From positions 1 through 64,000 of the forward strand of contig NZ_WTVK01000032.1 in NCBI RefSeq assembly GCF_012910805.1: DNA of 64,000 nucleotides, read 5' to 3'. The translations under genes were made by a program, and so were the position numbers. This stretch comes from Aromatoleum evansii. Its GTDB lineage: Bacteria > Pseudomonadota > Gammaproteobacteria > Burkholderiales > Rhodocyclaceae. Below, piece after piece: positions 1-64,000 of this stretch; position 1 is the stretch's first letter, and every line of letters starts with the position of its first letter. Below the pieces are notes generated by a model that saw only the letters and a program-made list of their open reading frames with translations, searched no databases and was not told the DNA's origin.

Positions 1-30
1 GGTGCTGACTGGGCGGGTGCTGACTGGGCG
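1..30. repeat. Two perfect 15-bp tandem copies
   Basis: GGTGCTGACTGGGCG occurs at 1-15 and again at 16-30. The unit is a multiple of three and lies inside the leftward reading frame, adding one AQSAP pentapeptide per copy. More copies may lie outside the window. Confidence 0.8.
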
Positions 31-98
31 GAGGCCGGGAAGGCCAGCGCGATGGCCAGTCCCAGACCGGAAGCGAACGAGGAGATGAGGCGATTCAT
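1..98 (-). CDS. Secreted protein, N-terminal fragment (signal peptide)
   Basis: Reading leftward from an ATG at 98-96 gives a protein that starts MNRLISSFASGLGLAIALAF and then PASAQSAP, a clear Sec signal peptide with an ASA cleavage site. The gene runs off the left edge, so only about 32 residues are visible and no mature domain can be named. Straight after the signal peptide the pentapeptide AQSAP occurs twice, encoded by a perfect 15-bp DNA duplication. In related Rhodocyclales a TPR-repeat protein commonly sits divergently from mutM; that identity is an inference from position only. Confidence 0.6.
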   Translation of the reverse strand, partial: MNRLISSFASGLGLAIALAFPASAQSAPAQSA

Positions 99-313
99 GT
101 ACTTGGCCCAGAGGGGATTGCACGAACTTCAAACCGGCCATGCGGTCGTGTCTGACGTATGCTGTTGCCGCGGTGCGTCGGCAGTCGTCCGTTAGAAGGC
201 CCGAATGCGGATGCGTTCGCCCGATGTTATGCAGTTTCTTCGTTGGCGGGCAAGCGCGGCGGCTGTATGGGCCGTTTCCCGCAGTTTGTCTCCAGTGATT
301 TCGAGTGTCGTGA

Positions 314-1129
314 ATGCCTGAATTGCCTGAAGTCGAAACGACCTGCCGCGGCATACGCCCGGCGATCGACGGCCGGATCATGACCGGCGTGCGCGTGCGC
401 AACGGCCGGCTGCGCGTGCCCGTGCCGCCCGACCTGGGCGAGCGCGTCGCCGGCGCGCCGCTGCAGGGCGTGCGGCGGCGGGCGAAGTACCTGCTGCTCG
501 ATTTTCCCGCCGGCAGCGTGATCGTGCATCTGGGCATGTCGGGCAGCCTGCGGGTGGTCGATGCGGACCAGCCGCCGGGTGTGCACGATCACGTCGATCT
601 GGTCTTCGGCGACCGGGCGCTGCGTCTGCGCGATCCGCGGCGCTTCGGGCTGGTCGTGTGGCAGCCGGGCGATGCGCTCGCGCACCCGCTGCTCGCGCGC
701 CTCGGCGTCGAGCCGCTCGGGGAAGAGTTCTCCGGCCCGTGGCTGCACCGTGCATTCAAGGGCGTGCGGGCGCCGATCAAGCAGGCGCTGATGGACGGCC
801 ATCGTCTCGTCGGGGTCGGCAACATCTATGCGTCGGAGAGCCTGTTCCGCGCGGGCATCCATCCGCTGGCGCCGGCCGGAAGCGTCGGGCCGCGGCGTGT
901 GGGGCGCCTCGCCGAGGCGGTGCGCGGGACGCTGCTGGCGGCGATCGCCGCCGGGGGCAGCACACTGCGGGACTTCGTCGGCGGCGACGGGAAGAAGGGC
1001 TACTTCCAGCAGGAGTACTTCGTTTACGGCCGCGAAGGGCTGCCGTGCCGTGTGTGCGGGACGAGCGTGCAGCGGGTGGTGTGCGGCCAGCGCTCGACCT
1101 TCTTCTGCCCGCGCTGCCAGCGCATGTGA
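314..1129 (+). CDS. mutM: Formamidopyrimidine-DNA glycosylase (Fpg/MutM)
   Basis: Bifunctional DNA glycosylase/AP lyase that removes 8-oxoguanine and other oxidised purines in base excision repair. The protein has 271 residues, the usual family length. After removal of Met1 it begins PELPEVE, with Pro2 as the catalytic amine and Glu3 as the acid; Lys58 matches the conserved lysine after the first strand. The C-terminal zinc finger is complete, with Cys245, Cys248, Cys265 and Cys268. It is divergent from the secreted-protein gene to its left, and the 215 bases between them must hold both promoters. Confidence 0.97.
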   Translation: MPELPEVETTCRGIRPAIDGRIMTGVRVRNGRLRVPVPPDLGERVAGAPLQGVRRRAKYLLLDFPAGSVIVHLGMSGSLRVVDADQPPGVHDHVDLVFGDRALRLRDPRRFGLVVWQPGDALAHPLLARLGVEPLGEEFSGPWLHRAFKGVRAPIKQALMDGHRLVGVGNIYASESLFRAGIHPLAPAGSVGPRRVGRLAEAVRGTLLAAIAAGGSTLRDFVGGDGKKGYFQQEYFVYGREGLPCRVCGTSVQRVVCGQRSTFFCPRCQRM

Positions 1130-1216
1130 CCGGAATGGCGGCGACGACGCGTAGTCGGCCGCGGATGTCGTTCGTCGGCGCCGGTGCGCCGCCGGTCGAG
1201 CCCGTGCGCCCACGCA

Positions 1217-1245
1217 TTGGATGGCGCCCGATTCGGCGCTATGCT
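1217..1245 (+). promoter_or_regulatory. Probable sigma-70 promoter of the dynamin-like gene
   Basis: TTGGAT at 1217-1222 and TATGCT at 1240-1245 are separated by 17 bases. They lie 58 bases before the ATG at 1303, in the gap after mutM. This is a pattern match only. Confidence 0.4.
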
Positions 1246-1302
1246 CACAGGATCTGAAACCTGTGCGCGCCCTGCCTGCGGGACCGCGCGAGCGAGACCT
1301 TC

Positions 1303-3273
1303 ATGACCCTCGTGGATCAATTTTCCGCTTACAGCCAGTGGCGTGCCGATGCGGCGGGGGCGGTCGCGCGCCTGCGCCAGTGGCTGTCGCGCAACGAGCT
1401 CGGCGACGTGCAGGGCGACCTGCGGCTGCAGTACGTGCTCGACCGCCTGCGCGACGACAAGCTCACGGTGGCCTTCGTGGCCGAGTTCTCGCGCGGAAAG
1501 TCCGAACTCATCAATGCGATCTTCTTTTCCGCTCACGGCGATCGCGTGCTGCCGTCGAGCGCCGGGCGCACGACGATGTGCCCGACCGAACTGCAGTGGA
1601 CGCCGGGTGCGCGCGCCGAGATCCGCATGCTGCCGATCCGCACGCGCGCGACGCATGCGAGCGTGAGCGAACTCAAGCAGTTCCCGGAAGAGTGGATGGT
1701 GCTGCGGCTCGATGCGGGGTCGCTCACGGACCTGCAGCAGGCTTTTGCGCGCGTCGGCGAAACCGAGCGGGTGGCGACCGAACTTGCGTCGCGCCTGGGC
1801 TTCGACATCGACGAGAAGGGCGAGACGGGCCTCAAGCCGGGTGCCGACGGCATGGTCGAGATCCCGAGCTGGCGCCACGCGGTGATCCAGTTCCCGCATC
1901 CGCTGCTCGAGCAGGGGCTGGTCGTGCTCGACACGCCGGGCCTCAACGCGATCGGCGCGGAGCCGGAGCTGACCCTGTCGCTGCTGCCCAATGCCCACGC
2001 GGTGCTGTTCGTGCTGGCGGCCGATACCGGTGTCACGCAGAGCGACATGGCGGTGTGGCGCGAATACGTGCAGGGCGGGCAGAACCGGCGCAAGGGACGG
2101 CTCGTGGTGCTGAACAAGATCGACGGCCTGTGGGACGGGCTGCGCGATGAGGCGCAGATCGACGCGGAGATCGCGCGCCAGGTGAGCTCGGTCGCGGAGA
2201 CGCTGGAGGTTCCCGAGACGACGGTGTTCCCGGTGTCGGCACAGAAGGGGCTGGTGGGACGGATTTCCGGCGATGCCGCGCTGGTCGAGCGCAGTCGTCT
2301 GGGCGAGCTGGAACGAGCGCTGGCCGAGGACCTGCTGCCGACCAAGCAGGTGATCGTGCGCGACAGCACGCTCGCGGAGGTCGACGACCTGGTGACGCAG
2401 ACCGATAGGCTGCTCGGCGCGCGGCTCAGCGGCTTGCGCGAGCAGCTGCAGGAGCTGACCGACCTGCGCGGCAAGAACCAGAGCGTGATCGAGTACATGA
2501 TGCGCAAGATCCGCAGCGAGAAGACGGAGTTCGAGCAGGGGCTGCAGAAGTATTACGCGGTGCGCAGCGTGTTCTCGACGCTGACAAACAACCTGCTGGG
2601 GCATCTGGGCATGGATGCGCTGCGCGACGAGACGCGGCGCACGCGCGAGGCGATGCTGGAATCGACCTTCACGAAGGGCCTGCGCCAGGCGATGGAGAGT
2701 TTCTTCTTTTCGCTGCGCGGCAACCTGGCGCGCTCGGCGGACGAGATCGCCGAGATCACGCGCATGCTCGACAGCATGTACAAGCGCTTCAGCGTCGAGC
2801 ACGGGCTCAAGCTCGCGGCGCCCGAGGCCTTCTCGACGCTGCGCTACGAGCGCGAACTCGACCGGCTCGAGTCGGCCTTCAATCGCCAGATCAACTCCGC
2901 GCTGGCGCTGGTGACGACCGAGAAGCACACGCTGACGCAGAAGTTCTTCGAGACCGTGGCGGTCGAGGCGCGGCGGACCTTCGAGGTGGCGAACCGCGAC
3001 GTCGAGCAGTGGCTGCGCGCGGTGATGTCGCCGCTGGAGACGCAGGTGCGCGAGTACCAGCTGCAGTTGAAGCGCCGCCTCGAGAGCGTCAAGCGCATCC
3101 ATCAGGCGACCGATACGCTGGAGGAGCGCGTCGCGGAACTGGAGCAGGCCGAAGCGGCCATGCTCGCACAACTGGCGGAACTGAAGGAGATCGCCGGCGG
3201 TATCCACGCGGCGCTGGGGGCGGCGGCGCCGGTCGCGGCCGACGCCGCGATGATGCAGGGCCGCGCGGCCTGA
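1303..3273 (+). CDS. Dynamin-family GTPase (bacterial dynamin-like protein)
   Basis: A 656-residue large GTPase. G1 is AEFSRGKSELINA (about residues 60-72), the dynamin-type P-loop with Ala in place of the first Gly. TTMCPTEL supplies the G2 threonine, DTPGLN is G3 and LNKIDGLW is G4. The C-terminal half is long and helical and includes a glutamate-rich coiled coil near the end. No transmembrane segment is evident. Bacterial dynamin-like proteins bind and remodel membranes, but no specific role can be assigned here. It stands alone between mutM and a bidirectional terminator. Confidence 0.85.
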   Translation: MTLVDQFSAYSQWRADAAGAVARLRQWLSRNELGDVQGDLRLQYVLDRLRDDKLTVAFVAEFSRGKSELINAIFFSAHGDRVLPSSAGRTTMCPTELQWTPGARAEIRMLPIRTRATHASVSELKQFPEEWMVLRLDAGSLTDLQQAFARVGETERVATELASRLGFDIDEKGETGLKPGADGMVEIPSWRHAVIQFPHPLLEQGLVVLDTPGLNAIGAEPELTLSLLPNAHAVLFVLAADTGVTQSDMAVWREYVQGGQNRRKGRLVVLNKIDGLWDGLRDEAQIDAEIARQVSSVAETLEVPETTVFPVSAQKGLVGRISGDAALVERSRLGELERALAEDLLPTKQVIVRDSTLAEVDDLVTQTDRLLGARLSGLREQLQELTDLRGKNQSVIEYMMRKIRSEKTEFEQGLQKYYAVRSVFSTLTNNLLGHLGMDALRDETRRTREAMLESTFTKGLRQAMESFFFSLRGNLARSADEIAEITRMLDSMYKRFSVEHGLKLAAPEAFSTLRYERELDRLESAFNRQINSALALVTTEKHTLTQKFFETVAVEARRTFEVANRDVEQWLRAVMSPLETQVREYQLQLKRRLESVKRIHQATDTLEERVAELEQAEAAMLAQLAELKEIAGGIHAALGAAAPVAADAAMMQGRAA

Positions 3274-3320
3274 GTGCCCCGGGGGCCGGGGACGCATGTC
3301 GCCCCGGGGGGGGGGCGTGA

Positions 3321-3355
3321 ACGAAAAAGCGGACCGTTTCGGTCCGCTTTTTCGT
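3321..3355. terminator. Bidirectional rho-independent terminator
   Basis: A perfect 15-bp stem, ACGAAAAAGCGGACC at 3321-3335 and its complement at 3341-3355, encloses a 5-base loop. It carries A/T runs on both sides, so it works on either strand. It lies between the convergent dynamin-like gene and ferredoxin gene. A run of ten G residues (3306-3315) precedes it. Confidence 0.85.
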
Positions 3356-3381
3356 GAATCCTCCGGCGCCGGCCGGGGAGT

Positions 3382-3639
<258 letters not shown>

Positions 3640-3653
3640 TCAATTCCTCGTAT

Positions 3654-4674
<1,021 letters not shown>

Positions 4675-4678
<4 letters not shown>

Positions 4679-6075
4679 TTGCCGTGGCCTGCCTTCTTCG
4701 CCGCAGGGGCTGCGCTGCCAGTGCCGTTGTCGCCGTCGCCGCCGGCGACCACCGTGACGAGGTGCTCCGCCTTGACGCGGCGGGCGAAGGCGTCGCGTAC
4801 CGACTCCACGGTGACCGCCGCGACCTTCTTCGGGTAGGTCTCGAGCCAGTCGAGCGGCAACTGGTAGAAGGCGATCATGCCGACGTAGTCGAGGATCTTG
4901 CGGTTGGAGTCGAGGCGCAGGCCGAAGCCATTCACCATGTTGTCGCGCGCGGCCTTGAGCTCGGCGGGCGTCGGTCCCTTGGCGACGAAGTCGTCGAGGA
5001 CGCCGTTGATGACCTTGAGTGCCTCCTCCGCCTGGCTGCCGCGGGTCTGCAGGCCGATCTCGAAGGGGCCGGCGACGCGCAGCGGCATGAAGTAGCTCGA
5101 CACGCTGTAGGCGAAGCCGCGCTTCTCGCGCACTTCCCTGGTCAGGCGCGACACGAAGCCGCCGCCGCCGAGCACGTAGTTGCCGACGAGCAGCGGGAAG
5201 TAGTCCGGATCGTCGCGGCTCATGCCGGGCATGCCCATCAGGATGTGGGCCTGCGCCGAGGGGTGGGCGATGTGCTCGCTGCTGCGTGCGGGCAGTTGCG
5301 GTGCGGCGATCGGCGCGGGCGCGGTGCCGGCGGGGAGGTCCTCGGTGAGCTGGCGTGCGATGGCATCGGCCTCGTCGCGGCTGACGTCCCCGACGATGGT
5401 CACCGCGGCGCTGCCTGCGGTGTAGTGGGTGCGGTGGAAGGCCTGCAGCTGGTCGCGCGTGATGGCTTGCAGCGATTCCACGGTGACGGAGCGGCCGTAG
5501 GGGTGGCTGCCGTAGATCATCGCCATGAAGCGGCGCGACGCGAGGGTGTCGGGCTGGGTGAGCGATTCCTTGAGGCCGGCGATTGCGCGCGCGCGTTCGC
5601 GTTCGAGGATGTCGGCAGGGAAGGTCGGCTTTGCGAGCAGGCGGGCGGCGAGCGCGATCGCGGCATCGCGCTCGGCGGCGCTTGACAGCGTGCGCACCGA
5701 CAGCGTCGCCATGTCGGTGTCGGCCCCGCCGCCGATGCGCGCGCCGGTGTCGGCGATGCGCTCGGCGATCTCCTGCTCGTTCAGCCCTTCGGTGCCGGCG
5801 TCGAGCAGGCTGCGGGTGAGGCTGGCGACGCCCGTGGCGCCGTCGGGTTCGTAGGCGCTGCCGGCGGGGAAGGAGATCTGGATGTCGATGAGGGGCAGCG
5901 CGTGGCTCTCGACGAAATACACGCGCGCGCCGGTTGCGGCGTTCCAGTGCTTGATGTCCGGGCCGGCGGCGGCGTTCGGGCTCGCGAGCGGGCCGAGCAG
6001 GGCGGCTAAGGCGAGCAGGGTGCGGAACGGACGGAAATTTGGACGGAAGAACGCGGTCATGGGCTTCGTCTGCAT
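4675..6075 (-). CDS. M16-family peptidase homologue lacking the zinc motif
   Basis: A secreted M16 (insulinase/pitrilysin-like) protein of 466 residues with an N-terminal signal peptide ending near NAAAG. At the position of the HxxEH zinc motif it reads LTRSLLDAGTEG, so the catalytic histidines and glutamate are missing. It starts one base after the stop of an active M16 gene (6077-7459). In M16 pairs of this kind the inactive protein partners the active one. A start at 6060 (MTAFFRPN) is also possible. Confidence 0.9.
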
Positions 6076-6076
6076 G

Positions 6077-7453
6077 TCAGTGCCTCGCTCCCGGGGCGGT
6101 CGCGCGCGGCTTCGCGTCGGCGGGCAGCGGCAGCGGGTCGAGGCGGGCGCGGGTGAGGGTGTTGTCGGTGAAGTACTTGCGGGCGACGGCCTGGACGTCC
6201 TCGGCGGTGACCTTGCGGATGCCTTCGAGGAGCTTGTCGTCGTCGCGCCAGGACAGGCCGGTGGCTTCGAGGAAACCGATCTCCATCGCCTGGCCCATCA
6301 GCGAGTCGCGCTTGTAGACCTGGCCGGCGACGGTCTGCGTCTTGACCCGGCGCAGTTCGTCCTCGGCGACGCCTTCCTTCTGGATGCGTTCGATCTCGGC
6401 GCGCAGCGCGGCCTCCACGTCTGCGACGGTCTTGCCGGCGGCGGGGGAGCCGTCCATGACGAAGAGCTGCGGGCCGCGCCCGGTGCCGTCGTAGCCGGCG
6501 CCGGCGGATACGGCGACCTGGTTCTCGCGCACCAGGCGGCGCGGCAGGCGGGCGCCGTCGTAGCCGTCGAGGATTGCGGCGAGTACTTTCAGCGCGTGCA
6601 CGTCGCGGTCGTTCTCGGGGTCGCGCAGCGTCGGCGCGCGCCATGCGAGCGCGAGGTAGGGCAGCTCGGCGGGCGCCTTCACGACGGTCTCGCGCGGTCC
6701 GAGCTGCTCGGGCTCGGTGGTGATGCGTCGCGGCGGCAGCGGGCGCGCCTTGATCGCGCCGTAGTGCTTGCGCGCCATGTCGAACACGGACTTGTGATCG
6801 ACGTCGCCGACCACCACCAGGCGCGCGTTGTTCGGCGTGTACCACGTCTTGTGCCACTTGCGCGCGTCTTCCGCGGTCATCGTGTCGAGGTCCGTCATCC
6901 AGCCGATGATCGGGCGCCCGTAGGGGTTGGCCTGGAACGCGGTCGCCATCAGCTGTTCGCTGACGAGCGAGCGCGGCTGGTCGTCCGTGCGCAGGCGGCG
7001 CTCTTCCTTCACGACGTCGAGCTCGGGCTTGAAGTTGGCGTCGGTGATCTTCAGGTTGCTCATGCGGTCGGCTTCGAGCTGCATCACGTCTGCGAGGCGC
7101 GCGGACGGAATCTGCTGGAAGTAGGCCGTGTAGTCGTGCGAGGTGAAGGCGTTGTCGCGGCCGCCGACCGCGGCGACGCGCTTGTTGAATTCGCCCGGAC
7201 CGACCTTGTCGGTGCCCTTGAACATCATGTGCTCGAGCAGGTGGGCGATGCCGGAGACGCCGGCGGGCTCGTCCATCGCGCCGACGCCGTACCACACCAT
7301 GTGGACGACGGACGGGGCGCGGCGGTCTTCCTTGACGATGATCTTCATGCCGTTCGCAAGCGTGGTCTCGTACGGATTGGCTTGCAGGGGGCCGGCCGCC
7401 ACGGCGAATGCGGCGGCCACGAGTGCGGCGCGTGGAAAGGTCTGGCGAAACAT
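6077..7453 (-). CDS. M16-family zinc peptidase (active subunit)
   Basis: A secreted zinc metallopeptidase whose HLLEH motif (inverted HxxEH, in GIAHLLEHMMFKG) is intact. The start at 7453 is chosen because AGGA lies seven bases upstream and the signal peptide MFRQTFPRAALVAAAF follows directly; ATG codons at 7459 and farther upstream are possible but would lengthen the signal peptide. Length from this start is 458 residues. It is paired with the motif-less M16 gene immediately downstream and is divergent from ftsY, an order seen often in betaproteobacteria. Natural substrates are not known. Confidence 0.92.
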   Translation of the reverse strand: MFRQTFPRAALVAAAFAVAAGPLQANPYETTLANGMKIIVKEDRRAPSVVHMVWYGVGAMDEPAGVSGIAHLLEHMMFKGTDKVGPGEFNKRVAAVGGRDNAFTSHDYTAYFQQIPSARLADVMQLEADRMSNLKITDANFKPELDVVKEERRLRTDDQPRSLVSEQLMATAFQANPYGRPIIGWMTDLDTMTAEDARKWHKTWYTPNNARLVVVGDVDHKSVFDMARKHYGAIKARPLPPRRITTEPEQLGPRETVVKAPAELPYLALAWRAPTLRDPENDRDVHALKVLAAILDGYDGARLPRRLVRENQVAVSAGAGYDGTGRGPQLFVMDGSPAAGKTVADVEAALRAEIERIQKEGVAEDELRRVKTQTVAGQVYKRDSLMGQAMEIGFLEATGLSWRDDDKLLEGIRKVTAEDVQAVARKYFTDNTLTRARLDPLPLPADAKPRATAPGARH

Positions 7454-7594
7454 GGACATGTCCTGCATCTGGTAGAATTTGCGGTTCACGTCGCCCGTGG
7501 TTCGGGCATCCGATTCGACGCGAAGCCGCATCTTAGCGTTATTGGCGGCTCGGCGTCCGCCGTCGTTAAAACCTCACAACAGACCCGAGTGAGC

Positions 7595-8664
<1,070 letters not shown>

Positions 8665-8668
<4 letters not shown>

Positions 8669-9327
8669 TCGTCTTCAACGAAGTCGTGAAGCAGTACCCC
8701 GGCGGCTATACGGCGCTGGCCGGGGTCAGTTTCGAGATCCGCCACGGCGAGCTGGCGGTGCTGTCGGGCCACTCGGGGGCGGGCAAGAGCACGCTGCTGA
8801 AGCTGATCGCTGCGATCGAGCGGCCGACTTCGGGCAGCGTGAGCATCAACGGACAGGACGTCTCGGCGCTGCGCCCGCGCGCGATTCCCTACCTGCGCCG
8901 CAATCTCGGCCTGGTGCTGCAGGAGCACCGCCTGCTGTACGACCGCAGCGTGTACGACAACGTGATGCTGCCGCTGGTCATCACCGGGCATCCGCCGCGC
9001 GATGCGGCCAAGCGCGTCGCGGCGGCGCTCGAGCGCGTCGGCTTGTCCGGGCGCGGGCGCGAGATGCCGGCGGGGCTGTCGGGCGGCGAGCAGCAGCGTG
9101 TCGCGATCGCGCGTGCGATCGTGAATCGCCCGTCCATCCTGATTGCCGACGAGCCGACCGCGCATCTCGACACGGCCTACGCGAACGAGATCGCAAGCCT
9201 GTTCAAGTCCTTCAATGCCGCGGGGGTCACGGTGCTGGTGTCGACGCACGACGAGCGCCTGTTCGCGCAGCACAGCCCGCGCCGGCTGGTGCTGCACAAG
9301 GGGCTGCTGCAGGGGGCGGGCGCATGA
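8665..9327 (+). CDS. ftsE: Cell division ATP-binding protein FtsE
   Basis: ABC-type ATPase of the FtsEX complex, which links the divisome to periplasmic peptidoglycan hydrolases. The 220-residue protein has Walker A GHSGAGKST, the signature LSGGEQQR, Walker B ILIADEP and a switch histidine in STHDE. It is coupled to ftsY and ftsX by overlapping ATGA junctions on both sides. Confidence 0.97.
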
Positions 9328-10226
9328 TGAACTGGTTATATCTTCACGGGCGGGCCTTTGCGCAGGCGCTGCGGCGCCTCGCCTCGCAGCCGCTGGGCAC
9401 GCTGCTGTCGGCGCTGGTGGTGGGCATCGCGCTGTCGCTGCCGGCGGCGGGCTACCTGCTGATCGACAACGTCGCGTCGCTGGCGCGCGGGGTGTCCGGC
9501 ACGCCGGAGATCAGCGTGTTCATGAAGCAGGATGCGTCGGCCGAGGACATCGCGGCGGCCGAGAAGCGGCTGCGCGGCGATGTGCAGCTCGCGGGGTATC
9601 GGCATGTGACGAAGGACGAGGCCCTGCGCCAGCTCGAGAAGAGCGGGCTGGGCGACGTGCTCGGCGGGCTGACCGCGAATCCGCTGCCGGATGCCTTCAT
9701 CGTGACGCCCCGCGGCGAGGATCCGGCCGTCTACGACAGCCTGCACGCGCGCTTCGCCGCCTGGCCGGGAGTGGCCCACGTGCAGCTCGATTCCGCGTGG
9801 GTGAAGCGCCTGCACGCGCTGCTGGGACTGGGCCGTTCGGCAGTGTTGCTGCTCGCGGGCCTGCTGGGCTTCGCGCTGGTGATCGTGACCTTCAACACGA
9901 TCCGGCTGCAGATCCTCACGCAGCGCCACGAGATCGATGTGAGCCGCCTGCTGGGGGCGACCGACCCCTTCATCCGCCGCCCGTTCTACTGGTTCGGCAG
10001 CCTGCAGGGCCTGCTTGGCGGGTGCGTGGCGCTGGCGACCGTGTGGGCGACGGTGCAGGCGCTGGGCCGCCCCGTCGCGAGCTTGGCGGAGACCTACGGC
10101 GCGGTGTTCGCGCTGAGCGGGCCGGGGCCTCTGGAGAGCGCGGCGATCCTCGGTTTTGCGGTCTTGCTCGGCTGGCTCGGCAGCGCGATTTCGGTGCGTC
10201 GGCATCTGGCGGAAAGGCTGCGCTGA
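9324..10226 (+). CDS. ftsX: Cell division membrane protein FtsX
   Basis: Membrane subunit of FtsEX, 300 residues from the ATG at 9324 that overlaps the ftsE stop. The pattern is one N-terminal membrane segment (about 25-47), a periplasmic domain of about 120 residues, then three C-terminal membrane segments, as in the family. It is followed directly by a REP-type inverted repeat. Confidence 0.96.
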   Translation: MMNWLYLHGRAFAQALRRLASQPLGTLLSALVVGIALSLPAAGYLLIDNVASLARGVSGTPEISVFMKQDASAEDIAAAEKRLRGDVQLAGYRHVTKDEALRQLEKSGLGDVLGGLTANPLPDAFIVTPRGEDPAVYDSLHARFAAWPGVAHVQLDSAWVKRLHALLGLGRSAVLLLAGLLGFALVIVTFNTIRLQILTQRHEIDVSRLLGATDPFIRRPFYWFGSLQGLLGGCVALATVWATVQALGRPVASLAETYGAVFALSGPGPLESAAILGFAVLLGWLGSAISVRRHLAERLR

Positions 10227-10242
10227 GACGACGGGCGGTCGT

Positions 10243-10316
10243 GTGGGAGCGGCTTCAGCCGCGAATCAACCGTTCACGCCCGACAAGCGTCGATTCGCGG
10301 CTGAAGCCGCTCCCAC
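10243..10316. repeat. REP-type inverted repeat, copy 1
   Basis: A 25-bp arm, GTGGGAGCGGCTTCAGCCGC plus GAATC (10243-10267), is repeated as a perfect reverse complement at 10292-10316, with 24 bases between. The same arms occur at 59018-59092. Such paired extragenic palindromes are typical REP doublets. It lies after ftsX and may also stop transcription or stabilise mRNA. Confidence 0.9.
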
Positions 10317-10374
10317 AGAGAAAGGCTTCCGGAGTGCGCGTGCGATGACCCGCCCCGCATTGCGCGGTCCCCGC

Positions 10375-10401
10375 TATAATCTCCGCCCCCAATGTTGGGG
10401 G
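10375..10401 (+). promoter_or_regulatory. -10 box and overlapping palindrome before the radical SAM gene
   Basis: TATAAT at 10375-10380 is a perfect -10 hexamer, though no good -35 box is visible at the usual spacing. Just downstream, where transcription should begin, CCCCCAATGTTGGGGG (10386-10401) is a perfect inverted repeat. It could be an operator for a -35-independent, activated promoter or a 5' mRNA hairpin. Confidence 0.5.
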
Positions 10402-10430
10402 TAAATCTTTCTTCGGAATCGGACTCGCAC

Positions 10431-11561
10431 ATGAATGCGCCGGAACTGCGTTCGCCCATCGTCGGCAATCGCGTCGAGCTGAACATCTTCACGACGTTGA
10501 CCTGCAACCTGAAGTGCTCGTACTGCTCCATCGCGGTCGGCGATGTCGTCGGTTCGCAGGGCAAGGCGCAGTATTCGCTCGACACGTTGGATGCCTTCGT
10601 CGCAACGCATCTCGCGGACAAGGAGATCTACGTCACCTTCTACGGCGGCGAGCCGACGCTGAACATCCCCTTCATCGTCGGCCTGATGGAGCGCCACCCG
10701 ACCTGGCGCTACCAGCTGCAGACCAACGGCACGTTGCTGCACCGCCTGCCCGACGCGGTGCTGGCGAAGCTCTCCAACGTGCTGGTGTCGGTGGATGGCG
10801 CGGAGCACACGACCGACCATTACCGTGGGCGAGGGGTGTATCGCAAGGTCACGTCCAACATCGAGAAGATCCGACCCAAGCTCGGCGGCAAGCTCACCGC
10901 GCGCGTGACCTGGGGGCACGAGGACATCAGCTTCGAGGAACTCGACAGCCTGCTGCCGACCTTCGATTACGTTTACTGGCAGTTCGCCCAGGCGCACGGC
11001 TTTTATCGTCCCGAACACATGCGCCGCAAGAAGGAGGCGCTGGTGCAGCTGATCGACAAGTTCTTCGCCGTCGACGGCCTGTATCCGTTCATCCCGTTGA
11101 TGGGCACGGTGCGCAACAAGGTGCTGCCGTCGCGGGCGCGTGAGGCGTGCAGCGGGCACACGCAGTGCCGTTCGTCTACGCACATCCTCAACATCCTGCC
11201 GGACGGGCGCATCTTCCCGTGCCCGGACCTGACGCATCTTCCCGAGTTGCAGAGCGGCGACCTGAACGCCAACTGGCTGAAGCCGAGCCCACTGCAGCCG
11301 GCGCCCGAGATGCCGTGCGAGGGCTGCGAGGCGTTGTCCTTCTGCCGCCGCAACTGCATGAAGAATCTGTACGTCGGGTATGTGCAGGACGATGTGCCCT
11401 ACCGCGAGCGGGTGGTGGAGCCGATCTGCGAGCTGGTCAAGTTCATGGGCGCGGAGATCGACCGGCGCGACCCGCACGCGTGGTACGCGCGGGCGACGCT
11501 GCCGGTGCGGCGCGAGATCTCGGACTGCGAGATCTACGAGTATGTCGAGGTCATGCCCTGA
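10431..11561 (+). CDS. Radical SAM protein with SPASM-like C-terminus
   Basis: A 376-residue radical SAM enzyme from the ATG at 10431. CNLKCSYC (residues about 25-32) is the CX3CX2C motif that binds the catalytic [4Fe-4S] cluster, and GGEPT follows. The C-terminal part holds many cysteines (CSGHTQC, ILPDGRIFPCPD, CEGCEALSFCRRNC), a SPASM-type region that binds extra iron-sulfur clusters. SPASM enzymes often modify peptides or proteins, but no precursor peptide is evident beside it. An ATG at 10392 would add 13 residues but lies inside the palindrome. Substrate unknown. Confidence 0.88.
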   Translation: MNAPELRSPIVGNRVELNIFTTLTCNLKCSYCSIAVGDVVGSQGKAQYSLDTLDAFVATHLADKEIYVTFYGGEPTLNIPFIVGLMERHPTWRYQLQTNGTLLHRLPDAVLAKLSNVLVSVDGAEHTTDHYRGRGVYRKVTSNIEKIRPKLGGKLTARVTWGHEDISFEELDSLLPTFDYVYWQFAQAHGFYRPEHMRRKKEALVQLIDKFFAVDGLYPFIPLMGTVRNKVLPSRAREACSGHTQCRSSTHILNILPDGRIFPCPDLTHLPELQSGDLNANWLKPSPLQPAPEMPCEGCEALSFCRRNCMKNLYVGYVQDDVPYRERVVEPICELVKFMGAEIDRRDPHAWYARATLPVRREISDCEIYEYVEVMP

Positions 11562-11575
11562 GGATGCCTTGAGGC

Positions 11576-13288
11576 CTACATTGACGGGGTGTCGAGGACT
11601 TCGCGCACCATCTGCGCGAGGTCCTCGATCACGTAGGGCTTACTGATCATGCGGAACTCGCCGGGGATCGCCTCAAGTTCCAGCAGGGCATTGCCGGTGT
11701 AGCCCGAGGTGTAGAGCAGTCGCAGGTCCGGGCGCAGTCGCCGCGCGCGCCGGGCAATCTCGGGGCCGTTCATGCCGCCGGGCAGGACCACGTCGGTGAA
11801 CAGCAGGTCGATGCCGGGGTCCTGGGCGAGGAGCGCGAGCGCCGTCCTGCCGTCGGCGGCCTGCAGGATGCGGTAGCCGAGCGCGCCGAGCACGCGGCAT
11901 ACGAGTTCGCGCACCTTGTCCTCGTCTTCAACCACGAGGATGGTCTCGTTGCCGGAGGCGTCGGGACGGGGGGCGGGCGCGTCGGCAGGCCGCGCGCCCG
12001 CTGGGCGGGCGATGACCGGCAGGAAGAGCTTCACCGTGGTGCCGGTGTCCGGCTCGCTGTAGATCTTCACGTGGCCGCCGGACTGTTTCACGAAGCCGTA
12101 CACCATCGCGAGGCCGAGGCCGCTGCCCTTGCCGGTTTCCTTGGTCGTGAAGAAGGGGTCGAAGGCGCGCTGGACGACTTCCGGCGGCATGCCGCAGCCG
12201 GTGTCCGAGACGGCCAGCATCACGTAGGCGCCTGGTTTCACGTCGCCTTCGAGCGCCGCGTAGTGTTCGTCGAGACTCATGGCGCCGGTCTCGATCGTCA
12301 GCGAGCCGCCCTCGGGCATCGCGTCGCGTGAATTGACTGCGAGGTTGAGCAGCGCCGATTCGAGTTGGGTGACATCCGCGAGCGCGGCCGGCAGGTCCGT
12401 GGCGGCGTGGAACTTGATGTTGATGTGCTCGCCGAGACTGCGCTGCAGCAGGCTGGTCATGCCGGCGACGAGGTCGTTGAGGTCCAGCGGCACAGGGGCC
12501 AGGCGCTGCTTGCGCGAGAAGGCGAGCAGGCGCCGGTTGAGCTCGGCGCCGCGCCAGGATGCATCCATCGCGCCCTTGATGAGCTCGGCCGCCGCGGGGT
12601 CGTCCTGCACGCGGCGCGCGAGGAGCTGCAGGTTGCCCATCACCACCGTCAGCAGGTTGTTGAAATCGTGTGCGATGCCGCCGGTGAGCTGCCCGACGGC
12701 TTCCATCTTCTGTGCCTGATGGAGCGCGCGCTCGGCCGTGGCACGCTCCTCCATCTCCGACTGCAGGGCGCGATTGGCCTGCTCGAGTTCGGCGGTGCGT
12801 TCGCGCACACGCAGTTCGAGCTCGTCGCGTGCCTGGCGCAGCGCCTCCTGGGCGGCGCGGCGCTCGCTGATGTCGCGGATCGCGGCCGAGATCAGTACGT
12901 TGTCGCCGTTGCCGAGGGGGCTGAGGCTGATCTCGATCGGCACCTGCGAGCCGTCCTTGCGCTGCCCGGCGAGGTCCAGCCCGGTGCCCATCGGGCGCAC
13001 GCTGGGTTGGCGGATATAGGCGTTGCGTTTGCCGACGTGGTTGCCACGCAATTGCTGCGGCACCAGCATCTCGATCGACTGGCCGACGAGCTCTTCGCGC
13101 GCGTAGCCGAAGAGCCGCTCGGTCTGGGCATTGACGAGGATGATGCGACCGTCGGCGTCCACGACGACGATGGCATCGGGGGCGGTCTCGATGAGCTGGC
13201 GGGCACGCTCCGCGGTCGCGCGGCTGCGCGCGAGCTCGGCTTCCAGGCGTGCGATCTCCTCTGCGTGCGAAGTGCCGGGTCCTTCCAT
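11576..13288 (-). CDS. PAS-domain hybrid histidine kinase with receiver domain
   Basis: A cytoplasmic hybrid sensor kinase of 570 residues with no membrane segment. Order: short coiled coil, PAS domain (about 30-145), coiled coil, HisKA with the phosphoacceptor in [11 protein letters not shown], HATPase with DTGCGM and GKGSGLGL, and a receiver domain with phosphoacceptor Asp in [11 protein letters not shown]. It has no output domain and no adjacent response regulator, so its phosphate may pass to an unlinked partner. It converges on the radical SAM gene with only 14 bases between them. Confidence 0.92.
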
Positions 13289-13516
13289 CGTCTCCTCTCC
13301 GGGGTGTGGCGGGACGTGCGGGCGGTCCGTGTGCGGGAGCCAGCGCCGCCGTCCTGTTCTAATGGCGTGCCTGTTGTTGATCCGGTGCGGCGCCTATCGG
13401 TTCCCGTGGCCGCCGGGCGTGCCTGTTTCGGATATCGTAGTCCAGGCGCGCGGCGGACGGGGCGCGAACCCGAGCTGTTGTGCGATGTTTTACGCGTTTT
13501 CCGCTCGCGAGCGCGA

Positions 13517-14395
13517 TCAGCTCGAAAGCCGGATCGCCAGCGCGGCCGAGATGAATACGAGGGCGGCGAGGTTCCCCATGATGACGATCGAGGCGACCTT
13601 CTGCGGTTCCTGTCCGTAGCGTTCGGCGAACATGAAATTGAGGACGGCCGGAGGCAGGGCGCCGAACAGCAGGAGCACGTCCGTCTCCGCGGAGGACAGG
13701 CCGAAGCCGAGGCAGAACAGCCAGGCGATCAGCATGCCGGTGAGCGGCGTCGCGACGGCGCCGACGAGGCCGATGCGCCATTCGGCGAAGGGCGCGGTGT
13801 TCAGGCGCACGCCGAGCGAGAAGAGCATGAGCCCGGTCGATACGTCGGCGATCACCTTGACCCCGGACATGAGCGGCGGCCACAGCGCGAAGCCCGACAG
13901 GCTCACCAGGATGCCCGCCATGCCGGCGGCGAAGACGGGTTCGCGGAACAGCTTCCACAGCTTCACGTTGTGCCCGAGCCACCAGGTCGAGATCGTGAAG
14001 TGCAGGACGTTCTCGATCAGGAAGAGGATCACGGCGGCCGGCAGGGCGCGCTCGCCAAAGGCCAGCAACAGGAGCGGCAGGCCCATGTTGCCGGCGTTCT
14101 TGAACATCATCGGCGGCAGCAGCGTCTTGGGCGAATAGCCCATCAGCCGCGCGATCGGCCAGCCGAGCAGGCCCGAGCCGAGTACGATCACCGCGCCGCC
14201 GAGGGCGATCATCTTCACCTCGGCGAACTCGAAGGACCGTCCGGCCAGCGCCAGGAACACCAGCGCCGGCACGAACACCTCCATGTTGACCTGGTTGGTC
14301 GCGATCATGTCGGGCCGGTGGCGGCGGCCGTAGAGATAGCCGACGACGATGACGGCGAAGATCGGGAAGACGATGCTGACGATCTGGATGAGCAT
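13517..14395 (-). CDS. AEC-family transporter (auxin efflux carrier type)
   Basis: A 292-residue integral membrane protein with about ten hydrophobic segments, starting MLIQIVSIVFPIFAVIVVGY. The broken-helix feature FKNAGNMGLPL in the middle is typical of AEC carriers, several of which move dicarboxylates or other organic acids. It lies 50 bases downstream of the dehydrogenase gene on the same strand, so it may belong to the same catabolic operon as a second transporter or exporter. The substrate is not evident. Confidence 0.87.
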   Translation of the reverse strand: MLIQIVSIVFPIFAVIVVGYLYGRRHRPDMIATNQVNMEVFVPALVFLALAGRSFEFAEVKMIALGGAVIVLGSGLLGWPIARLMGYSPKTLLPPMMFKNAGNMGLPLLLLAFGERALPAAVILFLIENVLHFTISTWWLGHNVKLWKLFREPVFAAGMAGILVSLSGFALWPPLMSGVKVIADVSTGLMLFSLGVRLNTAPFAEWRIGLVGAVATPLTGMLIAWLFCLGFGLSSAETDVLLLFGALPPAVLNFMFAERYGQEPQKVASIVIMGNLAALVFISAALAIRLSS

Positions 14396-14445
14396 GGGCG
14401 TTTCCCGCTTCGCCTTGTGCGCGCCGAAGGCGGAAGCGGTGGGTG

Positions 14446-15324
14446 TCAGGTCAGGCCGTTCAGGCGGTGGTAGCTGCGGATGACCTGGCTGTCGTCGGCC
14501 CGGCCTTCGCCACGTCCGGACGTGGCGAGGAACATCTGGTGTGCGACTGCCGCGATGGGCAGCGCGGCCTTGGCCTCGCGTCCGGCCTCCAGGACGATGC
14601 CCATATCCTTGACGAAGATGTCGACGGCGCTGCTGACGTCCGGCTCGGCCTGCAGCATGCGCGGCCCGCGGTCCTTGAGCATCCAGCTCGAGGCGGCGGA
14701 GCCGGCCATGATCTCCAGCAGCACGTTCAGGTTGACGCCGACCTTCGCCGCGAGCGAAAAGGCTTCGGCGACGACCGCGATATGCACTCCGCACAGGAGC
14801 TGGTTCACCGTCTTCACCGTGGCGCCTTGGCCGGGCTTCTCTCCGACGTGGAAGATGCGCTGGCCGATGGCGGCGAAGACCGGCTGAACCGCATCGAAGC
14901 TCGTGCGTTCGCAGGCGGCCATGATGGTCAGCGAACCCGCGCTCGCGCCGGCCGTGCCGCCCGAGACCGGCGCGTCGATGAAGCGGCGGCCCGTGGCTGT
15001 GACGCGCTCGGCGAGGCTAGCGACCACGCCCGGCGGACAGGTCGCCATCAGGCACACGATACCGCCCTCAGGCAGGGCCTGCAGTGCGCCGTCGGCAAAG
15101 AGCACCTGCTCGGCCTGGGCGGCGTTGATGACCATCAGTATCAGCACGTCGGCGCCGTGGGCCGCAGCGGCCGCGCCGGGTGTGCGCTCGCCGCCGGCCG
15201 CCGACAGCGCGTCGAGCGCCCCGGGATTGATGTCGATGCCGCGGACGCGGTAGCCGCGGGCGAGGAGATTGCGCGCCATGGGCATGCCCATCGCGCCGAG
15301 GCCGGCGAATGCGATCGTCGTCAT
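14446..15324 (-). CDS. NAD-binding beta-hydroxyacid dehydrogenase (3-hydroxyisobutyrate/L-threonate type)
   Basis: A 292-residue member of the 3-hydroxyisobutyrate dehydrogenase family. The nucleotide motif GLGAMGMPMARNLL is at the N-terminus, the substrate motif DAPVSGGTAGASAGSL near residue 120, and the catalytic lysine lies in GATVKTVNQLL. The family includes L-threonate, tartronate-semialdehyde and 3-hydroxyisobutyrate dehydrogenases; sequence alone does not choose between them. It sits at the 3' side of the TRAP transporter genes, which suggests it oxidises or reduces the imported hydroxy acid or its product. Confidence 0.88.
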   Translation of the reverse strand: MTTIAFAGLGAMGMPMARNLLARGYRVRGIDINPGALDALSAAGGERTPGAAAAAHGADVLILMVINAAQAEQVLFADGALQALPEGGIVCLMATCPPGVVASLAERVTATGRRFIDAPVSGGTAGASAGSLTIMAACERTSFDAVQPVFAAIGQRIFHVGEKPGQGATVKTVNQLLCGVHIAVVAEAFSLAAKVGVNLNVLLEIMAGSAASSWMLKDRGPRMLQAEPDVSSAVDIFVKDMGIVLEAGREAKAALPIAAVAHQMFLATSGRGEGRADDSQVIRSYHRLNGLT

Positions 15325-15373
15325 GGTTGTCCTTCGGGCAAGGGACCCCGCGCGCGGCGGGGTCCCGATGGGG

Positions 15374-16633
15374 TCAGTAGAGGGTGAAGGCGGGCACGTA
15401 GGAGATGAGCACCAGCACCGTCACCGCCACCAGGTAGAAGGGCCACAGCTCGCGGACGATCTTGCCGACGGGCTCGCGCGAGATCGCAGCCGAGATGAAC
15501 AGCGTCGTGCCCACGGGCGGCGTGAAGAGGCCGATGCTCAGATTGACCGCCATCATGATGCCGAGCTGGACGAGATCGAGGCCGATCGCGTTGCCGATCG
15601 CGACGAAGGTCGGGCCGAGCAGCAGGATCGCGGCGGGCAGGTCGAGGAACATGCCGACCACCAGCATGATCAGGTTCAGCATCAGGATGATCATGACCGG
15701 CGACTGGAGCACGCTCACGGTCCATTCGGCCACTGCCGTCGGCACGGACTCGACGGTGAGCACGTAGCCGACGAGGTTCGACGCCGCGATCACCAGCATC
15801 ACGACGCCGGTCGTCAGCGCGGTATGCACGAGCGCATCGTAGAGCCTGCGCAGGGTCAGGTCGCGATACACGAGTGCGCTGACGAGCAGGCCATACGAGA
15901 CCGCGATCACACTGACCTCGGTCGGGGTCGCGATGCCGGCGCGCAGCAGCACGACGATGAAGGCCGGCATCGCGAGCGCCGGAGCCGCGGCGACCGTGGC
16001 GCGCAGGATGTCGCGCAGCGTGATTTGCTCGGTGAGCCGCTTGAAGCCGCGCAGCCGTCCCGAGAGATAGCAGGTCAGCATGAAGCCGCTGCATAGCAGC
16101 AGGCCCGGCAGGATGCCGGCGAGGAACAGCGCGGCGATCGACTCGTTGGACACCGCGGCGAACAGGATCAGCGGGATCGACGGCGGGATCAGGCCGGCGA
16201 TCACCGACGACGAGGCGGTGGCCGCGGCGGCGAACGCGCCGGGATAGCCTTCGCGCTTCTGCCACGGGATCAGCATCGAGCCGAGCGCGGACGCTTCGGC
16301 GACCGCGGAACCGGACACGCCGCCAAACACCGTCGAACCGACCACCGTGACTTGCCCGAGACCGCCGTGGAAGCGGCCGACGAGCGAGGTGGCGAAGTGG
16401 ATCAGCCGCTTGCCGAGCGTGCCGCCCATCATCAGGTTTCCGGACAGCATGAAGAACGGGATCGCCAGTAGCGGGAAGCTCTGCGTCGGCTGGAAGATCT
16501 TCACGACCGCGGCGACGCTCGGCATTTCGCCGACGGTGATCGCCGCGAGGCCGGAGCTGATCACCAGTGCGTAGCCGACGGGGAGGGCCAGGGCGAGCAG
16601 CGCCCCGAACACCAGAATCATCATGAGGGTCAT
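15374..16633 (-). CDS. dctM: TRAP transporter large permease (DctM type)
   Basis: The large membrane subunit (419 residues, 11-12 hydrophobic segments) of a tripartite ATP-independent periplasmic transporter. Typical features are PFFMLSGNLMMGG, STVFGGVSGSAVAEASALGS and LIPPSIPLILFA. The start overlaps the stop of the small permease gene by four bases. With the other two subunits it should drive sodium- or proton-linked uptake of an organic acid. Confidence 0.95.
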   Translation of the reverse strand: MTLMMILVFGALLALALPVGYALVISSGLAAITVGEMPSVAAVVKIFQPTQSFPLLAIPFFMLSGNLMMGGTLGKRLIHFATSLVGRFHGGLGQVTVVGSTVFGGVSGSAVAEASALGSMLIPWQKREGYPGAFAAAATASSSVIAGLIPPSIPLILFAAVSNESIAALFLAGILPGLLLCSGFMLTCYLSGRLRGFKRLTEQITLRDILRATVAAAPALAMPAFIVVLLRAGIATPTEVSVIAVSYGLLVSALVYRDLTLRRLYDALVHTALTTGVVMLVIAASNLVGYVLTVESVPTAVAEWTVSVLQSPVMIILMLNLIMLVVGMFLDLPAAILLLGPTFVAIGNAIGLDLVQLGIMMAVNLSIGLFTPPVGTTLFISAAISREPVGKIVRELWPFYLVAVTVLVLISYVPAFTLY

Positions 16634-17196
16634 ACGTCCTCCTCGATGTTGTGTGCGCGCACGGCAAGCGGGTCGCTCGCCACCAGCAGATGCACGAAAG
16701 TCGTCAGCGCCGTGATCCCGAGGCCGACGAAGCCCGCGATCAGCGCGAGATACGCCCAGCGCGCAGAGATGCCGGTGACCGGAAACTCCTCGCTGCCGGT
16801 GATTTCGATGACGTCGAGACCGACCCAGGCGAGATAGAAGAAGGTCGCGGCGACCAGGACCTGCTGCCCGAGCAGCAGCACGCGGTTACCCTTGCGGCCC
16901 AGCAGGGTGTTGAGCGCGGTGACCGCGATGTGCTGGCCGCGCTGCGCCGCCAGCACGATGCCGCTCATGACCAGCCACGGGAACAGGATGTTGGGCATTT
17001 CGGTCGGCCAGCCCATGCCCTGGTTGGTGAGGTAGCGGACGATCACCTCGGCCATCAGCGAGACGAACATCGCGACGAGCGAGCCGACGGCGATCGCGAC
17101 GCTCGCCGCCACGATCGCGCTGTCCACCCACTTCACCACCGGAGCTGCGAAACCGGCTGGCTCCACAACGTGGGGAGAGGAGTGAGCGGCAGTCAT
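16630..17196 (-). CDS. dctQ: TRAP transporter small permease (DctQ type)
   Basis: A 188-residue membrane protein with four hydrophobic segments, the small TRAP subunit. The ATG at 17196 is chosen because it overlaps the stop of the binding-protein gene (ATGA); an upstream start would intrude far into that gene. The downstream overlap with the large permease gene confirms one transcript. Confidence 0.93.
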   Translation of the reverse strand: MTAAHSSPHVVEPAGFAAPVVKWVDSAIVAASVAIAVGSLVAMFVSLMAEVIVRYLTNQGMGWPTEMPNILFPWLVMSGIVLAAQRGQHIAVTALNTLLGRKGNRVLLLGQQVLVAATFFYLAWVGLDVIEITGSEEFPVTGISARWAYLALIAGFVGLGITALTTFVHLLVASDPLAVRAHNIEEDV

Positions 17197-18164
17197 TGCT
17201 TGCCCGCCTCGGCAACGATCAGCTTGACGAGGTCGGGGTACTGTTGCGCCCACTTGTCATAGACCGGCTTGGTCTTCGCGGCAAAAGCCGCCTGATCGAC
17301 GTCGTTGATCTTCACGCCGGCGTCGGCGAGTTTCTTGCGCAGATCGGCGTCGGCCGCGAGCGACATCTGGCGGTTCAGCGTGCCGGCTTCGACCGCGGCC
17401 TCCTTCACGGCCTGCTGGTCCGCCTTCGAGAGGCCGTCCCACACCATCTTGCTCGCCAGCAGCGGCGTGGTCTCGTACTTGTGGCCGGTGAGCGAGATGT
17501 ACTTCTGGACCTCATGCAGCTTGGACGAGTAGATGTTCATCAGCGGGTTCTCCTGGCCGTCGAACACGCCTTGCTGGAGCGCGATGTAGAGCTCGGAGAA
17601 GGCGAGCGGGCCGGGGTTCGCGCCCAGCGACTTGAAGATGTCGAGGGTGATCGGGTCCGGCGGCGTGCGCACCTTGATGCCGGCGAGGTCCTCCGGTTTC
17701 ACGATCGGCCGCTTGTTGTTGCTGGTGTGGCGGATGCCGTTGTCCCACAGCGCGAGCACGACGAGTCCTTTCTTGCGGGCAAACTCATCGAGCTTCGCGC
17801 CGACCGGGCCGTCGACGACGCGGTAGGCGTGATTGAGGTCGCGGAACAGGAAGGGCAGGCCGATGACCGAGAATTCCTGGACGACGCCCGAGGTCGCGCC
17901 CTGCGAATTCGCGCTGAAGGCGAGCGTGCCCAGGCGCATGTTGGTCAGCGACTCCGTGTCGTCGCCGAACTGTGCGCTGCCGCCGACTTCCACCTTGACG
18001 CGCCCGCCGGTCTTCTGCGCGACGAGTTCGGCGAATTTCTTGGACGCCTCGGCCTTCGGGTTGCCGGGCGCGGCGTTGTGCGACAGGCGCAGCACTTGTT
18101 GCGCCCAGACGGGTGTCGTGGCCAGTGCGAGGCCTGCTGCGAGCGCGATCAAAGTCTTTTTCAT
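17193..18164 (-). CDS. dctP: TRAP transporter periplasmic solute-binding protein (DctP type)
   Basis: A 323-residue periplasmic binding protein with signal peptide MKKTLIALAAGLALATTPVW and cleavage after WAQ. The mature part has the DctP-family features AFSELYIALQQGVFDGQENP and the carboxylate-contact arginine in GIKVRTPP. It captures the substrate for the two permeases encoded immediately downstream. Ligand identity is unknown; the gene context argues for a sugar acid or short hydroxy acid. Confidence 0.94.
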   Translation of the reverse strand: MKKTLIALAAGLALATTPVWAQQVLRLSHNAAPGNPKAEASKKFAELVAQKTGGRVKVEVGGSAQFGDDTESLTNMRLGTLAFSANSQGATSGVVQEFSVIGLPFLFRDLNHAYRVVDGPVGAKLDEFARKKGLVVLALWDNGIRHTSNNKRPIVKPEDLAGIKVRTPPDPITLDIFKSLGANPGPLAFSELYIALQQGVFDGQENPLMNIYSSKLHEVQKYISLTGHKYETTPLLASKMVWDGLSKADQQAVKEAAVEAGTLNRQMSLAADADLRKKLADAGVKINDVDQAAFAAKTKPVYDKWAQQYPDLVKLIVAEAGKQ

Positions 18165-18252
18165 GAGGGTCTCCTGCCTTCCGATGTCCCCTCGCGGCGG
18201 GTCTTTGCGAGCCCGCGCGAAAGGGTGGGTTCGATAGTTTTAGATTGCCGCG

Positions 18253-19017
18253 TCAGCCGTGGATCAGCATGCCGCCATTGACGTCGATCACCGCGCCGGT
18301 GATGTAGCCGGACAGCTCGGACGCGAGGAACAGGTAGGCTCCGGCGATCTCGTCGGCCTTGCCCAGCCGGTTGAGTGGAATCGTCGCCGCGATCTCGGCC
18401 TTCTTCGCATCGTCGAGCTTGCCGCTCGTGATGTCGGTGTCGATCAGGCCGGGGGTCACGCAGTTGAAGCGGATGTTGTCCGGACCGAATTCGCGCGCCA
18501 TCGCCTTCGCGAGGCCCAGCACGCCGGCCTTGGCCGCCGAGTAGTGCGGGCCGCCGAGAATACCGCCGCCGCGCTGCGCCGACACTGACGACATGCTGAC
18601 AACCGAGCCGCCGCCCTGCTTCTTCATCTGCGGGATCACGGCCTGCGACAGGTACAGCACGCCGCGCAGATTGACGTCGAGGATGCGATCCCAGCTCGCC
18701 GGGTCGATTTCCAGCGTCTTCACCGGCTGCGTGATGCCCGCATTGTTGATCAGGATGTCGATGCGGCCGAAGTCGGCGATGGCGCGACCGGCTGCGATCT
18801 GGCAGGCGTCGCGGTCGGCGACGTTGCAGGCGTAACCGCGGTGTTCCGGTCCGATGGAAGCGGCGGCGTCGGCGGCGGCCTTCTCGTCCAGATCCAGGAT
18901 GGCGACCTTGGCGCCGTGCCTGGCGAACATGCGCGCCGTGGCGAGGCCGATGCCGCGCGGGGATGCCGCGCCGGAGATCATCGCGACCTTGCCTTCGAGT
19001 AGAAGCGAATTGCTCAT
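18253..19017 (-). CDS. Short-chain dehydrogenase/reductase
   Basis: A classical SDR of 254 residues. The cofactor loop reads SGAASPRGIGLAT, followed by NNAG, a serine in SMSSVS and the YSAAK catalytic pair; DLDE after the second strand favours NAD over NADP. Two ATG codons are adjacent (19020 and 19017); AAGGA lies six bases before the second, which is therefore preferred. It lies between the split transketolase and the TRAP genes in the same operon, so it probably acts on the transported polyol or sugar acid before or after the transketolase step. Confidence 0.9.
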   Translation of the reverse strand: MSNSLLLEGKVAMISGAASPRGIGLATARMFARHGAKVAILDLDEKAAADAAASIGPEHRGYACNVADRDACQIAAGRAIADFGRIDILINNAGITQPVKTLEIDPASWDRILDVNLRGVLYLSQAVIPQMKKQGGGSVVSMSSVSAQRGGGILGGPHYSAAKAGVLGLAKAMAREFGPDNIRFNCVTPGLIDTDITSGKLDDAKKAEIAATIPLNRLGKADEIAGAYLFLASELSGYITGAVIDVNGGMLIHG

Positions 19018-19043
19018 CATTGTTCCTTGGGGTCGGGGCCGGC

Positions 19044-20045
19044 TCAGCCGAGCCAGTTCTTGATGGTCGAAGCCATCACGTTGGTCGAGATGCCGTAGCG
19101 GTCGTGCAGCGTCGGCAGCGCGCCGGCGTCGAGGAAGGCATCGGGCAGTGCGATCTGGCGGAACGGCGGCGTGACGCCGGCGGTCAGCAAGGCTGTCGCG
19201 ATCGCCTCGCCCAGGCCGCCGATCGTCGTGTGGTTCTCGGCGACGACGACGAGGCGGCCCGAACGGCCCGCTTCGCGCAGGATCGTCGAGGTGTCGAGCG
19301 GCTTGATCGTCGGCACGTGCAGCACGGCCACGTCGACCCGATCCGCTTCCAGCGCCTTGGCCACTTCCAGCGCCCGCATCGTCATGATCCCGGACGAGAT
19401 CACGAGCACATCGCGGCCGTCGCGCACGAGCTTGGCCTTGCCGAGTTCGAACTTGTAGTCGTACTCGTCGAGCACCAGCGGCACCTGGCCGCGCAGGAGG
19501 CGCATGTACACCGGACCCTTGTGTTCGGCCACCGCCGGCACCATCTGCTCGATGTCGAGCGCGTCGCACGGGTCGATGATCGTCATGCCCGGCATCGCGC
19601 GCATCAGCGCGAGGTCCTCGGCCGCCTGGTGGCTAGGGCCGTAGCCGGTCGTGAGGCCCGGCAGCGCGCAGGCGATCTTCACGTTGAGGTCGTCCTCGGC
19701 GATCGTCTGGTGCATGAAGTCGTAGGCCCGGCGCGTCGCGAACACCGCGTAGGTGGTCACGAAGGGCATCGCACCTTCATGCGCGAAGCCGGCCGCGGCG
19801 CCCATCAGCAACTGCTCGGCCATGCCCATCTGGTAGAAACGCTCGGGGTAGGCCTGCGCGAAGATGTGCAGGTCGGTGTATTTCGCCAGGTCGGCCGTCA
19901 TGCCGACCACTTCGGGACGCTCGGCGGCGAGCTTCACGAGCGCGTGGCCGAAGGGCGCGGCGACGGTGCGCTGGCCTTCGCCGGCGATCGACGCGATCAT
20001 CGCCGAGGTCTTGAGTTTGGGTTTTGCTGCGGTTGCAGTGCTCAT
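19044..20045 (-). CDS. Transketolase, C-terminal subunit
   Basis: A 333-residue protein covering the pyrimidine-binding and C-terminal domains of transketolase. The glutamate in GMAEQLLMGAAAGF activates the thiamine diphosphate. The start at 20045 has GGAGG five to nine bases upstream and overlaps the stop of the N-terminal subunit gene (ATGA). Split transketolases of this kind often serve specialised sugar-degradation pathways rather than the pentose phosphate cycle; that role is inferred from the operon. Confidence 0.92.
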   Translation of the reverse strand: MSTATAAKPKLKTSAMIASIAGEGQRTVAAPFGHALVKLAAERPEVVGMTADLAKYTDLHIFAQAYPERFYQMGMAEQLLMGAAAGFAHEGAMPFVTTYAVFATRRAYDFMHQTIAEDDLNVKIACALPGLTTGYGPSHQAAEDLALMRAMPGMTIIDPCDALDIEQMVPAVAEHKGPVYMRLLRGQVPLVLDEYDYKFELGKAKLVRDGRDVLVISSGIMTMRALEVAKALEADRVDVAVLHVPTIKPLDTSTILREAGRSGRLVVVAENHTTIGGLGEAIATALLTAGVTPPFRQIALPDAFLDAGALPTLHDRYGISTNVMASTIKNWLG

Positions 20046-20890
20046 GCTTGGTTCCTCCCGGCTTCCAGCGCTTCCAGGGCCAGTTGCCATTCGTGCGCAT
20101 CGACGCGGATGAAGTGGTTCTTTTCCCGCGCTTCCAGGAAGGGCACGCCGCAGCCCATCAGGGTGTCGGCGATGATCATGCGCGGCTGGGGCAGGGGGTG
20201 GTTGCGCGCGGCGTCGAAGGCGGCGATCACGGCGTCGAGGTCGTTGCCGTCGATGCGCTGCGTGAACCAGCCGAAGGCCTGCATCTTCTCGGTAAGCGGC
20301 TCGAAGGCCATCACCTGCGACGACGGGCCGTCGGCCTGCTGGTTATTGACGTCGACGATCGCGATCATGTTGTCGAGCTTGTGATGCGCGGCCGACATCA
20401 GGCCTTCCCAGATCGCGCCTTCGTCCAGTTCGCCGTCCGAGAACAGCGTATACACGAAGGCGTCCGAGCCCTTGCGCTTCAGGCCGAGCGCGCGGCCGAC
20501 GGCGATCGTCAGGCCCTGGCCCAGCGATCCGCCCGACATCTCCATGCCCGGCGTGTAGCTCGCCATGCCCGACATCGGCAGGCGGCTGTCGTCGCTGCCG
20601 TAGGTTTCGAGCTCTTCCTGGGGGATGATGCCCGCCTCGATCAGCGCCGCGTACAGCGCGATCGCGTAGTGGCCGTTCGACAGCAGGAAGCGGTCGCGGC
20701 CTTCCCAGTCCGGATCCTCCGGGCGGTAACGCATCGAGTTGAAGTAGGCCACCGCCAGCACGTCGGCGATGTCGAGCGCCTGGGCGATGTAGCCCTGGCC
20801 TTGCACCTCACCCATCCGCAGCGCGTTGCGCCGGATGCAGTAGGCGTGTTCGGCGACTCGGGCGCGATTGGCTGCCACGCTGATATCCAC
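20042..20890 (-). CDS. Transketolase, N-terminal subunit
   Basis: The thiamine-diphosphate-binding half, 282 residues. It starts with GTG at 20890, which has AAAGGAG six bases upstream; earlier in-frame ATG codons have no such site. Motifs include LSNGHYAIALYAAL, GGSLGQGL and the diphosphate/metal motif FSDGELDEG with NNQQ about 30 residues later. The first Gly of the usual GDG is Ser. It is first in the operon and divergent from the LysR gene, so the regulator probably controls this promoter. Confidence 0.92.
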   Translation of the reverse strand: MDISVAANRARVAEHAYCIRRNALRMGEVQGQGYIAQALDIADVLAVAYFNSMRYRPEDPDWEGRDRFLLSNGHYAIALYAALIEAGIIPQEELETYGSDDSRLPMSGMASYTPGMEMSGGSLGQGLTIAVGRALGLKRKGSDAFVYTLFSDGELDEGAIWEGLMSAAHHKLDNMIAIVDVNNQQADGPSSQVMAFEPLTEKMQAFGWFTQRIDGNDLDAVIAAFDAARNHPLPQPRMIIADTLMGCGVPFLEAREKNHFIRVDAHEWQLALEALEAGRNQA

Positions 20891-21050
20891 GCAAATCTCC
20901 TTTGTAGGTCCCGCCGTCCGACGACGTCGGGAGGGGGTTCTTTCTCTGTCGTGAGAGGGGTCTCTCCACCTTCGCTCGGGCCGTCCGCGGTCCGTCCGGC
21001 GAGTGGAGAAATCGTATTCCCTTGCCAAATCGCGCTCAAACGAATAATCA
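20891..21050. promoter_or_regulatory. Divergent control region between tktN and lysR
   Basis: On the plus strand TTGCCA (21022-21027) and TAATCA (21045-21050), 17 bases apart, form a likely promoter for the LysR gene. On the leftward side the transcript leader contains two small palindromes, CCGACG-A-CGTCGG (20918-20930) and GAGAG-4-CTCTC (20953-20966). The LysR protein would be expected to bind here and control both directions. Confidence 0.5.
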
Positions 21051-21087
21051 TGGCTGATAGGTGAACTGGATTCATGTGAGTGGTGCA

Positions 21088-21987
21088 ATGCAAAATCGTG
21101 TCCCCCTCAAGGCCGTGCAAGCCTTCGAAGCCGCTGCGCGGCTGTCTTCTTTTGCGCTTGCAGCAGAAGAACTGTTCGTGACGCCCTCCGCGGTGAGCCA
21201 CCAGATCAAGCTCCTGGAGGAGCAATTCGGGGTCCGTCTCTTCCACCGCGTGCACCGTGCGGTGGTCCTGACGGACGCCGGGCGGCGCTACGCGGAGGAG
21301 GTATCCGCAGCGTTCTCGCGCATCGACCTGGCCACCCGCGAGCTCGGGCGCACCGAAAAGAGCGACATCCTCACCGTGCATTCGACGCCCAGTTTCGCGA
21401 CGCAGTGGCTGATGCCGCGGCTGGCGCGGTTCAGCGCGGCCCATCCCGACATCGACGTGCGCCTGAACTCGTCCTACCCGCCACCGCCGGACCTGCTCAC
21501 GCAGGGCGTCGATATCGACATCCGCTGGGGCATGCGGCGACTGCAGCCGGCCGGCACCATGGTGCTGCTCTTTCCGCCCGAGACCATCGTGCCGCTGTGC
21601 ACGCCCGAACTCGCGAACGGCCCCCACCCGCTGCGCACGCCCGAGGACCTGCAGCACCACACCCTGATCCACAGCGAGGTCTGCCTCGTGAGCTGGCGCG
21701 ACTGGATGCGCCAGCATCGCAAGGTCAAGCTGGACATCTCCCGCGGCCTGCGCTTCGACCGCTCCTTCATGGCGATCAGCGCCGCGGTGGACGGCCTCGG
21801 CGTGTGCCTCGAAAGCCTGCTTCTCGTTCAGCGCGAGCTGGAGACCGGGCGCCTGGTCGCCCCCTTCGGCCTGGAGGGGCCCAAGGTCCAGAGCTACACC
21901 TTCAACCTGCTGAAATCGCGCGCCGAGCTGCCCAAGATCCGCAGCTTCCAGGACTGGATCTTCGGCGAACTGGAGAGGGTGGCGTGA
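21088..21987 (+). CDS. LysR-family regulator, GcvA-like
   Basis: A 299-residue LysR-type regulator. The winged helix-turn-helix near the N-terminus reads AAEELFVTPSAVSHQIKLLE, as in GcvA-type members, followed by an effector-binding domain. The ATG at 21088 puts the HTH at the usual distance; a GTG at 21061 would add nine residues. It is divergent from the split transketolase/SDR/TRAP operon and probably activates it in response to the pathway substrate. Confidence 0.9.
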   Translation: MQNRVPLKAVQAFEAAARLSSFALAAEELFVTPSAVSHQIKLLEEQFGVRLFHRVHRAVVLTDAGRRYAEEVSAAFSRIDLATRELGRTEKSDILTVHSTPSFATQWLMPRLARFSAAHPDIDVRLNSSYPPPPDLLTQGVDIDIRWGMRRLQPAGTMVLLFPPETIVPLCTPELANGPHPLRTPEDLQHHTLIHSEVCLVSWRDWMRQHRKVKLDISRGLRFDRSFMAISAAVDGLGVCLESLLLVQRELETGRLVAPFGLEGPKVQSYTFNLLKSRAELPKIRSFQDWIFGELERVA

Positions 21988-22043
21988 AGTTGGGAGTCCC
22001 CGCTGGTAACCGCCTGCAAGCTGTCCTATTAATGAAGCTCGGA

Positions 22044-22114
22044 CCGCCCGTATACGGGCGGAAGGTGCCCGCAGCCGGGGCACGGCAGCATTCACGGACG
22101 CGACGGCCGTGAAT
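22044..22114. promoter_or_regulatory. Two palindromes between lysR and the cupin gene
   Basis: CCGCCCGTATACGGGCGG (22044-22061) is a perfect 18-bp palindrome. ATTCACGG (22090-22097) pairs with CCGTGAAT (22107-22114) across nine bases. Neither has a T run. They could end the lysR transcript or act as operators for the cupin gene, which starts at 22134. Confidence 0.4.
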
Positions 22115-22133
22115 CGGTGCAGGAGCAGCGACC

Positions 22134-22685
22134 ATGTTCGACAAGGAACGGTTCATCCACGACTGCACGCACGCTGTGGCGGAAGGCCCGGCGGCGGTGC
22201 GCGAGATCGTCGCGGAGGCCGTCTCGGACGGCCCCTCGATCATCGCCGCGCTCGGCGCGCCCGCACATGCCGGCATCAACGCGTTGCTCCGCTCGCCCGA
22301 ACTCACGATCATCAATTTCGTGTGGGCCCCCTGCATGAGCCTGATGCCGCACAACCACTGGATGTTCTCGGTGGTCGGAATCTACGCGGGGCGCGAGGAC
22401 AACGTGTTCTGGCGCCGGTCCCCGCAGGGCATCGAGGCGTTCGGCGCGACTTCGCTGGGGGAAGGGGATGTCACCGCGCTCGAGCGTGACGCGATCCATT
22501 CGGTGCTCAACCCGATCGGCAAGATGAGCTGCGCAATCCACGTATATGGCGGCGATTTCTTCGCCCCGCCGCAGCAGCGCAGCATGTGGGATCACGAAAC
22601 GCTCGTCGAGGAGCCCTGGGAAGTGGAGAAGGTGAAAGCGCTGTTCGACCAGGCGGAATCCCGCTTCAACGCCTGGCACGCGTGA
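22134..22685 (+). CDS. Cupin-superfamily protein (cysteine-dioxygenase-like fold)
   Basis: A 183-residue double-stranded beta-helix protein. MPHNHWMFSVVGIYAG carries two metal-ligand histidines in an HxH pattern and AIHVYGGDFF about 70 residues later supplies a third, matching the family of predicted metal-dependent enzymes related to cysteine and thiol dioxygenases. GGAG upstream supports the start. It has no operon partner; its substrate is unknown. Confidence 0.8.
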   Translation: MFDKERFIHDCTHAVAEGPAAVREIVAEAVSDGPSIIAALGAPAHAGINALLRSPELTIINFVWAPCMSLMPHNHWMFSVVGIYAGREDNVFWRRSPQGIEAFGATSLGEGDVTALERDAIHSVLNPIGKMSCAIHVYGGDFFAPPQQRSMWDHETLVEEPWEVEKVKALFDQAESRFNAWHA

Positions 22686-22752
22686 CGCGAAGGCGGTCAC
22701 GTGCAGCTCCGGGCGTGCGAGAATCGCGCCCCCGTCTGCACGAGATGCCGCA

Positions 22753-23763
22753 ATGAGCCAGGTCCAGCACACCGTCACCCACCTCGTCGTCCACAAACTT
22801 CACCGCGCCGGCGAGAGCCCGGCGAGCGCCGAGCTGCGCGAGGGCGCGTGCCGTGTGGACGATGCCGCATTGCGCCTGGTCGAGCGCCTGTGCGGCCACT
22901 ACGCGGACCGCAGCAGCAGGGGCTACGGGCGCTTCGCGGAGGAGGCGGAGTCGGACACGCCCCTGCCGCGTCTCGTGCGCGAGCACGTCGTGGACAAGAG
23001 CCTCGACTTCGCCGCGCTGTCGCATCGCATGATGGACGCGCTGCGCCTGTGCGCGGACGAGGAAGGCGCGGAGGTCACGGGCTACGTCGTGATCGCGCGC
23101 ATCCTCGAAGGCTCGACCGACTGCCTGTGGATCGCCGTGGTCGGCGAGGCCGTCGGCAGCGCCGTCACCGGCGCGCTCGACATCGTCGACTGCCTGCATC
23201 TCGACTTCACGGCGCTGCCCGCAGTGGGGCGCATCGACCTCACCGGCTGGCAACGCGGCGACGAGCGCTACATCAGCTTCCTCAAGGGGCGCGGCGATGT
23301 CGCGCCCTGGTTCAAGCGCTTCCTCGGCTGTGGCGACGTCGTGATCGCGCTGAAGGAAACCAAGAAGCTCGTGCAGCGTCTCTCCGACTTCGCCGACACG
23401 CAGCGCCTCGAGGCGCCCGCGCGCGACGCGATGCTGGAACGCGCGCACGGCTACCTCGACGAGCTGGGCGAGGCCGGCTCGCCGCTCGCGCTCGATGAGA
23501 TCGCGCGCAAGGTGTGGCCCGAGCAGCCGGAGCGCCTTGACGCGGCCCTCTCGTCCGGCGAGGCGCCGCTCGCCAGCGGCTTCGTCCCCGACCGCCGCGC
23601 AATCCGCCCGCTGGTGCGTTTCCGTGCCGCCGGAGAGCAGTGGAAGCTGGAATTCGACCGCGCGAGCCTGCATTCGGGCGCCGTGCACTACGACCGCGCG
23701 AGCGACACGCTGGTGCTGTCGGGCCTGCCCGAGTACCTCAAGAAGATGCTGCAGGAGGAATGA
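22753..23763 (+). CDS. Nucleoid-associated protein, NdpA/YejK family
   Basis: A 336-residue protein resembling the 37-kDa nucleoid-associated family, with the motif FLKGRGDVAPWFKRFLGC and the usual C-terminal SGLPEYLKKML. Members associate with the nucleoid in enterobacteria, and some oppose or modulate phage and plasmid functions. It stands alone, converging on a methyltransferase gene with a 21-base gap. Confidence 0.85.
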   Translation: MSQVQHTVTHLVVHKLHRAGESPASAELREGACRVDDAALRLVERLCGHYADRSSRGYGRFAEEAESDTPLPRLVREHVVDKSLDFAALSHRMMDALRLCADEEGAEVTGYVVIARILEGSTDCLWIAVVGEAVGSAVTGALDIVDCLHLDFTALPAVGRIDLTGWQRGDERYISFLKGRGDVAPWFKRFLGCGDVVIALKETKKLVQRLSDFADTQRLEAPARDAMLERAHGYLDELGEAGSPLALDEIARKVWPEQPERLDAALSSGEAPLASGFVPDRRAIRPLVRFRAAGEQWKLEFDRASLHSGAVHYDRASDTLVLSGLPEYLKKMLQEE

Positions 23764-23784
23764 GGCGACAGCGCTCGCGCCGGC

Positions 23785-24936
23785 TCAGCGCGCGGCGAGG
23801 CGCCACAGCGACGTGACTTCCGCGGCGCGTGCCGCGTGCAGCGCATCGTCGGCGTCGCTCGCCTTGCCATGCCGGGGACGGGCGTCGAGCCTTCCCAGCA
23901 CCTGCAGGCCGCCCGCGTCGATCGCCGCGAGCAGCTCCTCGCGCGAGCGCAGGCCCAGATGCTCTGCGAGATCCGACAGGATCAGCCAGCCTTCCCCGCC
24001 GGGCGCGAGATGCGCCGCGAGGCCGGCGAGAAAGGCGCGCAGCATGCGGCTGTCGGGGTCGTACACGGCGTATTCGACGGGCGAGCTCGGGCGCGCCGGC
24101 ACCCACGGCGGGTTGCATACGACCAGCGCCGCGCGCCCCTCGGGGAACATGTCGGCCTGCACGACTTCGATCTGTCCCGCATAGCCGAGGCGCGCTATGT
24201 TCTCGCCCGCGCAGGCCAGCGCGCGCGGATCCTGGTCGGTCGCGACGATGTGTGCCACGCCACGGCGCGCGAGCACGGCGGCGATCACGCCGGTGCCGGT
24301 TCCCACGTCGAAGGCTGTCGCGTCACCCGTGAGGGCCGCGGGCAGGGGCGCCTGCGCGACGAGATCGACGTATTCGCCGCGCACCGGCGAGAACACGCCG
24401 TAATGCGGATGGATCGCCGCGCCAAGCGCCGGGATCGGCACGCCCTTCTTGCGCCACTCGTGCGCGCCGATCAGGCCCAGCAGTTCGCGCAGCGACGCGA
24501 CATAGGGTTCGTCGGCGGCGCCATAGGCTTCCGTGCAGGCCTGCCGCACGTCCGGCGCGCGGCGCAGCGGCAGGTCGTGGCCGGCCTCGAAGGGCAGCAG
24601 GAGCATGCCTAGCACCCGCGCGCGCTGCGCCTGCGCCTGGCGATGCAGGTGGAAGCTCTCGGTCGTGCTCTTCGCCGCGGCGGGCTTGCCGGGGCGGCGC
24701 GGCTTGCGCTCGATGCGCCGCGCCATCGCCTGCAGCAGCTGCTTCGCATTGTGGAAGTCGCCGCGGTACAGCAGCGCCGTGCCCTCGCACGCGAGCCGGT
24801 AGGCCTGGTCCGCGGGCGTCTGGTCGTCGACGAGCACGACCCGCCGCGGCGGCGGGCTGCCGCTTTCCGAGCGCCAGCGGGCCGAATGTGTCGCGCCGGT
24901 CTCATCCTGCCAGACGATTTGCGGGTGATCCTGCAT
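23785..24936 (-). CDS. Class I SAM-dependent methyltransferase (N5-glutamine/RNA type)
   Basis: A 383-residue protein with a C-terminal methyltransferase domain: FDVGTGTGVIAAVLARRG binds SAM and VCNPPWVP is the NPPW catalytic motif of enzymes that methylate planar nitrogens (PrmC, RsmC and relatives). About 200 residues precede the domain and contain no recognised motif beyond a basic KPRRPGKPAAAK stretch. The substrate, rRNA, protein or DNA, cannot be decided from sequence. Confidence 0.82.
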   Translation of the reverse strand: MQDHPQIVWQDETGATHSARWRSESGSPPPRRVVLVDDQTPADQAYRLACEGTALLYRGDFHNAKQLLQAMARRIERKPRRPGKPAAAKSTTESFHLHRQAQAQRARVLGMLLLPFEAGHDLPLRRAPDVRQACTEAYGAADEPYVASLRELLGLIGAHEWRKKGVPIPALGAAIHPHYGVFSPVRGEYVDLVAQAPLPAALTGDATAFDVGTGTGVIAAVLARRGVAHIVATDQDPRALACAGENIARLGYAGQIEVVQADMFPEGRAALVVCNPPWVPARPSSPVEYAVYDPDSRMLRAFLAGLAAHLAPGGEGWLILSDLAEHLGLRSREELLAAIDAGGLQVLGRLDARPRHGKASDADDALHAARAAEVTSLWRLAAR

Positions 24937-24982
24937 CGGTTTTCCTTGATAAGTGCGCCACCCGCGGGGCGCAGGGGCGGGG

Positions 24983-25474
24983 TCAGGCCTTGTCGGCCGA
25001 CCCGTGGGTCTCGGCGAAGCGCTTCTCGAGCTCCAGCCGCAGCGCCTTGCGCGCCTCCGCCGCCTCGAAACGCCGCTTCTCCTTCGGGCTGAACGGGCGC
25101 AGCGCCGGCACCGGCACCGGCTTGCCGTCGTCGTCGACGGCCACCATGGTGAAGAAGCAACTATTGGCGTGGCGCACTTCCTGGGTGCGGATGTTCTCCG
25201 CGACGACCTTGATGCCCACCTCCATCGACGACTTGCCGGTGTAGTTCACGCTCGCGAGGAAGGTCACGAGCTCACCCACCATGATGGGCTGGCGGAACAT
25301 CACCTGATCCACCGACAGCGTGACGACGTAGCGTGCGGCGTAGCGGCTCGCGCAGGCGTAGGCAACCTGGTCGAGCAGCTTGAGCACGGCGCCGCCGTGC
25401 ACCTTGCCGGAGAAGTTCGCCATGTCCGGTGTCATCAGCACCGTCATCGTGAGTTGGTGTGCAGGAAGATCCAT
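24983..25474 (-). CDS. Acyl-CoA thioesterase, hotdog fold (YciA type)
   Basis: A 163-residue hotdog-fold thioesterase that hydrolyses acyl-CoA to free acid and CoA. VHGGAVLKLLDQVAYACASR contains the catalytic region and VDQVMFRQPI the second strand motif of the YciA/BACH group. The ATG at 25474 begins the recognisable domain; the longer open frame upstream adds only arginine- and proline-rich codons. It is a single-gene unit. Confidence 0.9.
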   Translation of the reverse strand: MDLPAHQLTMTVLMTPDMANFSGKVHGGAVLKLLDQVAYACASRYAARYVVTLSVDQVMFRQPIMVGELVTFLASVNYTGKSSMEVGIKVVAENIRTQEVRHANSCFFTMVAVDDDGKPVPVPALRPFSPKEKRRFEAAEARKALRLELEKRFAETHGSADKA

Positions 25475-25609
25475 CTCTGTTCTCGTCGGGGTTCGGGGGC
25501 GCGCCCTGTGCTCAGGGTCTGTCGGCGCATTGGCGCCAGCGGCGATTCTGAGCGCTCGCGCCGGGCGACGCAAACCCGCATGCGTCCCCGACGCGCTGCG
25601 TTGCGAGGA

Positions 25610-26095
25610 TTACCAGAACTTCCACCACCACTTCTTTTTCTGCATCGTCGTCTTCACCTCTTCGGACCACTCCGAATAGCCCTTCAGGTCGGTGTTGCGG
25701 ACGAAGTGGTTGCCGAAGCGCTTGTCGCTCTCGTTGATGTGTTTCGTCAGCCACACCTGCAGGAAGTGCAGCAGTTCGAAACTGATCGAGGCCTGGCCGC
25801 TGTCGAGCTTGTCCTGCAGCGACTTGACCTGGGCGATGAGGTCTTCGTGCTGCTGCTTGTGCAGTTCGAGACCGGGATAATGCGACACTCGCATCAGGCT
25901 CTCTTCCAGCAGGAAGTGGGTGCGCGTGTATTCCGCCAGCTGGTCGAGGATCGCGCGACAGGCCTGGCTGCCCTTGTGGTCGCGGATCGCGGCGTGCAGC
26001 TGGTTGAGCAGATCGACCAGCGTGCGATGCTGTTCGTCGATCTCCTGGATGCCGACGTTGAAGCTGTCGGACCACTCGAACAGGACTTGACTCAT
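25610..26095 (-). CDS. Bacteriohemerythrin
   Basis: A 161-residue hemerythrin-like oxygen-binding protein. All seven di-iron ligands are in place: His23, His60, Glu64, His79, His83, His119 and Asp124. The C-terminal tail [11 protein letters not shown] is strikingly basic and tryptophan-rich. The family binds or senses O2 in the cytoplasm and is common in microaerobic and denitrifying bacteria. The ATG at 26095 begins [10 protein letters not shown], the standard N-terminus. Confidence 0.94.
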
Positions 26096-26330
26096 TAGTG
26101 CTCTCCGTACGACGTTGGAATTGTTGTGCGGGTCCGGCGGAGACGGGGCGGCGCCGCTACCGGATCGGCATCGCCCGATTATGCTCCGGGGGAAGGTGAC
26201 TGTCATGCCGCGAGGCGCGATCCGAATGGCGCCGCAATGCTGGCGTGGTGCGGAGAAGTCCGCGACAATCGCCGCTCCGCGGGGCGTTCGCCCCTTGTCG
26301 CTTTTCCTGCCGTTTGCCGAGGACACCGCG

Positions 26331-27110
26331 ATGCCCAGGTTTGCCGCCAACCTGACGATGATGTTCAACGAGCAGCCGTTTCCGCAGCGTTTCGCCGCCG
26401 CCGCGCGTGCCGGTTTCGCGGCCGTCGAGTTCCTCTTCCCCTACGAACACGCGCCGGCCGAGGTCGCAGCGTGGCTGCAAGACAACAGACTCGCCAACGT
26501 ACTCTTCAACATGCCGCCGGGCGACTGGGCCGCGGGCGAGCGCGGCCTCGCGTCGCTGCCGGGGCGCGAGGCGGAATTCCGCGCGGGTGTCGCGCGCGGG
26601 CTCGAATACGCGCAGGCGCTCGGGACGCCTTGCCTGCACGTGATGGCAGGCCTGGCCGTGCCCGGCGTTGCGCCCGGCGTGCAGCGCGCCCTGTACGTCG
26701 ACAACCTGCGCCATGCGGCGCGGGCTGCTGCGCAGCACGGCGTCAAGGTGCTGATCGAGCCGATCAACACGCGCGACATGCCGGGCTATTTCCTGAGCAC
26801 CCAGGCCGAGGCGCATGCGATCCGCGAGGAAGTCGGCGAGCCCAACCTGATGGTGCAGATGGACCTCTACCACGCCCAGATCATGGAAGGCGACATCGCC
26901 ACCAAGCTGCGCCGCTACCTGCCTCACATCGGCCACATACAGATCGCGGGCGTGCCGGCGCGCAATGAGCCGGACGACGGCGAACTCGACTACCGCTACC
27001 TCTTCCGCCTGCTCGACGAACTCGGCTACGCCGGCTGGGTCGGCTGCGAGTACCGGCCGCGCGGAAGGACCGAGGACGGACTGGGGTGGATGAGGGCGAA
27101 CGTGGACTGA
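26331..27110 (+). CDS. Hydroxypyruvate isomerase-family protein (Hyi/OtnI)
   Basis: A 259-residue xylose-isomerase-like TIM barrel. [12 protein letters not shown] is the usual N-terminus of this group; the conserved metal-site glutamate in [13 protein letters not shown] and [13 protein letters not shown] follow. Members interconvert hydroxypyruvate and tartronate semialdehyde or isomerise 2-oxo-tetronates. Neither glyoxylate carboligase nor tetronate kinase genes are beside it, so the exact substrate remains open. It is monocistronic. Confidence 0.88.
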
Positions 27111-27272
27111 CGGGCGGGGGGCGTTCTGGTGGAATTGACCCATGCCGGTGGGGCGAATCGCGCAGCGGGGCGGCCACAGGCTCGCGGCTGCCTGCGGAGT
27201 CATGTCGCCGGATGTTGGCAAAAATCAATTAAAACAGTGGATTGAAGAAAATCTCTCCTCGCGGGGACGGGC

Positions 27273-27288
27273 TGGCACGCGCAGTGCA
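27273..27288 (+). promoter_or_regulatory. Sigma-54 (RpoN) type promoter
   Basis: TGGCACG (27273-27279), four spacer bases and GTGCA (27284-27288) match the -24/-12 consensus TGGCACG-N4-TTGCW with one mismatch; the five preceding bases CGGGC also fit the extended consensus. Transcription would start near 27299, leaving a leader of about 74 bases. The upstream stretch 27218-27251 is unusually A/T-rich and could bind IHF. Confidence 0.65.
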
Positions 27289-27372
27289 TAAGAGAAGTGT
27301 CGGGCAGCGCTCGACGACTCAGATCGTAATGGGCGTTCCGGCCCGTGCCCCAACCTCGACAGGAGAGACAAA

Positions 27373-27774
27373 ATGAAAACCTTTCCGCGCAAGCTTGCCG
27401 CAGCCATCATCGTCCTCGGATTCGCGACCACCGCGAGCTACGCAGCCACCGTGTCCGCCACCGCTCCAGCGCAAGGCAGCCAGGCAAGCGCGCCTGCCGC
27501 CCCGGTAACGATGCTGGCCAGGAAAGGGGCGGACGATGGCGCTCCCAAGCCCCGCCCCGATGACACCGGCTGCGACGATAACGGCACCGACATCTGCAAC
27601 GCGATCGTCGCGAAGAAGGGTGCGGACGATGGCGGAGGTCGCAAGCCGCGGCCCGACGATACCGGCTGCGATGATAACGGTACCGACATCTGCCATGCGG
27701 TCGTCGCCAAGAAGGGAGCCGACGACACCCATCCGGAGGATGAGTCGGAGTTCGAGACCGAGACAGTCGGCTGA
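27373..27774 (+). CDS. Small secreted cysteine-repeat protein, unknown function
   Basis: A 133-residue exported protein not recognised as any known family. Residues 1-24 form a signal peptide (cleavage near SYA-A). After an Ala/Pro/Ser linker there are two near-identical repeats, residues 51-81 and 82-113, each with KGADD, KPRPDDTG and CDDNGTDIC, and a third KGADD start at 114 that runs into an acidic tail. Cysteines 67, 75, 99 and 107 are two per repeat and would be able to form disulfides in the periplasm; the Asp-rich CDDNGTDIC could bind a metal. AGGAG lies seven bases upstream of the ATG. A sigma-54-type promoter precedes the gene. Confidence 0.8.
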   Translation: MKTFPRKLAAAIIVLGFATTASYAATVSATAPAQGSQASAPAAPVTMLARKGADDGAPKPRPDDTGCDDNGTDICNAIVAKKGADDGGGRKPRPDDTGCDDNGTDICHAVVAKKGADDTHPEDESEFETETVG

Positions 27775-27993
27775 GACCAAGTCGGCAGCGAGCTTCGCCG
27801 CATGACGGCGAGGCTCACCGGAAGTTTCCCCCCCCTTGCCGGAAGTGTCTCGCGCCAGCGCGGGCGCGTCCGGTGAGGGGGCAATGGTCTTCGAACGGCA
27901 AGGCGCATCGGGCGAACGCGACGGCACCCCCTTTCTCCGGCTATGCTTCGGTTTGAACATTCAACCGCATGGCCCGTCCGTCCCGTTCCCCGA

Positions 27994-29022
27994 ATGAGCT
28001 TCCGCATCGCAATCAACGGCTACGGCCGTATCGGCCGCTGCTTCCTGCGCGCCCTCCACGAATCGCCGCTGCGCCAGTCGCTATCCGTCGTCGCCATAAA
28101 CGAGCCGGCAGACATCGAGAGCATGGCCTATCTGACGCGCTTCGACTCGACCCACGGCTGTTTCCCCGGTACCGTCGGCATCCGTGACGGCTGCCTGCAC
28201 ATCGACGACCAGGACATCACCGTGACCCACGCGACGACGCCCGATGGCGTCGACTGGCGGGCCTTCGATGCCGACCTCCTCGTCGAGGCTTCCGGGCGCT
28301 ACCGCTACCGGCACGAACTCGAAGCCTTCCTCGGCGCCGGCTGTCCGCGCCTGCTGCTCTCGCACCCAGGTCACAGCGCCGCCGATGTCGATCGCACCGT
28401 CGTGTTCGGCATGAACCACGAGTCGCTCGAAGGCAACGAGCGCATCGTCTCCGCCGCCTCCTGCACCACCAATGCCGTCGTGCCCATCCTCGCGATCCTC
28501 GAGCAGGCATTCGGCATCGAGCACGCGCTGACCACGACGCTGCATTCGGTGATGAACGACCAGCCCGTGATCGACGGCTACCACGCCACCGACCTGCGCA
28601 TGACGCGCTCGGCGATGCAGTCGATGATCCCGGTCCAGACCGGCCTCGCGAAAGGCATCTCCCGCCTGCTGCCGGCGCTGGAAGGGCGCGTCGTCGCCAA
28701 GGCCATCCGCGTTCCCGTGCCGAACGTGTCGGCCATCGACCTGACGGTGACGCTCCGGCGCAACGCCACGGTCGAGACGATCAACCGCCTGATGCGCCGC
28801 GTAGCCGAGGAGGACCGCCACGGCGTGCTCGCGTACTCCGACGGCCCGCACGCGTCGGTGGACTTCAATCACAACGGCTTCTCCGCCATCGTCGACGGCA
28901 GCCAGACCCATGCGAGCGGGGAGCGGCTCGTGAACCTGATGCTGTGGTTCGACAACGAATGGGCCTTCTCGCGCCGCATGCTGGACGTCGCGGCATTCTG
29001 GGCGAAGCGGCTGGGGCGCTGA
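27994..29022 (+). CDS. epd: D-erythrose-4-phosphate dehydrogenase (Epd)
   Basis: A 342-residue member of the GAPDH superfamily, NAD motif INGYGRIGR at the N-terminus and catalytic Cys in ASCTTN. The stretches LLSHPG, HSVMNDQPVIDGYH, VDFNHNGFSAIVDG and WFDNEWAFSRRMLD follow E. coli Epd rather than glycolytic GAPDH. Epd oxidises erythrose 4-phosphate to 4-phosphoerythronate, the first step toward pyridoxal phosphate. Glycolytic pgk and fba are not adjacent. Start at 27994 is chosen because the domain begins there. Confidence 0.88.
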   Translation: MSFRIAINGYGRIGRCFLRALHESPLRQSLSVVAINEPADIESMAYLTRFDSTHGCFPGTVGIRDGCLHIDDQDITVTHATTPDGVDWRAFDADLLVEASGRYRYRHELEAFLGAGCPRLLLSHPGHSAADVDRTVVFGMNHESLEGNERIVSAASCTTNAVVPILAILEQAFGIEHALTTTLHSVMNDQPVIDGYHATDLRMTRSAMQSMIPVQTGLAKGISRLLPALEGRVVAKAIRVPVPNVSAIDLTVTLRRNATVETINRLMRRVAEEDRHGVLAYSDGPHASVDFNHNGFSAIVDGSQTHASGERLVNLMLWFDNEWAFSRRMLDVAAFWAKRLGR

Positions 29023-29124
29023 GCGTCGCGCCGCCGTCTGCACGGCGCGGCGAATGTGCAGTGCATCGACTATTCTGGATGGGCACGCCGCATTCTGCGG
29101 CCGCAACCATTCACGGAGTGTCGT

Positions 29125-29388
29125 GTGGCAAGCAAATACTTTTGCCTGGTGCTGACGCCGGACGGGCTTTCCGAACTGGCGCCGGTCCTGAAGGACTATC
29201 TGCACGAAGGCCCCATCGGCACCTACCTGTACTGCCGGGAGGCCGACCCGGGGCGCAACTACTTCCATGTGGTCGCGGAATGCGTCAAGGACAACCGCCC
29301 GACGATCGAATCCGAGGCTTTCATCCCGCACCGTTTCGTCAAGGTCGTCATCTCCAGTCCGGACCGCAAGCACATCGGCTTCCTCTGA
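29125..29388 (+). CDS. Small conserved-looking hypothetical protein
   Basis: An 87-residue protein starting at GTG 29125 with GGAG six bases upstream (an ATG at 29056 is possible but less convincing). No signal peptide, membrane segment or known motif is visible. It has several aromatic and charged residues, with CREADPGRNYFHVVAE in the middle, and looks like a compact soluble alpha/beta protein. It ends six bases before ridA on the same strand and is probably cotranscribed with it. Confidence 0.65.
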   Translation: MASKYFCLVLTPDGLSELAPVLKDYLHEGPIGTYLYCREADPGRNYFHVVAECVKDNRPTIESEAFIPHRFVKVVISSPDRKHIGFL

Positions 29389-29394
29389 CTGCGC

Positions 29395-29793
29395 ATGACC
29401 AAGCGGATCGTCCTCATCAAGGACGCCCCCACTCCTGTCGGCCCGTATTCGCAGGGCGTAATCATGGATGGGTGGGTCTGGACCTCCGGGCAAGTCGGCT
29501 TGAATCCGGCCACGGGGGAACTGGTTGGCCCTGACGTGGCGACGCAAGCCAATCAGGCGCTGCACAACATCGAGGCGATCCTGCGCGCGGCTGGATCCAG
29601 CCTGAACCAGGTTGTCCGCGTGACCGTCTTCCTGACGAACATGGACGACTTTTCCGCCGTGAATGCCGTGTATGCCAACTACTTTGCGACGGATTTCCCG
29701 GCGCGCTCGTGCGTGGAAGTCTCGCGCCTGCCGCTCGGTGCCCTGGTCGAGATCGATGCGATGGCCAGGGTGAATCGCCTTGCGTCTCGATAG
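29395..29793 (+). CDS. ridA: RidA-family enamine/imine deaminase
   Basis: A 132-residue RidA (YjgF/UK114) protein. PTPVGPYSQGV near residue 15, TSGQVGLNP and the C-terminal PARSCVEVSRLPLGALVEIDAMA are family signatures; the arginine in PARSCVEV is the key catalytic residue. RidA hydrolyses reactive 2-aminoacrylate and related enamines to protect PLP enzymes. A strong terminator follows. Confidence 0.95.
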   Translation: MTKRIVLIKDAPTPVGPYSQGVIMDGWVWTSGQVGLNPATGELVGPDVATQANQALHNIEAILRAAGSSLNQVVRVTVFLTNMDDFSAVNAVYANYFATDFPARSCVEVSRLPLGALVEIDAMARVNRLASR

Positions 29794-29861
29794 CGCGTAT
29801 TCGCTCCATGCAACCCACTTGCCCGCACACAGGATCCGGGCGAAAGCGGGCAGGAAAGCAA

Positions 29862-29889
29862 AAAGCCCAGCCGGTGAGGGCTGGGCTTT
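29862..29889. terminator. Rho-independent terminator between ridA and tRNA-Met
   Basis: AAAGCCCAGC (29862-29871) pairs perfectly with GCTGGGCTTT (29880-29889) over an eight-base loop. A run of A residues precedes and T residues end the stem, so it can stop ridA transcription rightward and the tRNA transcript leftward. Confidence 0.85.
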
Positions 29890-29902
29890 CGCTTGGAAAT
29901 CG

Positions 29903-29979
29903 TGGTGGTGATGGGCAGAATCGAACTGCCGACCTATGGGTTATGAATCCATCGCTCTAACCGTCTGAGCTACATCACC
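29903..29979 (-). tRNA. tRNA-Met (CAT), elongator type
   Basis: On the minus strand a 77-base tRNA begins GGTGATGTAGCTCAG and ends CCCATCACCACCA with the CCA encoded. The acceptor stem GGTGATG/CATCACC is perfect, the anticodon loop is TTCATAA with CAT, and the T arm contains GTTCGATTC. The G1-C72 acceptor pair marks the elongator rather than the initiator. Confidence 0.96.
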
Positions 29980-29992
29980 GCTCGAGCCTGCT

Positions 29993-30022
29993 AATATAGC
30001 GGTTTGGGAATCTGCGCGTCAA
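29993..30022 (-). promoter_or_regulatory. Promoter of tRNA-Met
   Basis: Read leftward, TTGACG (30022-30017) and TATATT (29998-29993) are 18 bases apart and end 13 bases before the mature tRNA. On the opposite strand TAATAT at 29992-29997 could be the -10 box for miaB, so the two promoters overlap. Confidence 0.6.
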
Positions 30023-30031
30023 CACGCTTCA

Positions 30032-31369
30032 ATGAAGAAACTGTATATCCGCACTTTCGGCTGCCAGATGAACGAGTACGACTCGGACAAGATGGCGGAC
30101 GTGCTCGGGGCGACCGAGGAACTGGTGAAGACCGACAACCCCGAAGAGGCGGACGTGATCCTCTTCAACACCTGTTCGGTGCGCGAGAAGGCGCAGGAGA
30201 GGGTGTTCCACGACCTCGGGCGGGTGAAGCACCTGAAGCAGGCGAATCCGAACCTCATCATCGGCGTCGGCGGTTGCGTCGCGAGCCAGGAGGGCGAGGC
30301 GATCGTCGCGCGTGCGCCCTACGTCGACGTCGTGTTCGGACCGCAGACCCTGCACCGCCTGCCGCAACTGATCGCCGAGCGGCGCTACAGCGGCCGCTCG
30401 CAGGTCGACATCTCCTTCCCCGAGATCGAAAAGTTCGACAACCTGCCGCCCGCGCGCGTCGAGGGGGCGAGTGCCTTCATGTCGATCATGGAAGGCTGCT
30501 CCAAGTACTGCACCTTCTGCGTCGTGCCCTACACGCGGGGCGAGGAGGTGTCGCGGCCGCTTGACGACATCCTCACCGAGGTCGCCGGCCTCGCCGGCCA
30601 GGGTGTCAAGGAAGTGACCCTGCTGGGCCAGAACGTCAATGCGTGGCGCGGGCCGATCACGAAGCAGGGCGGCGAGACGGGCGACTTCGCCTTCCTGCTC
30701 GAATGCGTCGCGGAGATCCCCGGTATCGAGCGCCTGCGCTACACGACCTCGCATCCGCGCGAGATGACGCAGCGCGTGTTCGATGCGTACGCGAACATCC
30801 CCAAGCTCGTGAGCCACCTGCACCTGCCGGTGCAGTCGGGTTCCGACCGCATCCTCGCGGCGATGAAGCGCGGCTACTCGGTGCTGGAGTTCAAGTCGGT
30901 GGTGCGCAAGCTGCGCGCGGCCCGTCCCGATCTTTCGCTGTCGTCGGACTTCATCGTCGGTTTTCCCGGCGAGACCGAGGAGGACTTCGAGAAGACGATG
31001 AAGCTGATCGACGAGGTCGGGTTCGATGCGTCCTTCAGTTTCGTGTATAGCCCGCGTCCCGGCACGCCTGCCGCGGATCTGGAAGACCCGGTGCCGCAGG
31101 AGACCAAGCTGCGCTGGCTCGCACGCCTGCAGAAGCGCATCGACGAGCAGGCCCAGGCGATCAGCCAGGCGATGGTGGGGCGAGTCGAACGCGTGCTGGT
31201 CGAGGGGCATGCGCGCAAGGACGAGACCGAGCTCGCCGGGCGCACCGCCAACAACCGCGTCGTGAACTTTCCCGGCAATGCGCGCCTGATCGGGCAGTTC
31301 GTCGACGTGACGATCACCGCCGCCCTGCCGCACAGCCTGCGCGGCGAAATCGTGACGAGAGAAATCTGA
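30032..31369 (+). CDS. miaB: tRNA-2-methylthio-N6-dimethylallyladenosine synthase MiaB
   Basis: Radical SAM methylthiotransferase (445 residues) that adds a methylthio group to i6A37 of tRNAs reading UNN codons. Order: N-terminal UPF0004 domain with three cluster cysteines (TFGCQMN, NTCSVRE, GGCVAS), radical SAM core with CSKYCTFC, and a C-terminal TRAM domain. It is first in a run of housekeeping genes and directly abuts phoH. Confidence 0.97.
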
Positions 31370-32350
31370 ATGGGCCGACCCACCGAAGTGGTGCTGGAGC
31401 CGCTGGACAACCAGCGGCTCGCGAACCTGTGCGGCGCGCTGGACGAAAACCTGCGCCAGATCGAGACCGCGTACGACGTGACCATTGCGCGCCGCGGCGA
31501 GCGCTTCACGCTGCAGGGCGGGGCCGCGCAGGCGGCGTTGGCGGCGAAGGCGCTGCGCGAATTCTACGAGCAGGCTGGCGAGCATCTCAGCGTCGATGAC
31601 ATCCAGCTCGGCCTGATCGAGATCGCCAATCGCCGCAAGTCGGATCAGGCCGCGCCGGCGCTGCTGACGCGCAAGACCGAGCTGCACGGCCGCACGCCGC
31701 GCCAGGTCGAGTACCTGCGCAACATCCAGGCGCACGACATCACCTTCGGCATCGGTCCCGCGGGTACCGGCAAGACCTATCTTGCGGTCGCGAGCGCGGT
31801 GGATGCCTTCGAACGCCAGCTCGTCGAGCGCATCATCCTGACGCGTCCGGCGGTCGAGGCGGGCGAACGCCTCGGGTTCCTGCCCGGCGACCTCGCGCAG
31901 AAGGTCGACCCCTACCTGCGCCCGCTCTACGACGCGCTCTACGACCTGATGGGCTTCGATCGCGTTGCCAAGCTGTTCGAGCGCGGCAGCATCGAGATCG
32001 CGCCGCTCGCCTTCATGCGCGGGCGCACGCTCAACCACGCCTTCATCATCCTCGACGAGGCGCAGAACACGACGCCCGAGCAGATGAAGATGTTCCTCAC
32101 CCGCATCGGCATCGGCGCGAAGGCCGTCGTCACCGGCGACCTCACGCAGATCGACCTGCCTCGCGGCCATCGCAGCGGCCTACTGGAGGCGCGCGAGGTG
32201 CTCGCCGCCGTGCGCGGCATCGCCTTCACCGAGTTCCAGAAGGAAGACGTCGTGCGCCACCCGCTGGTCGCGCGCATCGTCGAGGCCTACGACAACCAGG
32301 CGACGCGCGCCGCGATGCAGGCTGCGCTCGCCAAGAAGGAGCAGGCCTGA
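31370..32350 (+). CDS. phoH: PhoH-like ATPase
   Basis: A 326-residue cytoplasmic P-loop ATPase. Walker A is GPAGTGKT, Walker B is [12 protein letters not shown], and the N-terminal part is a small KH-like region typical of the PhoH/YbeZ group. In many bacteria YbeZ works with the RNase YbeY, encoded next; the genes overlap by one base (TGATG). Confidence 0.95.
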
Positions 32351-32844
32351 TGATCGATTCCCCGCCGCATCTGGCGCTGACGATCCAGAAGGCCATCGGC
32401 AAGGCCAATCGCGACAACGCCCCGTCTTCCACCGACATGCGCCGCTGGGCGCAGGCCGCGCTGCAGGGCGTCGATGCCGAAGTCACGGTGCGTCTCGTTG
32501 GCGCGACCGAGGGGCGCGAGCTCAACCGCGATTTTCGCGGCAAGGACTACGCCACCAACGTGCTGACCTTCGTCTATGGTGAAGGCGAGGGCATGCCGGA
32601 CCAGGATGACGATGCGCCGCTCGCCGGCGATCTCGTGCTGTGCGTGCCCGTCGTCGTGCGCGAGGCCGCCGAGCAGGGCAAGCCGCTGGCCGCGCATTAC
32701 GCCCATCTGATCGTGCATGGCATGCTGCATCTGCAGGGCTACGACCACGAGGACAGCGACGAGGCCGAGGAGATGGAGGCGCTCGAAACACGGATTCTCG
32801 CCGAACTGGGCTATCCTGATCCCTACGCCGAACGCTCCGCCTGA
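32350..32844 (+). CDS. ybeY: Endoribonuclease YbeY
   Basis: A 164-residue zinc-dependent RNase involved in 16S rRNA 3'-end maturation and ribosome quality control. [11 protein letters not shown] near residue 122 is the invariant zinc site (H3XH5XH pattern), and NVLTF precedes it. It is coupled to phoH by a TGATG overlap. Confidence 0.96.
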
Positions 32845-32869
32845 CCCGCCCGACCGATTCTTCCGACAT

Positions 32870-33703
32870 ATGGACCCCGCATCACCCCGACCTAGTCTGC
32901 TCGAACGCCTCTCCGCGCTGCTGTCGCGCGAGCCCGAGGATCGCGAGGAACTTCTGGCCCTGCTGCACGCGGCCTTCGAACGCAACCTGCTCGACGCCGA
33001 TGCGCTTGCGATCATCGAAGGCGCGCTGCAGATGTCCGAGCTGCAGGTCGGCGACGTGATGATCCCGCGCGCGCAGATGGACATCATCCGCCTCGACGAG
33101 CCGGTGGACCGCATCGCCGCGCACGTCGTCGATACCGGCCACTCGCGCTTCCCGGTCGGTGACAGCAAGGACGACATCGTCGGCATCTTCCTCGCCAAGG
33201 ATCTGCTGCGCTACTACGCCGGTCGCGACTTCGACATGCACACCTTGCTGCGTCCGGCCGTGTTCGTGCCCGAGTCGAAGCGACTGAACGTGCTGCTGCG
33301 CGAATTCCGCGTCAGCCGCAACCACATGGCCATCGTCGTCGACGAATACGGCAGCGTCGCGGGCCTGGTAACGATCGAGGACGTGCTCGAGCAGATCGTC
33401 GGCGACATCGAGGACGAATTCGACCGGCTCGAGCCCAGCGACAACATCCAGCTCGATGCGGATGGCCGCTACCGTGTCCGCGCCACCACCGAGATCGGCG
33501 AATTCAATGCCGCCTTCGGCTCCGACTTCAGCGACGCCGAGGTCGACACCGTCGGCGGCCTGCTAATCTGCCAGCTCGGCCGCCTGCCGCGCCGCGGCGA
33601 GGTGGTGATGCTCGGAAACCTGCGCGTCACCGCGCTACGTGTGGATGGCCGGCGTGTGCATACCCTGCTCGTGCAGCCCCTCGCCGGAACGGCCGAAGCG
33701 TGA
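32870..33703 (+). CDS. corC: CorC/TlyC-family CBS-domain protein
   Basis: A 277-residue soluble protein with two CBS domains (about 65-190) and a C-terminal CorC/HlyC domain, ending TLLVQPLAGTAEA. E. coli YbeX/CorC has been linked to magnesium and cobalt efflux and to ribosome metabolism. The ATG at 32870 begins the alignable sequence. The stop codon overlaps the GTG start of lnt. Confidence 0.93.
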   Translation: MDPASPRPSLLERLSALLSREPEDREELLALLHAAFERNLLDADALAIIEGALQMSELQVGDVMIPRAQMDIIRLDEPVDRIAAHVVDTGHSRFPVGDSKDDIVGIFLAKDLLRYYAGRDFDMHTLLRPAVFVPESKRLNVLLREFRVSRNHMAIVVDEYGSVAGLVTIEDVLEQIVGDIEDEFDRLEPSDNIQLDADGRYRVRATTEIGEFNAAFGSDFSDAEVDTVGGLLICQLGRLPRRGEVVMLGNLRVTALRVDGRRVHTLLVQPLAGTAEA

Positions 33704-35232
33704 CCCATCCGGTGCAGGACTCGGGCGCCGCACCGGCGGGCGGGCGGGTGCGCGGCCTGCTGGCGGCGCTGCTCGCGGGCGGCACGTCGGTCCTTGCCTT
33801 TGCGCCCTTCGGAATCTTTCCGCTGGCGGTGCTGAGCCTCGCCGTGCTGGCGGGCCTGGCCGCGCGGCAAACGCGTGCGCGTGCAGGTTTTGCGCTCGGC
33901 TTCGCGTGGGGGTTGGGCGCCTTCCTGGCCGGGGTGTCCTGGCTTTATGTCGCGCTCAATCGCTACGGCGGCATGCCGATGCCGCTCGCTGCGCTGGCGA
34001 TCCTGCTGTTCTGTGCCTATCTCGCCCTCTTCCCGGCTGCGGTCGGGGCGCTGTTCGTGCGCTTCGGGCGGGGTGGGGCGTGGCGGCGCGCGCTGCTCTT
34101 CGCCGGCCTGTGGATGGGCTCCGAGCTCTTGCGCGGCTGGTTGTTCACGGGTTTCCCGTGGCTCGCGGCCGGCTATTCGCAGACCCCGCCGAGCCCGCTC
34201 GCAGGATTCTTCCCCGTGCTGGGCGTGTATGGCGTGGGCGGCCTTGTCGCCTTCCTTGCGGCGTTGGTCGCCCTCACTCGCTGGCGTAGCGCGCGTCCCG
34301 CCGCGGAGGCCCTCGCCGCGATCCTCGTCCTGAGCGGGGCAGGCTTCGGCCTGGGGCGTATCGCCTGGACCTCCCCTGTCGGCGAGCCGCTCGAAGTCGC
34401 GCTGATCCAGACCAACATCGAGCAGAGCCTGAAGTGGCGCCCCGAATTGCTGTCCGACTGGCTGGAGAGCAACGCGCGCCTCGTGCGCGAAAACCCCGCG
34501 GACCTCGTCGTGCTGCCCGAGACGACGCTGCCGCTGCTGGCAGACCGCCTGCCCGACGGCTACCTCGAAGAGCTTGCCGCCCCGGTCGCAGCGCGCGGTG
34601 GCGACGTGGTGTTCGGCGTGTTCCTGCGCGACGCGCGCGGCGCCATCTACAACGCCGCGCTGAGTCTCGGCGCTTCGCCTTCGCAGAGCTACGCGAAGCA
34701 GCACCTCGTGCCCTTCGGCGAATACTCCCCGCCGCTCTTCGGCTGGTTCTACGAGATGGTCGATATTCCCATGTCCGACCAGACGCGTGGCGCCCCCGAC
34801 CAGCCGCCGCTGCGCCTCGGCACGCAGCGCGTAGCGATCAACATCTGCTACGAAGACCTCTTCGGTCGCGAGCTGATCCGCAGCCTGCCCGAGGCGACGC
34901 TGATGCTGAACCTGTCGAACCTCGCCTGGTACGGCGACTCCCTCGCCCAGCCCCAGCACCTGCAGATCGCCCGCGTGCGCGCGATGGAAACAGGGCGGCC
35001 GATGCTGCGCTCGACCAACACCGGCATGACTGCGCTGGTGCAGCCCGACGGCCGTGTCGCCGAGGTCCTGCCGGCCTTCATGCAGGGGGGGCTGAGCGTG
35101 TCGGTGCAGGGCTACGAAGGGCTCACCCCTTATGCGCGCTGGGGCGATTTTGCCGCGCTGCTGCTGGGCGTGCTGGCGCTTGCCGTCGCGGGCCGCCTGC
35201 GGCGTGATGGGCACGCCCGGCGCGGGATCTGA
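33700..35232 (+). CDS. lnt: Apolipoprotein N-acyltransferase
   Basis: Inner-membrane enzyme that N-acylates the lipid-modified cysteine of lipoproteins, the last step before Lol sorting. The 510-residue protein has an N-terminal block of about six membrane segments, a periplasmic nitrilase domain with the Glu-Lys-Cys triad in VLPETTLPL, AKQHLVPFGEYSP and NICYEDLFG, and a C-terminal membrane anchor. It starts with GTG overlapping the corC stop codon. Confidence 0.95.
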   Translation: MTHPVQDSGAAPAGGRVRGLLAALLAGGTSVLAFAPFGIFPLAVLSLAVLAGLAARQTRARAGFALGFAWGLGAFLAGVSWLYVALNRYGGMPMPLAALAILLFCAYLALFPAAVGALFVRFGRGGAWRRALLFAGLWMGSELLRGWLFTGFPWLAAGYSQTPPSPLAGFFPVLGVYGVGGLVAFLAALVALTRWRSARPAAEALAAILVLSGAGFGLGRIAWTSPVGEPLEVALIQTNIEQSLKWRPELLSDWLESNARLVRENPADLVVLPETTLPLLADRLPDGYLEELAAPVAARGGDVVFGVFLRDARGAIYNAALSLGASPSQSYAKQHLVPFGEYSPPLFGWFYEMVDIPMSDQTRGAPDQPPLRLGTQRVAINICYEDLFGRELIRSLPEATLMLNLSNLAWYGDSLAQPQHLQIARVRAMETGRPMLRSTNTGMTALVQPDGRVAEVLPAFMQGGLSVSVQGYEGLTPYARWGDFAALLLGVLALAVAGRLRRDGHARRGI

Positions 35233-35309
35233 CGCCGGCGTGCGCGGCGTTTCGCCCGCGAGACGCGCATTTTCCGTCGGGGAACTTCGCCCTGTCCCCG
35301 GAATGCCAT

Positions 35310-35315
35310 TAAAAT
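35310..35315 (+). promoter_or_regulatory. Possible -10 box of glyQS
   Basis: TAAAAT lies 58 bases before the glyQ start, in the 141-base gap after lnt. A weak TTCGCC at 35286-35291 is the best -35 candidate (18-base spacing). No T-box or other riboswitch structure is apparent. Confidence 0.3.
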
Positions 35316-35373
35316 CCACCCTTTGCGTCCGCCGCGCGGCGCCCTTGTCGTCGCCTACAGCTGTCGAGAGACC

Positions 35374-36293
<920 letters not shown>

Positions 36294-36297
<4 letters not shown>

Positions 36298-38381
36298 TGA
36301 CCGCCTCCCTGCTCGTCGAACTACTCACCGAGGAACTGCCGCCCAAGGCGCTGCCGCGTCTGGGCGAAACCTTCGCCGCGAAGATCTTCGACGGCCTCAA
36401 GGCGCGCGACCTCGTCGCCGAGGATCGTGGCTTCCGCTGGTTCGCCGCGCCGCGCCGCCTCGCCATCACCGTGCCGCACGTCCGCGCGGCCGCCCCGGCG
36501 CGCGAAGTCACCGAGAAGATCATGCCGGTGCAGGTCGCGCTCGACGCCGACGGTTGTCCGACCGCGGCGCTGCTGAAGAAGCTCGAAGCCAAGGGCATTG
36601 CGGCGGAGGCCGTCGCGAGCTTCGAACGTCGCATGGACGGCAAGGCCGAAGCGCTGTTCTACACCCGCAATGAAGACGGCGCCACGCTCGACGCCGTGCT
36701 CGCCGAGATCGTCCAGGAAGCCGTCAAGGCCCTGCCCATCCCCAAGCTGATGCGCTGGGGCGCGGGTGATGCGCAGTTCGTCCGCCCGGTGCACAAGCTC
36801 ACGCTGCTGCACGGCGATCGCGTCGTTCCGGGTCGCGTGCTCGATCTCGACTCCGACCGCGTCACGCGCGGCCACCGCTTCATGAGCTGCGGCGACATCG
36901 CGCTCGCGACCGCCGATGCCTACGAGCCGACGCTGCTGGCCGAAGGCAAGGTGATGCCGGACTTCGCCGAACGGCGCGCCGAGATCGAGCGCCAGCTCCT
37001 CGCGACCGCCGCACGCGAGGGTTCCAGCCTGGGCGAGTACGCCGACCTCCTCGACGAGGTCGCCGCGCTGGTCGAGCATCCCACCGTCTATGTCGGCGAA
37101 TTCGAAGCCGAATTCCTCGCCGTGCCGCAGGAATGCCTGATCCTGACGATGCGCGCGAACCAGAAGTACTTCCCGCTGTTCGACCCCGCCGGCAAGCTGC
37201 GCAACCGCTTCCTGATCGTGTCGAACATGCGACTCGAGGACGCCTCCAACATCATCACCGGCAACCAGCGCGTCGTGCGCCCGCGCCTGTCGGATGCGCG
37301 TTTCTTCTTCGAGCAGGACCGCAAGCACACGCTCGACAGCCGCCTGCCGCGCCTCGCCCCGGTCGTCTATCACAACAAGCTCGGCAGCCAGCTCGAGCGC
37401 GTCGAACGCCTCGAGCGCCTCGCCGGCGCGATCGCCGCCAGGCTGCACGGCGACGCGAAGGCCGCCGCCCGCGCCGCGCGCCTCGCCAAGGCGGACCTCG
37501 TCACCGACATGGTCGGCGAGTTCCCCGAGCTGCAGGGCGTCATGGGGCGCTACTACGCGCTCAACGACGGCGAGGGCGAGGTCATCGCCGACGCGATCCA
37601 GTCGCACTATCAGCCGCGCTTCGCCGGCGATGCGCTTCCCGCCGGCAACGTCGCCGGCGCCGTCGCCCTCGCCGACAAACTAGACGCGCTCGTGGGCTTC
37701 TTCGGCATCGGCCAGTTGCCGACCGGCGACAAGGACCCCTTCGGCCTGCGCCGCGCCGCGCTGGGCGTGCTGCGCATCCTCATCGAAACGCCGCTGCCGC
37801 TGGACCTTGCCGAGCTCATCAATGACGCCGCCGCCGGCTTCAAGCCGGGCCTGCTGACCGCCCAGGGTTTCGAAGCGCAGCTCCTCGACTTCATGTTCGA
37901 GCGCCTGAAGAACCTGCTGCGCGATGCCGGCCACGCCGGCGACGTCATCGACGCCGTGCTCGCGCTGCGCCCGACCCGCATGGATCTCGTCCCCGCCAAG
38001 CTCGCCGCCGTGCGCACCTTCCGCGCCCTGCCCGAGGCCGAGGCGCTCGCCGCCGCGAACAAGCGCATCGTCAACATCCTCAAGAAGGTCGAAGGCGAAC
38101 TGCCCGAGCCCGACGTCGCGCTGCTGCAGGAAGAGGCCGAGAAGGCGCTGTTCCACCGCGTCGTCGAGGTCGCGCCGCTGGTGCGCTCGCACATGGCGAA
38201 CGAGGACTACACCGACGCCCTGTGCGTGCTCGCCGGCCTGCGTGCGGCAGTCGACACCTTCTTCGACGAGGTCATGGTGATGGCCGAGGAGCCGATGACG
38301 CGCCAGAACCGCCTGGCACTCTTGCGCCAGCTCGCCGGCCTGATGAACCAGGTGGCGGACCTGTCGCGCCTGTCCGCCTGA
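36294..38381 (+). CDS. glyS: Glycyl-tRNA synthetase beta subunit
   Basis: Beta subunit, 695 residues, which binds and positions tRNA-Gly. The N-terminus [15 protein letters not shown] and the internal KIMRWG-like PKLMRWG and [12 protein letters not shown] are typical; a DALR anticodon-binding region ends the protein. It overlaps glyQ by four bases; ATG codons at 36294 and 36297 are adjacent. Confidence 0.97.
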
Positions 38382-38397
38382 CGACGGGAAGCATTCC

Positions 38398-38937
38398 ATG
38401 CCGCAGAAGCTGATCATCCTGGACCGCGACGGCGTCATCAACTACGACTCCGACCAGTTCATCAAGTCGCCCGACGAGTGGAAGCCGATCCCGGGCTCCC
38501 TCGAGGCGATCGCGCGCCTCAACCAGTGGGGCTGGCGTGTCGTCGTCGCGTCGAACCAGTCCGGTGTCGGGCGCGGCCTCTTCGGCATGGACACCCTCAA
38601 CGCGATCAACGAAAAGATGGTGAAGAGCCTCGCCCAGGTCGGTGGCCGGCTCGACGCGATCTTCTTCTGCCCGCATTCGGCCGATTCCACCTGCGACTGC
38701 CGCAAGCCCAAACCGGGTCTGTTCCTGCAGATCGCCGAGCGTTTCAACGCGAACCTCGACCGCGTGCCGGTGGTCGGCGACAGCCTGCGCGACCTGCAGG
38801 CCGGCGTCGCGGTCGGCTGCAAGCCCTACCTGGTCCTCACCGGCAAGGGCATGAAGACGCGCGACGATCCCGCGCTGCCCGAAGGCACGCTCATCTACCC
38901 CGATCTCGCGGCCCTCGTCGCCGATCTCACCGCCTGA
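38398..38937 (+). CDS. gmhB: D-glycero-beta-D-manno-heptose-1,7-bisphosphate 7-phosphatase
   Basis: HAD-family phosphatase of 179 residues in ADP-heptose synthesis for LPS inner core. ILDRDGVIN holds the nucleophile Asp, SNQSGVGRG the second motif, CDCRKPKPG the zinc loop and third motif, and VGDSLRDLQAG the last. Its place after glyS and before an acyltransferase is common in betaproteobacteria. Confidence 0.94.
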   Translation: MPQKLIILDRDGVINYDSDQFIKSPDEWKPIPGSLEAIARLNQWGWRVVVASNQSGVGRGLFGMDTLNAINEKMVKSLAQVGGRLDAIFFCPHSADSTCDCRKPKPGLFLQIAERFNANLDRVPVVGDSLRDLQAGVAVGCKPYLVLTGKGMKTRDDPALPEGTLIYPDLAALVADLTA

Positions 38938-38945
38938 AGGATACC

Positions 38946-39716
38946 GTGGTCGTCCTGCGCTCCCTGCTGTTCGCCATCGTCCTGGCGATCTTCACCCCGC
39001 CGTTCGCCCTGTTCGGCATCCTCGCCTATCCCTTGTCTCCCCGCACGCGCCACCGCATCGTCACGGCCTGGGCGCCGCTGATGATGTGGTTCATCCCGCG
39101 CATCCTGGGCATCCGCTACAAGGTCATCGGGCGCGAGAACATCCCTTCCGTGCCTTCCGTGATCCTCTCCAAGCACCAGTCGGCATGGGAGACGATGGCC
39201 CTGCAGGTGATCTTTCCGCCCTTGTGTTTCGTCCTCAAGCGCGAGCTCCTCAGGGTGCCGTTCTTCGGCTGGGGGCTCGCGGCCATTCCGGGCATCGCCA
39301 TCGACCGCGCAGCCGGGAAGGATGCGCTCGCCCAGGTGGTCGATCAGGGCCGTGCCCGGCTCGCTGAAGGCTATTGGGTGGCGGTCTTCCCCGAGGGGAC
39401 GCGCACCGCTCCCGGCGCCAAGCGCCGCTACAAGGCGGGCGGGGCTGCGCTGGCGCAGCAGGCGGGCGTGCCCGCGGTCCCGGTGGCGCATAATGCCGGG
39501 GAGTTCTGGGGCCGCGAGGCCTTCCTCAAGTATCCCGGCGAGATCACCGTCAGCATCGGCCCCGCGATCGATCCGACGGGCCTGGATGCCGCCGAGGTCA
39601 ATCGCCGCTCCGCGGCGTGGATCGAAGGCGAGATGCACCGCCTGTTCCCGCACCACTACCGGAGTGGGCGCAGCAGCGCCGGTGCAGTGCCCGGCGAGGT
39701 CGAAGAGGCGGAGTGA
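38946..39716 (+). CDS. 1-acyl-sn-glycerol-3-phosphate acyltransferase (PlsC family)
   Basis: A membrane acyltransferase of 256 residues. Two hydrophobic N-terminal segments are followed by SKHQSAWET (the HX4D/E motif with Glu), VLKRELLRVPFFGWG, FPEGTR and VPVAHNAG. It should acylate lysophosphatidate in phospholipid synthesis. It starts with GTG (AAGGA four bases upstream), eight bases after gmhB. Confidence 0.88.
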   Translation: MVVLRSLLFAIVLAIFTPPFALFGILAYPLSPRTRHRIVTAWAPLMMWFIPRILGIRYKVIGRENIPSVPSVILSKHQSAWETMALQVIFPPLCFVLKRELLRVPFFGWGLAAIPGIAIDRAAGKDALAQVVDQGRARLAEGYWVAVFPEGTRTAPGAKRRYKAGGAALAQQAGVPAVPVAHNAGEFWGREAFLKYPGEITVSIGPAIDPTGLDAAEVNRRSAAWIEGEMHRLFPHHYRSGRSSAGAVPGEVEEAE

Positions 39717-39769
39717 ACCGGGCGGCTTCGGTCGTCCCGCAAGCGCCCCTCCGGGGCACGGAGCGTGGA

Positions 39770-41479
39770 ATGGATGGGGCGGAAGAAGTGCAGATGATGG
39801 ATCGTCGCGGCAGGATCTCGTCCCGTCCGGCGCGATCGCAGGCGGGCGAGCCTGTCGGTCATTTCCGCCTGATGCGCTATTTCACGCTCGCCAGCCTTGC
39901 CGCGTTCGTGATCGTCGCCGTCGTCCTGTATTTCCTGCAGCGCGGCGAGATCACGTTCTTCTCCGAAGTCCAGCGCGAGCAGGGCGAGTTCTTCTCCCGT
40001 GCGCAGACGGATCTGGCTGCCAAGCAGGACCAGGCCGCGCGCGCCAGTCTGCTTGCGCTGCACGAAGCCGGGCATGTCACCCTCACGCGCGTTGTCGGCA
40101 ATGTGCTGTGGGATACGCACATCGCGCCTTTCGCCGCGCGTGCGCAGGCCATTTCAGCGGCCCCCTGCCGCAGCGTTCCCCCTTCCGTCGCGGGCAGCAA
40201 CGATCCGCGGCGCGCATGCTTTGCGGAGTTGGGCCGGACGATCATGGCGCTGCCGGGATTCGCCGAGCTCGACGCCAAGGCCTATGAGACGATGCGGGCG
40301 AGCAGCGTGTTCAAGATCAAGGTGTTCGATCTGCGCGGCATCACGATCTACTCGTCGGAGCACGCGCAGATCGGCGAGGACAAGGCGGATAACCAGGGGT
40401 GGAGGAGCGCTGCCGCCGGCGTGCCCGCGAGCGAGATGACCCATCGCGAGCGCTTCAGCGCCTTCGAAGGCGTGGTCGAGAACCGCGACCTGATCTCGAG
40501 CTACATCCCCGTGCGCGAGCGTGGCAGCGATCGCGTCATCGGCGTGTTCGAGATCTATTCCGACGTCACTTCCTTCCTGGGACACATCCAGGCGGTTTCG
40601 GCCGAACTCGGGGGGCTCGCGCGTGCGAACCAGACCGAGCTGGAGCGGACGCTGGCACAGAACGAGGCCAAGGTCCGGGGCAGCTCGGAAGTCTTTCTGC
40701 TCATCGTGGGAGGTACGCTGGTCGTCCTCTACGGCGCCCTGTGGGCGATAGTCCGCATCGGACAGCGCATCATCGACGCACAGGCAGGGGCGCAGGAGCG
40801 CGCCGCGGAGCGCGAAGAGCGCTGGCATCATGAGAAGATGGCCGCCCTGGCGACGATGGCCGCGAACGTCTCGCACGAGGTCGGCAATCCCTTGGCAACG
40901 ATCTCGATGCTCGCGCAGGAGATCCAGCTCAACAAGCAGCGCGGCGGGTGCGAAACCTGCCAGCCGGCGCTGATTCTCGAGCAGACCCGCCGCATTGCCG
41001 GAATGACGCGGCAGATCTCGGAGTTCGCCGCGGCGCGACGGGAGTCGCGCGAACTCATCGATATCAACACGATGGTCAAGTCGGTCCTCGATTTTCTCGG
41101 CTTCGACCGCCGTTTCCGCTCGATTCGCCTCGAATTCAAGGGAGGTGCCGATCTTCCGGCTGTCTCGGTGATCCCCGATTATCTCAACGAAGTGCTGATG
41201 AACCTGCTGCAGGCCTGCACGGAATGTCCAGCAGGTCCGGGCGGAAAGGGGGGCGCCATCATCGTCGAGACGATGACCAGCGGTGCCGAGCTGCTGATCC
41301 GCATCTCCAGCGAGTGCAAGGCCTATCCGGGCGTCTGCAAGGACCATGAGCGTTTCGAGGACAGCCGCTTCGATGTCGTTAGGCGGCGCATGCGGAGCCT
41401 GGGCGGCCGCGTCACGCGCGAGCGCTCGTACTACGAGATCGCCCTGCCGGCCCATGCGCCGGTCGCGCCCGCGTCCTGA
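39770..41479 (+). CDS. Membrane histidine-kinase-like protein with degenerate ATPase domain
   Basis: A 569-residue protein: membrane segment at about 37-56, a 250-residue periplasmic sensor region, a second membrane segment at about 307-329, then an HisKA-like domain with His369 in NVSHEVGNPLATIS. The ATP-binding part that follows is abnormal. The N box reads NEVLMNLLQACTE without the usual asparagine-alanine pair, and neither a DxGxG nor a GxGLGL box can be found. Cysteine pairs occur at 394/397 (CETC), 483/486 (CTEC) and 516/523. A start at 39794 is possible. No response regulator is adjacent; pilU follows 126 bases on. Confidence 0.8.
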   Translation: MDGAEEVQMMDRRGRISSRPARSQAGEPVGHFRLMRYFTLASLAAFVIVAVVLYFLQRGEITFFSEVQREQGEFFSRAQTDLAAKQDQAARASLLALHEAGHVTLTRVVGNVLWDTHIAPFAARAQAISAAPCRSVPPSVAGSNDPRRACFAELGRTIMALPGFAELDAKAYETMRASSVFKIKVFDLRGITIYSSEHAQIGEDKADNQGWRSAAAGVPASEMTHRERFSAFEGVVENRDLISSYIPVRERGSDRVIGVFEIYSDVTSFLGHIQAVSAELGGLARANQTELERTLAQNEAKVRGSSEVFLLIVGGTLVVLYGALWAIVRIGQRIIDAQAGAQERAAEREERWHHEKMAALATMAANVSHEVGNPLATISMLAQEIQLNKQRGGCETCQPALILEQTRRIAGMTRQISEFAAARRESRELIDINTMVKSVLDFLGFDRRFRSIRLEFKGGADLPAVSVIPDYLNEVLMNLLQACTECPAGPGGKGGAIIVETMTSGAELLIRISSECKAYPGVCKDHERFEDSRFDVVRRRMRSLGGRVTRERSYYEIALPAHAPVAPAS

Positions 41480-41605
41480 TTTTCCGGCTGACCTTCCCGC
41501 GGTACCGTATCCGGCCTTGCCGGGGATGCCCTAAAATTTCGCTTTCGTTGCTGAATCCGGTGGTCTGGCGGTTTCATGCCAGGCTTGCCCCCTGAAGGAA
41601 TCCTT

Positions 41606-42814
41606 ATGTCGTCCGCCCTGGGCATAGAAGAAGCCCGTTCCTACATGCACAGGCTGCTGAATGCGATGCACCAGATGGACGGGTCCGACCTGTTCATCTC
41701 GGTGGATTTTCCGCCGACCGTGAAGGCGCATGGCACGATGAAGGCGCTCAGCCAGCAGCGGCTCACGCCCGACATCACGCGTTCGCTGGCGCTTAGCCTC
41801 ATGAATGACCGCCAGCGCGCAGAGTTCGAGGCAGAGATGGAGTGCAATTTCGCCATCTCCATCCCCGGTGTGTGCCGCTTTCGCGTGAACGTCTTCGTCC
41901 AGCAGCAGCACGTCGGGATGGTGATCCGCACCATCGCGTCCGAGATTCCCTCGCTCGCCAAGCTAGGTCTGCCCGAGGTGCTCAAGGAGATCATCATGAC
42001 CAAGCGCGGCCTCGTGCTGGTCGTGGGCGGCACCGGTTCGGGAAAGTCGACGACGCTCGCGGCGATGATCGATCACCGCAACAGCTCGGGGCCGGGACAC
42101 ATCATCACCGTCGAGGATCCGGTCGAGTACGTCCATCGCAACAAGCAGTGCCTCGTCACCCACCGCGAGGTCGGCGTGGACACGCACTCCTGGGAGCACG
42201 CGTTGAAGAACACGCTGCGCCAGGCGCCCGATGTGATCCTGATCGGCGAGATCCGCGACCGCGAGACGATGGAACACGCGATTGCCTTCGCCGAGACCGG
42301 CCACCTGTGCCTGGGCACGCTGCATGCGAACAACGCCAACCAGACGATAGACCGCATCGTCAATTTCTTCCCCGAGGAGCGCCGCAACCAGCTGCTGATG
42401 GATCTGTCGTCGAACCTGCGGGCGATCGTGTCGCAGCGCCTGATCCGCACCGAAGACGGCAAGGGGCGCAAGGCCGCGATCGAGATCCTGCTCAACACCC
42501 CGACGATCGCGGAGATGATCTTCAAGGGGCAGTTTCAGTCCATCAAGGAGATCATGGCGAAGTCGCGCGAGCTGGGCATGTGCACCTTCGACCAGGCCCT
42601 GTTCGACCTCTACGACGCCGGCTTCATCAGCTACGAGGAGGCCATCCGCAACGCCGACTCGACCAACGAGCTGCGCCTGCAGATCAAGCTGAAGGCCGAG
42701 CGCGGCCAGCCGAAGACCTCCGCGGCCGCGGAACTGAGCCTGTCTATCGAGGAGGAGAAGGACGAGGAGGAGGCCGAGGGCTCCGCCGCTCCGGGCGTGA
42801 AGGTCGCTGGCTAG
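41606..42814 (+). CDS. pilU: Type IV pilus retraction ATPase PilU
   Basis: A 402-residue secretion-type hexameric ATPase. Walker A is GGTGSGKST, the Asp box reads ITVEDPVEYVH, Walker B ILIGEIRDRETM and the His box GHLCLGTLHANNANQ. The long stretch KNTLRQAPDVILIGEIRDRE and the C-terminus IRNADSTNELRLQIKL match PilU rather than PilT, which has a different ending. PilU assists PilT in pilus retraction. The ATG at 41606 has AAGGA seven bases before it. The usual pilT neighbour is absent. The tail after residue 365 is acidic. Confidence 0.92.
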   Translation: MSSALGIEEARSYMHRLLNAMHQMDGSDLFISVDFPPTVKAHGTMKALSQQRLTPDITRSLALSLMNDRQRAEFEAEMECNFAISIPGVCRFRVNVFVQQQHVGMVIRTIASEIPSLAKLGLPEVLKEIIMTKRGLVLVVGGTGSGKSTTLAAMIDHRNSSGPGHIITVEDPVEYVHRNKQCLVTHREVGVDTHSWEHALKNTLRQAPDVILIGEIRDRETMEHAIAFAETGHLCLGTLHANNANQTIDRIVNFFPEERRNQLLMDLSSNLRAIVSQRLIRTEDGKGRKAAIEILLNTPTIAEMIFKGQFQSIKEIMAKSRELGMCTFDQALFDLYDAGFISYEEAIRNADSTNELRLQIKLKAERGQPKTSAAAELSLSIEEEKDEEEAEGSAAPGVKVAG

Positions 42815-42978
42815 GAGCCTGTCGGACTTGAAGAATCGAAGCGAAAATTCGGCTGTGCGAGGACAGATTTTGTCGATTTTGCAGGTCAATAGTCATTCTA
42901 TTGACCAAAAAAGCGGCGAAATATGGACCGCCCAGGCGGATTTGCAGCCGATTTCCTTTAAGTCCGACAGGCTCCTAG
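42811..42978. repeat. MITE-like 168-bp imperfect palindrome
   Basis: CTAGGAGCCTGTCGGACTT at 42811-42829 is repeated as a perfect reverse complement at 42960-42978. The centre holds a second perfect inverted repeat, GGTCAATAG-TCATT-CTATTGACC (42884-42906), and the bases between remain partly complementary, so the whole element can fold back. Both ends are CTAG, a possible 4-bp target duplication, and the left end contains the pilU stop codon. It has no open reading frame of note. Confidence 0.75.
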
Positions 42979-43011
42979 GTGGCGAGTCGTCGATCGGGCA
43001 CGCGGATTCCG

Positions 43012-43083
43012 TTCGGCCGAGCCCTTCGACTTCGTTCAGGGCAGGCCTGTCGAAGCCTTGCCGATTCCCTTCGACAATCCAGC
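43012..43083. repeat. CCTTCGAC-type intergenic repeat
   Basis: Between the MITE-like element and the phasin terminator, CTTCGAC occurs at 43024-43030 and 43069-43075 and inverted (GTCGAAG) at 43049-43055; GCCCT/AGGGC (43021-43025, 43038-43042) forms a further stem. This resembles short extragenic repeats scattered in many proteobacterial genomes. Nothing else is seen in the 429 bases between pilU and the phasin gene except the adjoining repeat and terminator. Confidence 0.5.
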
Positions 43084-43157
43084 CCTGAGCAAGATCGGAG
43101 GATTTTGATCGTTCGCCGCCGTTAACGACCGCGCCCCTGCGATTCCCGCCGTAAAAC

Positions 43158-43191
43158 AAAAAGCCCAGCAGATTGCTCTGCGGGGCTTTTT
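43158..43191 (-). terminator. Terminator of the phasin gene
   Basis: AAAAAGCCC (43158-43166) pairs with GGGCTTTTT (43183-43191), and GCAGA/TCTGC extends the stem inward past one mismatch. The A/T flanks allow function on either strand. It sits 53 bases after the phasin stop codon. Confidence 0.8.
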
Positions 43192-43243
43192 GCTGCCGCG
43201 CCGCCCCGGACGGGGCGGGCGCGTCGATCAAATCAGGCAGCGA

Positions 43244-43804
43244 TCAGGCAGCCTTCTTCGAAGCGGTCTTGGCGGTGGCGCTCACGGCCTTGACGGTGGC
43301 GTTGGTCGCGGCAGCGACGTTCGCCTCGGCGATCTCGGCGACTTGCTTGGCAGCCTTGCTGACGCTGTCGTAGGCGCTGTTGGCGGCGGCGATGGCCGAC
43401 TTGACGGCGGCGACGGCGACGTCCGAACCGGCGGGAGCCGACTTGGCAGCCTTGTCGAGAGCGGCGGCGACGTTCTTGTTCAGCTCGGCGATCTGGGCTT
43501 CGACCAGCTTCGAGACTTCTTCCTGACCCTGCGAAGCGATTTCATACACGCTGCGGTTGTAGGCCACGGCCTTCTCGACCAGCGGCTGAACCAGCGCGGC
43601 CTGCAGGCCCAGGAATTCCTGAGCGTCCTTCGCGCCGAGCAGGGCCTTGGAGTTGGCCAAGCCGTCTTCGAGGATCGAACGGGCGGTGTTCAGGTTCAGG
43701 GCGGCGAAACGCTCGGTGCTGGCGAAGGCGTTGTTGGCCAGGGTCAGCAGGGTTTCGACGTTGGTCTTGTTGGCGGCGGCGAATTGCTCGGGAGTAGCAA
43801 ACAT
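43244..43804 (-). CDS. phaP: Phasin (polyhydroxyalkanoate granule protein)
   Basis: A 186-residue phasin that coats PHA granules. The N-terminus FATPEQFAAANKTNVETLL is typical, the body is amphipathic helix rich in Ala, and the tail is an Ala/Lys stretch ending TASKKAA. The start at 43804 is preferred over the ATG at 43810 because AGGAG lies six bases upstream of the former and none of the latter. It has a near-perfect sigma-70 promoter and operator-like palindromes upstream. Codon choice looks strong, as expected for an abundant protein. Confidence 0.93.
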   Translation of the reverse strand: MFATPEQFAAANKTNVETLLTLANNAFASTERFAALNLNTARSILEDGLANSKALLGAKDAQEFLGLQAALVQPLVEKAVAYNRSVYEIASQGQEEVSKLVEAQIAELNKNVAAALDKAAKSAPAGSDVAVAAVKSAIAAANSAYDSVSKAAKQVAEIAEANVAAATNATVKAVSATAKTASKKAA

Positions 43805-43887
43805 TTTCATCTCCTGATGAAGGTTACGTTTGGATTTGGTTTGCTTCGCGCCGGCCGCAGTGCGTGGTGCGTCGCAACATGGATTCG

Positions 43888-43936
43888 ATTATAGGTCGGC
43901 GCAACTGCGTGTCAAGCTCTTTTGTGCGTTGCACAA
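43888..43936 (-). promoter_or_regulatory. Consensus promoter and palindrome upstream of phaP
   Basis: Read leftward, TTGACA (43915-43910) and TATAAT (43893-43888) are 16 bases apart, both perfect hexamers. Six bases beyond the -35 box is TTGTGC-GTT-GCACAA (43922-43936), a perfect inverted repeat. The TGC-N3-GCA core resembles sites bound by the PHA-responsive repressor PhaR, the known regulator of phasin genes; the match is by eye. Confidence 0.7.
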
Positions 43937-43992
43937 AAAAATTCTTGCAGCGCTTGCCGGCGTCCCGCGTTTCTCTATGTGCCTGTTTTTTC

Positions 43993-44013
43993 TTTGTTTC
44001 ATATTGAAACAAA
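43993..44013. promoter_or_regulatory. 21-bp perfect palindrome, possible operator
   Basis: TTTGTTTCA-TAT-TGAAACAAA has nine-base arms around a TAT centre. It is not followed by a T run on the minus strand, so it is not a simple terminator. It lies about 80 bases upstream of the phasin -35 box in the 335-base gap before the enoyl-CoA hydratase gene. Two smaller palindromes, GGCAT-TG-ATGCC (44046-44057) and CGCAGC-ATGC-GCTGCG (44062-44077), are close by. Confidence 0.55.
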
Positions 44014-44106
44014 TGCCAAGCGGCAGGTTGCGATTATGTGCCAACGGCATTGATGCCGCTACGCAGCATGCGCTGCGAAGATTACACGAAAATTACGGGA
44101 GGAGGG

Positions 44107-44132
44107 CGCCGCCGCAGGATTGCGGCGGCGCA
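44107..44132 (-). terminator. GC-rich hairpin after the enoyl-CoA hydratase gene
   Basis: An 11-bp perfect stem, GCGCCGCCGCA with its complement, closes a four-base loop seven bases beyond the stop codon. The T run is on the wrong side for a classical intrinsic terminator, so it may be a transcript-end stabiliser or a weak terminator. Confidence 0.5.
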
Positions 44133-44139
44133 AAAAGCA

Positions 44140-44916
44140 TCAGCGATGCTTGAAGACGGGCTTGCGCTTCTCGACGAAGGCGGCCATGCCTTCCTTCTGG
44201 TCTTCCAGGCCGAAGGCGGAATGGAAGGTGCGACGTTCGAACAGCAGGCCTTCGGTGAGGCTGCTCTCGAAGGCGCGATTCACCGACTCCTTGATCATCA
44301 TGACGGCCGGCAGAGAGAAACTGGCGATGATCGTGGCGGCCTCGATCGCCTCTTCGACGAGGCGGTCGGCGGGGATGATGCGAGCGACGAGGCCGGCACG
44401 TTCGGCCTCGGCGGCGTCCATCATGCGCGCGGTGAGGCACATGTCCATCGCCTTGGCCTTGCCGATCGCGCGCGGCAGGCGCTGCGTGCCGCCGGCGCCG
44501 GGCAGGACGCCCAGCTTGACTTCGGGCTGGCCGAACTTGGCGGTGTCGGCGGCGAAGATCATGTCGCACATCATCGCCAGCTCGCATCCGCCGCCCAGCG
44601 CGAAGCCGGCGACGGCCGCGATGATCGGCTTGCGGCAGGTCTTCAGGCGCTCCCAGTTGCGCGTGATGTAGTCGCCCTTGTAGGCGTCCATGTGCGAGTA
44701 GTTTGCCATCGCGCCGATGTCGGCGCCGGCCGCGAAGGCCTTTTCCGAGCCGGTGATGACGATCGCGCCGATGTCCTCGTTCTTCTCGAAGCCGTCGAGC
44801 GCGTGGCCGACTTCATCGATCAGCTGGTCGTTGAGGGCGTTCATCGCCTTCGGGCGATTGAGCGTGATCAGTCCGACCCGTCCGCGCGTTTCGACGATGA
44901 TGTTGTTGTACTCCAT
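44140..44916 (-). CDS. Enoyl-CoA hydratase/isomerase family protein
   Basis: A 258-residue crotonase-fold enzyme, close to mitochondrial-type short-chain enoyl-CoA hydratase. Both catalytic glutamates are visible, in [11 protein letters not shown] and in [20 protein letters not shown]. It hydrates enoyl-CoA to 3-hydroxyacyl-CoA in beta-oxidation; beside a phasin gene it may also feed PHA monomer synthesis. It lies where lptB is expected, after lptA, with 29 bases between. Confidence 0.93.
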
Positions 44917-44945
44917 GCGTTCTCCTCGGTTGCAGGGTGAAGCGG

Positions 44946-45506
44946 TCAGTTGGTCTTCTCGGTGCCGGAATTCTTCGGCTGGATCACGGCGCGCACGCGC
45001 CCGTCGCCGGCGGCGCGCGTCTCGGTCTTGCCGGGCTGGTTGGTGACCAGGTAGTTCTCGCTCAGCGAGTCGTACTCGATATAGTGCCCGCGCACCTCGT
45101 CGGCGCCGGATTTCACGTGGGCCTGGTTGAACAGGCGTGCGCGCTCGGCGCGGCTGTCGTACTCGATGCGCTCGGCCTCGCCTTCGACGTACTCGTTGCT
45201 GCCTTCGCGCTTCTGGCGGAAGGTCGCGAGCCGTTTCTCGCTGCCGGTTGCGACGCCCGACTGGAAGCCGTCCGCCCCCTGGGTCACGACCAGCTTCGCG
45301 CCCTTGATCACGAGGGTGCCCTGGGTCAGCACCACGTCGCCTTCGAAGACGTGCACCTTGTTGCGGTCGTCTACGGTGACGCGGTTGGCTTCGATGTTGA
45401 CCGGTTGGTCGCGGTCGGCGCGCTCGGCCAGCGCGGGTTGCGACAGCAGGCCCAGAACGAGTGCGTGAGCGAGCGCCAGCAGGGCAGGGAGGGAAGTGCG
45501 CGTCAT
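44946..45506 (-). CDS. lptA: LPS transport periplasmic protein LptA
   Basis: A 186-residue OstA-like protein that forms the periplasmic bridge for lipopolysaccharide. A signal peptide (about 1-27, cleavage ALA-ER) is followed by the OstA core with [20 protein letters not shown] and repeated beta-jellyroll strands. The start overlaps the lptC stop codon (ATGA). Confidence 0.93.
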
Positions 45507-46084
45507 GGTGAGTTCCGGTTGGTGCGCGGGATGTGCACGCGCGCGTTGCCGATGAGTTCCAGGGTGCCGAAGATATTGTCGGACTTCATGCCGTTCGCGT
45601 GGGCCGTGCTCGTCCCCTGCGTGATCGCGACCGGGTCGGAGCTCGCGGCGCGCTCGTCGTCGGGCCAGATCGTCAGCGAGGACGAGGCGAGCGTCATTTC
45701 CGGGCTGCCTTCTGCCGCATCGCGTCGCGCTCGCACGTCGCCGGTCAGGCGTACCTCTTCGCCCTCGCGCAGCACCTCGCCCTGTTCCGAGCTGAGATGC
45801 AATTCGCGTCCGTCGGCCTCGTAACGCAGGCGGGGGCGCTCCAGCCCCGTGGTATTCGTTTGCGGGTGGTGCGTGATCCGGTCGGCCAGCAATTCGTAAT
45901 GTTGGCGGCCTTCGCGGTCGAATGCGATCAGGCGCGTGCGTTCGGCGATGAAGTCCGGTTCGGCGCGCGTCTGCGCCGACGGGCGGGCCTCGTCTCCGGT
46001 GGTGACACGCTCCAGCCACAGCGAGGCGCCGGCCACGATGAGCAGGCCGGCGAGGGGGTAGAGTTGCTGGACGGACGGTTTCAC
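45503..46084 (-). CDS. lptC: LPS export ABC transporter periplasmic protein LptC
   Basis: A 193-residue bitopic membrane protein that passes LPS from the LptBFG transporter to LptA. One N-terminal membrane segment (about 8-25) is followed by an OstA-like beta domain with [19 protein letters not shown] near the end. It starts with GTG at 46084. The bases between it and kdsD are unusually few for this locus. Confidence 0.92.
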
Positions 46085-46118
46085 GGCCGGGGTGTCGGGC
46101 GGGACAGGGCGAAGCGCA
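46085..46118 (-). other. Possible remnant of kdsC
   Basis: Only 34 bases separate kdsD from lptC. Within them an ATG at 46118 overlapping the kdsD stop opens a 12-codon frame ([12 protein letters not shown]) whose TGA overlaps the lptC GTG. This is the spacing left by deletion of a coupled gene; kdsC normally occupies this place in betaproteobacteria. The identity is inference, since 12 codons are too few to prove descent. Confidence 0.35.
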
Positions 46119-47114
46119 TCAGATCACCTTCGCGAGCATGAGGTCGTGGGTCGTCAGTGCACCGGCCAAGGCGCCCCGATCGTCGACAACCAGCAGCTGG
46201 TTGATGCGCTGCCGTTCCATCATCTCGGCGGCGGCAACGGCGAGCGCGTCGGGGCCGATGCTGCGCGGGCTGCGCGTCATCACCTCGGCGATCGTCGCGC
46301 TGCGCGCGTCGCAGCCGCGTTCCAGCGCCCGGCGCAGGTCGCCGTCGGTGAAGATGCCGATCGGGCGGCCGTCGGTGGCGACTACCGCGGTCATGCCCAT
46401 GCCGCCGCGCGACATCTCGATCAGCGCCGCCATCATCGAGGCGTCCTCGCGTACCTGCGGCACGCGCTCGCCGGGGCGCATCACGTCGCTGACATGGGTC
46501 AGCAGGCGGCGACCGAGACTGCCTCCCGGGTGCGAACGGGCGAAATCGTCGGCGCCGAAGCCGCGCGCATCCAGCAGCGCCACCGCGAGGGCGTCGCCGA
46601 GCGCGAGCGCGGCCGTGGTGCTCGCCGTCGGGGCGAGATTCAGCGGACAGGCTTCCTCGGCCACGGCCGCGTCCAGATGCACATCGGCTTCGCGCGCGAG
46701 CGGGGATTCCGGTCTGCCGGTGATCGAGATGAGCTTGGCGCCCTGCCGCTTGACCAGCGGCACGATGGTGAGCACTTCCTCGCTCGCGCCGGAGTTCGAC
46801 AGCGCGATCACGATGTCTTCCGGGGTGATCATGCCGAGGTCGCCGTGCGCGGCCTCCGCCGCGTGAACGAAGTAGGCCGGGGTGCCGGTGCTGGCGAGGG
46901 TGGCCGCGAGCTTGCGTCCGATGTGGCCCGACTTGCCGATGCCGGTGACGATGACGCGCCCGCGGCGCTGCAGGATCAGGTCCACCGCCTGTTCGAATTC
47001 GGCGCCGAGACGGTCCGCGAGGGCGACGATCGCATCGGCCTCGATGCGCAGCACGCGCCGTGCGAGGGGGATGGCGCCTGCTTCCCGCGCGGATTTGGGC
47101 TGGGGTGGGTTCAT
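46119..47114 (-). CDS. kdsD: D-arabinose-5-phosphate isomerase
   Basis: Interconverts ribulose 5-phosphate and arabinose 5-phosphate, the first step of KDO synthesis for LPS. The 331-residue protein has an N-terminal SIS domain (GIGKSGHIGRKLAATLASTG) and two C-terminal CBS domains (VSDVMRPGERVP, IAEVMTRSPRSI). It is first in the minus-strand LPS gene run and divergent from the antiporter gene. Confidence 0.95.
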   Translation of the reverse strand: MNPPQPKSAREAGAIPLARRVLRIEADAIVALADRLGAEFEQAVDLILQRRGRVIVTGIGKSGHIGRKLAATLASTGTPAYFVHAAEAAHGDLGMITPEDIVIALSNSGASEEVLTIVPLVKRQGAKLISITGRPESPLAREADVHLDAAVAEEACPLNLAPTASTTAALALGDALAVALLDARGFGADDFARSHPGGSLGRRLLTHVSDVMRPGERVPQVREDASMMAALIEMSRGGMGMTAVVATDGRPIGIFTDGDLRRALERGCDARSATIAEVMTRSPRSIGPDALAVAAAEMMERQRINQLLVVDDRGALAGALTTHDLMLAKVI

Positions 47115-47256
47115 GGCGTTCGGAGCGGTTACACTTTTCTTTTATAGATCGCGTCGCGCGTCACGAGTCGTCGATAATGCAACGACGCTGCAGCGCACCA
47201 AGACAGGCGAGTATACCCGAACCGCCCGTCGAACCCGATGCACAACGCGGAGCCCC

Positions 47257-49227
47257 ATGCCCAATACCCTGGAGTTGGTTCTCCTCCTGTTGGCCGCGGC
47301 GGTCGTCACGGTGGCGATCTTCCGCAGCCTCAATCTGCCGCCGGTGCTCGGCTATCTGCTGGTCGGCGCGGCCGTGGGGCCGCACGCGCTCAAGCTGGTG
47401 CCGGCGTCGGACGGTGCGAGCCATCTCGCCGAGTTCGGCGTCGTGTTCCTGATGTTCTCGATCGGCCTCGAGTTCTCGCTGCCCCGCCTGCTGGCGATGA
47501 AGCGGACCGTGTTCGGCCTGGGCTCGGCGCAGGTGCTGGGCTGCATCGCGCTCGTGATGGGGCTGGGCCATCTGTTCGGCCTGCCCTGGGGGGCGGGGCT
47601 CGCGCTCGGCGGTACGCTGGCGATGTCCTCGACCGCGATCCTGTCCAAGCTGTTGTCCGATCGCATGGAGCTCGACAGCAAGCACGGCCGCGAGACGATG
47701 GGCGTGCTGCTGTTCCAGGACATCGCCGTCGTGCCCCTGCTGATCCTGATTCCGGCCTTGTCGCAGCCGGCCGAGGCGCTGGCGGAGACCCTGGGCGTCG
47801 CGGCCCTGAAGGCCGTCGTCCTGCTGGTCCTGGTGCTCGGTTTCGGTCAGCGGCTGATGCGCGCCTGGTTCACCATCGTCGCGCGGCGCCGCTCGGGCGA
47901 GCTCTTCATGCTCAACGTGCTTCTCATCACGCTCGGGTTGGCGTGGTTGTCGCAGTGGGTCGGGCTGTCGCTGGCGCTCGGCGCCTTCCTCGCCGGCATG
48001 CTGATCTCCGAGACCGAGTTCCGCTATCAGGTCGAGGAGGACATCAAGCCTTTTCGCGACGTGTTGCTTGGGCTCTTCTTCGTCACGGTCGGCATGTTCC
48101 TCGACGTGCATGTGATCGCGAGCCATCTCTTCGCAGTGCTGGGCATGGTCGCGGCGTTGTTGGCCGTGAAGTGCGCGATCGTGTTCGCGGCCTCGCGCGC
48201 CTTCGGTTCCTCTGCCGGCACGGCGTTGCGCACCGGCCTGTGGCTGTGCGCGGGCGGCGAATTCGGTTTCGTGCTGGTGTCGCAGATCGACGGCCTCGGC
48301 CTGATGCCGCCTGCGCTGCTGCAGACCACGGTCGCCGCGCTGGTCGTGTCGATGCTGCTCGCACCGCTGGTCGTGCAGGCGAGCGACCGGATCGTGCTGC
48401 GCTTCGTTGCCTCCGAATGGCTGCTGCGTTCGATGGAGCTGACGCGCGTAGCGGCGCAGTCGATGAACACCAGCAAGCACATCATCATCTGCGGCTACGG
48501 GCGTAGCGGGCAGTACATGGCGCGCTTCCTCGAGCAGGAGAACGTCAGCTACGTCGCGCTGGATCTCGATCCCGAGCGCGTGCGCGAGGCCGCGGCGGCC
48601 GGCGATACCGTCGTCTACGGCGACGCCTCGCGCCACGAGACGCTGATGGCGGCCGGCATCATGCGCGCGAGCGCGCTGGTGATCTCCTTCGGCGAGGTCG
48701 AGGCTGCGCTGCGCGTGCTGCATCGCGCACTCGCGCTGCGACCGGACCTGCCCGTCGTTACACGCGCCGCGGACGAGAAGGACATGGATCGTCTGGCGCA
48801 AGGCGGTGCCGCGGAAGTCGTCCCGGAGGCCTTCGAGGGCAGCATCATGCTCGCGTCGCACGCCCTCGCGCTCATCGGCGTGCCGCTCAATCGCGTCGTG
48901 CGGCGCATCCGCGACGTGCGCAACCAGCGCTATGCCCTCATGCGCGGCTTCTTCCACGGTACCTCCGATGCGGCCGACGGCCCCGAGGCACGCCAGGTGC
49001 GCCTGCATCCCGTGACCCTTCCGGCCGGCGCGCATGCGGTCGGCCGCACCCTGGGGGCGATGGCGCTCGACGAGTTCGGCGTGAGCGTGTCGGCCGTGCG
49101 CCGGCGCAACATCCGCGGCCTCGCGCCGAGTGCGGAAACGCTGATGCAGGCGGGCGACGTGGTCGTGCTGATGGGCGTGCCCGCCGACCTCGAGCAGGCG
49201 GAAGGGCGGCTGCTGCGAGGAAGGTGA
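47257..49227 (+). CDS. Monovalent cation:proton antiporter, KefB/CPA2 type
   Basis: A 656-residue CPA2 antiporter: about 12-13 membrane segments up to about residue 380, a TrkA-N (RCK) domain with IIICGYGRSGQYMARFL, and a C-terminal TrkA-C domain. It probably exchanges K+ or Na+ for H+ in response to NAD(H) or glutathione adducts. The ATG at 47257 is preceded by GGAG and matches the family N-terminus. Its place next to kdsD is common in Rhodocyclales. Confidence 0.9.
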   Translation: MPNTLELVLLLLAAAVVTVAIFRSLNLPPVLGYLLVGAAVGPHALKLVPASDGASHLAEFGVVFLMFSIGLEFSLPRLLAMKRTVFGLGSAQVLGCIALVMGLGHLFGLPWGAGLALGGTLAMSSTAILSKLLSDRMELDSKHGRETMGVLLFQDIAVVPLLILIPALSQPAEALAETLGVAALKAVVLLVLVLGFGQRLMRAWFTIVARRRSGELFMLNVLLITLGLAWLSQWVGLSLALGAFLAGMLISETEFRYQVEEDIKPFRDVLLGLFFVTVGMFLDVHVIASHLFAVLGMVAALLAVKCAIVFAASRAFGSSAGTALRTGLWLCAGGEFGFVLVSQIDGLGLMPPALLQTTVAALVVSMLLAPLVVQASDRIVLRFVASEWLLRSMELTRVAAQSMNTSKHIIICGYGRSGQYMARFLEQENVSYVALDLDPERVREAAAAGDTVVYGDASRHETLMAAGIMRASALVISFGEVEAALRVLHRALALRPDLPVVTRAADEKDMDRLAQGGAAEVVPEAFEGSIMLASHALALIGVPLNRVVRRIRDVRNQRYALMRGFFHGTSDAADGPEARQVRLHPVTLPAGAHAVGRTLGAMALDEFGVSVSAVRRRNIRGLAPSAETLMQAGDVVVLMGVPADLEQAEGRLLRGR

Positions 49228-49344
49228 GCCGCTGCGACGCCGATGGCGGCGTTTGTGCTTGCGAATGCGCCGCAGGGCGCAACACTGTGTTCGTGTATTC
49301 GTTCCGCATCGGGGCGGCGGCAATGGCTGCCGCTTCCGCCCTGT

Positions 49345-49359
49345 CTGCTAAACTAGCAG
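49345..49359 (+). promoter_or_regulatory. Palindrome upstream of mlaF
   Basis: CTGCTA-AAC-TAGCAG is a perfect six-base inverted repeat that contains TAAACT, a possible -10 box (49349-49354). It lies about 30 bases before the mlaF start and may be an operator or an mRNA hairpin. Confidence 0.35.
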
Positions 49360-49387
49360 GCTTTGAAGATCCCCGAGGGGCCTCGAC

Positions 49388-50206
49388 TTGGTTTCCGAAA
49401 CCGACAATCTGCTGGTGAGCCTGAAGGATGTCCGCTTCGCCTACGGCGAGCGCGAGATCCTGCGCGGCGTCAACCTGAAGGTGCCGCGGGGCAAGGTCGT
49501 TGCGATCATGGGTGGCAGCGGTTGCGGCAAGACCACGCTGTTGCGCCTGATCGGCGGGCAGCTGCGTGCGACGGCCGGCACCGTCGAGGTCGCGGGCCGC
49601 AATGTCTCGTCGCTGGATACGGCCGAGCTGTACGAGATGCGCCGGCGCATGGGCATGCTGTTCCAGTTTGGCGCGCTATTCACCGACATGTCGGTGTTCG
49701 ACAACGTCGCCTTCCCCCTGCGCGAACACACCGACCTGCCGTTCGGGCTCATCCGCGACATGGTGCTGATGAAGCTCAACGCCGTCGGACTGCGCGGCGC
49801 GGCGGATCTCATGCCGGCGGAACTGTCGGGCGGTATGGCACGCCGCGTCGCGCTGGCGCGGGCGATCGCGCTCGATCCGATGCTGATCATGTACGACGAG
49901 CCCTTCGCCGGCCTCGATCCGATCTCGCTCGGCGTCATCGGTCAGCTGATCCGCAAGCTCAATGATGCGCTCGGCGCGACGACGATCATGGTGACGCACG
50001 ACATCATGGAGTCGCTGCAGATCGTCGATTACATCTATTTCGTCTCCGAAGGCGGCATCGTCGCGGAAGGCACTCCCGACGAGCTGCGCGCCTCCAAGGA
50101 TCCCTGGGTGTACCAGTTCATCCACGCCGAGCCCGACGGCCCCGTGCCCTTCCACTATCCGGCCGAGGCGCTGGACGAATGCCTCATCGGCGGGAGGGCC
50201 GCATGA
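49388..50206 (+). CDS. mlaF: Phospholipid ABC transporter ATPase MlaF
   Basis: ATPase of the Mla system, which returns mislocalised phospholipids from the outer to the inner membrane. The 272-residue protein has Walker A GGSGCGKTT, the signature LSGGMARR, Walker B LIMYDEPFAGLD and a C-terminal extension typical of MlaF. It starts with TTG at 49388, preceded by GAGGGG. The stop overlaps mlaE. Confidence 0.95.
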   Translation: MVSETDNLLVSLKDVRFAYGEREILRGVNLKVPRGKVVAIMGGSGCGKTTLLRLIGGQLRATAGTVEVAGRNVSSLDTAELYEMRRRMGMLFQFGALFTDMSVFDNVAFPLREHTDLPFGLIRDMVLMKLNAVGLRGAADLMPAELSGGMARRVALARAIALDPMLIMYDEPFAGLDPISLGVIGQLIRKLNDALGATTIMVTHDIMESLQIVDYIYFVSEGGIVAEGTPDELRASKDPWVYQFIHAEPDGPVPFHYPAEALDECLIGGRAA

Positions 50207-50997
50207 ACGGCCTGCTGAACTTCATCCGCCGCTTGGGCGCAATGGCGGTCGAGGGGGTGTGGCGCATCGGTTTCGCCGCACGCTTCTTCATGCTGCTGCT
50301 GCGCCATTCGGGGCAATCGTTGACCCGCATCCACCTGACGGTGCGCGAGATCTACTTCAGCGGGGTGCTGTCGCTGCTGATCATCGTCGTCTCGGGCCTC
50401 TTCGTCGGCATGGTGCTGGGCCTGCAGGGCTACGAGACGCTGCAGCGCTACGGTTCGGGCGATGCGCTGGGCGTGCTGGTGTCGCTGTCGCTGACGCGCG
50501 AGCTCGGCCCGGTCGTCGCGGGGCTCCTCTTCGCCAGCCGCGCCGGCCTCGCCGTGACCGCGGAGATCGGCCTGATGAAGACCACCGAGCAGCTCGATGC
50601 GATGGACATGATGGCGGTCAATCCCATCGCCCGCGTCGTCGCGCCGCGCTTCTGGGGCGGCGTGATTTCGATGCCGCTGCTGGCCGCGCTGTTCTCCGCG
50701 ATGGGCGTGTTCGGCGGCTGGCTGATCGGTGTCGTGTTCATCGGTGTCGATGACGGCGCATTCTGGTCGCAGATGCAGGCGGCCGTGGATTTCCGCTTCG
50801 ACATCATGAACGGCGTGATCAAGAGCTTCGTGTTCGGCGCGACGGTTGCGCTGATCGCCGTGTTCGAGGGCTACGACTGCACGCCGACCGCCGAGGGGCT
50901 GTCGCGGGCGATCACCCGCACCGTCGTGACCTCCGCGCTGGCGATCCTGGCGCTCGATTTCGTGCTTACATCTCTTATGTTCCGAGGGCAGTCATGA
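50203..50997 (+). CDS. mlaE: Phospholipid ABC transporter permease MlaE
   Basis: Permease (264 residues, about five to six membrane segments) of the Mla complex. GLQGYETLQRYGSGDALG and the EXE motif region ELGPVVAGLLFASRAGLAVTAEIG are family signatures. The ATG at 50203 overlaps the mlaF stop; the stop overlaps the mlaD start, so translation is coupled along the operon. Confidence 0.96.
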   Translation: MNGLLNFIRRLGAMAVEGVWRIGFAARFFMLLLRHSGQSLTRIHLTVREIYFSGVLSLLIIVVSGLFVGMVLGLQGYETLQRYGSGDALGVLVSLSLTRELGPVVAGLLFASRAGLAVTAEIGLMKTTEQLDAMDMMAVNPIARVVAPRFWGGVISMPLLAALFSAMGVFGGWLIGVVFIGVDDGAFWSQMQAAVDFRFDIMNGVIKSFVFGATVALIAVFEGYDCTPTAEGLSRAITRTVVTSALAILALDFVLTSLMFRGQS

Positions 50998-51467
50998 GGC
51001 GTACAACGCTCGACCTGTGGGTCGGTTTCTTCGTGATCATCGGCATGGCCGCGCTGATGTTCCTCGCGTTCAAGGTCGGCAATCTGGGGGCTGCCAACGG
51101 CGGCGAGACCTATCTCGTGAGCGGACAGTTCGACAACATCGGCGGCCTGAAAGTGAGGGCGCCGGTGAAGAGTGCCGGTGTCGTCGTCGGCCGCGTCAAG
51201 GAGATCCGCTTCGACTCCAAGACCTATCGCGCCGTCGTCTCCCTGTCGCTCGATGCGAGCTACCAGTTCCCGCGCGACACGATTGCGACCATCCTGACCT
51301 CCGGCCTGCTCGGCGAGCAGTATGTCGGCCTCGAGCCGGGGGGCGACGAGGCGATGCTGAAGAGCGGCGACGCGCTGCAGATCACCCAGTCGGCGGTCGT
51401 GCTGGAGAAGCTCATCGGCCAGTTCATGTTCGACAAGGCTGCCGAAGGGTCGGCGCCGGCGAACTGA
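50994..51467 (+). CDS. mlaD: Phospholipid-binding MCE protein MlaD
   Basis: A 157-residue inner-membrane anchored MCE-domain protein. One membrane segment (about 8-27) is followed by the MCE domain with FDNIGGLKVRAPVKSAGVVV and LLGEQYVGLEPG. MlaD forms a hexameric ring through which lipid passes between MlaC and MlaFE. Confidence 0.96.
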   Translation: MRRTTLDLWVGFFVIIGMAALMFLAFKVGNLGAANGGETYLVSGQFDNIGGLKVRAPVKSAGVVVGRVKEIRFDSKTYRAVVSLSLDASYQFPRDTIATILTSGLLGEQYVGLEPGGDEAMLKSGDALQITQSAVVLEKLIGQFMFDKAAEGSAPAN

Positions 51468-51495
51468 TCCGGTTGCGCGCAATCTGAATCCCATA

Positions 51496-52272
51496 ATGAA
51501 AAAGAAGACCTCCCCCAAGCTCGTGAAGGCGCTCGCCCTTGCGTCCGCCTGTTTCGCGCTGGCCGGCTGCACCGCGCGCGTCGCCAATCCGGACGATCCG
51601 CTCGAAAGCTACAACCGCGCGATGTTCACCTTCAACGAGAAGGTCGACCAAGCCGCGATCGAACCCGTCGCCAAGGCCTACGACAAGGTCACGCCGCTGC
51701 CGGTGCGCACCGGCGTCGGCAACTTCTTCGGCAACGTCGGCGACGTGTGGATCGGCGGCAACAACCTGTTGCAGGGCAAATTCGCGGATGGCCTGAGCGA
51801 CCTGCTACGCTTCGCGATCAACTCGACGGTCGGCATCCTCGGCTTCTTCGATGTTGCCAGCGAGCTCGATCTGCCCAAGCACGACGAGGATTTCGGTCAG
51901 ACCCTGGGCTGGTGGGGTGTGGGTGAAGGCGCCTACTTCGTGGTGCCCTTCTTCGGCCCCCGCACCGTCCGCGATGCCGCGGTATTGCCGATCGACCTGT
52001 ACGGCGACGACGTGTGGGGCATCCGGGATGTCCCGACGCGCAACAGCCTCACGGCACTGCGTCTCGTGCATGCACGCGCCAACCTGCTCGGCATCGACAA
52101 GACGCTCGAGGAAGGCACGCTGGACAAGTATGCGTATGCGCGCGATTTCTACCTGCAGCAGCGCCGCTACCGCGTGTTCGACGGCAATCCGCCGCTCGAG
52201 GAGATCGATTTCAACGGCGCCCGCAGGCAGCAGGATGACGCCGAGCTGCTGGCGGAAAGCGGCGCGCAATAA
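51496..52272 (+). CDS. mlaA: Outer-membrane lipoprotein MlaA (VacJ)
   Basis: A 258-residue lipoprotein with lipobox LAGC (Cys25). The mature part begins DDPLESYNRAMFTFNEKVDQ and has the VacJ hallmarks FFGPRTVRDA and the helix-donut residues. It removes phospholipids from the outer leaflet of the outer membrane and hands them to MlaC. Placing mlaA inside the operon is usual outside enterobacteria. Confidence 0.95.
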   Translation: MKKKTSPKLVKALALASACFALAGCTARVANPDDPLESYNRAMFTFNEKVDQAAIEPVAKAYDKVTPLPVRTGVGNFFGNVGDVWIGGNNLLQGKFADGLSDLLRFAINSTVGILGFFDVASELDLPKHDEDFGQTLGWWGVGEGAYFVVPFFGPRTVRDAAVLPIDLYGDDVWGIRDVPTRNSLTALRLVHARANLLGIDKTLEEGTLDKYAYARDFYLQQRRYRVFDGNPPLEEIDFNGARRQQDDAELLAESGAQ

Positions 52273-52329
52273 GTGTTTGAAGGACAACAGGGGCCCGCGC
52301 ATGGTCGCCGGAGTCCCCGAGGAGTGATG

Positions 52330-52950
52330 ATGAAGAAGTTCCTGCTTTCCCTGTGTCTGATGTTCGCGGTGCTGCCGGCGTTTGCGGGCGACGCGCCCAA
52401 GGCGCCCGATGCGCTCGTGCGCGAGGTGAGCGACGATGTCCTGACCATCGTGCGTCAGGACAAGGCGATCCAGTCCGGCGACACGCGCCGTGTGATCGAC
52501 CTGGTCGAGGAAAAGGTCCTCCCGCATTTCAACTTCCGCCGCATGACCATGCTGGCGGTGGGCAAGGACTGGCGCCAGGCAAGCCCCGAGCAGCAGGGCA
52601 AGCTCGTCGAGGCCTTCCGCACCCTGCTCGTGCGCACCTATTCCAACGCGCTGACGCAGTATCGCGACCAGACCATCGGCTACAAGCCCGCCAAGTTCGG
52701 CGAGGCCGACACCTCGGTGCGCGTGCAGACCGAAGTCCGCCAGGCCGGCGCGCAGCCGATCAACATCGACTACACGCTCGAAAAGACCGCCGAAGGCTGG
52801 AAGGTCTTCGACGTGGTCGTCGCCGGCGTGAGCCTCGTGACCAACTACCGCGGCACCTTCGCCCAGGAGATCCGCAGCGGTGGCGTGGATGGCCTGATCA
52901 AGTCGCTGGAGCAGAAGAACCGCGACCTCGCCGCGCCGGCACGTACATGA
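52330..52950 (+). CDS. mlaC: Periplasmic phospholipid-binding protein MlaC
   Basis: A 206-residue periplasmic carrier that shuttles phospholipid between MlaA and MlaD. Signal peptide ends PAFAG. Family motifs are LPHFNFRRMTMLAVGKDWR and VNYRGTF-like TNYRGTFAQEI. GAGGAG lies five bases before the ATG at 52330; an adjacent ATG at 52327 is possible. The stop overlaps mlaB. Confidence 0.95.
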   Translation: MKKFLLSLCLMFAVLPAFAGDAPKAPDALVREVSDDVLTIVRQDKAIQSGDTRRVIDLVEEKVLPHFNFRRMTMLAVGKDWRQASPEQQGKLVEAFRTLLVRTYSNALTQYRDQTIGYKPAKFGEADTSVRVQTEVRQAGAQPINIDYTLEKTAEGWKVFDVVVAGVSLVTNYRGTFAQEIRSGGVDGLIKSLEQKNRDLAAPART

Positions 52951-53231
52951 GCGCCGCTTCGGGCAAGGTCCTCGCCATCGACGGCGAGCTGACGATGGCG
53001 ACGGCCGCGCAGTGGATCGAGCGCGGTCGCGCACAGGCACGCACGGAGGATCTCGTCGTCGACCTGTCCGGCGTCACCGCAGCGGATTCGTCCGCGCTGG
53101 CACTGCTGTTCGACTGGATGCGCGTTGCCCGCGCGAGCGGGAACAAGGTTCGCCAGACCGGCATGCCGGCGGGGATGCGCAGCCTTGCGACGCTCTACGG
53201 TGTCGACGAGTTGCTGCCCGCCGACGCCTGA
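52947..53231 (+). CDS. mlaB: STAS-domain protein MlaB
   Basis: A 94-residue STAS-domain protein that binds and stabilises MlaF in the Mla complex. Strands and the serine region LSGVTAADSSALALLFDWM are in the right place. It overlaps mlaC by four bases and completes the mlaFEDACB order. Confidence 0.92.
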   Translation: MSAASGKVLAIDGELTMATAAQWIERGRAQARTEDLVVDLSGVTAADSSALALLFDWMRVARASGNKVRQTGMPAGMRSLATLYGVDELLPADA

Positions 53232-53244
53232 GCCGCTGCAGTCG

Positions 53245-54141
53245 ATGACTACACCCGCAATACGGATTGTTTCGGCGACCAAGCGCTATGCTTCCCTCCA
53301 GGCGCTCGCCGGCGTCGACCTCGAAGTCGCGCAGGGCGAGTTCTTCGGCCTGCTCGGGCCCAACGGCGCAGGCAAGACGACGCTGATCTCGGCCCTCTCG
53401 GGGCTGGTGCGCCCGGATGGCGGGATCTTCGAGATCATGGGCCACAACGTCGTCTCTGATTACCGCAATGCCCGGCGCAACCTCGGCGTCGTGCCGCAGG
53501 AGCTGGTCTTCGATCCCTTCTTCTCGGTGCGCGAGCTGCTGCGCATCCAGTCGGGCTACTTCGGCATCCGCAACAACGACGACTGGATCGACGAGATCCT
53601 CGCGAGCCTCGACCTGACCGCCAAGGCCGGCGCCAACATGCGCATGCTCTCGGGCGGCATGAAGCGGCGCGTGCTCGTTGCGCAGGCGCTCGTGCATCGT
53701 CCGCCGGTGATCGTGCTCGACGAGCCGACCGCGGGCGTCGACGTCGAATTGCGGCAGGGCTTGTGGCAGTTCATCCGCAAGCTCAACCGTGACGGCCACA
53801 CCATCGTGCTGACCACGCACTACCTCGAGGAGGCCGAAACGCTGTGCGGTCGCATCGCGATGCTGAAATCCGGCAAGGTCGTCGCGCTGGACACCACGGA
53901 GAACCTGCTGCGGCGTTTCGCGAGCCACTCGCTCGGTGTCCGCCTGGAGAACCCCGAGATGGCCGCCGCACTCGGCGGAACGCTTGCGGTGGGCGGATGG
54001 GCCAATTTCCCGCTCGAGCGCTACGAGGATCTCGAGCCGCTGCTCGCGCGGCTGCGCGAGGCGGGGGCAAGGATCCTCGAGCTGCGTCTCGGTGAGGCGG
54101 ACCTCGAGCGCGTGTTCGTGGAGGTCATGAATCGTGCATGA
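53245..54141 (+). CDS. ABC transporter ATP-binding protein, YadG-like
   Basis: A 298-residue ABC ATPase: Walker A GPNGAGKTT, signature LSGGMKRR, Walker B VIVLDEPTAGVD and H-loop LTTHYLEEAE. The C-terminal extension is about 70 residues. It is 13 bases after mlaB and overlaps the permease gene. YadGH-type exporters have no firmly assigned substrate; location between mla and murA is conserved in many betaproteobacteria and suggests an envelope role. Confidence 0.88.
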   Translation: MTTPAIRIVSATKRYASLQALAGVDLEVAQGEFFGLLGPNGAGKTTLISALSGLVRPDGGIFEIMGHNVVSDYRNARRNLGVVPQELVFDPFFSVRELLRIQSGYFGIRNNDDWIDEILASLDLTAKAGANMRMLSGGMKRRVLVAQALVHRPPVIVLDEPTAGVDVELRQGLWQFIRKLNRDGHTIVLTTHYLEEAETLCGRIAMLKSGKVVALDTTENLLRRFASHSLGVRLENPEMAAALGGTLAVGGWANFPLERYEDLEPLLARLREAGARILELRLGEADLERVFVEVMNRA

Positions 54142-54901
54142 CCGCCTGATCGGATTCCGCACGCTGCTGTACAAGGAAGTGCTGCGCTTCTGGAAGGTGA
54201 GCTTCCAGACCGTCGGCGCGCCGGTGCTCAATGCGCTGCTCTACCTGCTGATCTTCTCGCATGTGCTTGACCGACACGTGACGGTCTATGGCGACGTCGC
54301 CTACACCGCCTTCCTCGTGCCTGGGCTGGTGATGATGTCGCTGCTGCAGAACGCCTTCGCCAACAGCTCCTCGTCGCTGATCCAGAGCAAGATCACCGGC
54401 AACATCATCTTCGTGCTGCTGCCGCCGCTGTCCTACCGCGAGTTCTATGCCGCCTACGTGATTGCGTCGGTGCTGCGAGGGCTGTTCGTCGGCTGCGGGG
54501 TGTTGCTCGTGTCCTTCCTCTTCGTCGAGCTGCCGCTGGCGGCGCCGGGCTGGATCTTCGCGTTCGGTCTCATGGGGGGCGCGATCCTCGGTTCGCTGGG
54601 CGTCATCGCGGGTATCTGGGCGGACAAGTTCGACCAGCTCGCGGGCTTCCAGAACTTCCTGATCATGCCGCTGACGATGCTGTCCGGCGTGTTCTACTCG
54701 ATCCACTCGCTGCCGGCGTTCTGGCAGAAGGTCTCGCACATCAATCCGTTCTTCTTCATGATCGACGGTTTCCGCTACGGCTTCTTCGGCCAGTCCGACG
54801 TTTCGCCGTGGCTGAGCCTTGCGGTCGTGGGTGTCTGTTTCGTGTTCCTCGCAGTGCTGACCCTGGCGATGCTCGCCCGGGGCTACAAGCTGCGGGCTTG
54901 A
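54134..54901 (+). CDS. ABC-2 type permease, YadH-like
   Basis: A 255-residue membrane protein with six hydrophobic segments, the ABC-2 permease partner of the ATPase encoded just upstream. It starts at GTG 54134 or ATG 54127-54138 in the overlap; GTG 54134 gives MHDRLIGFRTLLYKEVLRFW, the usual N-terminus. LPLTMLSGVFYSIHSLPAFW is a recognisable ABC-2 feature. Confidence 0.88.
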   Translation: MHDRLIGFRTLLYKEVLRFWKVSFQTVGAPVLNALLYLLIFSHVLDRHVTVYGDVAYTAFLVPGLVMMSLLQNAFANSSSSLIQSKITGNIIFVLLPPLSYREFYAAYVIASVLRGLFVGCGVLLVSFLFVELPLAAPGWIFAFGLMGGAILGSLGVIAGIWADKFDQLAGFQNFLIMPLTMLSGVFYSIHSLPAFWQKVSHINPFFFMIDGFRYGFFGQSDVSPWLSLAVVGVCFVFLAVLTLAMLARGYKLRA

Positions 54902-54907
54902 GGGTAG

Positions 54908-56443
<1,536 letters not shown>

Positions 56444-56482
56444 TCGCGGGGGCGTCGGCCGCTGTGCCGGCGCCCGCATGTC

Positions 56483-56890
56483 TTATAGGTCGAAGCGACC
56501 CGCAGCCTCGGGCTGCCAGGTCACGCCAAGCACTTCGAGCCGGATCGGCTGCTTCTCCGAATTTTCCCAGTCGATCGCTTGGCCGACCGACAGGCCCAGC
56601 AGGGCGCTGCCGGCCGGCGTGAAGACCGACACCTTCCCTCCGTCCGGTGCTGCGTCACCGGGGTAGACCAGCGTCAGCTCGTGCTCGCGGCCGCCGGGCA
56701 GTTCGCGGAAGCGCGCGCGGCTGTTCATCGTGATGACGTTGGCCGGCATGTCCTGGGGTTCGCGCACATCGGCGCGCGCGAGTTCGTCGCGCAGACCGTT
56801 GAGGTCGCTGCGGTTGCGGGCGGCCGGTGCGGCCAGCAGCCCCTCGAGGCGATCGAGGTCCTGCGAGGAGATCACGATTTCGGGTTTCAT
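56483..56890 (-). CDS. rnk: Nucleoside diphosphate kinase regulator Rnk
   Basis: A 135-residue GreA-like protein of the Rnk group: a short N-terminal helical region and a C-terminal FKBP-like domain with [20 protein letters not shown] and [15 protein letters not shown]. Rnk binds RNA polymerase near the secondary channel. Start at 56890 gives [18 protein letters not shown], the family N-terminus. It converges on murA, with an intrinsic terminator just 33 bases upstream of its start codon. Confidence 0.9.
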
Positions 56891-56922
56891 GGCGTTTCGA
56901 CTCCGTGCTTCGCGCAAAAAGT

Positions 56923-56953
56923 AAAAAAGGCCGAACCGCAGCGCGGTTCAGCC
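56923..56953 (-). terminator. Intrinsic terminator upstream of rnk
   Basis: On the minus strand GGCTGAACCGC and GCGGTTCGGCC form an 11-bp stem (one G-U pair) over a three-base loop, followed by six T residues. Terminator strength is good. It faces into rnk rather than away from a gene, so it either blocks leftward read-through or attenuates rnk. Confidence 0.75.
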
Positions 56954-57022
56954 AGTCGCTGAAGGCTAACAGAAGGGCGGGCGGGTTACAATGTCGGCCC
57001 GATTCTTCCCGAGGCGCCCTTC

Positions 57023-57664
57023 GTGTCCAGCATCACCCTCGCCCTGTCCAAGGGCCGCATCTTCGAGGAAACGCTGCCCCTGCTCGCGGCGGCGGGCATT
57101 ACCCCGACCGACAACCCCGAGACCTCGCGCAAGCTAATCATCGGCACGAACCGTCCGGACGTGCGCCTGGTGATCGTGCGTGCGACCGACACGCCGACCT
57201 ACGTCCAGTACGGCGCGGCCGACCTCGGTATCGCGGGCAAGGACGTGCTCCTCGAGCATGGCGGGGCCGGGCTGTACCAGCCGCTGGATCTGAATATCGC
57301 GAAGTGCCGCCTGTGCGTCGCGACGCAGAAGGGCTTCGACTACGCCGCTGCGACGCGCCCCGGCGGGCGCATCCGCGTCGCGACCAAGTACATCAACAGC
57401 GCGAAGGCGCATTTCGCCGCGAAGGGCGTGCATGTGGACCTGATCAAGCTGTACGGCTCGATGGAGCTCGCACCGCTGGTGGGGCTTGCCGACGCGATCG
57501 TGGACCTCGTGTCGAGCGGCAACACGTTGCGCGCAAACAACCTCGAGGAAGTCGAGGAGATCATGCAGATCAGCTCGCGCCTGGTCGTGAATCAGGCCTC
57601 GCTGAAGCTGAAGCGCGAGCTCATCCAGCCCGTGCTGGACGCCTTCGCCGGAGCCGTCAGATGA
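57023..57664 (+). CDS. hisG: ATP phosphoribosyltransferase, short form
   Basis: First enzyme of histidine biosynthesis. The 213-residue length and absence of the C-terminal regulatory domain make it HisG-short, which needs the regulatory subunit HisZ; no hisZ is in this window. [15 protein letters not shown] and [14 protein letters not shown] are family features. It starts with GTG at 57023. The stop overlaps hisD. Confidence 0.96.
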
Positions 57665-58974
57665 GCGATTCGAACCGCCTGATCCGCCGCCTCGACGCGC
57701 GCGATCCCGATTTCCTGGCGACGCTCGACGCGCTTCTCGCCTTCGAAGGCAGCGCGGATGCGCGCATCGACGCGGCTGTCACCGAGATTTTGAGTGCCGT
57801 GCGCACCACCGGCGACGCGGCGGTCATCGAATACACCCGGCGCTTCGACCGCCTCGACGTCAAGTCGATGGCCGGGCTGGAGTTGCCGAAGTCCGAATTG
57901 AAGGCGGCGCTCGATGGCCTCACCGTCGAGCAGCGCGAAGCCTTGCGCATCGCCGCCGATCGCGTGCGCCTCTACCACGAGCGCCAGCGTGCCGAGTCCT
58001 GGGACTACGTCGAAGCCGACGGCACGCGTCTCGGCCAGAAGGTCACGCCGCTCGATCGCGTCGGCCTGTACGTGCCCGGCGGGCGCGCGTCCTACCCCAG
58101 CTCGGTGCTGATGAACGCCGTGCCGGCCAAGGTCGCCGGCGTCGGCGAGCTGATCATGGTCGTGCCGACCCCCAACGGCGAGAAGAATCCGCTGGTGCTG
58201 GCCGCTGCCGCGATCACCGGCGTCGATCGCGTGTTCACGATCGGTGGCGCCCAGGCCGTGGCCGCACTCGCCTACGGCACGCAGACCCTGCCGCAGGTCG
58301 ACAAGATCGTCGGGCCGGGCAACGCCTATGTCGCGGAGGCCAAGCGCCGCGTCTTCGGCACGGTCGGCATCGACATGGTCGCCGGCCCCTCGGAGGTGCT
58401 CGTCATCTCCGACGGCAGCGGCCATTCCGACTGGGTCGCGATGGACCTCTTTGCGCAGGCCGAGCACGACGAGCTCGCGCAGTCGATCCTGCTGTGCACC
58501 GACTCCGCGTTCATCGATGCGGTCGAGGCCTCGATCGAGCGCCTGCTGCCGACGATGCCGCGCCGCGAGACGATCGCCGCGTCGCTCGCGAACCGCGGCG
58601 CGCTGATCCACGTCGCGAGCCTGGAGCAGGCCTGCGCGATCGCGAACCGGATCGCGCCGGAACACCTGGAGCTGTCGCTCGACGAGCCAGAGCCTTGGAT
58701 CGACCGCATCCGCCACGCCGGCGCGATCTTCGTCGGCCACTGGTCGGTCGAGGCGCTGGGCGACTACTGCGCCGGCCCCAACCACGTGCTGCCGACCATG
58801 CGCAGCGCGCGCTTCTCGTCGCCGCTGGGCGTGTATGACTTCCAGAAGCGCACCAGCATCATCCAGATCTCGGAAGCGGGGGCGCAGACGCTGGGGCGCG
58901 TCGCCTCCACGCTCGCCCACGGCGAAGGGCTGCAGGCGCACGCGCGTTCGGCGGAGATGCGCTTGCGGGGGTAA
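57661..58974 (+). CDS. hisD: Histidinol dehydrogenase
   Basis: Zinc enzyme catalysing the last two steps of histidine synthesis, 437 residues. [20 protein letters not shown], the Glu-His pair in [14 protein letters not shown]-like [14 protein letters not shown] and the C-terminal VYDFQKRTS are diagnostic. It overlaps hisG by four bases and is the last gene before the REP repeat. Confidence 0.97.
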
Positions 58975-59017
58975 GGACCGCGGCGGGGAGTGTGGTATGG
59001 GAAGTGGGTGGTGTGAA

Positions 59018-59092
59018 GTGGGAGCGGCTTCAGCCGCGAATCGGCGCATGAGCAGGCACGGTCGTCCGATTCGCGGCTGAAGCCGCTCCCAC
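59018..59092. repeat. REP-type inverted repeat, copy 2
   Basis: The 25-bp arms at 59018-59042 and 59068-59092 are identical to those at 10243-10316; the 25-base loop is different. It is located between the convergent hisD and hisC genes. Confidence 0.9.
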
Positions 59093-59170
59093 AGGAAGCT
59101 CCCACAGGAAGCTCCCACAGGAAGCTCCCACAGGAAGCTCCCACAGGAAGCTCCCACAGGAAGCTCCCAC
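59093..59170. repeat. Six perfect 13-bp tandem repeats
   Basis: AGGAAGCTCCCAC is repeated six times without a mismatch. The last eight bases of the unit, GCTCCCAC, equal the right end of the adjoining REP arm, so the array looks like an outgrowth of the REP. GGGAGCTT at 59195-59202 is an inverted partial copy. There are no spacers, so it is not a CRISPR. Confidence 0.95.
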
Positions 59171-59212
59171 AGGGGCCCCTGAGGCCGTCCCCGCGGGAGC
59201 TTCCCGAGCCTG

Positions 59213-60283
59213 CTAGCCGAGAATCTCCCGCAGTGCCCCGATCAGCGCGGCGCACTGCTCGTCCGTGCCTACCGTGATGCGCAGGAACTGCTCGATGCGT
59301 GGCTGGCGGAAGTGGCGCACGATGATCGCGCGCTGGCGCAGTTCCGTGGCGAGTTCGCCCGCGTCGCGCGTCGGGTGCGTCGCGAACACGAAGTTCGCCG
59401 CCGAGGGCAGCACCTCGAAGCCGAGCGACGCGAGGTCCGCAACGAGCTGGCCGCGCGTGCGGATCACCGCCTGGCGCGTGCGCTCGAAATACTCCTCGTC
59501 TTCGATGGCTGCGGTGGCGCCGACGATCGCCAGCCGATCCAGGGGGTAGGAGTTGAAGCTGTCTTTCACGCGCACCAGCGCCTCGATCAGCGCGGGATGG
59601 CCGATCGCGAAGCCCACGCGCAGGCCCGCGAGCGAGCGCGACTTGGAGAAGGTCTGCACCACCAGCAGGTTGGGATAGCGTGCCGTGAGCGGAATTGCCG
59701 ACTCCCCGCCGAAATCCACGTAGGCTTCGTCGACCACGACGACGCACTGCGGGTTGCCGGCCACGATGCGCTCGATCTCGGCGAGCGGCAGCAGGCGCCC
59801 GGTCGGCGCGTTCGGGTTCGGAAAGATGATCCCGCCCGCGGCCTTGCCTTCGGCGGGCAGGTAGTCGTCGGGGCGGATCGCGAGGTTCTCGTCGAGCGCT
59901 ACGGTATCGAACTCGATGCCGTAGAGCCCGCAGTACACGGGGTAGAAGCTGTACGAGATGTCCGGGAAGCGCAGCGGGCGGTCGTGCTTCAGGAGCGCGA
60001 GGAAGGCGTGTGCGAGCACCTCGTCGGAGCCGTTGCCGACGAACACTTCCTGCACCGTGACGCCGTGGCGCGCGGCGATGGCGGCGCGCAGCCGTTCCGA
60101 GGTCGGGTCGGGATAGAGGCGCAGTGCGTCGGATGCCTCGGCACGGATTGCCTCGATCGCCTTCGGCGATGGGCCGTACGGATGCTCGTTGGTGTTGAGC
60201 TTGACCAGGTTGGCGAGCTTGGGCTGTTCGCCCGGGACATAGGGGGTCAGGCCGTGGACGACGGCACTCCAGTATTGGCTCAT
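59213..60283 (-). CDS. hisC: Histidinol-phosphate aminotransferase
   Basis: PLP-dependent aminotransferase of 356 residues, seventh step of histidine synthesis. [13 protein letters not shown] at the N-terminus, NPNAPTG, DEAYVDF and [12 protein letters not shown] (PLP lysine) are clear. It lies inside the his cluster but on the opposite strand to its neighbours, converging on hisD and divergent from hisB, so it needs its own promoter in the region after 60283. Confidence 0.96.
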
Positions 60284-60346
60284 CGGCGGGTCGGGGCAGG
60301 ATTGTCGGAAGAGGCCCGCGCAGGCCCGGCGGGGCTGCGGCCGGCG

Positions 60347-60377
60347 TTGCGGCGGGACAGTCTGGCGATGGTATCAT
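60347..60377 (+). promoter_or_regulatory. Possible promoter for hisB and downstream his genes
   Basis: TTGCGG (60347-60352) and TATCAT (60372-60377) are 19 bases apart, 76 bases before hisB. Because hisC is inverted, the second half of the his cluster cannot be read from the hisG promoter without crossing an antisense gene, so a promoter here is expected. The match is weak. Confidence 0.35.
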
Positions 60378-60452
60378 GCCCGAGTGTGGCGCCCGAGCAC
60401 GTACGAGCACCCGCTCAACTCCACCCTTCTCGTCAATTCGAAGCAGAATCTC

Positions 60453-61040
60453 ATGCGGCAAGCCGAAGTAACTCGCGACACCCTGGAAACCCGGATCACC
60501 GTCCGCATCGACCTGGACGGCAGCGGCAAGGCCAGTCTCGCCACTGGTGTGCCCTTCTTCGATCACATGCTCGACCAGATCGCCCGCCACGGTGCGATCG
60601 ACCTCGACATCAAGGCGGAGGGCGACACCCACATCGACGACCATCACACCGTCGAGGACGTCGGCATCACCCTCGGGCAGGCTTTCGCGAAGGCGCTCGG
60701 CGACAAGAAAGGCATCTTCCGCTACGGCCACGCCTACGTGCCGCTCGACGAGGCGCTGTCGCGTGTCGTCGTGGACTTTTCCGGCCGCCCGGGACTGCAC
60801 TACTTCGTGAACTACACGCGTGCGCGCATCGGTAATTTCGATGTCGATCTCGCGCGCGAATTCTTCCAGGGCTTCGTCAATCATGCCGGTGTGAGCCTGC
60901 ATATCGACAACCTGCGCGGCGACAACGCCCATCACCAGTGCGAAACCATCTTCAAGGCCTTCGGTCGCGCCTTGCGCATGGCGGCCCAGCGCGACGAGCG
61001 CGCCGCCGGCGTGATTCCCTCGACCAAGGGCGCCCTCTGA
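60453..61040 (+). CDS. hisB: Imidazoleglycerol-phosphate dehydratase
   Basis: A monofunctional 195-residue dehydratase, sixth step of histidine synthesis; the histidinol-phosphatase domain of the enteric fusion is absent. [27 protein letters not shown] and [17 protein letters not shown] carry the manganese histidines. ATG at 60453 follows a possible GTG-rich leader; upstream in-frame codons look non-coding. Confidence 0.97.
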
Positions 61041-61094
61041 GTTTCCGCCAGATTCCCCGCCAAACCTTCTGATTTTCCTGCGAGCGATTCCGCG

Positions 61095-61733
61095 ATGAGC
61101 GACGTAGCCATCATCGACTACGGCATGGGCAACCTGCGTTCGGTTGCCAAGGCGGTCGAACACGTAGCGCCCGGCAAGACCGTGGTCGTGACCTCCGATC
61201 CCGCGGAGGTCGCGGCGGCCGGCCGCGTGGTGTTTCCGGGGCAGGGCGCGATGCCCGACTGCATGCGCGAACTGGACCTGCGCGGACTGCGCGCGTCGGT
61301 GCTCGAGGCCGCCGCCTCCAAGCCCTTCCTCGGTATCTGCATCGGCGAGCAGATGCTGTTCGGACACAGCGAGGAGGGCGACGTGCCCGGCCTCGGCATC
61401 CTTCCCGGCAATGTCGTGCGCTTCCCCGATGCGAAGATGGTCGCGGCCGACGGCTCGCGCCTGAAGGTGCCGCACATGGGCTGGAACGAGGTGCGCCAGC
61501 GTATCGCGCACCCGTTGTGGGACGGCATTCCCGACGGCGAGCGCTTCTATTTCGTGCATAGCTATTTTGTTCGGCCCGACGAGCGCTCGCTGGTTGCGGC
61601 CGAAACCGATTACGGTTTGATGTTTACCAGTGCGGTAGCGCGGGATAACATCTTCGCGGTTCAGTTTCACCCCGAAAAGAGTGCGCAGGCTGGCCTGCGG
61701 ATGCTTGCAAATTTCATTTCCTGGGCCCCCTGA
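61095..61733 (+). CDS. hisH: Imidazole glycerol phosphate synthase glutaminase subunit HisH
   Basis: A 212-residue class I glutamine amidotransferase subunit that supplies ammonia to HisF. The nucleophile Cys is in [12 protein letters not shown] and the His-Glu pair in AVQFHPEKS. It lies 54 bases after hisB and 62 before hisA. Confidence 0.96.
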
Positions 61734-61795
61734 CGCGCGTCGTCCGGACCCGCCTGTAGCTTCCCTTCCACTCCTCAGATGCAACTCTTCCCCGT

Positions 61796-62544
61796 ATGCT
61801 GCTGATTCCCGCTATCGATCTGAAGGACGGCCACTGCGTGCGCCTCAAGCAGGGCGAGATGGACGACGCCACCGTGTTCTCCGAAGATCCGGCCGCGATG
61901 GCCCGGCACTGGATAGATCTCGGTGCGCGCCGCCTGCACCTGGTCGACCTGAACGGCGCCTTTGCCGGCAAGCCGAAGAACGGCGCCGCGATCCGCGCGA
62001 TCGCCGATGAAGTCGGTGACGACATCCCGGTGCAGCTCGGCGGCGGCATCCGCGATCTCGACACCATCGAGCACTACCTCGACAACGGCATCTCCTATGT
62101 CATCATCGGCACCGCCGCGGTGAAGAATCCGGGTTTCCTGCACGACGCGTGCGGTGCCTTCCCCGGGCACATCATCGTCGGTCTCGATGCCAAGGACGGC
62201 AAGGTCGCCGTCGACGGCTGGTCGAAGATGACGGGGCATGACGTCGTCGATCTGGCAAAGAAATACGAGGACTACGGCGTCGAGGCCGTGATCTACACCG
62301 ACATCGGCCGCGACGGCATGCTCTCGGGCGTGAACATCGAGGCCACCGTGCGCCTCGCGCAGGCGCTGCGCATCCCGGTCATCGCCAGCGGCGGCATAGC
62401 CTCGCTCGCGGACATCGACGCGCTGTGCGCGGTCGAATCCGAAGGCATTACCGGAGCGATCACCGGGCGCGCGATCTACGAAGGCACGCTGGACTTCGCC
62501 GCGGCGCAGGCGCGCGCGGACGAACTCAGCGGCGAAACTGCCTG

Positions 62545-62545
<1 letters not shown>
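61796..62545 (+). CDS. hisA: ProFAR isomerase HisA
   Basis: A 249-residue TIM barrel that isomerises ProFAR to [24 protein letters not shown] holds the general acid/base Asp and [15 protein letters not shown] the second Asp. The stop shares a TGATG junction with hisF. Confidence 0.97.
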
Positions 62546-63299
<754 letters not shown>

Positions 63300-63303
<4 letters not shown>

Positions 63304-63701
63304 GCAACGCCCATTCCGCCCGCTGGCTCAGCGAGATCAACTGGGACGATCAGGGCCTCGTGCCGGTGATCGCGCAGGAGGCCTCGACCGGCGACGTGCT
63401 GATGTTCGCGTGGATGAACCGCGAGGCACTGCAGCGCACCGCCGAGACGGGCGAGGCGGTTTACTGGTCGCGCTCGCGCCGCAAGCTGTGGCACAAGGGC
63501 GAGGAATCCGGCCATGTGCAGAAGGTGCATGAGATCCGCATCGACTGCGACAACGACGTCGTGTTGCTCAAGATCGAACAGGTCGGCGGCATCGCCTGCC
63601 ACACCGGCCGCCACAGCTGCTTTTTCCAGCGCTATCTGAGCGCGGGTTCGTGGGAGGCCGTGGACCCCGTGCTGAAGGATCCCAAGGATATCTACAAATG
63701 A
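63300..63701 (+). CDS. hisI: Phosphoribosyl-AMP cyclohydrolase
   Basis: A 133-residue zinc enzyme, third step of histidine synthesis, separate from his[28 protein letters not shown] and the zinc cysteines in DCDNDVVLL and [10 protein letters not shown] are visible. GTG start overlaps the hisF stop; its stop overlaps hisE. Confidence 0.96.
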
Positions 63702-64000
63702 TCGACATCGAAGTGCTGCACCGCGTCGCCGCGACCCTCGCGGAGCGCAAGAAGGCCGACCCCGATTCCTCCTATGTGTCCAGCCTGTACGCCAAGGGCA
63801 CCGACGCGATCTGCAAGAAGGTCGCCGAGGAAGCCGCCGAGACCATCATGGCGGCCAAGGACAAGGACATGCTGCACATCGTGTGGGAAGTCACCGACCT
63901 GTGGTTCCACTCGATGGTGCTGCTGTCGCATTTCGGCCTGTCGGTCGACGACGTCCTGGCCGAATTCCGTCGCCGCGAGGGTGTCTCAGGGATTGACGAG
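63698..64000 (+). CDS. hisE: Phosphoribosyl-ATP pyrophosphatase (3' end beyond the window)
   Basis: Second step of histidine synthesis. The 101 codons visible show the MazG-like helical fold with [15 protein letters not shown], whose glutamates bind magnesium, and [17 protein letters not shown]. The start overlaps hisI. Only a few residues should be missing, as HisE proteins are about 105-110 residues long. Confidence 0.95.

Follow-up and report, generated by a model that had tools for sequence, protein, structure and literature searches.

Aromatoleum evansii encodes, downstream of what we read as a sigma-54 promoter, a small and presumably exported protein built from cysteine-containing repeats, which constitutes a genuine, if modest, new gene family whose function is unproven. 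The gene was found in a stretch of 64,000 nucleotides, termed here the window, which is part of a 5.94-Mb draft genome in 330 contigs. The finding adds a genus-restricted family of putative exported proteins that is absent from the libraries searched, together with a conserved and testable promoter of the sigma-54/IHF type, and it provides a small example of a dispensable gene that is seemingly still retained under conditional control.

Our proposal for this locus is a genus-restricted exported protein that is produced conditionally via sigma-54 and IHF, is closed into disulfide loops, and serves a cation-related or surface role; we place the probability of this proposal as a whole at roughly 50 percent. 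According to it, sigma-54 RNA polymerase would switch on the gene under particular conditions, with an enhancer-binding protein presumably bound to conserved DNA some 150 bp 5' of the start, and with IHF perhaps bending the DNA between this activator site and the -24/-12 promoter, as conservation of the intervening site suggests. The product would then be exported by the Sec pathway, as its signal peptide predicts. In the oxidising periplasm or at the cell exterior, the two Cys of each unit (C-x7-C) would be expected to pair, closing nine-residue, Asp/Asn-rich loops on an otherwise flexible acidic chain. The most likely job of such a chain would be that of a low-affinity cation-binding protein or of a surface or matrix component required only under certain conditions, which we offer as a guess that is more likely wrong than right. 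No fold backs a binding site, since the mean pLDDT of the AlphaFold models for three sequences is 43.6, a value that neither supports nor excludes a fold.

The repeat protein and its occurrence in Aromatoleum

The repeat-protein gene was taken from the open reading frame list of the window (Table 1). From the look of their sequences, we take the upstream neighbour, which ends at 27110, to be hydroxypyruvate-isomerase-like and the downstream neighbour, which ends at 29022, to be glyceraldehyde-3-phosphate-dehydrogenase-like. No Rfam model matched positions 26900-28100.

Table 1. Predicted features of the repeat-protein locus, numbered from the first nucleotide of the window
Feature	Position	Strand	Remarks
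Candidate upstream activator block CCCATGCCGGTGGGGCGAAT	27139..27158	+	Centre ~125 bp 5' of the -24 TGG; tentative
IHF-like site AAACAGTGGATTG	27232..27244	+	7/9 positions of WATCAANNNNTTR
-24/-12 sigma-54 promoter TGGCACGCGCAGTGCA	27273..27288	+	Predicted start ~27299; TGG[CT]AC-N6-TGC kept in 6/6 intact copies
Cysteine-loop repeat protein, 133 aa, predicted to be exported	27373..27774	+	dN/dS, alignment
Signal peptide, residues 1-24, predicted cleavage SYA/AT	27373..27444	+	Read from sequence
Repeat unit 1, 31 residues, CDDNGTDIC	27520..27612	+	Protein units; TRF
Repeat unit 2, 32 residues, CDDNGTDIC	27613..27708	+	Protein units; TRF
Truncated unit 3, stop at the place of the first Cys	27709..27774	+	DNA alignment with three relatives

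When read by eye, the N-terminus of the product exhibits a positive start, a hydrophobic core and an A-x-A-like end (SYA/AT), and much of this signal peptide is conserved in an alignment of the six intact copies of the protein that we found. The mature protein of 109 residues is computed to contain 17 Asp and 4 Cys, with a charge of -11 and a pI of 4.3. At the DNA level, TRF reports a tandem array at 27524-27725 (period 96, 2.1 copies, 83% matches). The third unit comprises 21 residues and has no cysteine loop; it can be called truncated because, in a DNA alignment with three relatives, a stop codon replaces the first Cys codon of a repeat that is complete in those species, and the DNA 3' of this stop has diverged from theirs. 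Among the six intact copies, every complete unit carries two Cys, GAD and GCDD-x-GT-x2-C of the first unit are kept throughout, and the number of complete Cys units is two in A. evansii and in the genomes designated G003, G001 and G014, and three in G005 and G012. It is evident that the gene evolves as coding sequence, since dN/dS falls between 0.13 and 0.39 in all ten pairs of a five-copy set (A. evansii, G005, G003, G001 and G012, with G014 outside the set).

No family in Pfam matches the repeat protein at E up to 10, nor does any PDB chain at E up to 1, while its two NCBIfam hits and its PHROGs hits (0.12 or worse) are all sub-threshold. None of the titles and abstract openings examined pointed to it, and passages from a paper on Azoarcus BH72 (PMC3262810) were of no help. 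A likeness can be drawn to Asp-rich calcium repeats such as those of thrombospondin type 3. There, as here, Asp/Asn-rich turns adjoin cysteines, and the acidic residues are spaced differently from those of the repeat protein; unlike thrombospondin type 3 repeats, the protein is hit by no Pfam model, that for those repeats included, at E up to 10.

The features that the original prediction observed are confirmed. It had described a 133-residue protein with two CDDNGTDIC repeats and a truncated third, upon which the open reading frame, the comparison of units and the TRF array agree; it had also called a signal peptide, recognised no family, and suggested that repeat number may vary, as it does between species. 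Our analysis adds to these features an IHF-like site and a candidate activator block, and shows that unit 3 is cut short by a stop within a repeat that relatives carry in full.

When examining the distribution of the gene with a six-row profile, we obtained matches in 7 of 17 Aromatoleum genomes, consisting of six intact copies, that of A. evansii included, and one remnant in G009; in the other ten, the profile search did not find it. Since it is not found in 10/17 genomes of the genus and has decayed in one, the gene is dispensable. The neighbouring dehydrogenase, by comparison, is matched in 17/17, and by this protein nine of the genomes form a close group (93-100 percent identity), in which five have an intact repeat-protein gene, one has the remnant and three have none. 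Two genomes without the gene, G002 (L129) and G016 (L130), exhibit a short junction that joins the two neighbour genes when read by eye, while G015, also without it, appears by eye to be missing the isomerase motif upstream as well. The remnant (G009:C1:3425587; L025, L134) is decayed and has no -24/-12 site upstream, and the sixth intact copy, in G014, lies about 1.4 Mb away from the matching dehydrogenase gene. For this gene, a contig scan that detects close relatives only gave Aromatoleum toluclasticum and A. toluolicum as the closest named species.

Beyond the genus, 38 of 378 genomes of the family gave weak matches at E up to 0.1, and none of the 23 loci read, from 23 of these 38 genomes, looked related, although the scan scored only 10 candidates per genome and may therefore have passed over a weak relative. 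Among 399 genomes of the order, the sole match besides the genome of A. evansii itself (G542) was in an unrelated frame, and scans of plasmids, of phages and of one set of viral contigs yielded no relative. Within what was searched so far, the repeat protein is restricted to Aromatoleum, a genus of pollutant-degrading bacteria.

The promoter and its upstream region

The -24/-12 element, which the original prediction had placed at its present position with one mismatch to the consensus, does differ from TGGCACGNNNNTTGCW at a single position. By itself, this match is not above chance: one site at up to one mismatch is observed in the window, where 0.77 would be expected, and at least one appears in 53 of 100 shuffles. 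The sigma-54 promoter becomes convincing because it is conserved in both position and sequence in 6/6 copies, and not by the number of matches. In every intact copy, TGG[CT]AC-N6-TGC is located 100-107 nt 5' of the ATG, with ten bases separating GG at -24 from GC at -12, whereas the base preceding TGC is G in four copies and A in two and never the consensus T (0/6). Four of the six promoters come from close relatives that share long stretches of upstream DNA and are therefore not independent; G012 and G014 are otherwise diverged. The gene for the sigma factor, rpoN, is over its cut-off in 17/17 genomes of the genus, A. evansii included. As a separate observation, two RpoN matches are over the cut-off in 8/17 genomes (G004, G006, G007, G008, G010, G011, G013 and G014) and one in the other nine, which form the group of A. 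evansii.

Upstream of the promoter, an ACA-N5-TTG element is separated from the TGG by exactly 28 bp (TTG-N28-TGG) in 6/6 intact copies, even in G012 and G014. This site lies at offset -41 from the TGG and agrees with WATCAANNNNTTR, which we take to be the IHF consensus, at 7 or 8 of 9 positions, with no exact match. The offset is the top or joint-top IHF match in all six promoters, with ties elsewhere in A. evansii, G005 and G003; the site of A. evansii itself has two equal matches within the same promoter. As an offset common to all six, -41 scores 43/54 versus 28 for the next, although the shuffles used in this test were of single bases and on related sequences, so its p near 0 overstates the case. 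A dyad, YCAAW-N11-WTTGR, had also been considered and was dropped after the offset test favoured the IHF-like site. The IHF consensus, 28 bp and the -24/-12 element, searched as one pattern at up to 2 mismatches, occur together once in the window and in 0/100 shuffles, a pattern that was designed after the promoter had been seen and is therefore not an independent test.

Farther upstream, the candidate activator block is identical at 15/20 columns in four sequences (A. evansii, G005, G003 and G001), compared with 3-8/20 in six windows starting at 27159-27208, and by eye G012 and G014 have a similar G-rich block about equally far upstream. The block is tentative, since the leader and the end of the neighbouring gene are conserved to the same degree, and it may belong to that gene end. 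Nor is conservation confined to the control sites, as in the four close sequences the IHF block is moderately conserved at best (11-12/20 columns), whereas the leader following the promoter reaches 12-19/20 and equals the control sites.

Activators of sigma-54 promoters are described in part of a review (PMC7057263) as binding about 100-150 bp upstream, often with IHF aiding the looping, and the portion of PMC6296734 consulted here documents one case of IHF acting between CbrB sites and a promoter. The layout at the repeat-protein gene resembles that of such NifA-, XylR- and CbrB-type promoters, as far as those parts of the two sources describe them, in its -24/-12 element, in an IHF-like site that lies between this element and a candidate upstream block, and in the distance of that block (100-150 bp); unlike theirs, its IHF-like site is a near rather than an exact match. 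We read the region as a real sigma-54 promoter that may be assisted by IHF. The original prediction had proposed sigma-54 control and had named a lack of -24/-12 conservation among relatives as evidence that would speak against it; the element is conserved in 6/6. Considering that interpretation as a whole, it is supported in part: its promoter, secretion signal, lack of a family in the libraries searched and variation in units are upheld, and the activator, the inducing condition, the start site, secretion itself and metal binding stay predictions.

Other readings of the promoter and the product

It is conceivable that the -24/-12 match is a product of chance and that transcription of the gene starts elsewhere, as chance alone would place 0.77 one-mismatch sites in the window. 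Against this stand the position and sequence of the element, kept in 6/6 copies with a companion site at a fixed distance, and the lack of any sigma-70-like promoter match between 27080 and 28020, and we regard a chance match as very improbable. Membership in the PrsK/PrsR-controlled PEP-CTERM exopolysaccharide regulon was considered first, since A. evansii encodes one PrsR over the cut-off (740.5 vs 502.6 bits) as well as five PEP-CTERM hits over theirs. As part of Haft et al. describes it (PMC1569441), the genes of that regulon resemble the repeat-protein gene in encoding exported proteins behind sigma-54 promoters, in single-gene units with long upstream regions, and their activator motif ends in TTTACA, 32-92 nt before the sigma-54 motif. 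TTTACA is absent on both strands from the 400 nt before the repeat-protein gene in 6/6 copies, and this regulon was set aside on that account. A PEP-CTERM gene of the same genome (G000:C221:37698; L043), by contrast, exhibits by eye a TGTCGGCACATTTTACA-like TGTC...TTTACA site together with a -24/-12-like site. The product of the repeat-protein gene also differs from the exported proteins described in that part of PMC1569441 in having no PEP-CTERM domain. For this domain at the C-terminus there was no match in Pfam at E up to 10 and none among the two NCBIfam hits. There is as little probability that the gene belongs to this regulon as that its promoter match is fortuitous.

Regarding the product, the repeats could instead represent copies within a peptide precursor, from which proteases cutting at the basic sites that precede each GADD would, after export, free two or three similar disulfide-looped peptides with a signaling or antagonistic function. 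The tandem arrangement of two or three GADD...GCDD[NH]GTDxC cassettes, the loops of which vary less than their linkers, would be consistent with such a precursor, as would the small exported peptides that sit behind a similar promoter layout in relatives. Yet tandem repeats with drifting linkers are commonly seen in structural proteins too, the residues preceding GADD do not always form a basic pair (one unit of G014 has KN there, and G012 has AK, GS and GN), and no maturation, transporter or immunity genes were recognised by eye among the open reading frames of 22000-34000. We therefore judge a multi-copy precursor to be quite unlikely. Its more specific form, in which a Sec-exported, sigma-54-controlled precursor would release from each repeat a disulfide-closed peptide of the CDDNGTDIC type that acts outside the cell as a signal or antagonist specific to the genus, is slightly less probable still. 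The preferred reading of the product remains a conditionally produced, exported protein with disulfide loops.

Promoters of double-glycine peptides in relatives

The arrangement of IHF-like and -24/-12 sites is also encountered elsewhere in the genus. A search of the 17 genomes with ACA-N5-TTG-N28-TGGYAY-N6-TGC at up to one mismatch yielded 32 hits in 15 genomes, versus 7 for a reversed control. These comprise 6 promoters of the repeat-protein family, 9 before double-glycine peptides and 17 others. At zero mismatches, 8/8 hits are promoters of exported small proteins, six for the repeat protein and two for double-glycine peptides with leaders such as LGCEAMSAVRGG; the other seven double-glycine promoters appear at one mismatch. 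Among the 17 other hits, 14 lie inside frames that stay open for 185 codons or more, including the second hit of A. evansii at 42274, although such frames are weak coding evidence in GC-rich DNA. The remainder are L074, G001:C268, and L070, which precedes a presumably PrpB-like gene. The PrpB operon is sigma-54 dependent through a different activator. When motif density was counted on loci that had been picked for the motif, 13 of 14 hits were the promoters examined here, the remaining one lying in a coding frame.

In a collection of 16 peptide promoters, which is a sample of loci and not a census, the top or joint-top IHF match falls 41 or 42 bp 5' of the TGG in 16/16; nine of these promoters were found with a pattern that fixes the offset, and among the seven found by protein search the distance is 41 in one and 42 in six. 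This common layout raises the possibility that one activator serves both the repeat-protein gene and the peptide genes. The shared part is, on the other hand, that of the general sigma-54 and IHF machinery, given the L070 hit before the PrpB-like gene; the upstream blocks of the two sets of promoters look different by eye; and A. evansii, G003, G005 and G012 have the repeat-protein gene without any such peptide at E up to 0.01 with one query. A common activator is accordingly unlikely, if a little less so than the peptide precursor discussed above, and the shared geometry suggests sigma-54 with IHF generally. The peptides themselves resemble the repeat protein in being small, meant for export and preceded by the same promoter geometry, whereas their leader ends in GG and those of G001 and G002 flank an exporter cluster. 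The repeat protein stands alone and has, as read from its sequence, a Sec-type signal peptide and no double-glycine leader.

The promoter geometry nevertheless flags sets of double-glycine exported peptides in Aromatoleum that are worth study. In G001 and G002, the peptides flank a cluster for a C39-peptidase ABC exporter. The G001 cluster, which was tested, contains the C39-peptidase ABC exporter, HlyD, an outer-membrane factor (OEP), a PpiC-type protein and FHA proteins, and that of G002 contains a PP2C phosphatase; HD proteins are also found in the exporter clusters of the two genomes. Groups of such peptides (for example LDREAMSEVRGG) are located at about 7635-23848 of G001:C238 (L120) and about 3035793-3051799 of G002:C1 (L122, L123), and further groups occur at 972590-988325 of G009:C1 and 2462297-2477994 of G014:C1 (L125). 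Right after the predicted start, the leaders of the peptide transcripts (L071, L073, L076, L078, L079, L088, L092, L094 and others) exhibit by eye a conserved inverted repeat like CGAGCGCGCGAAAGTGCTCG.
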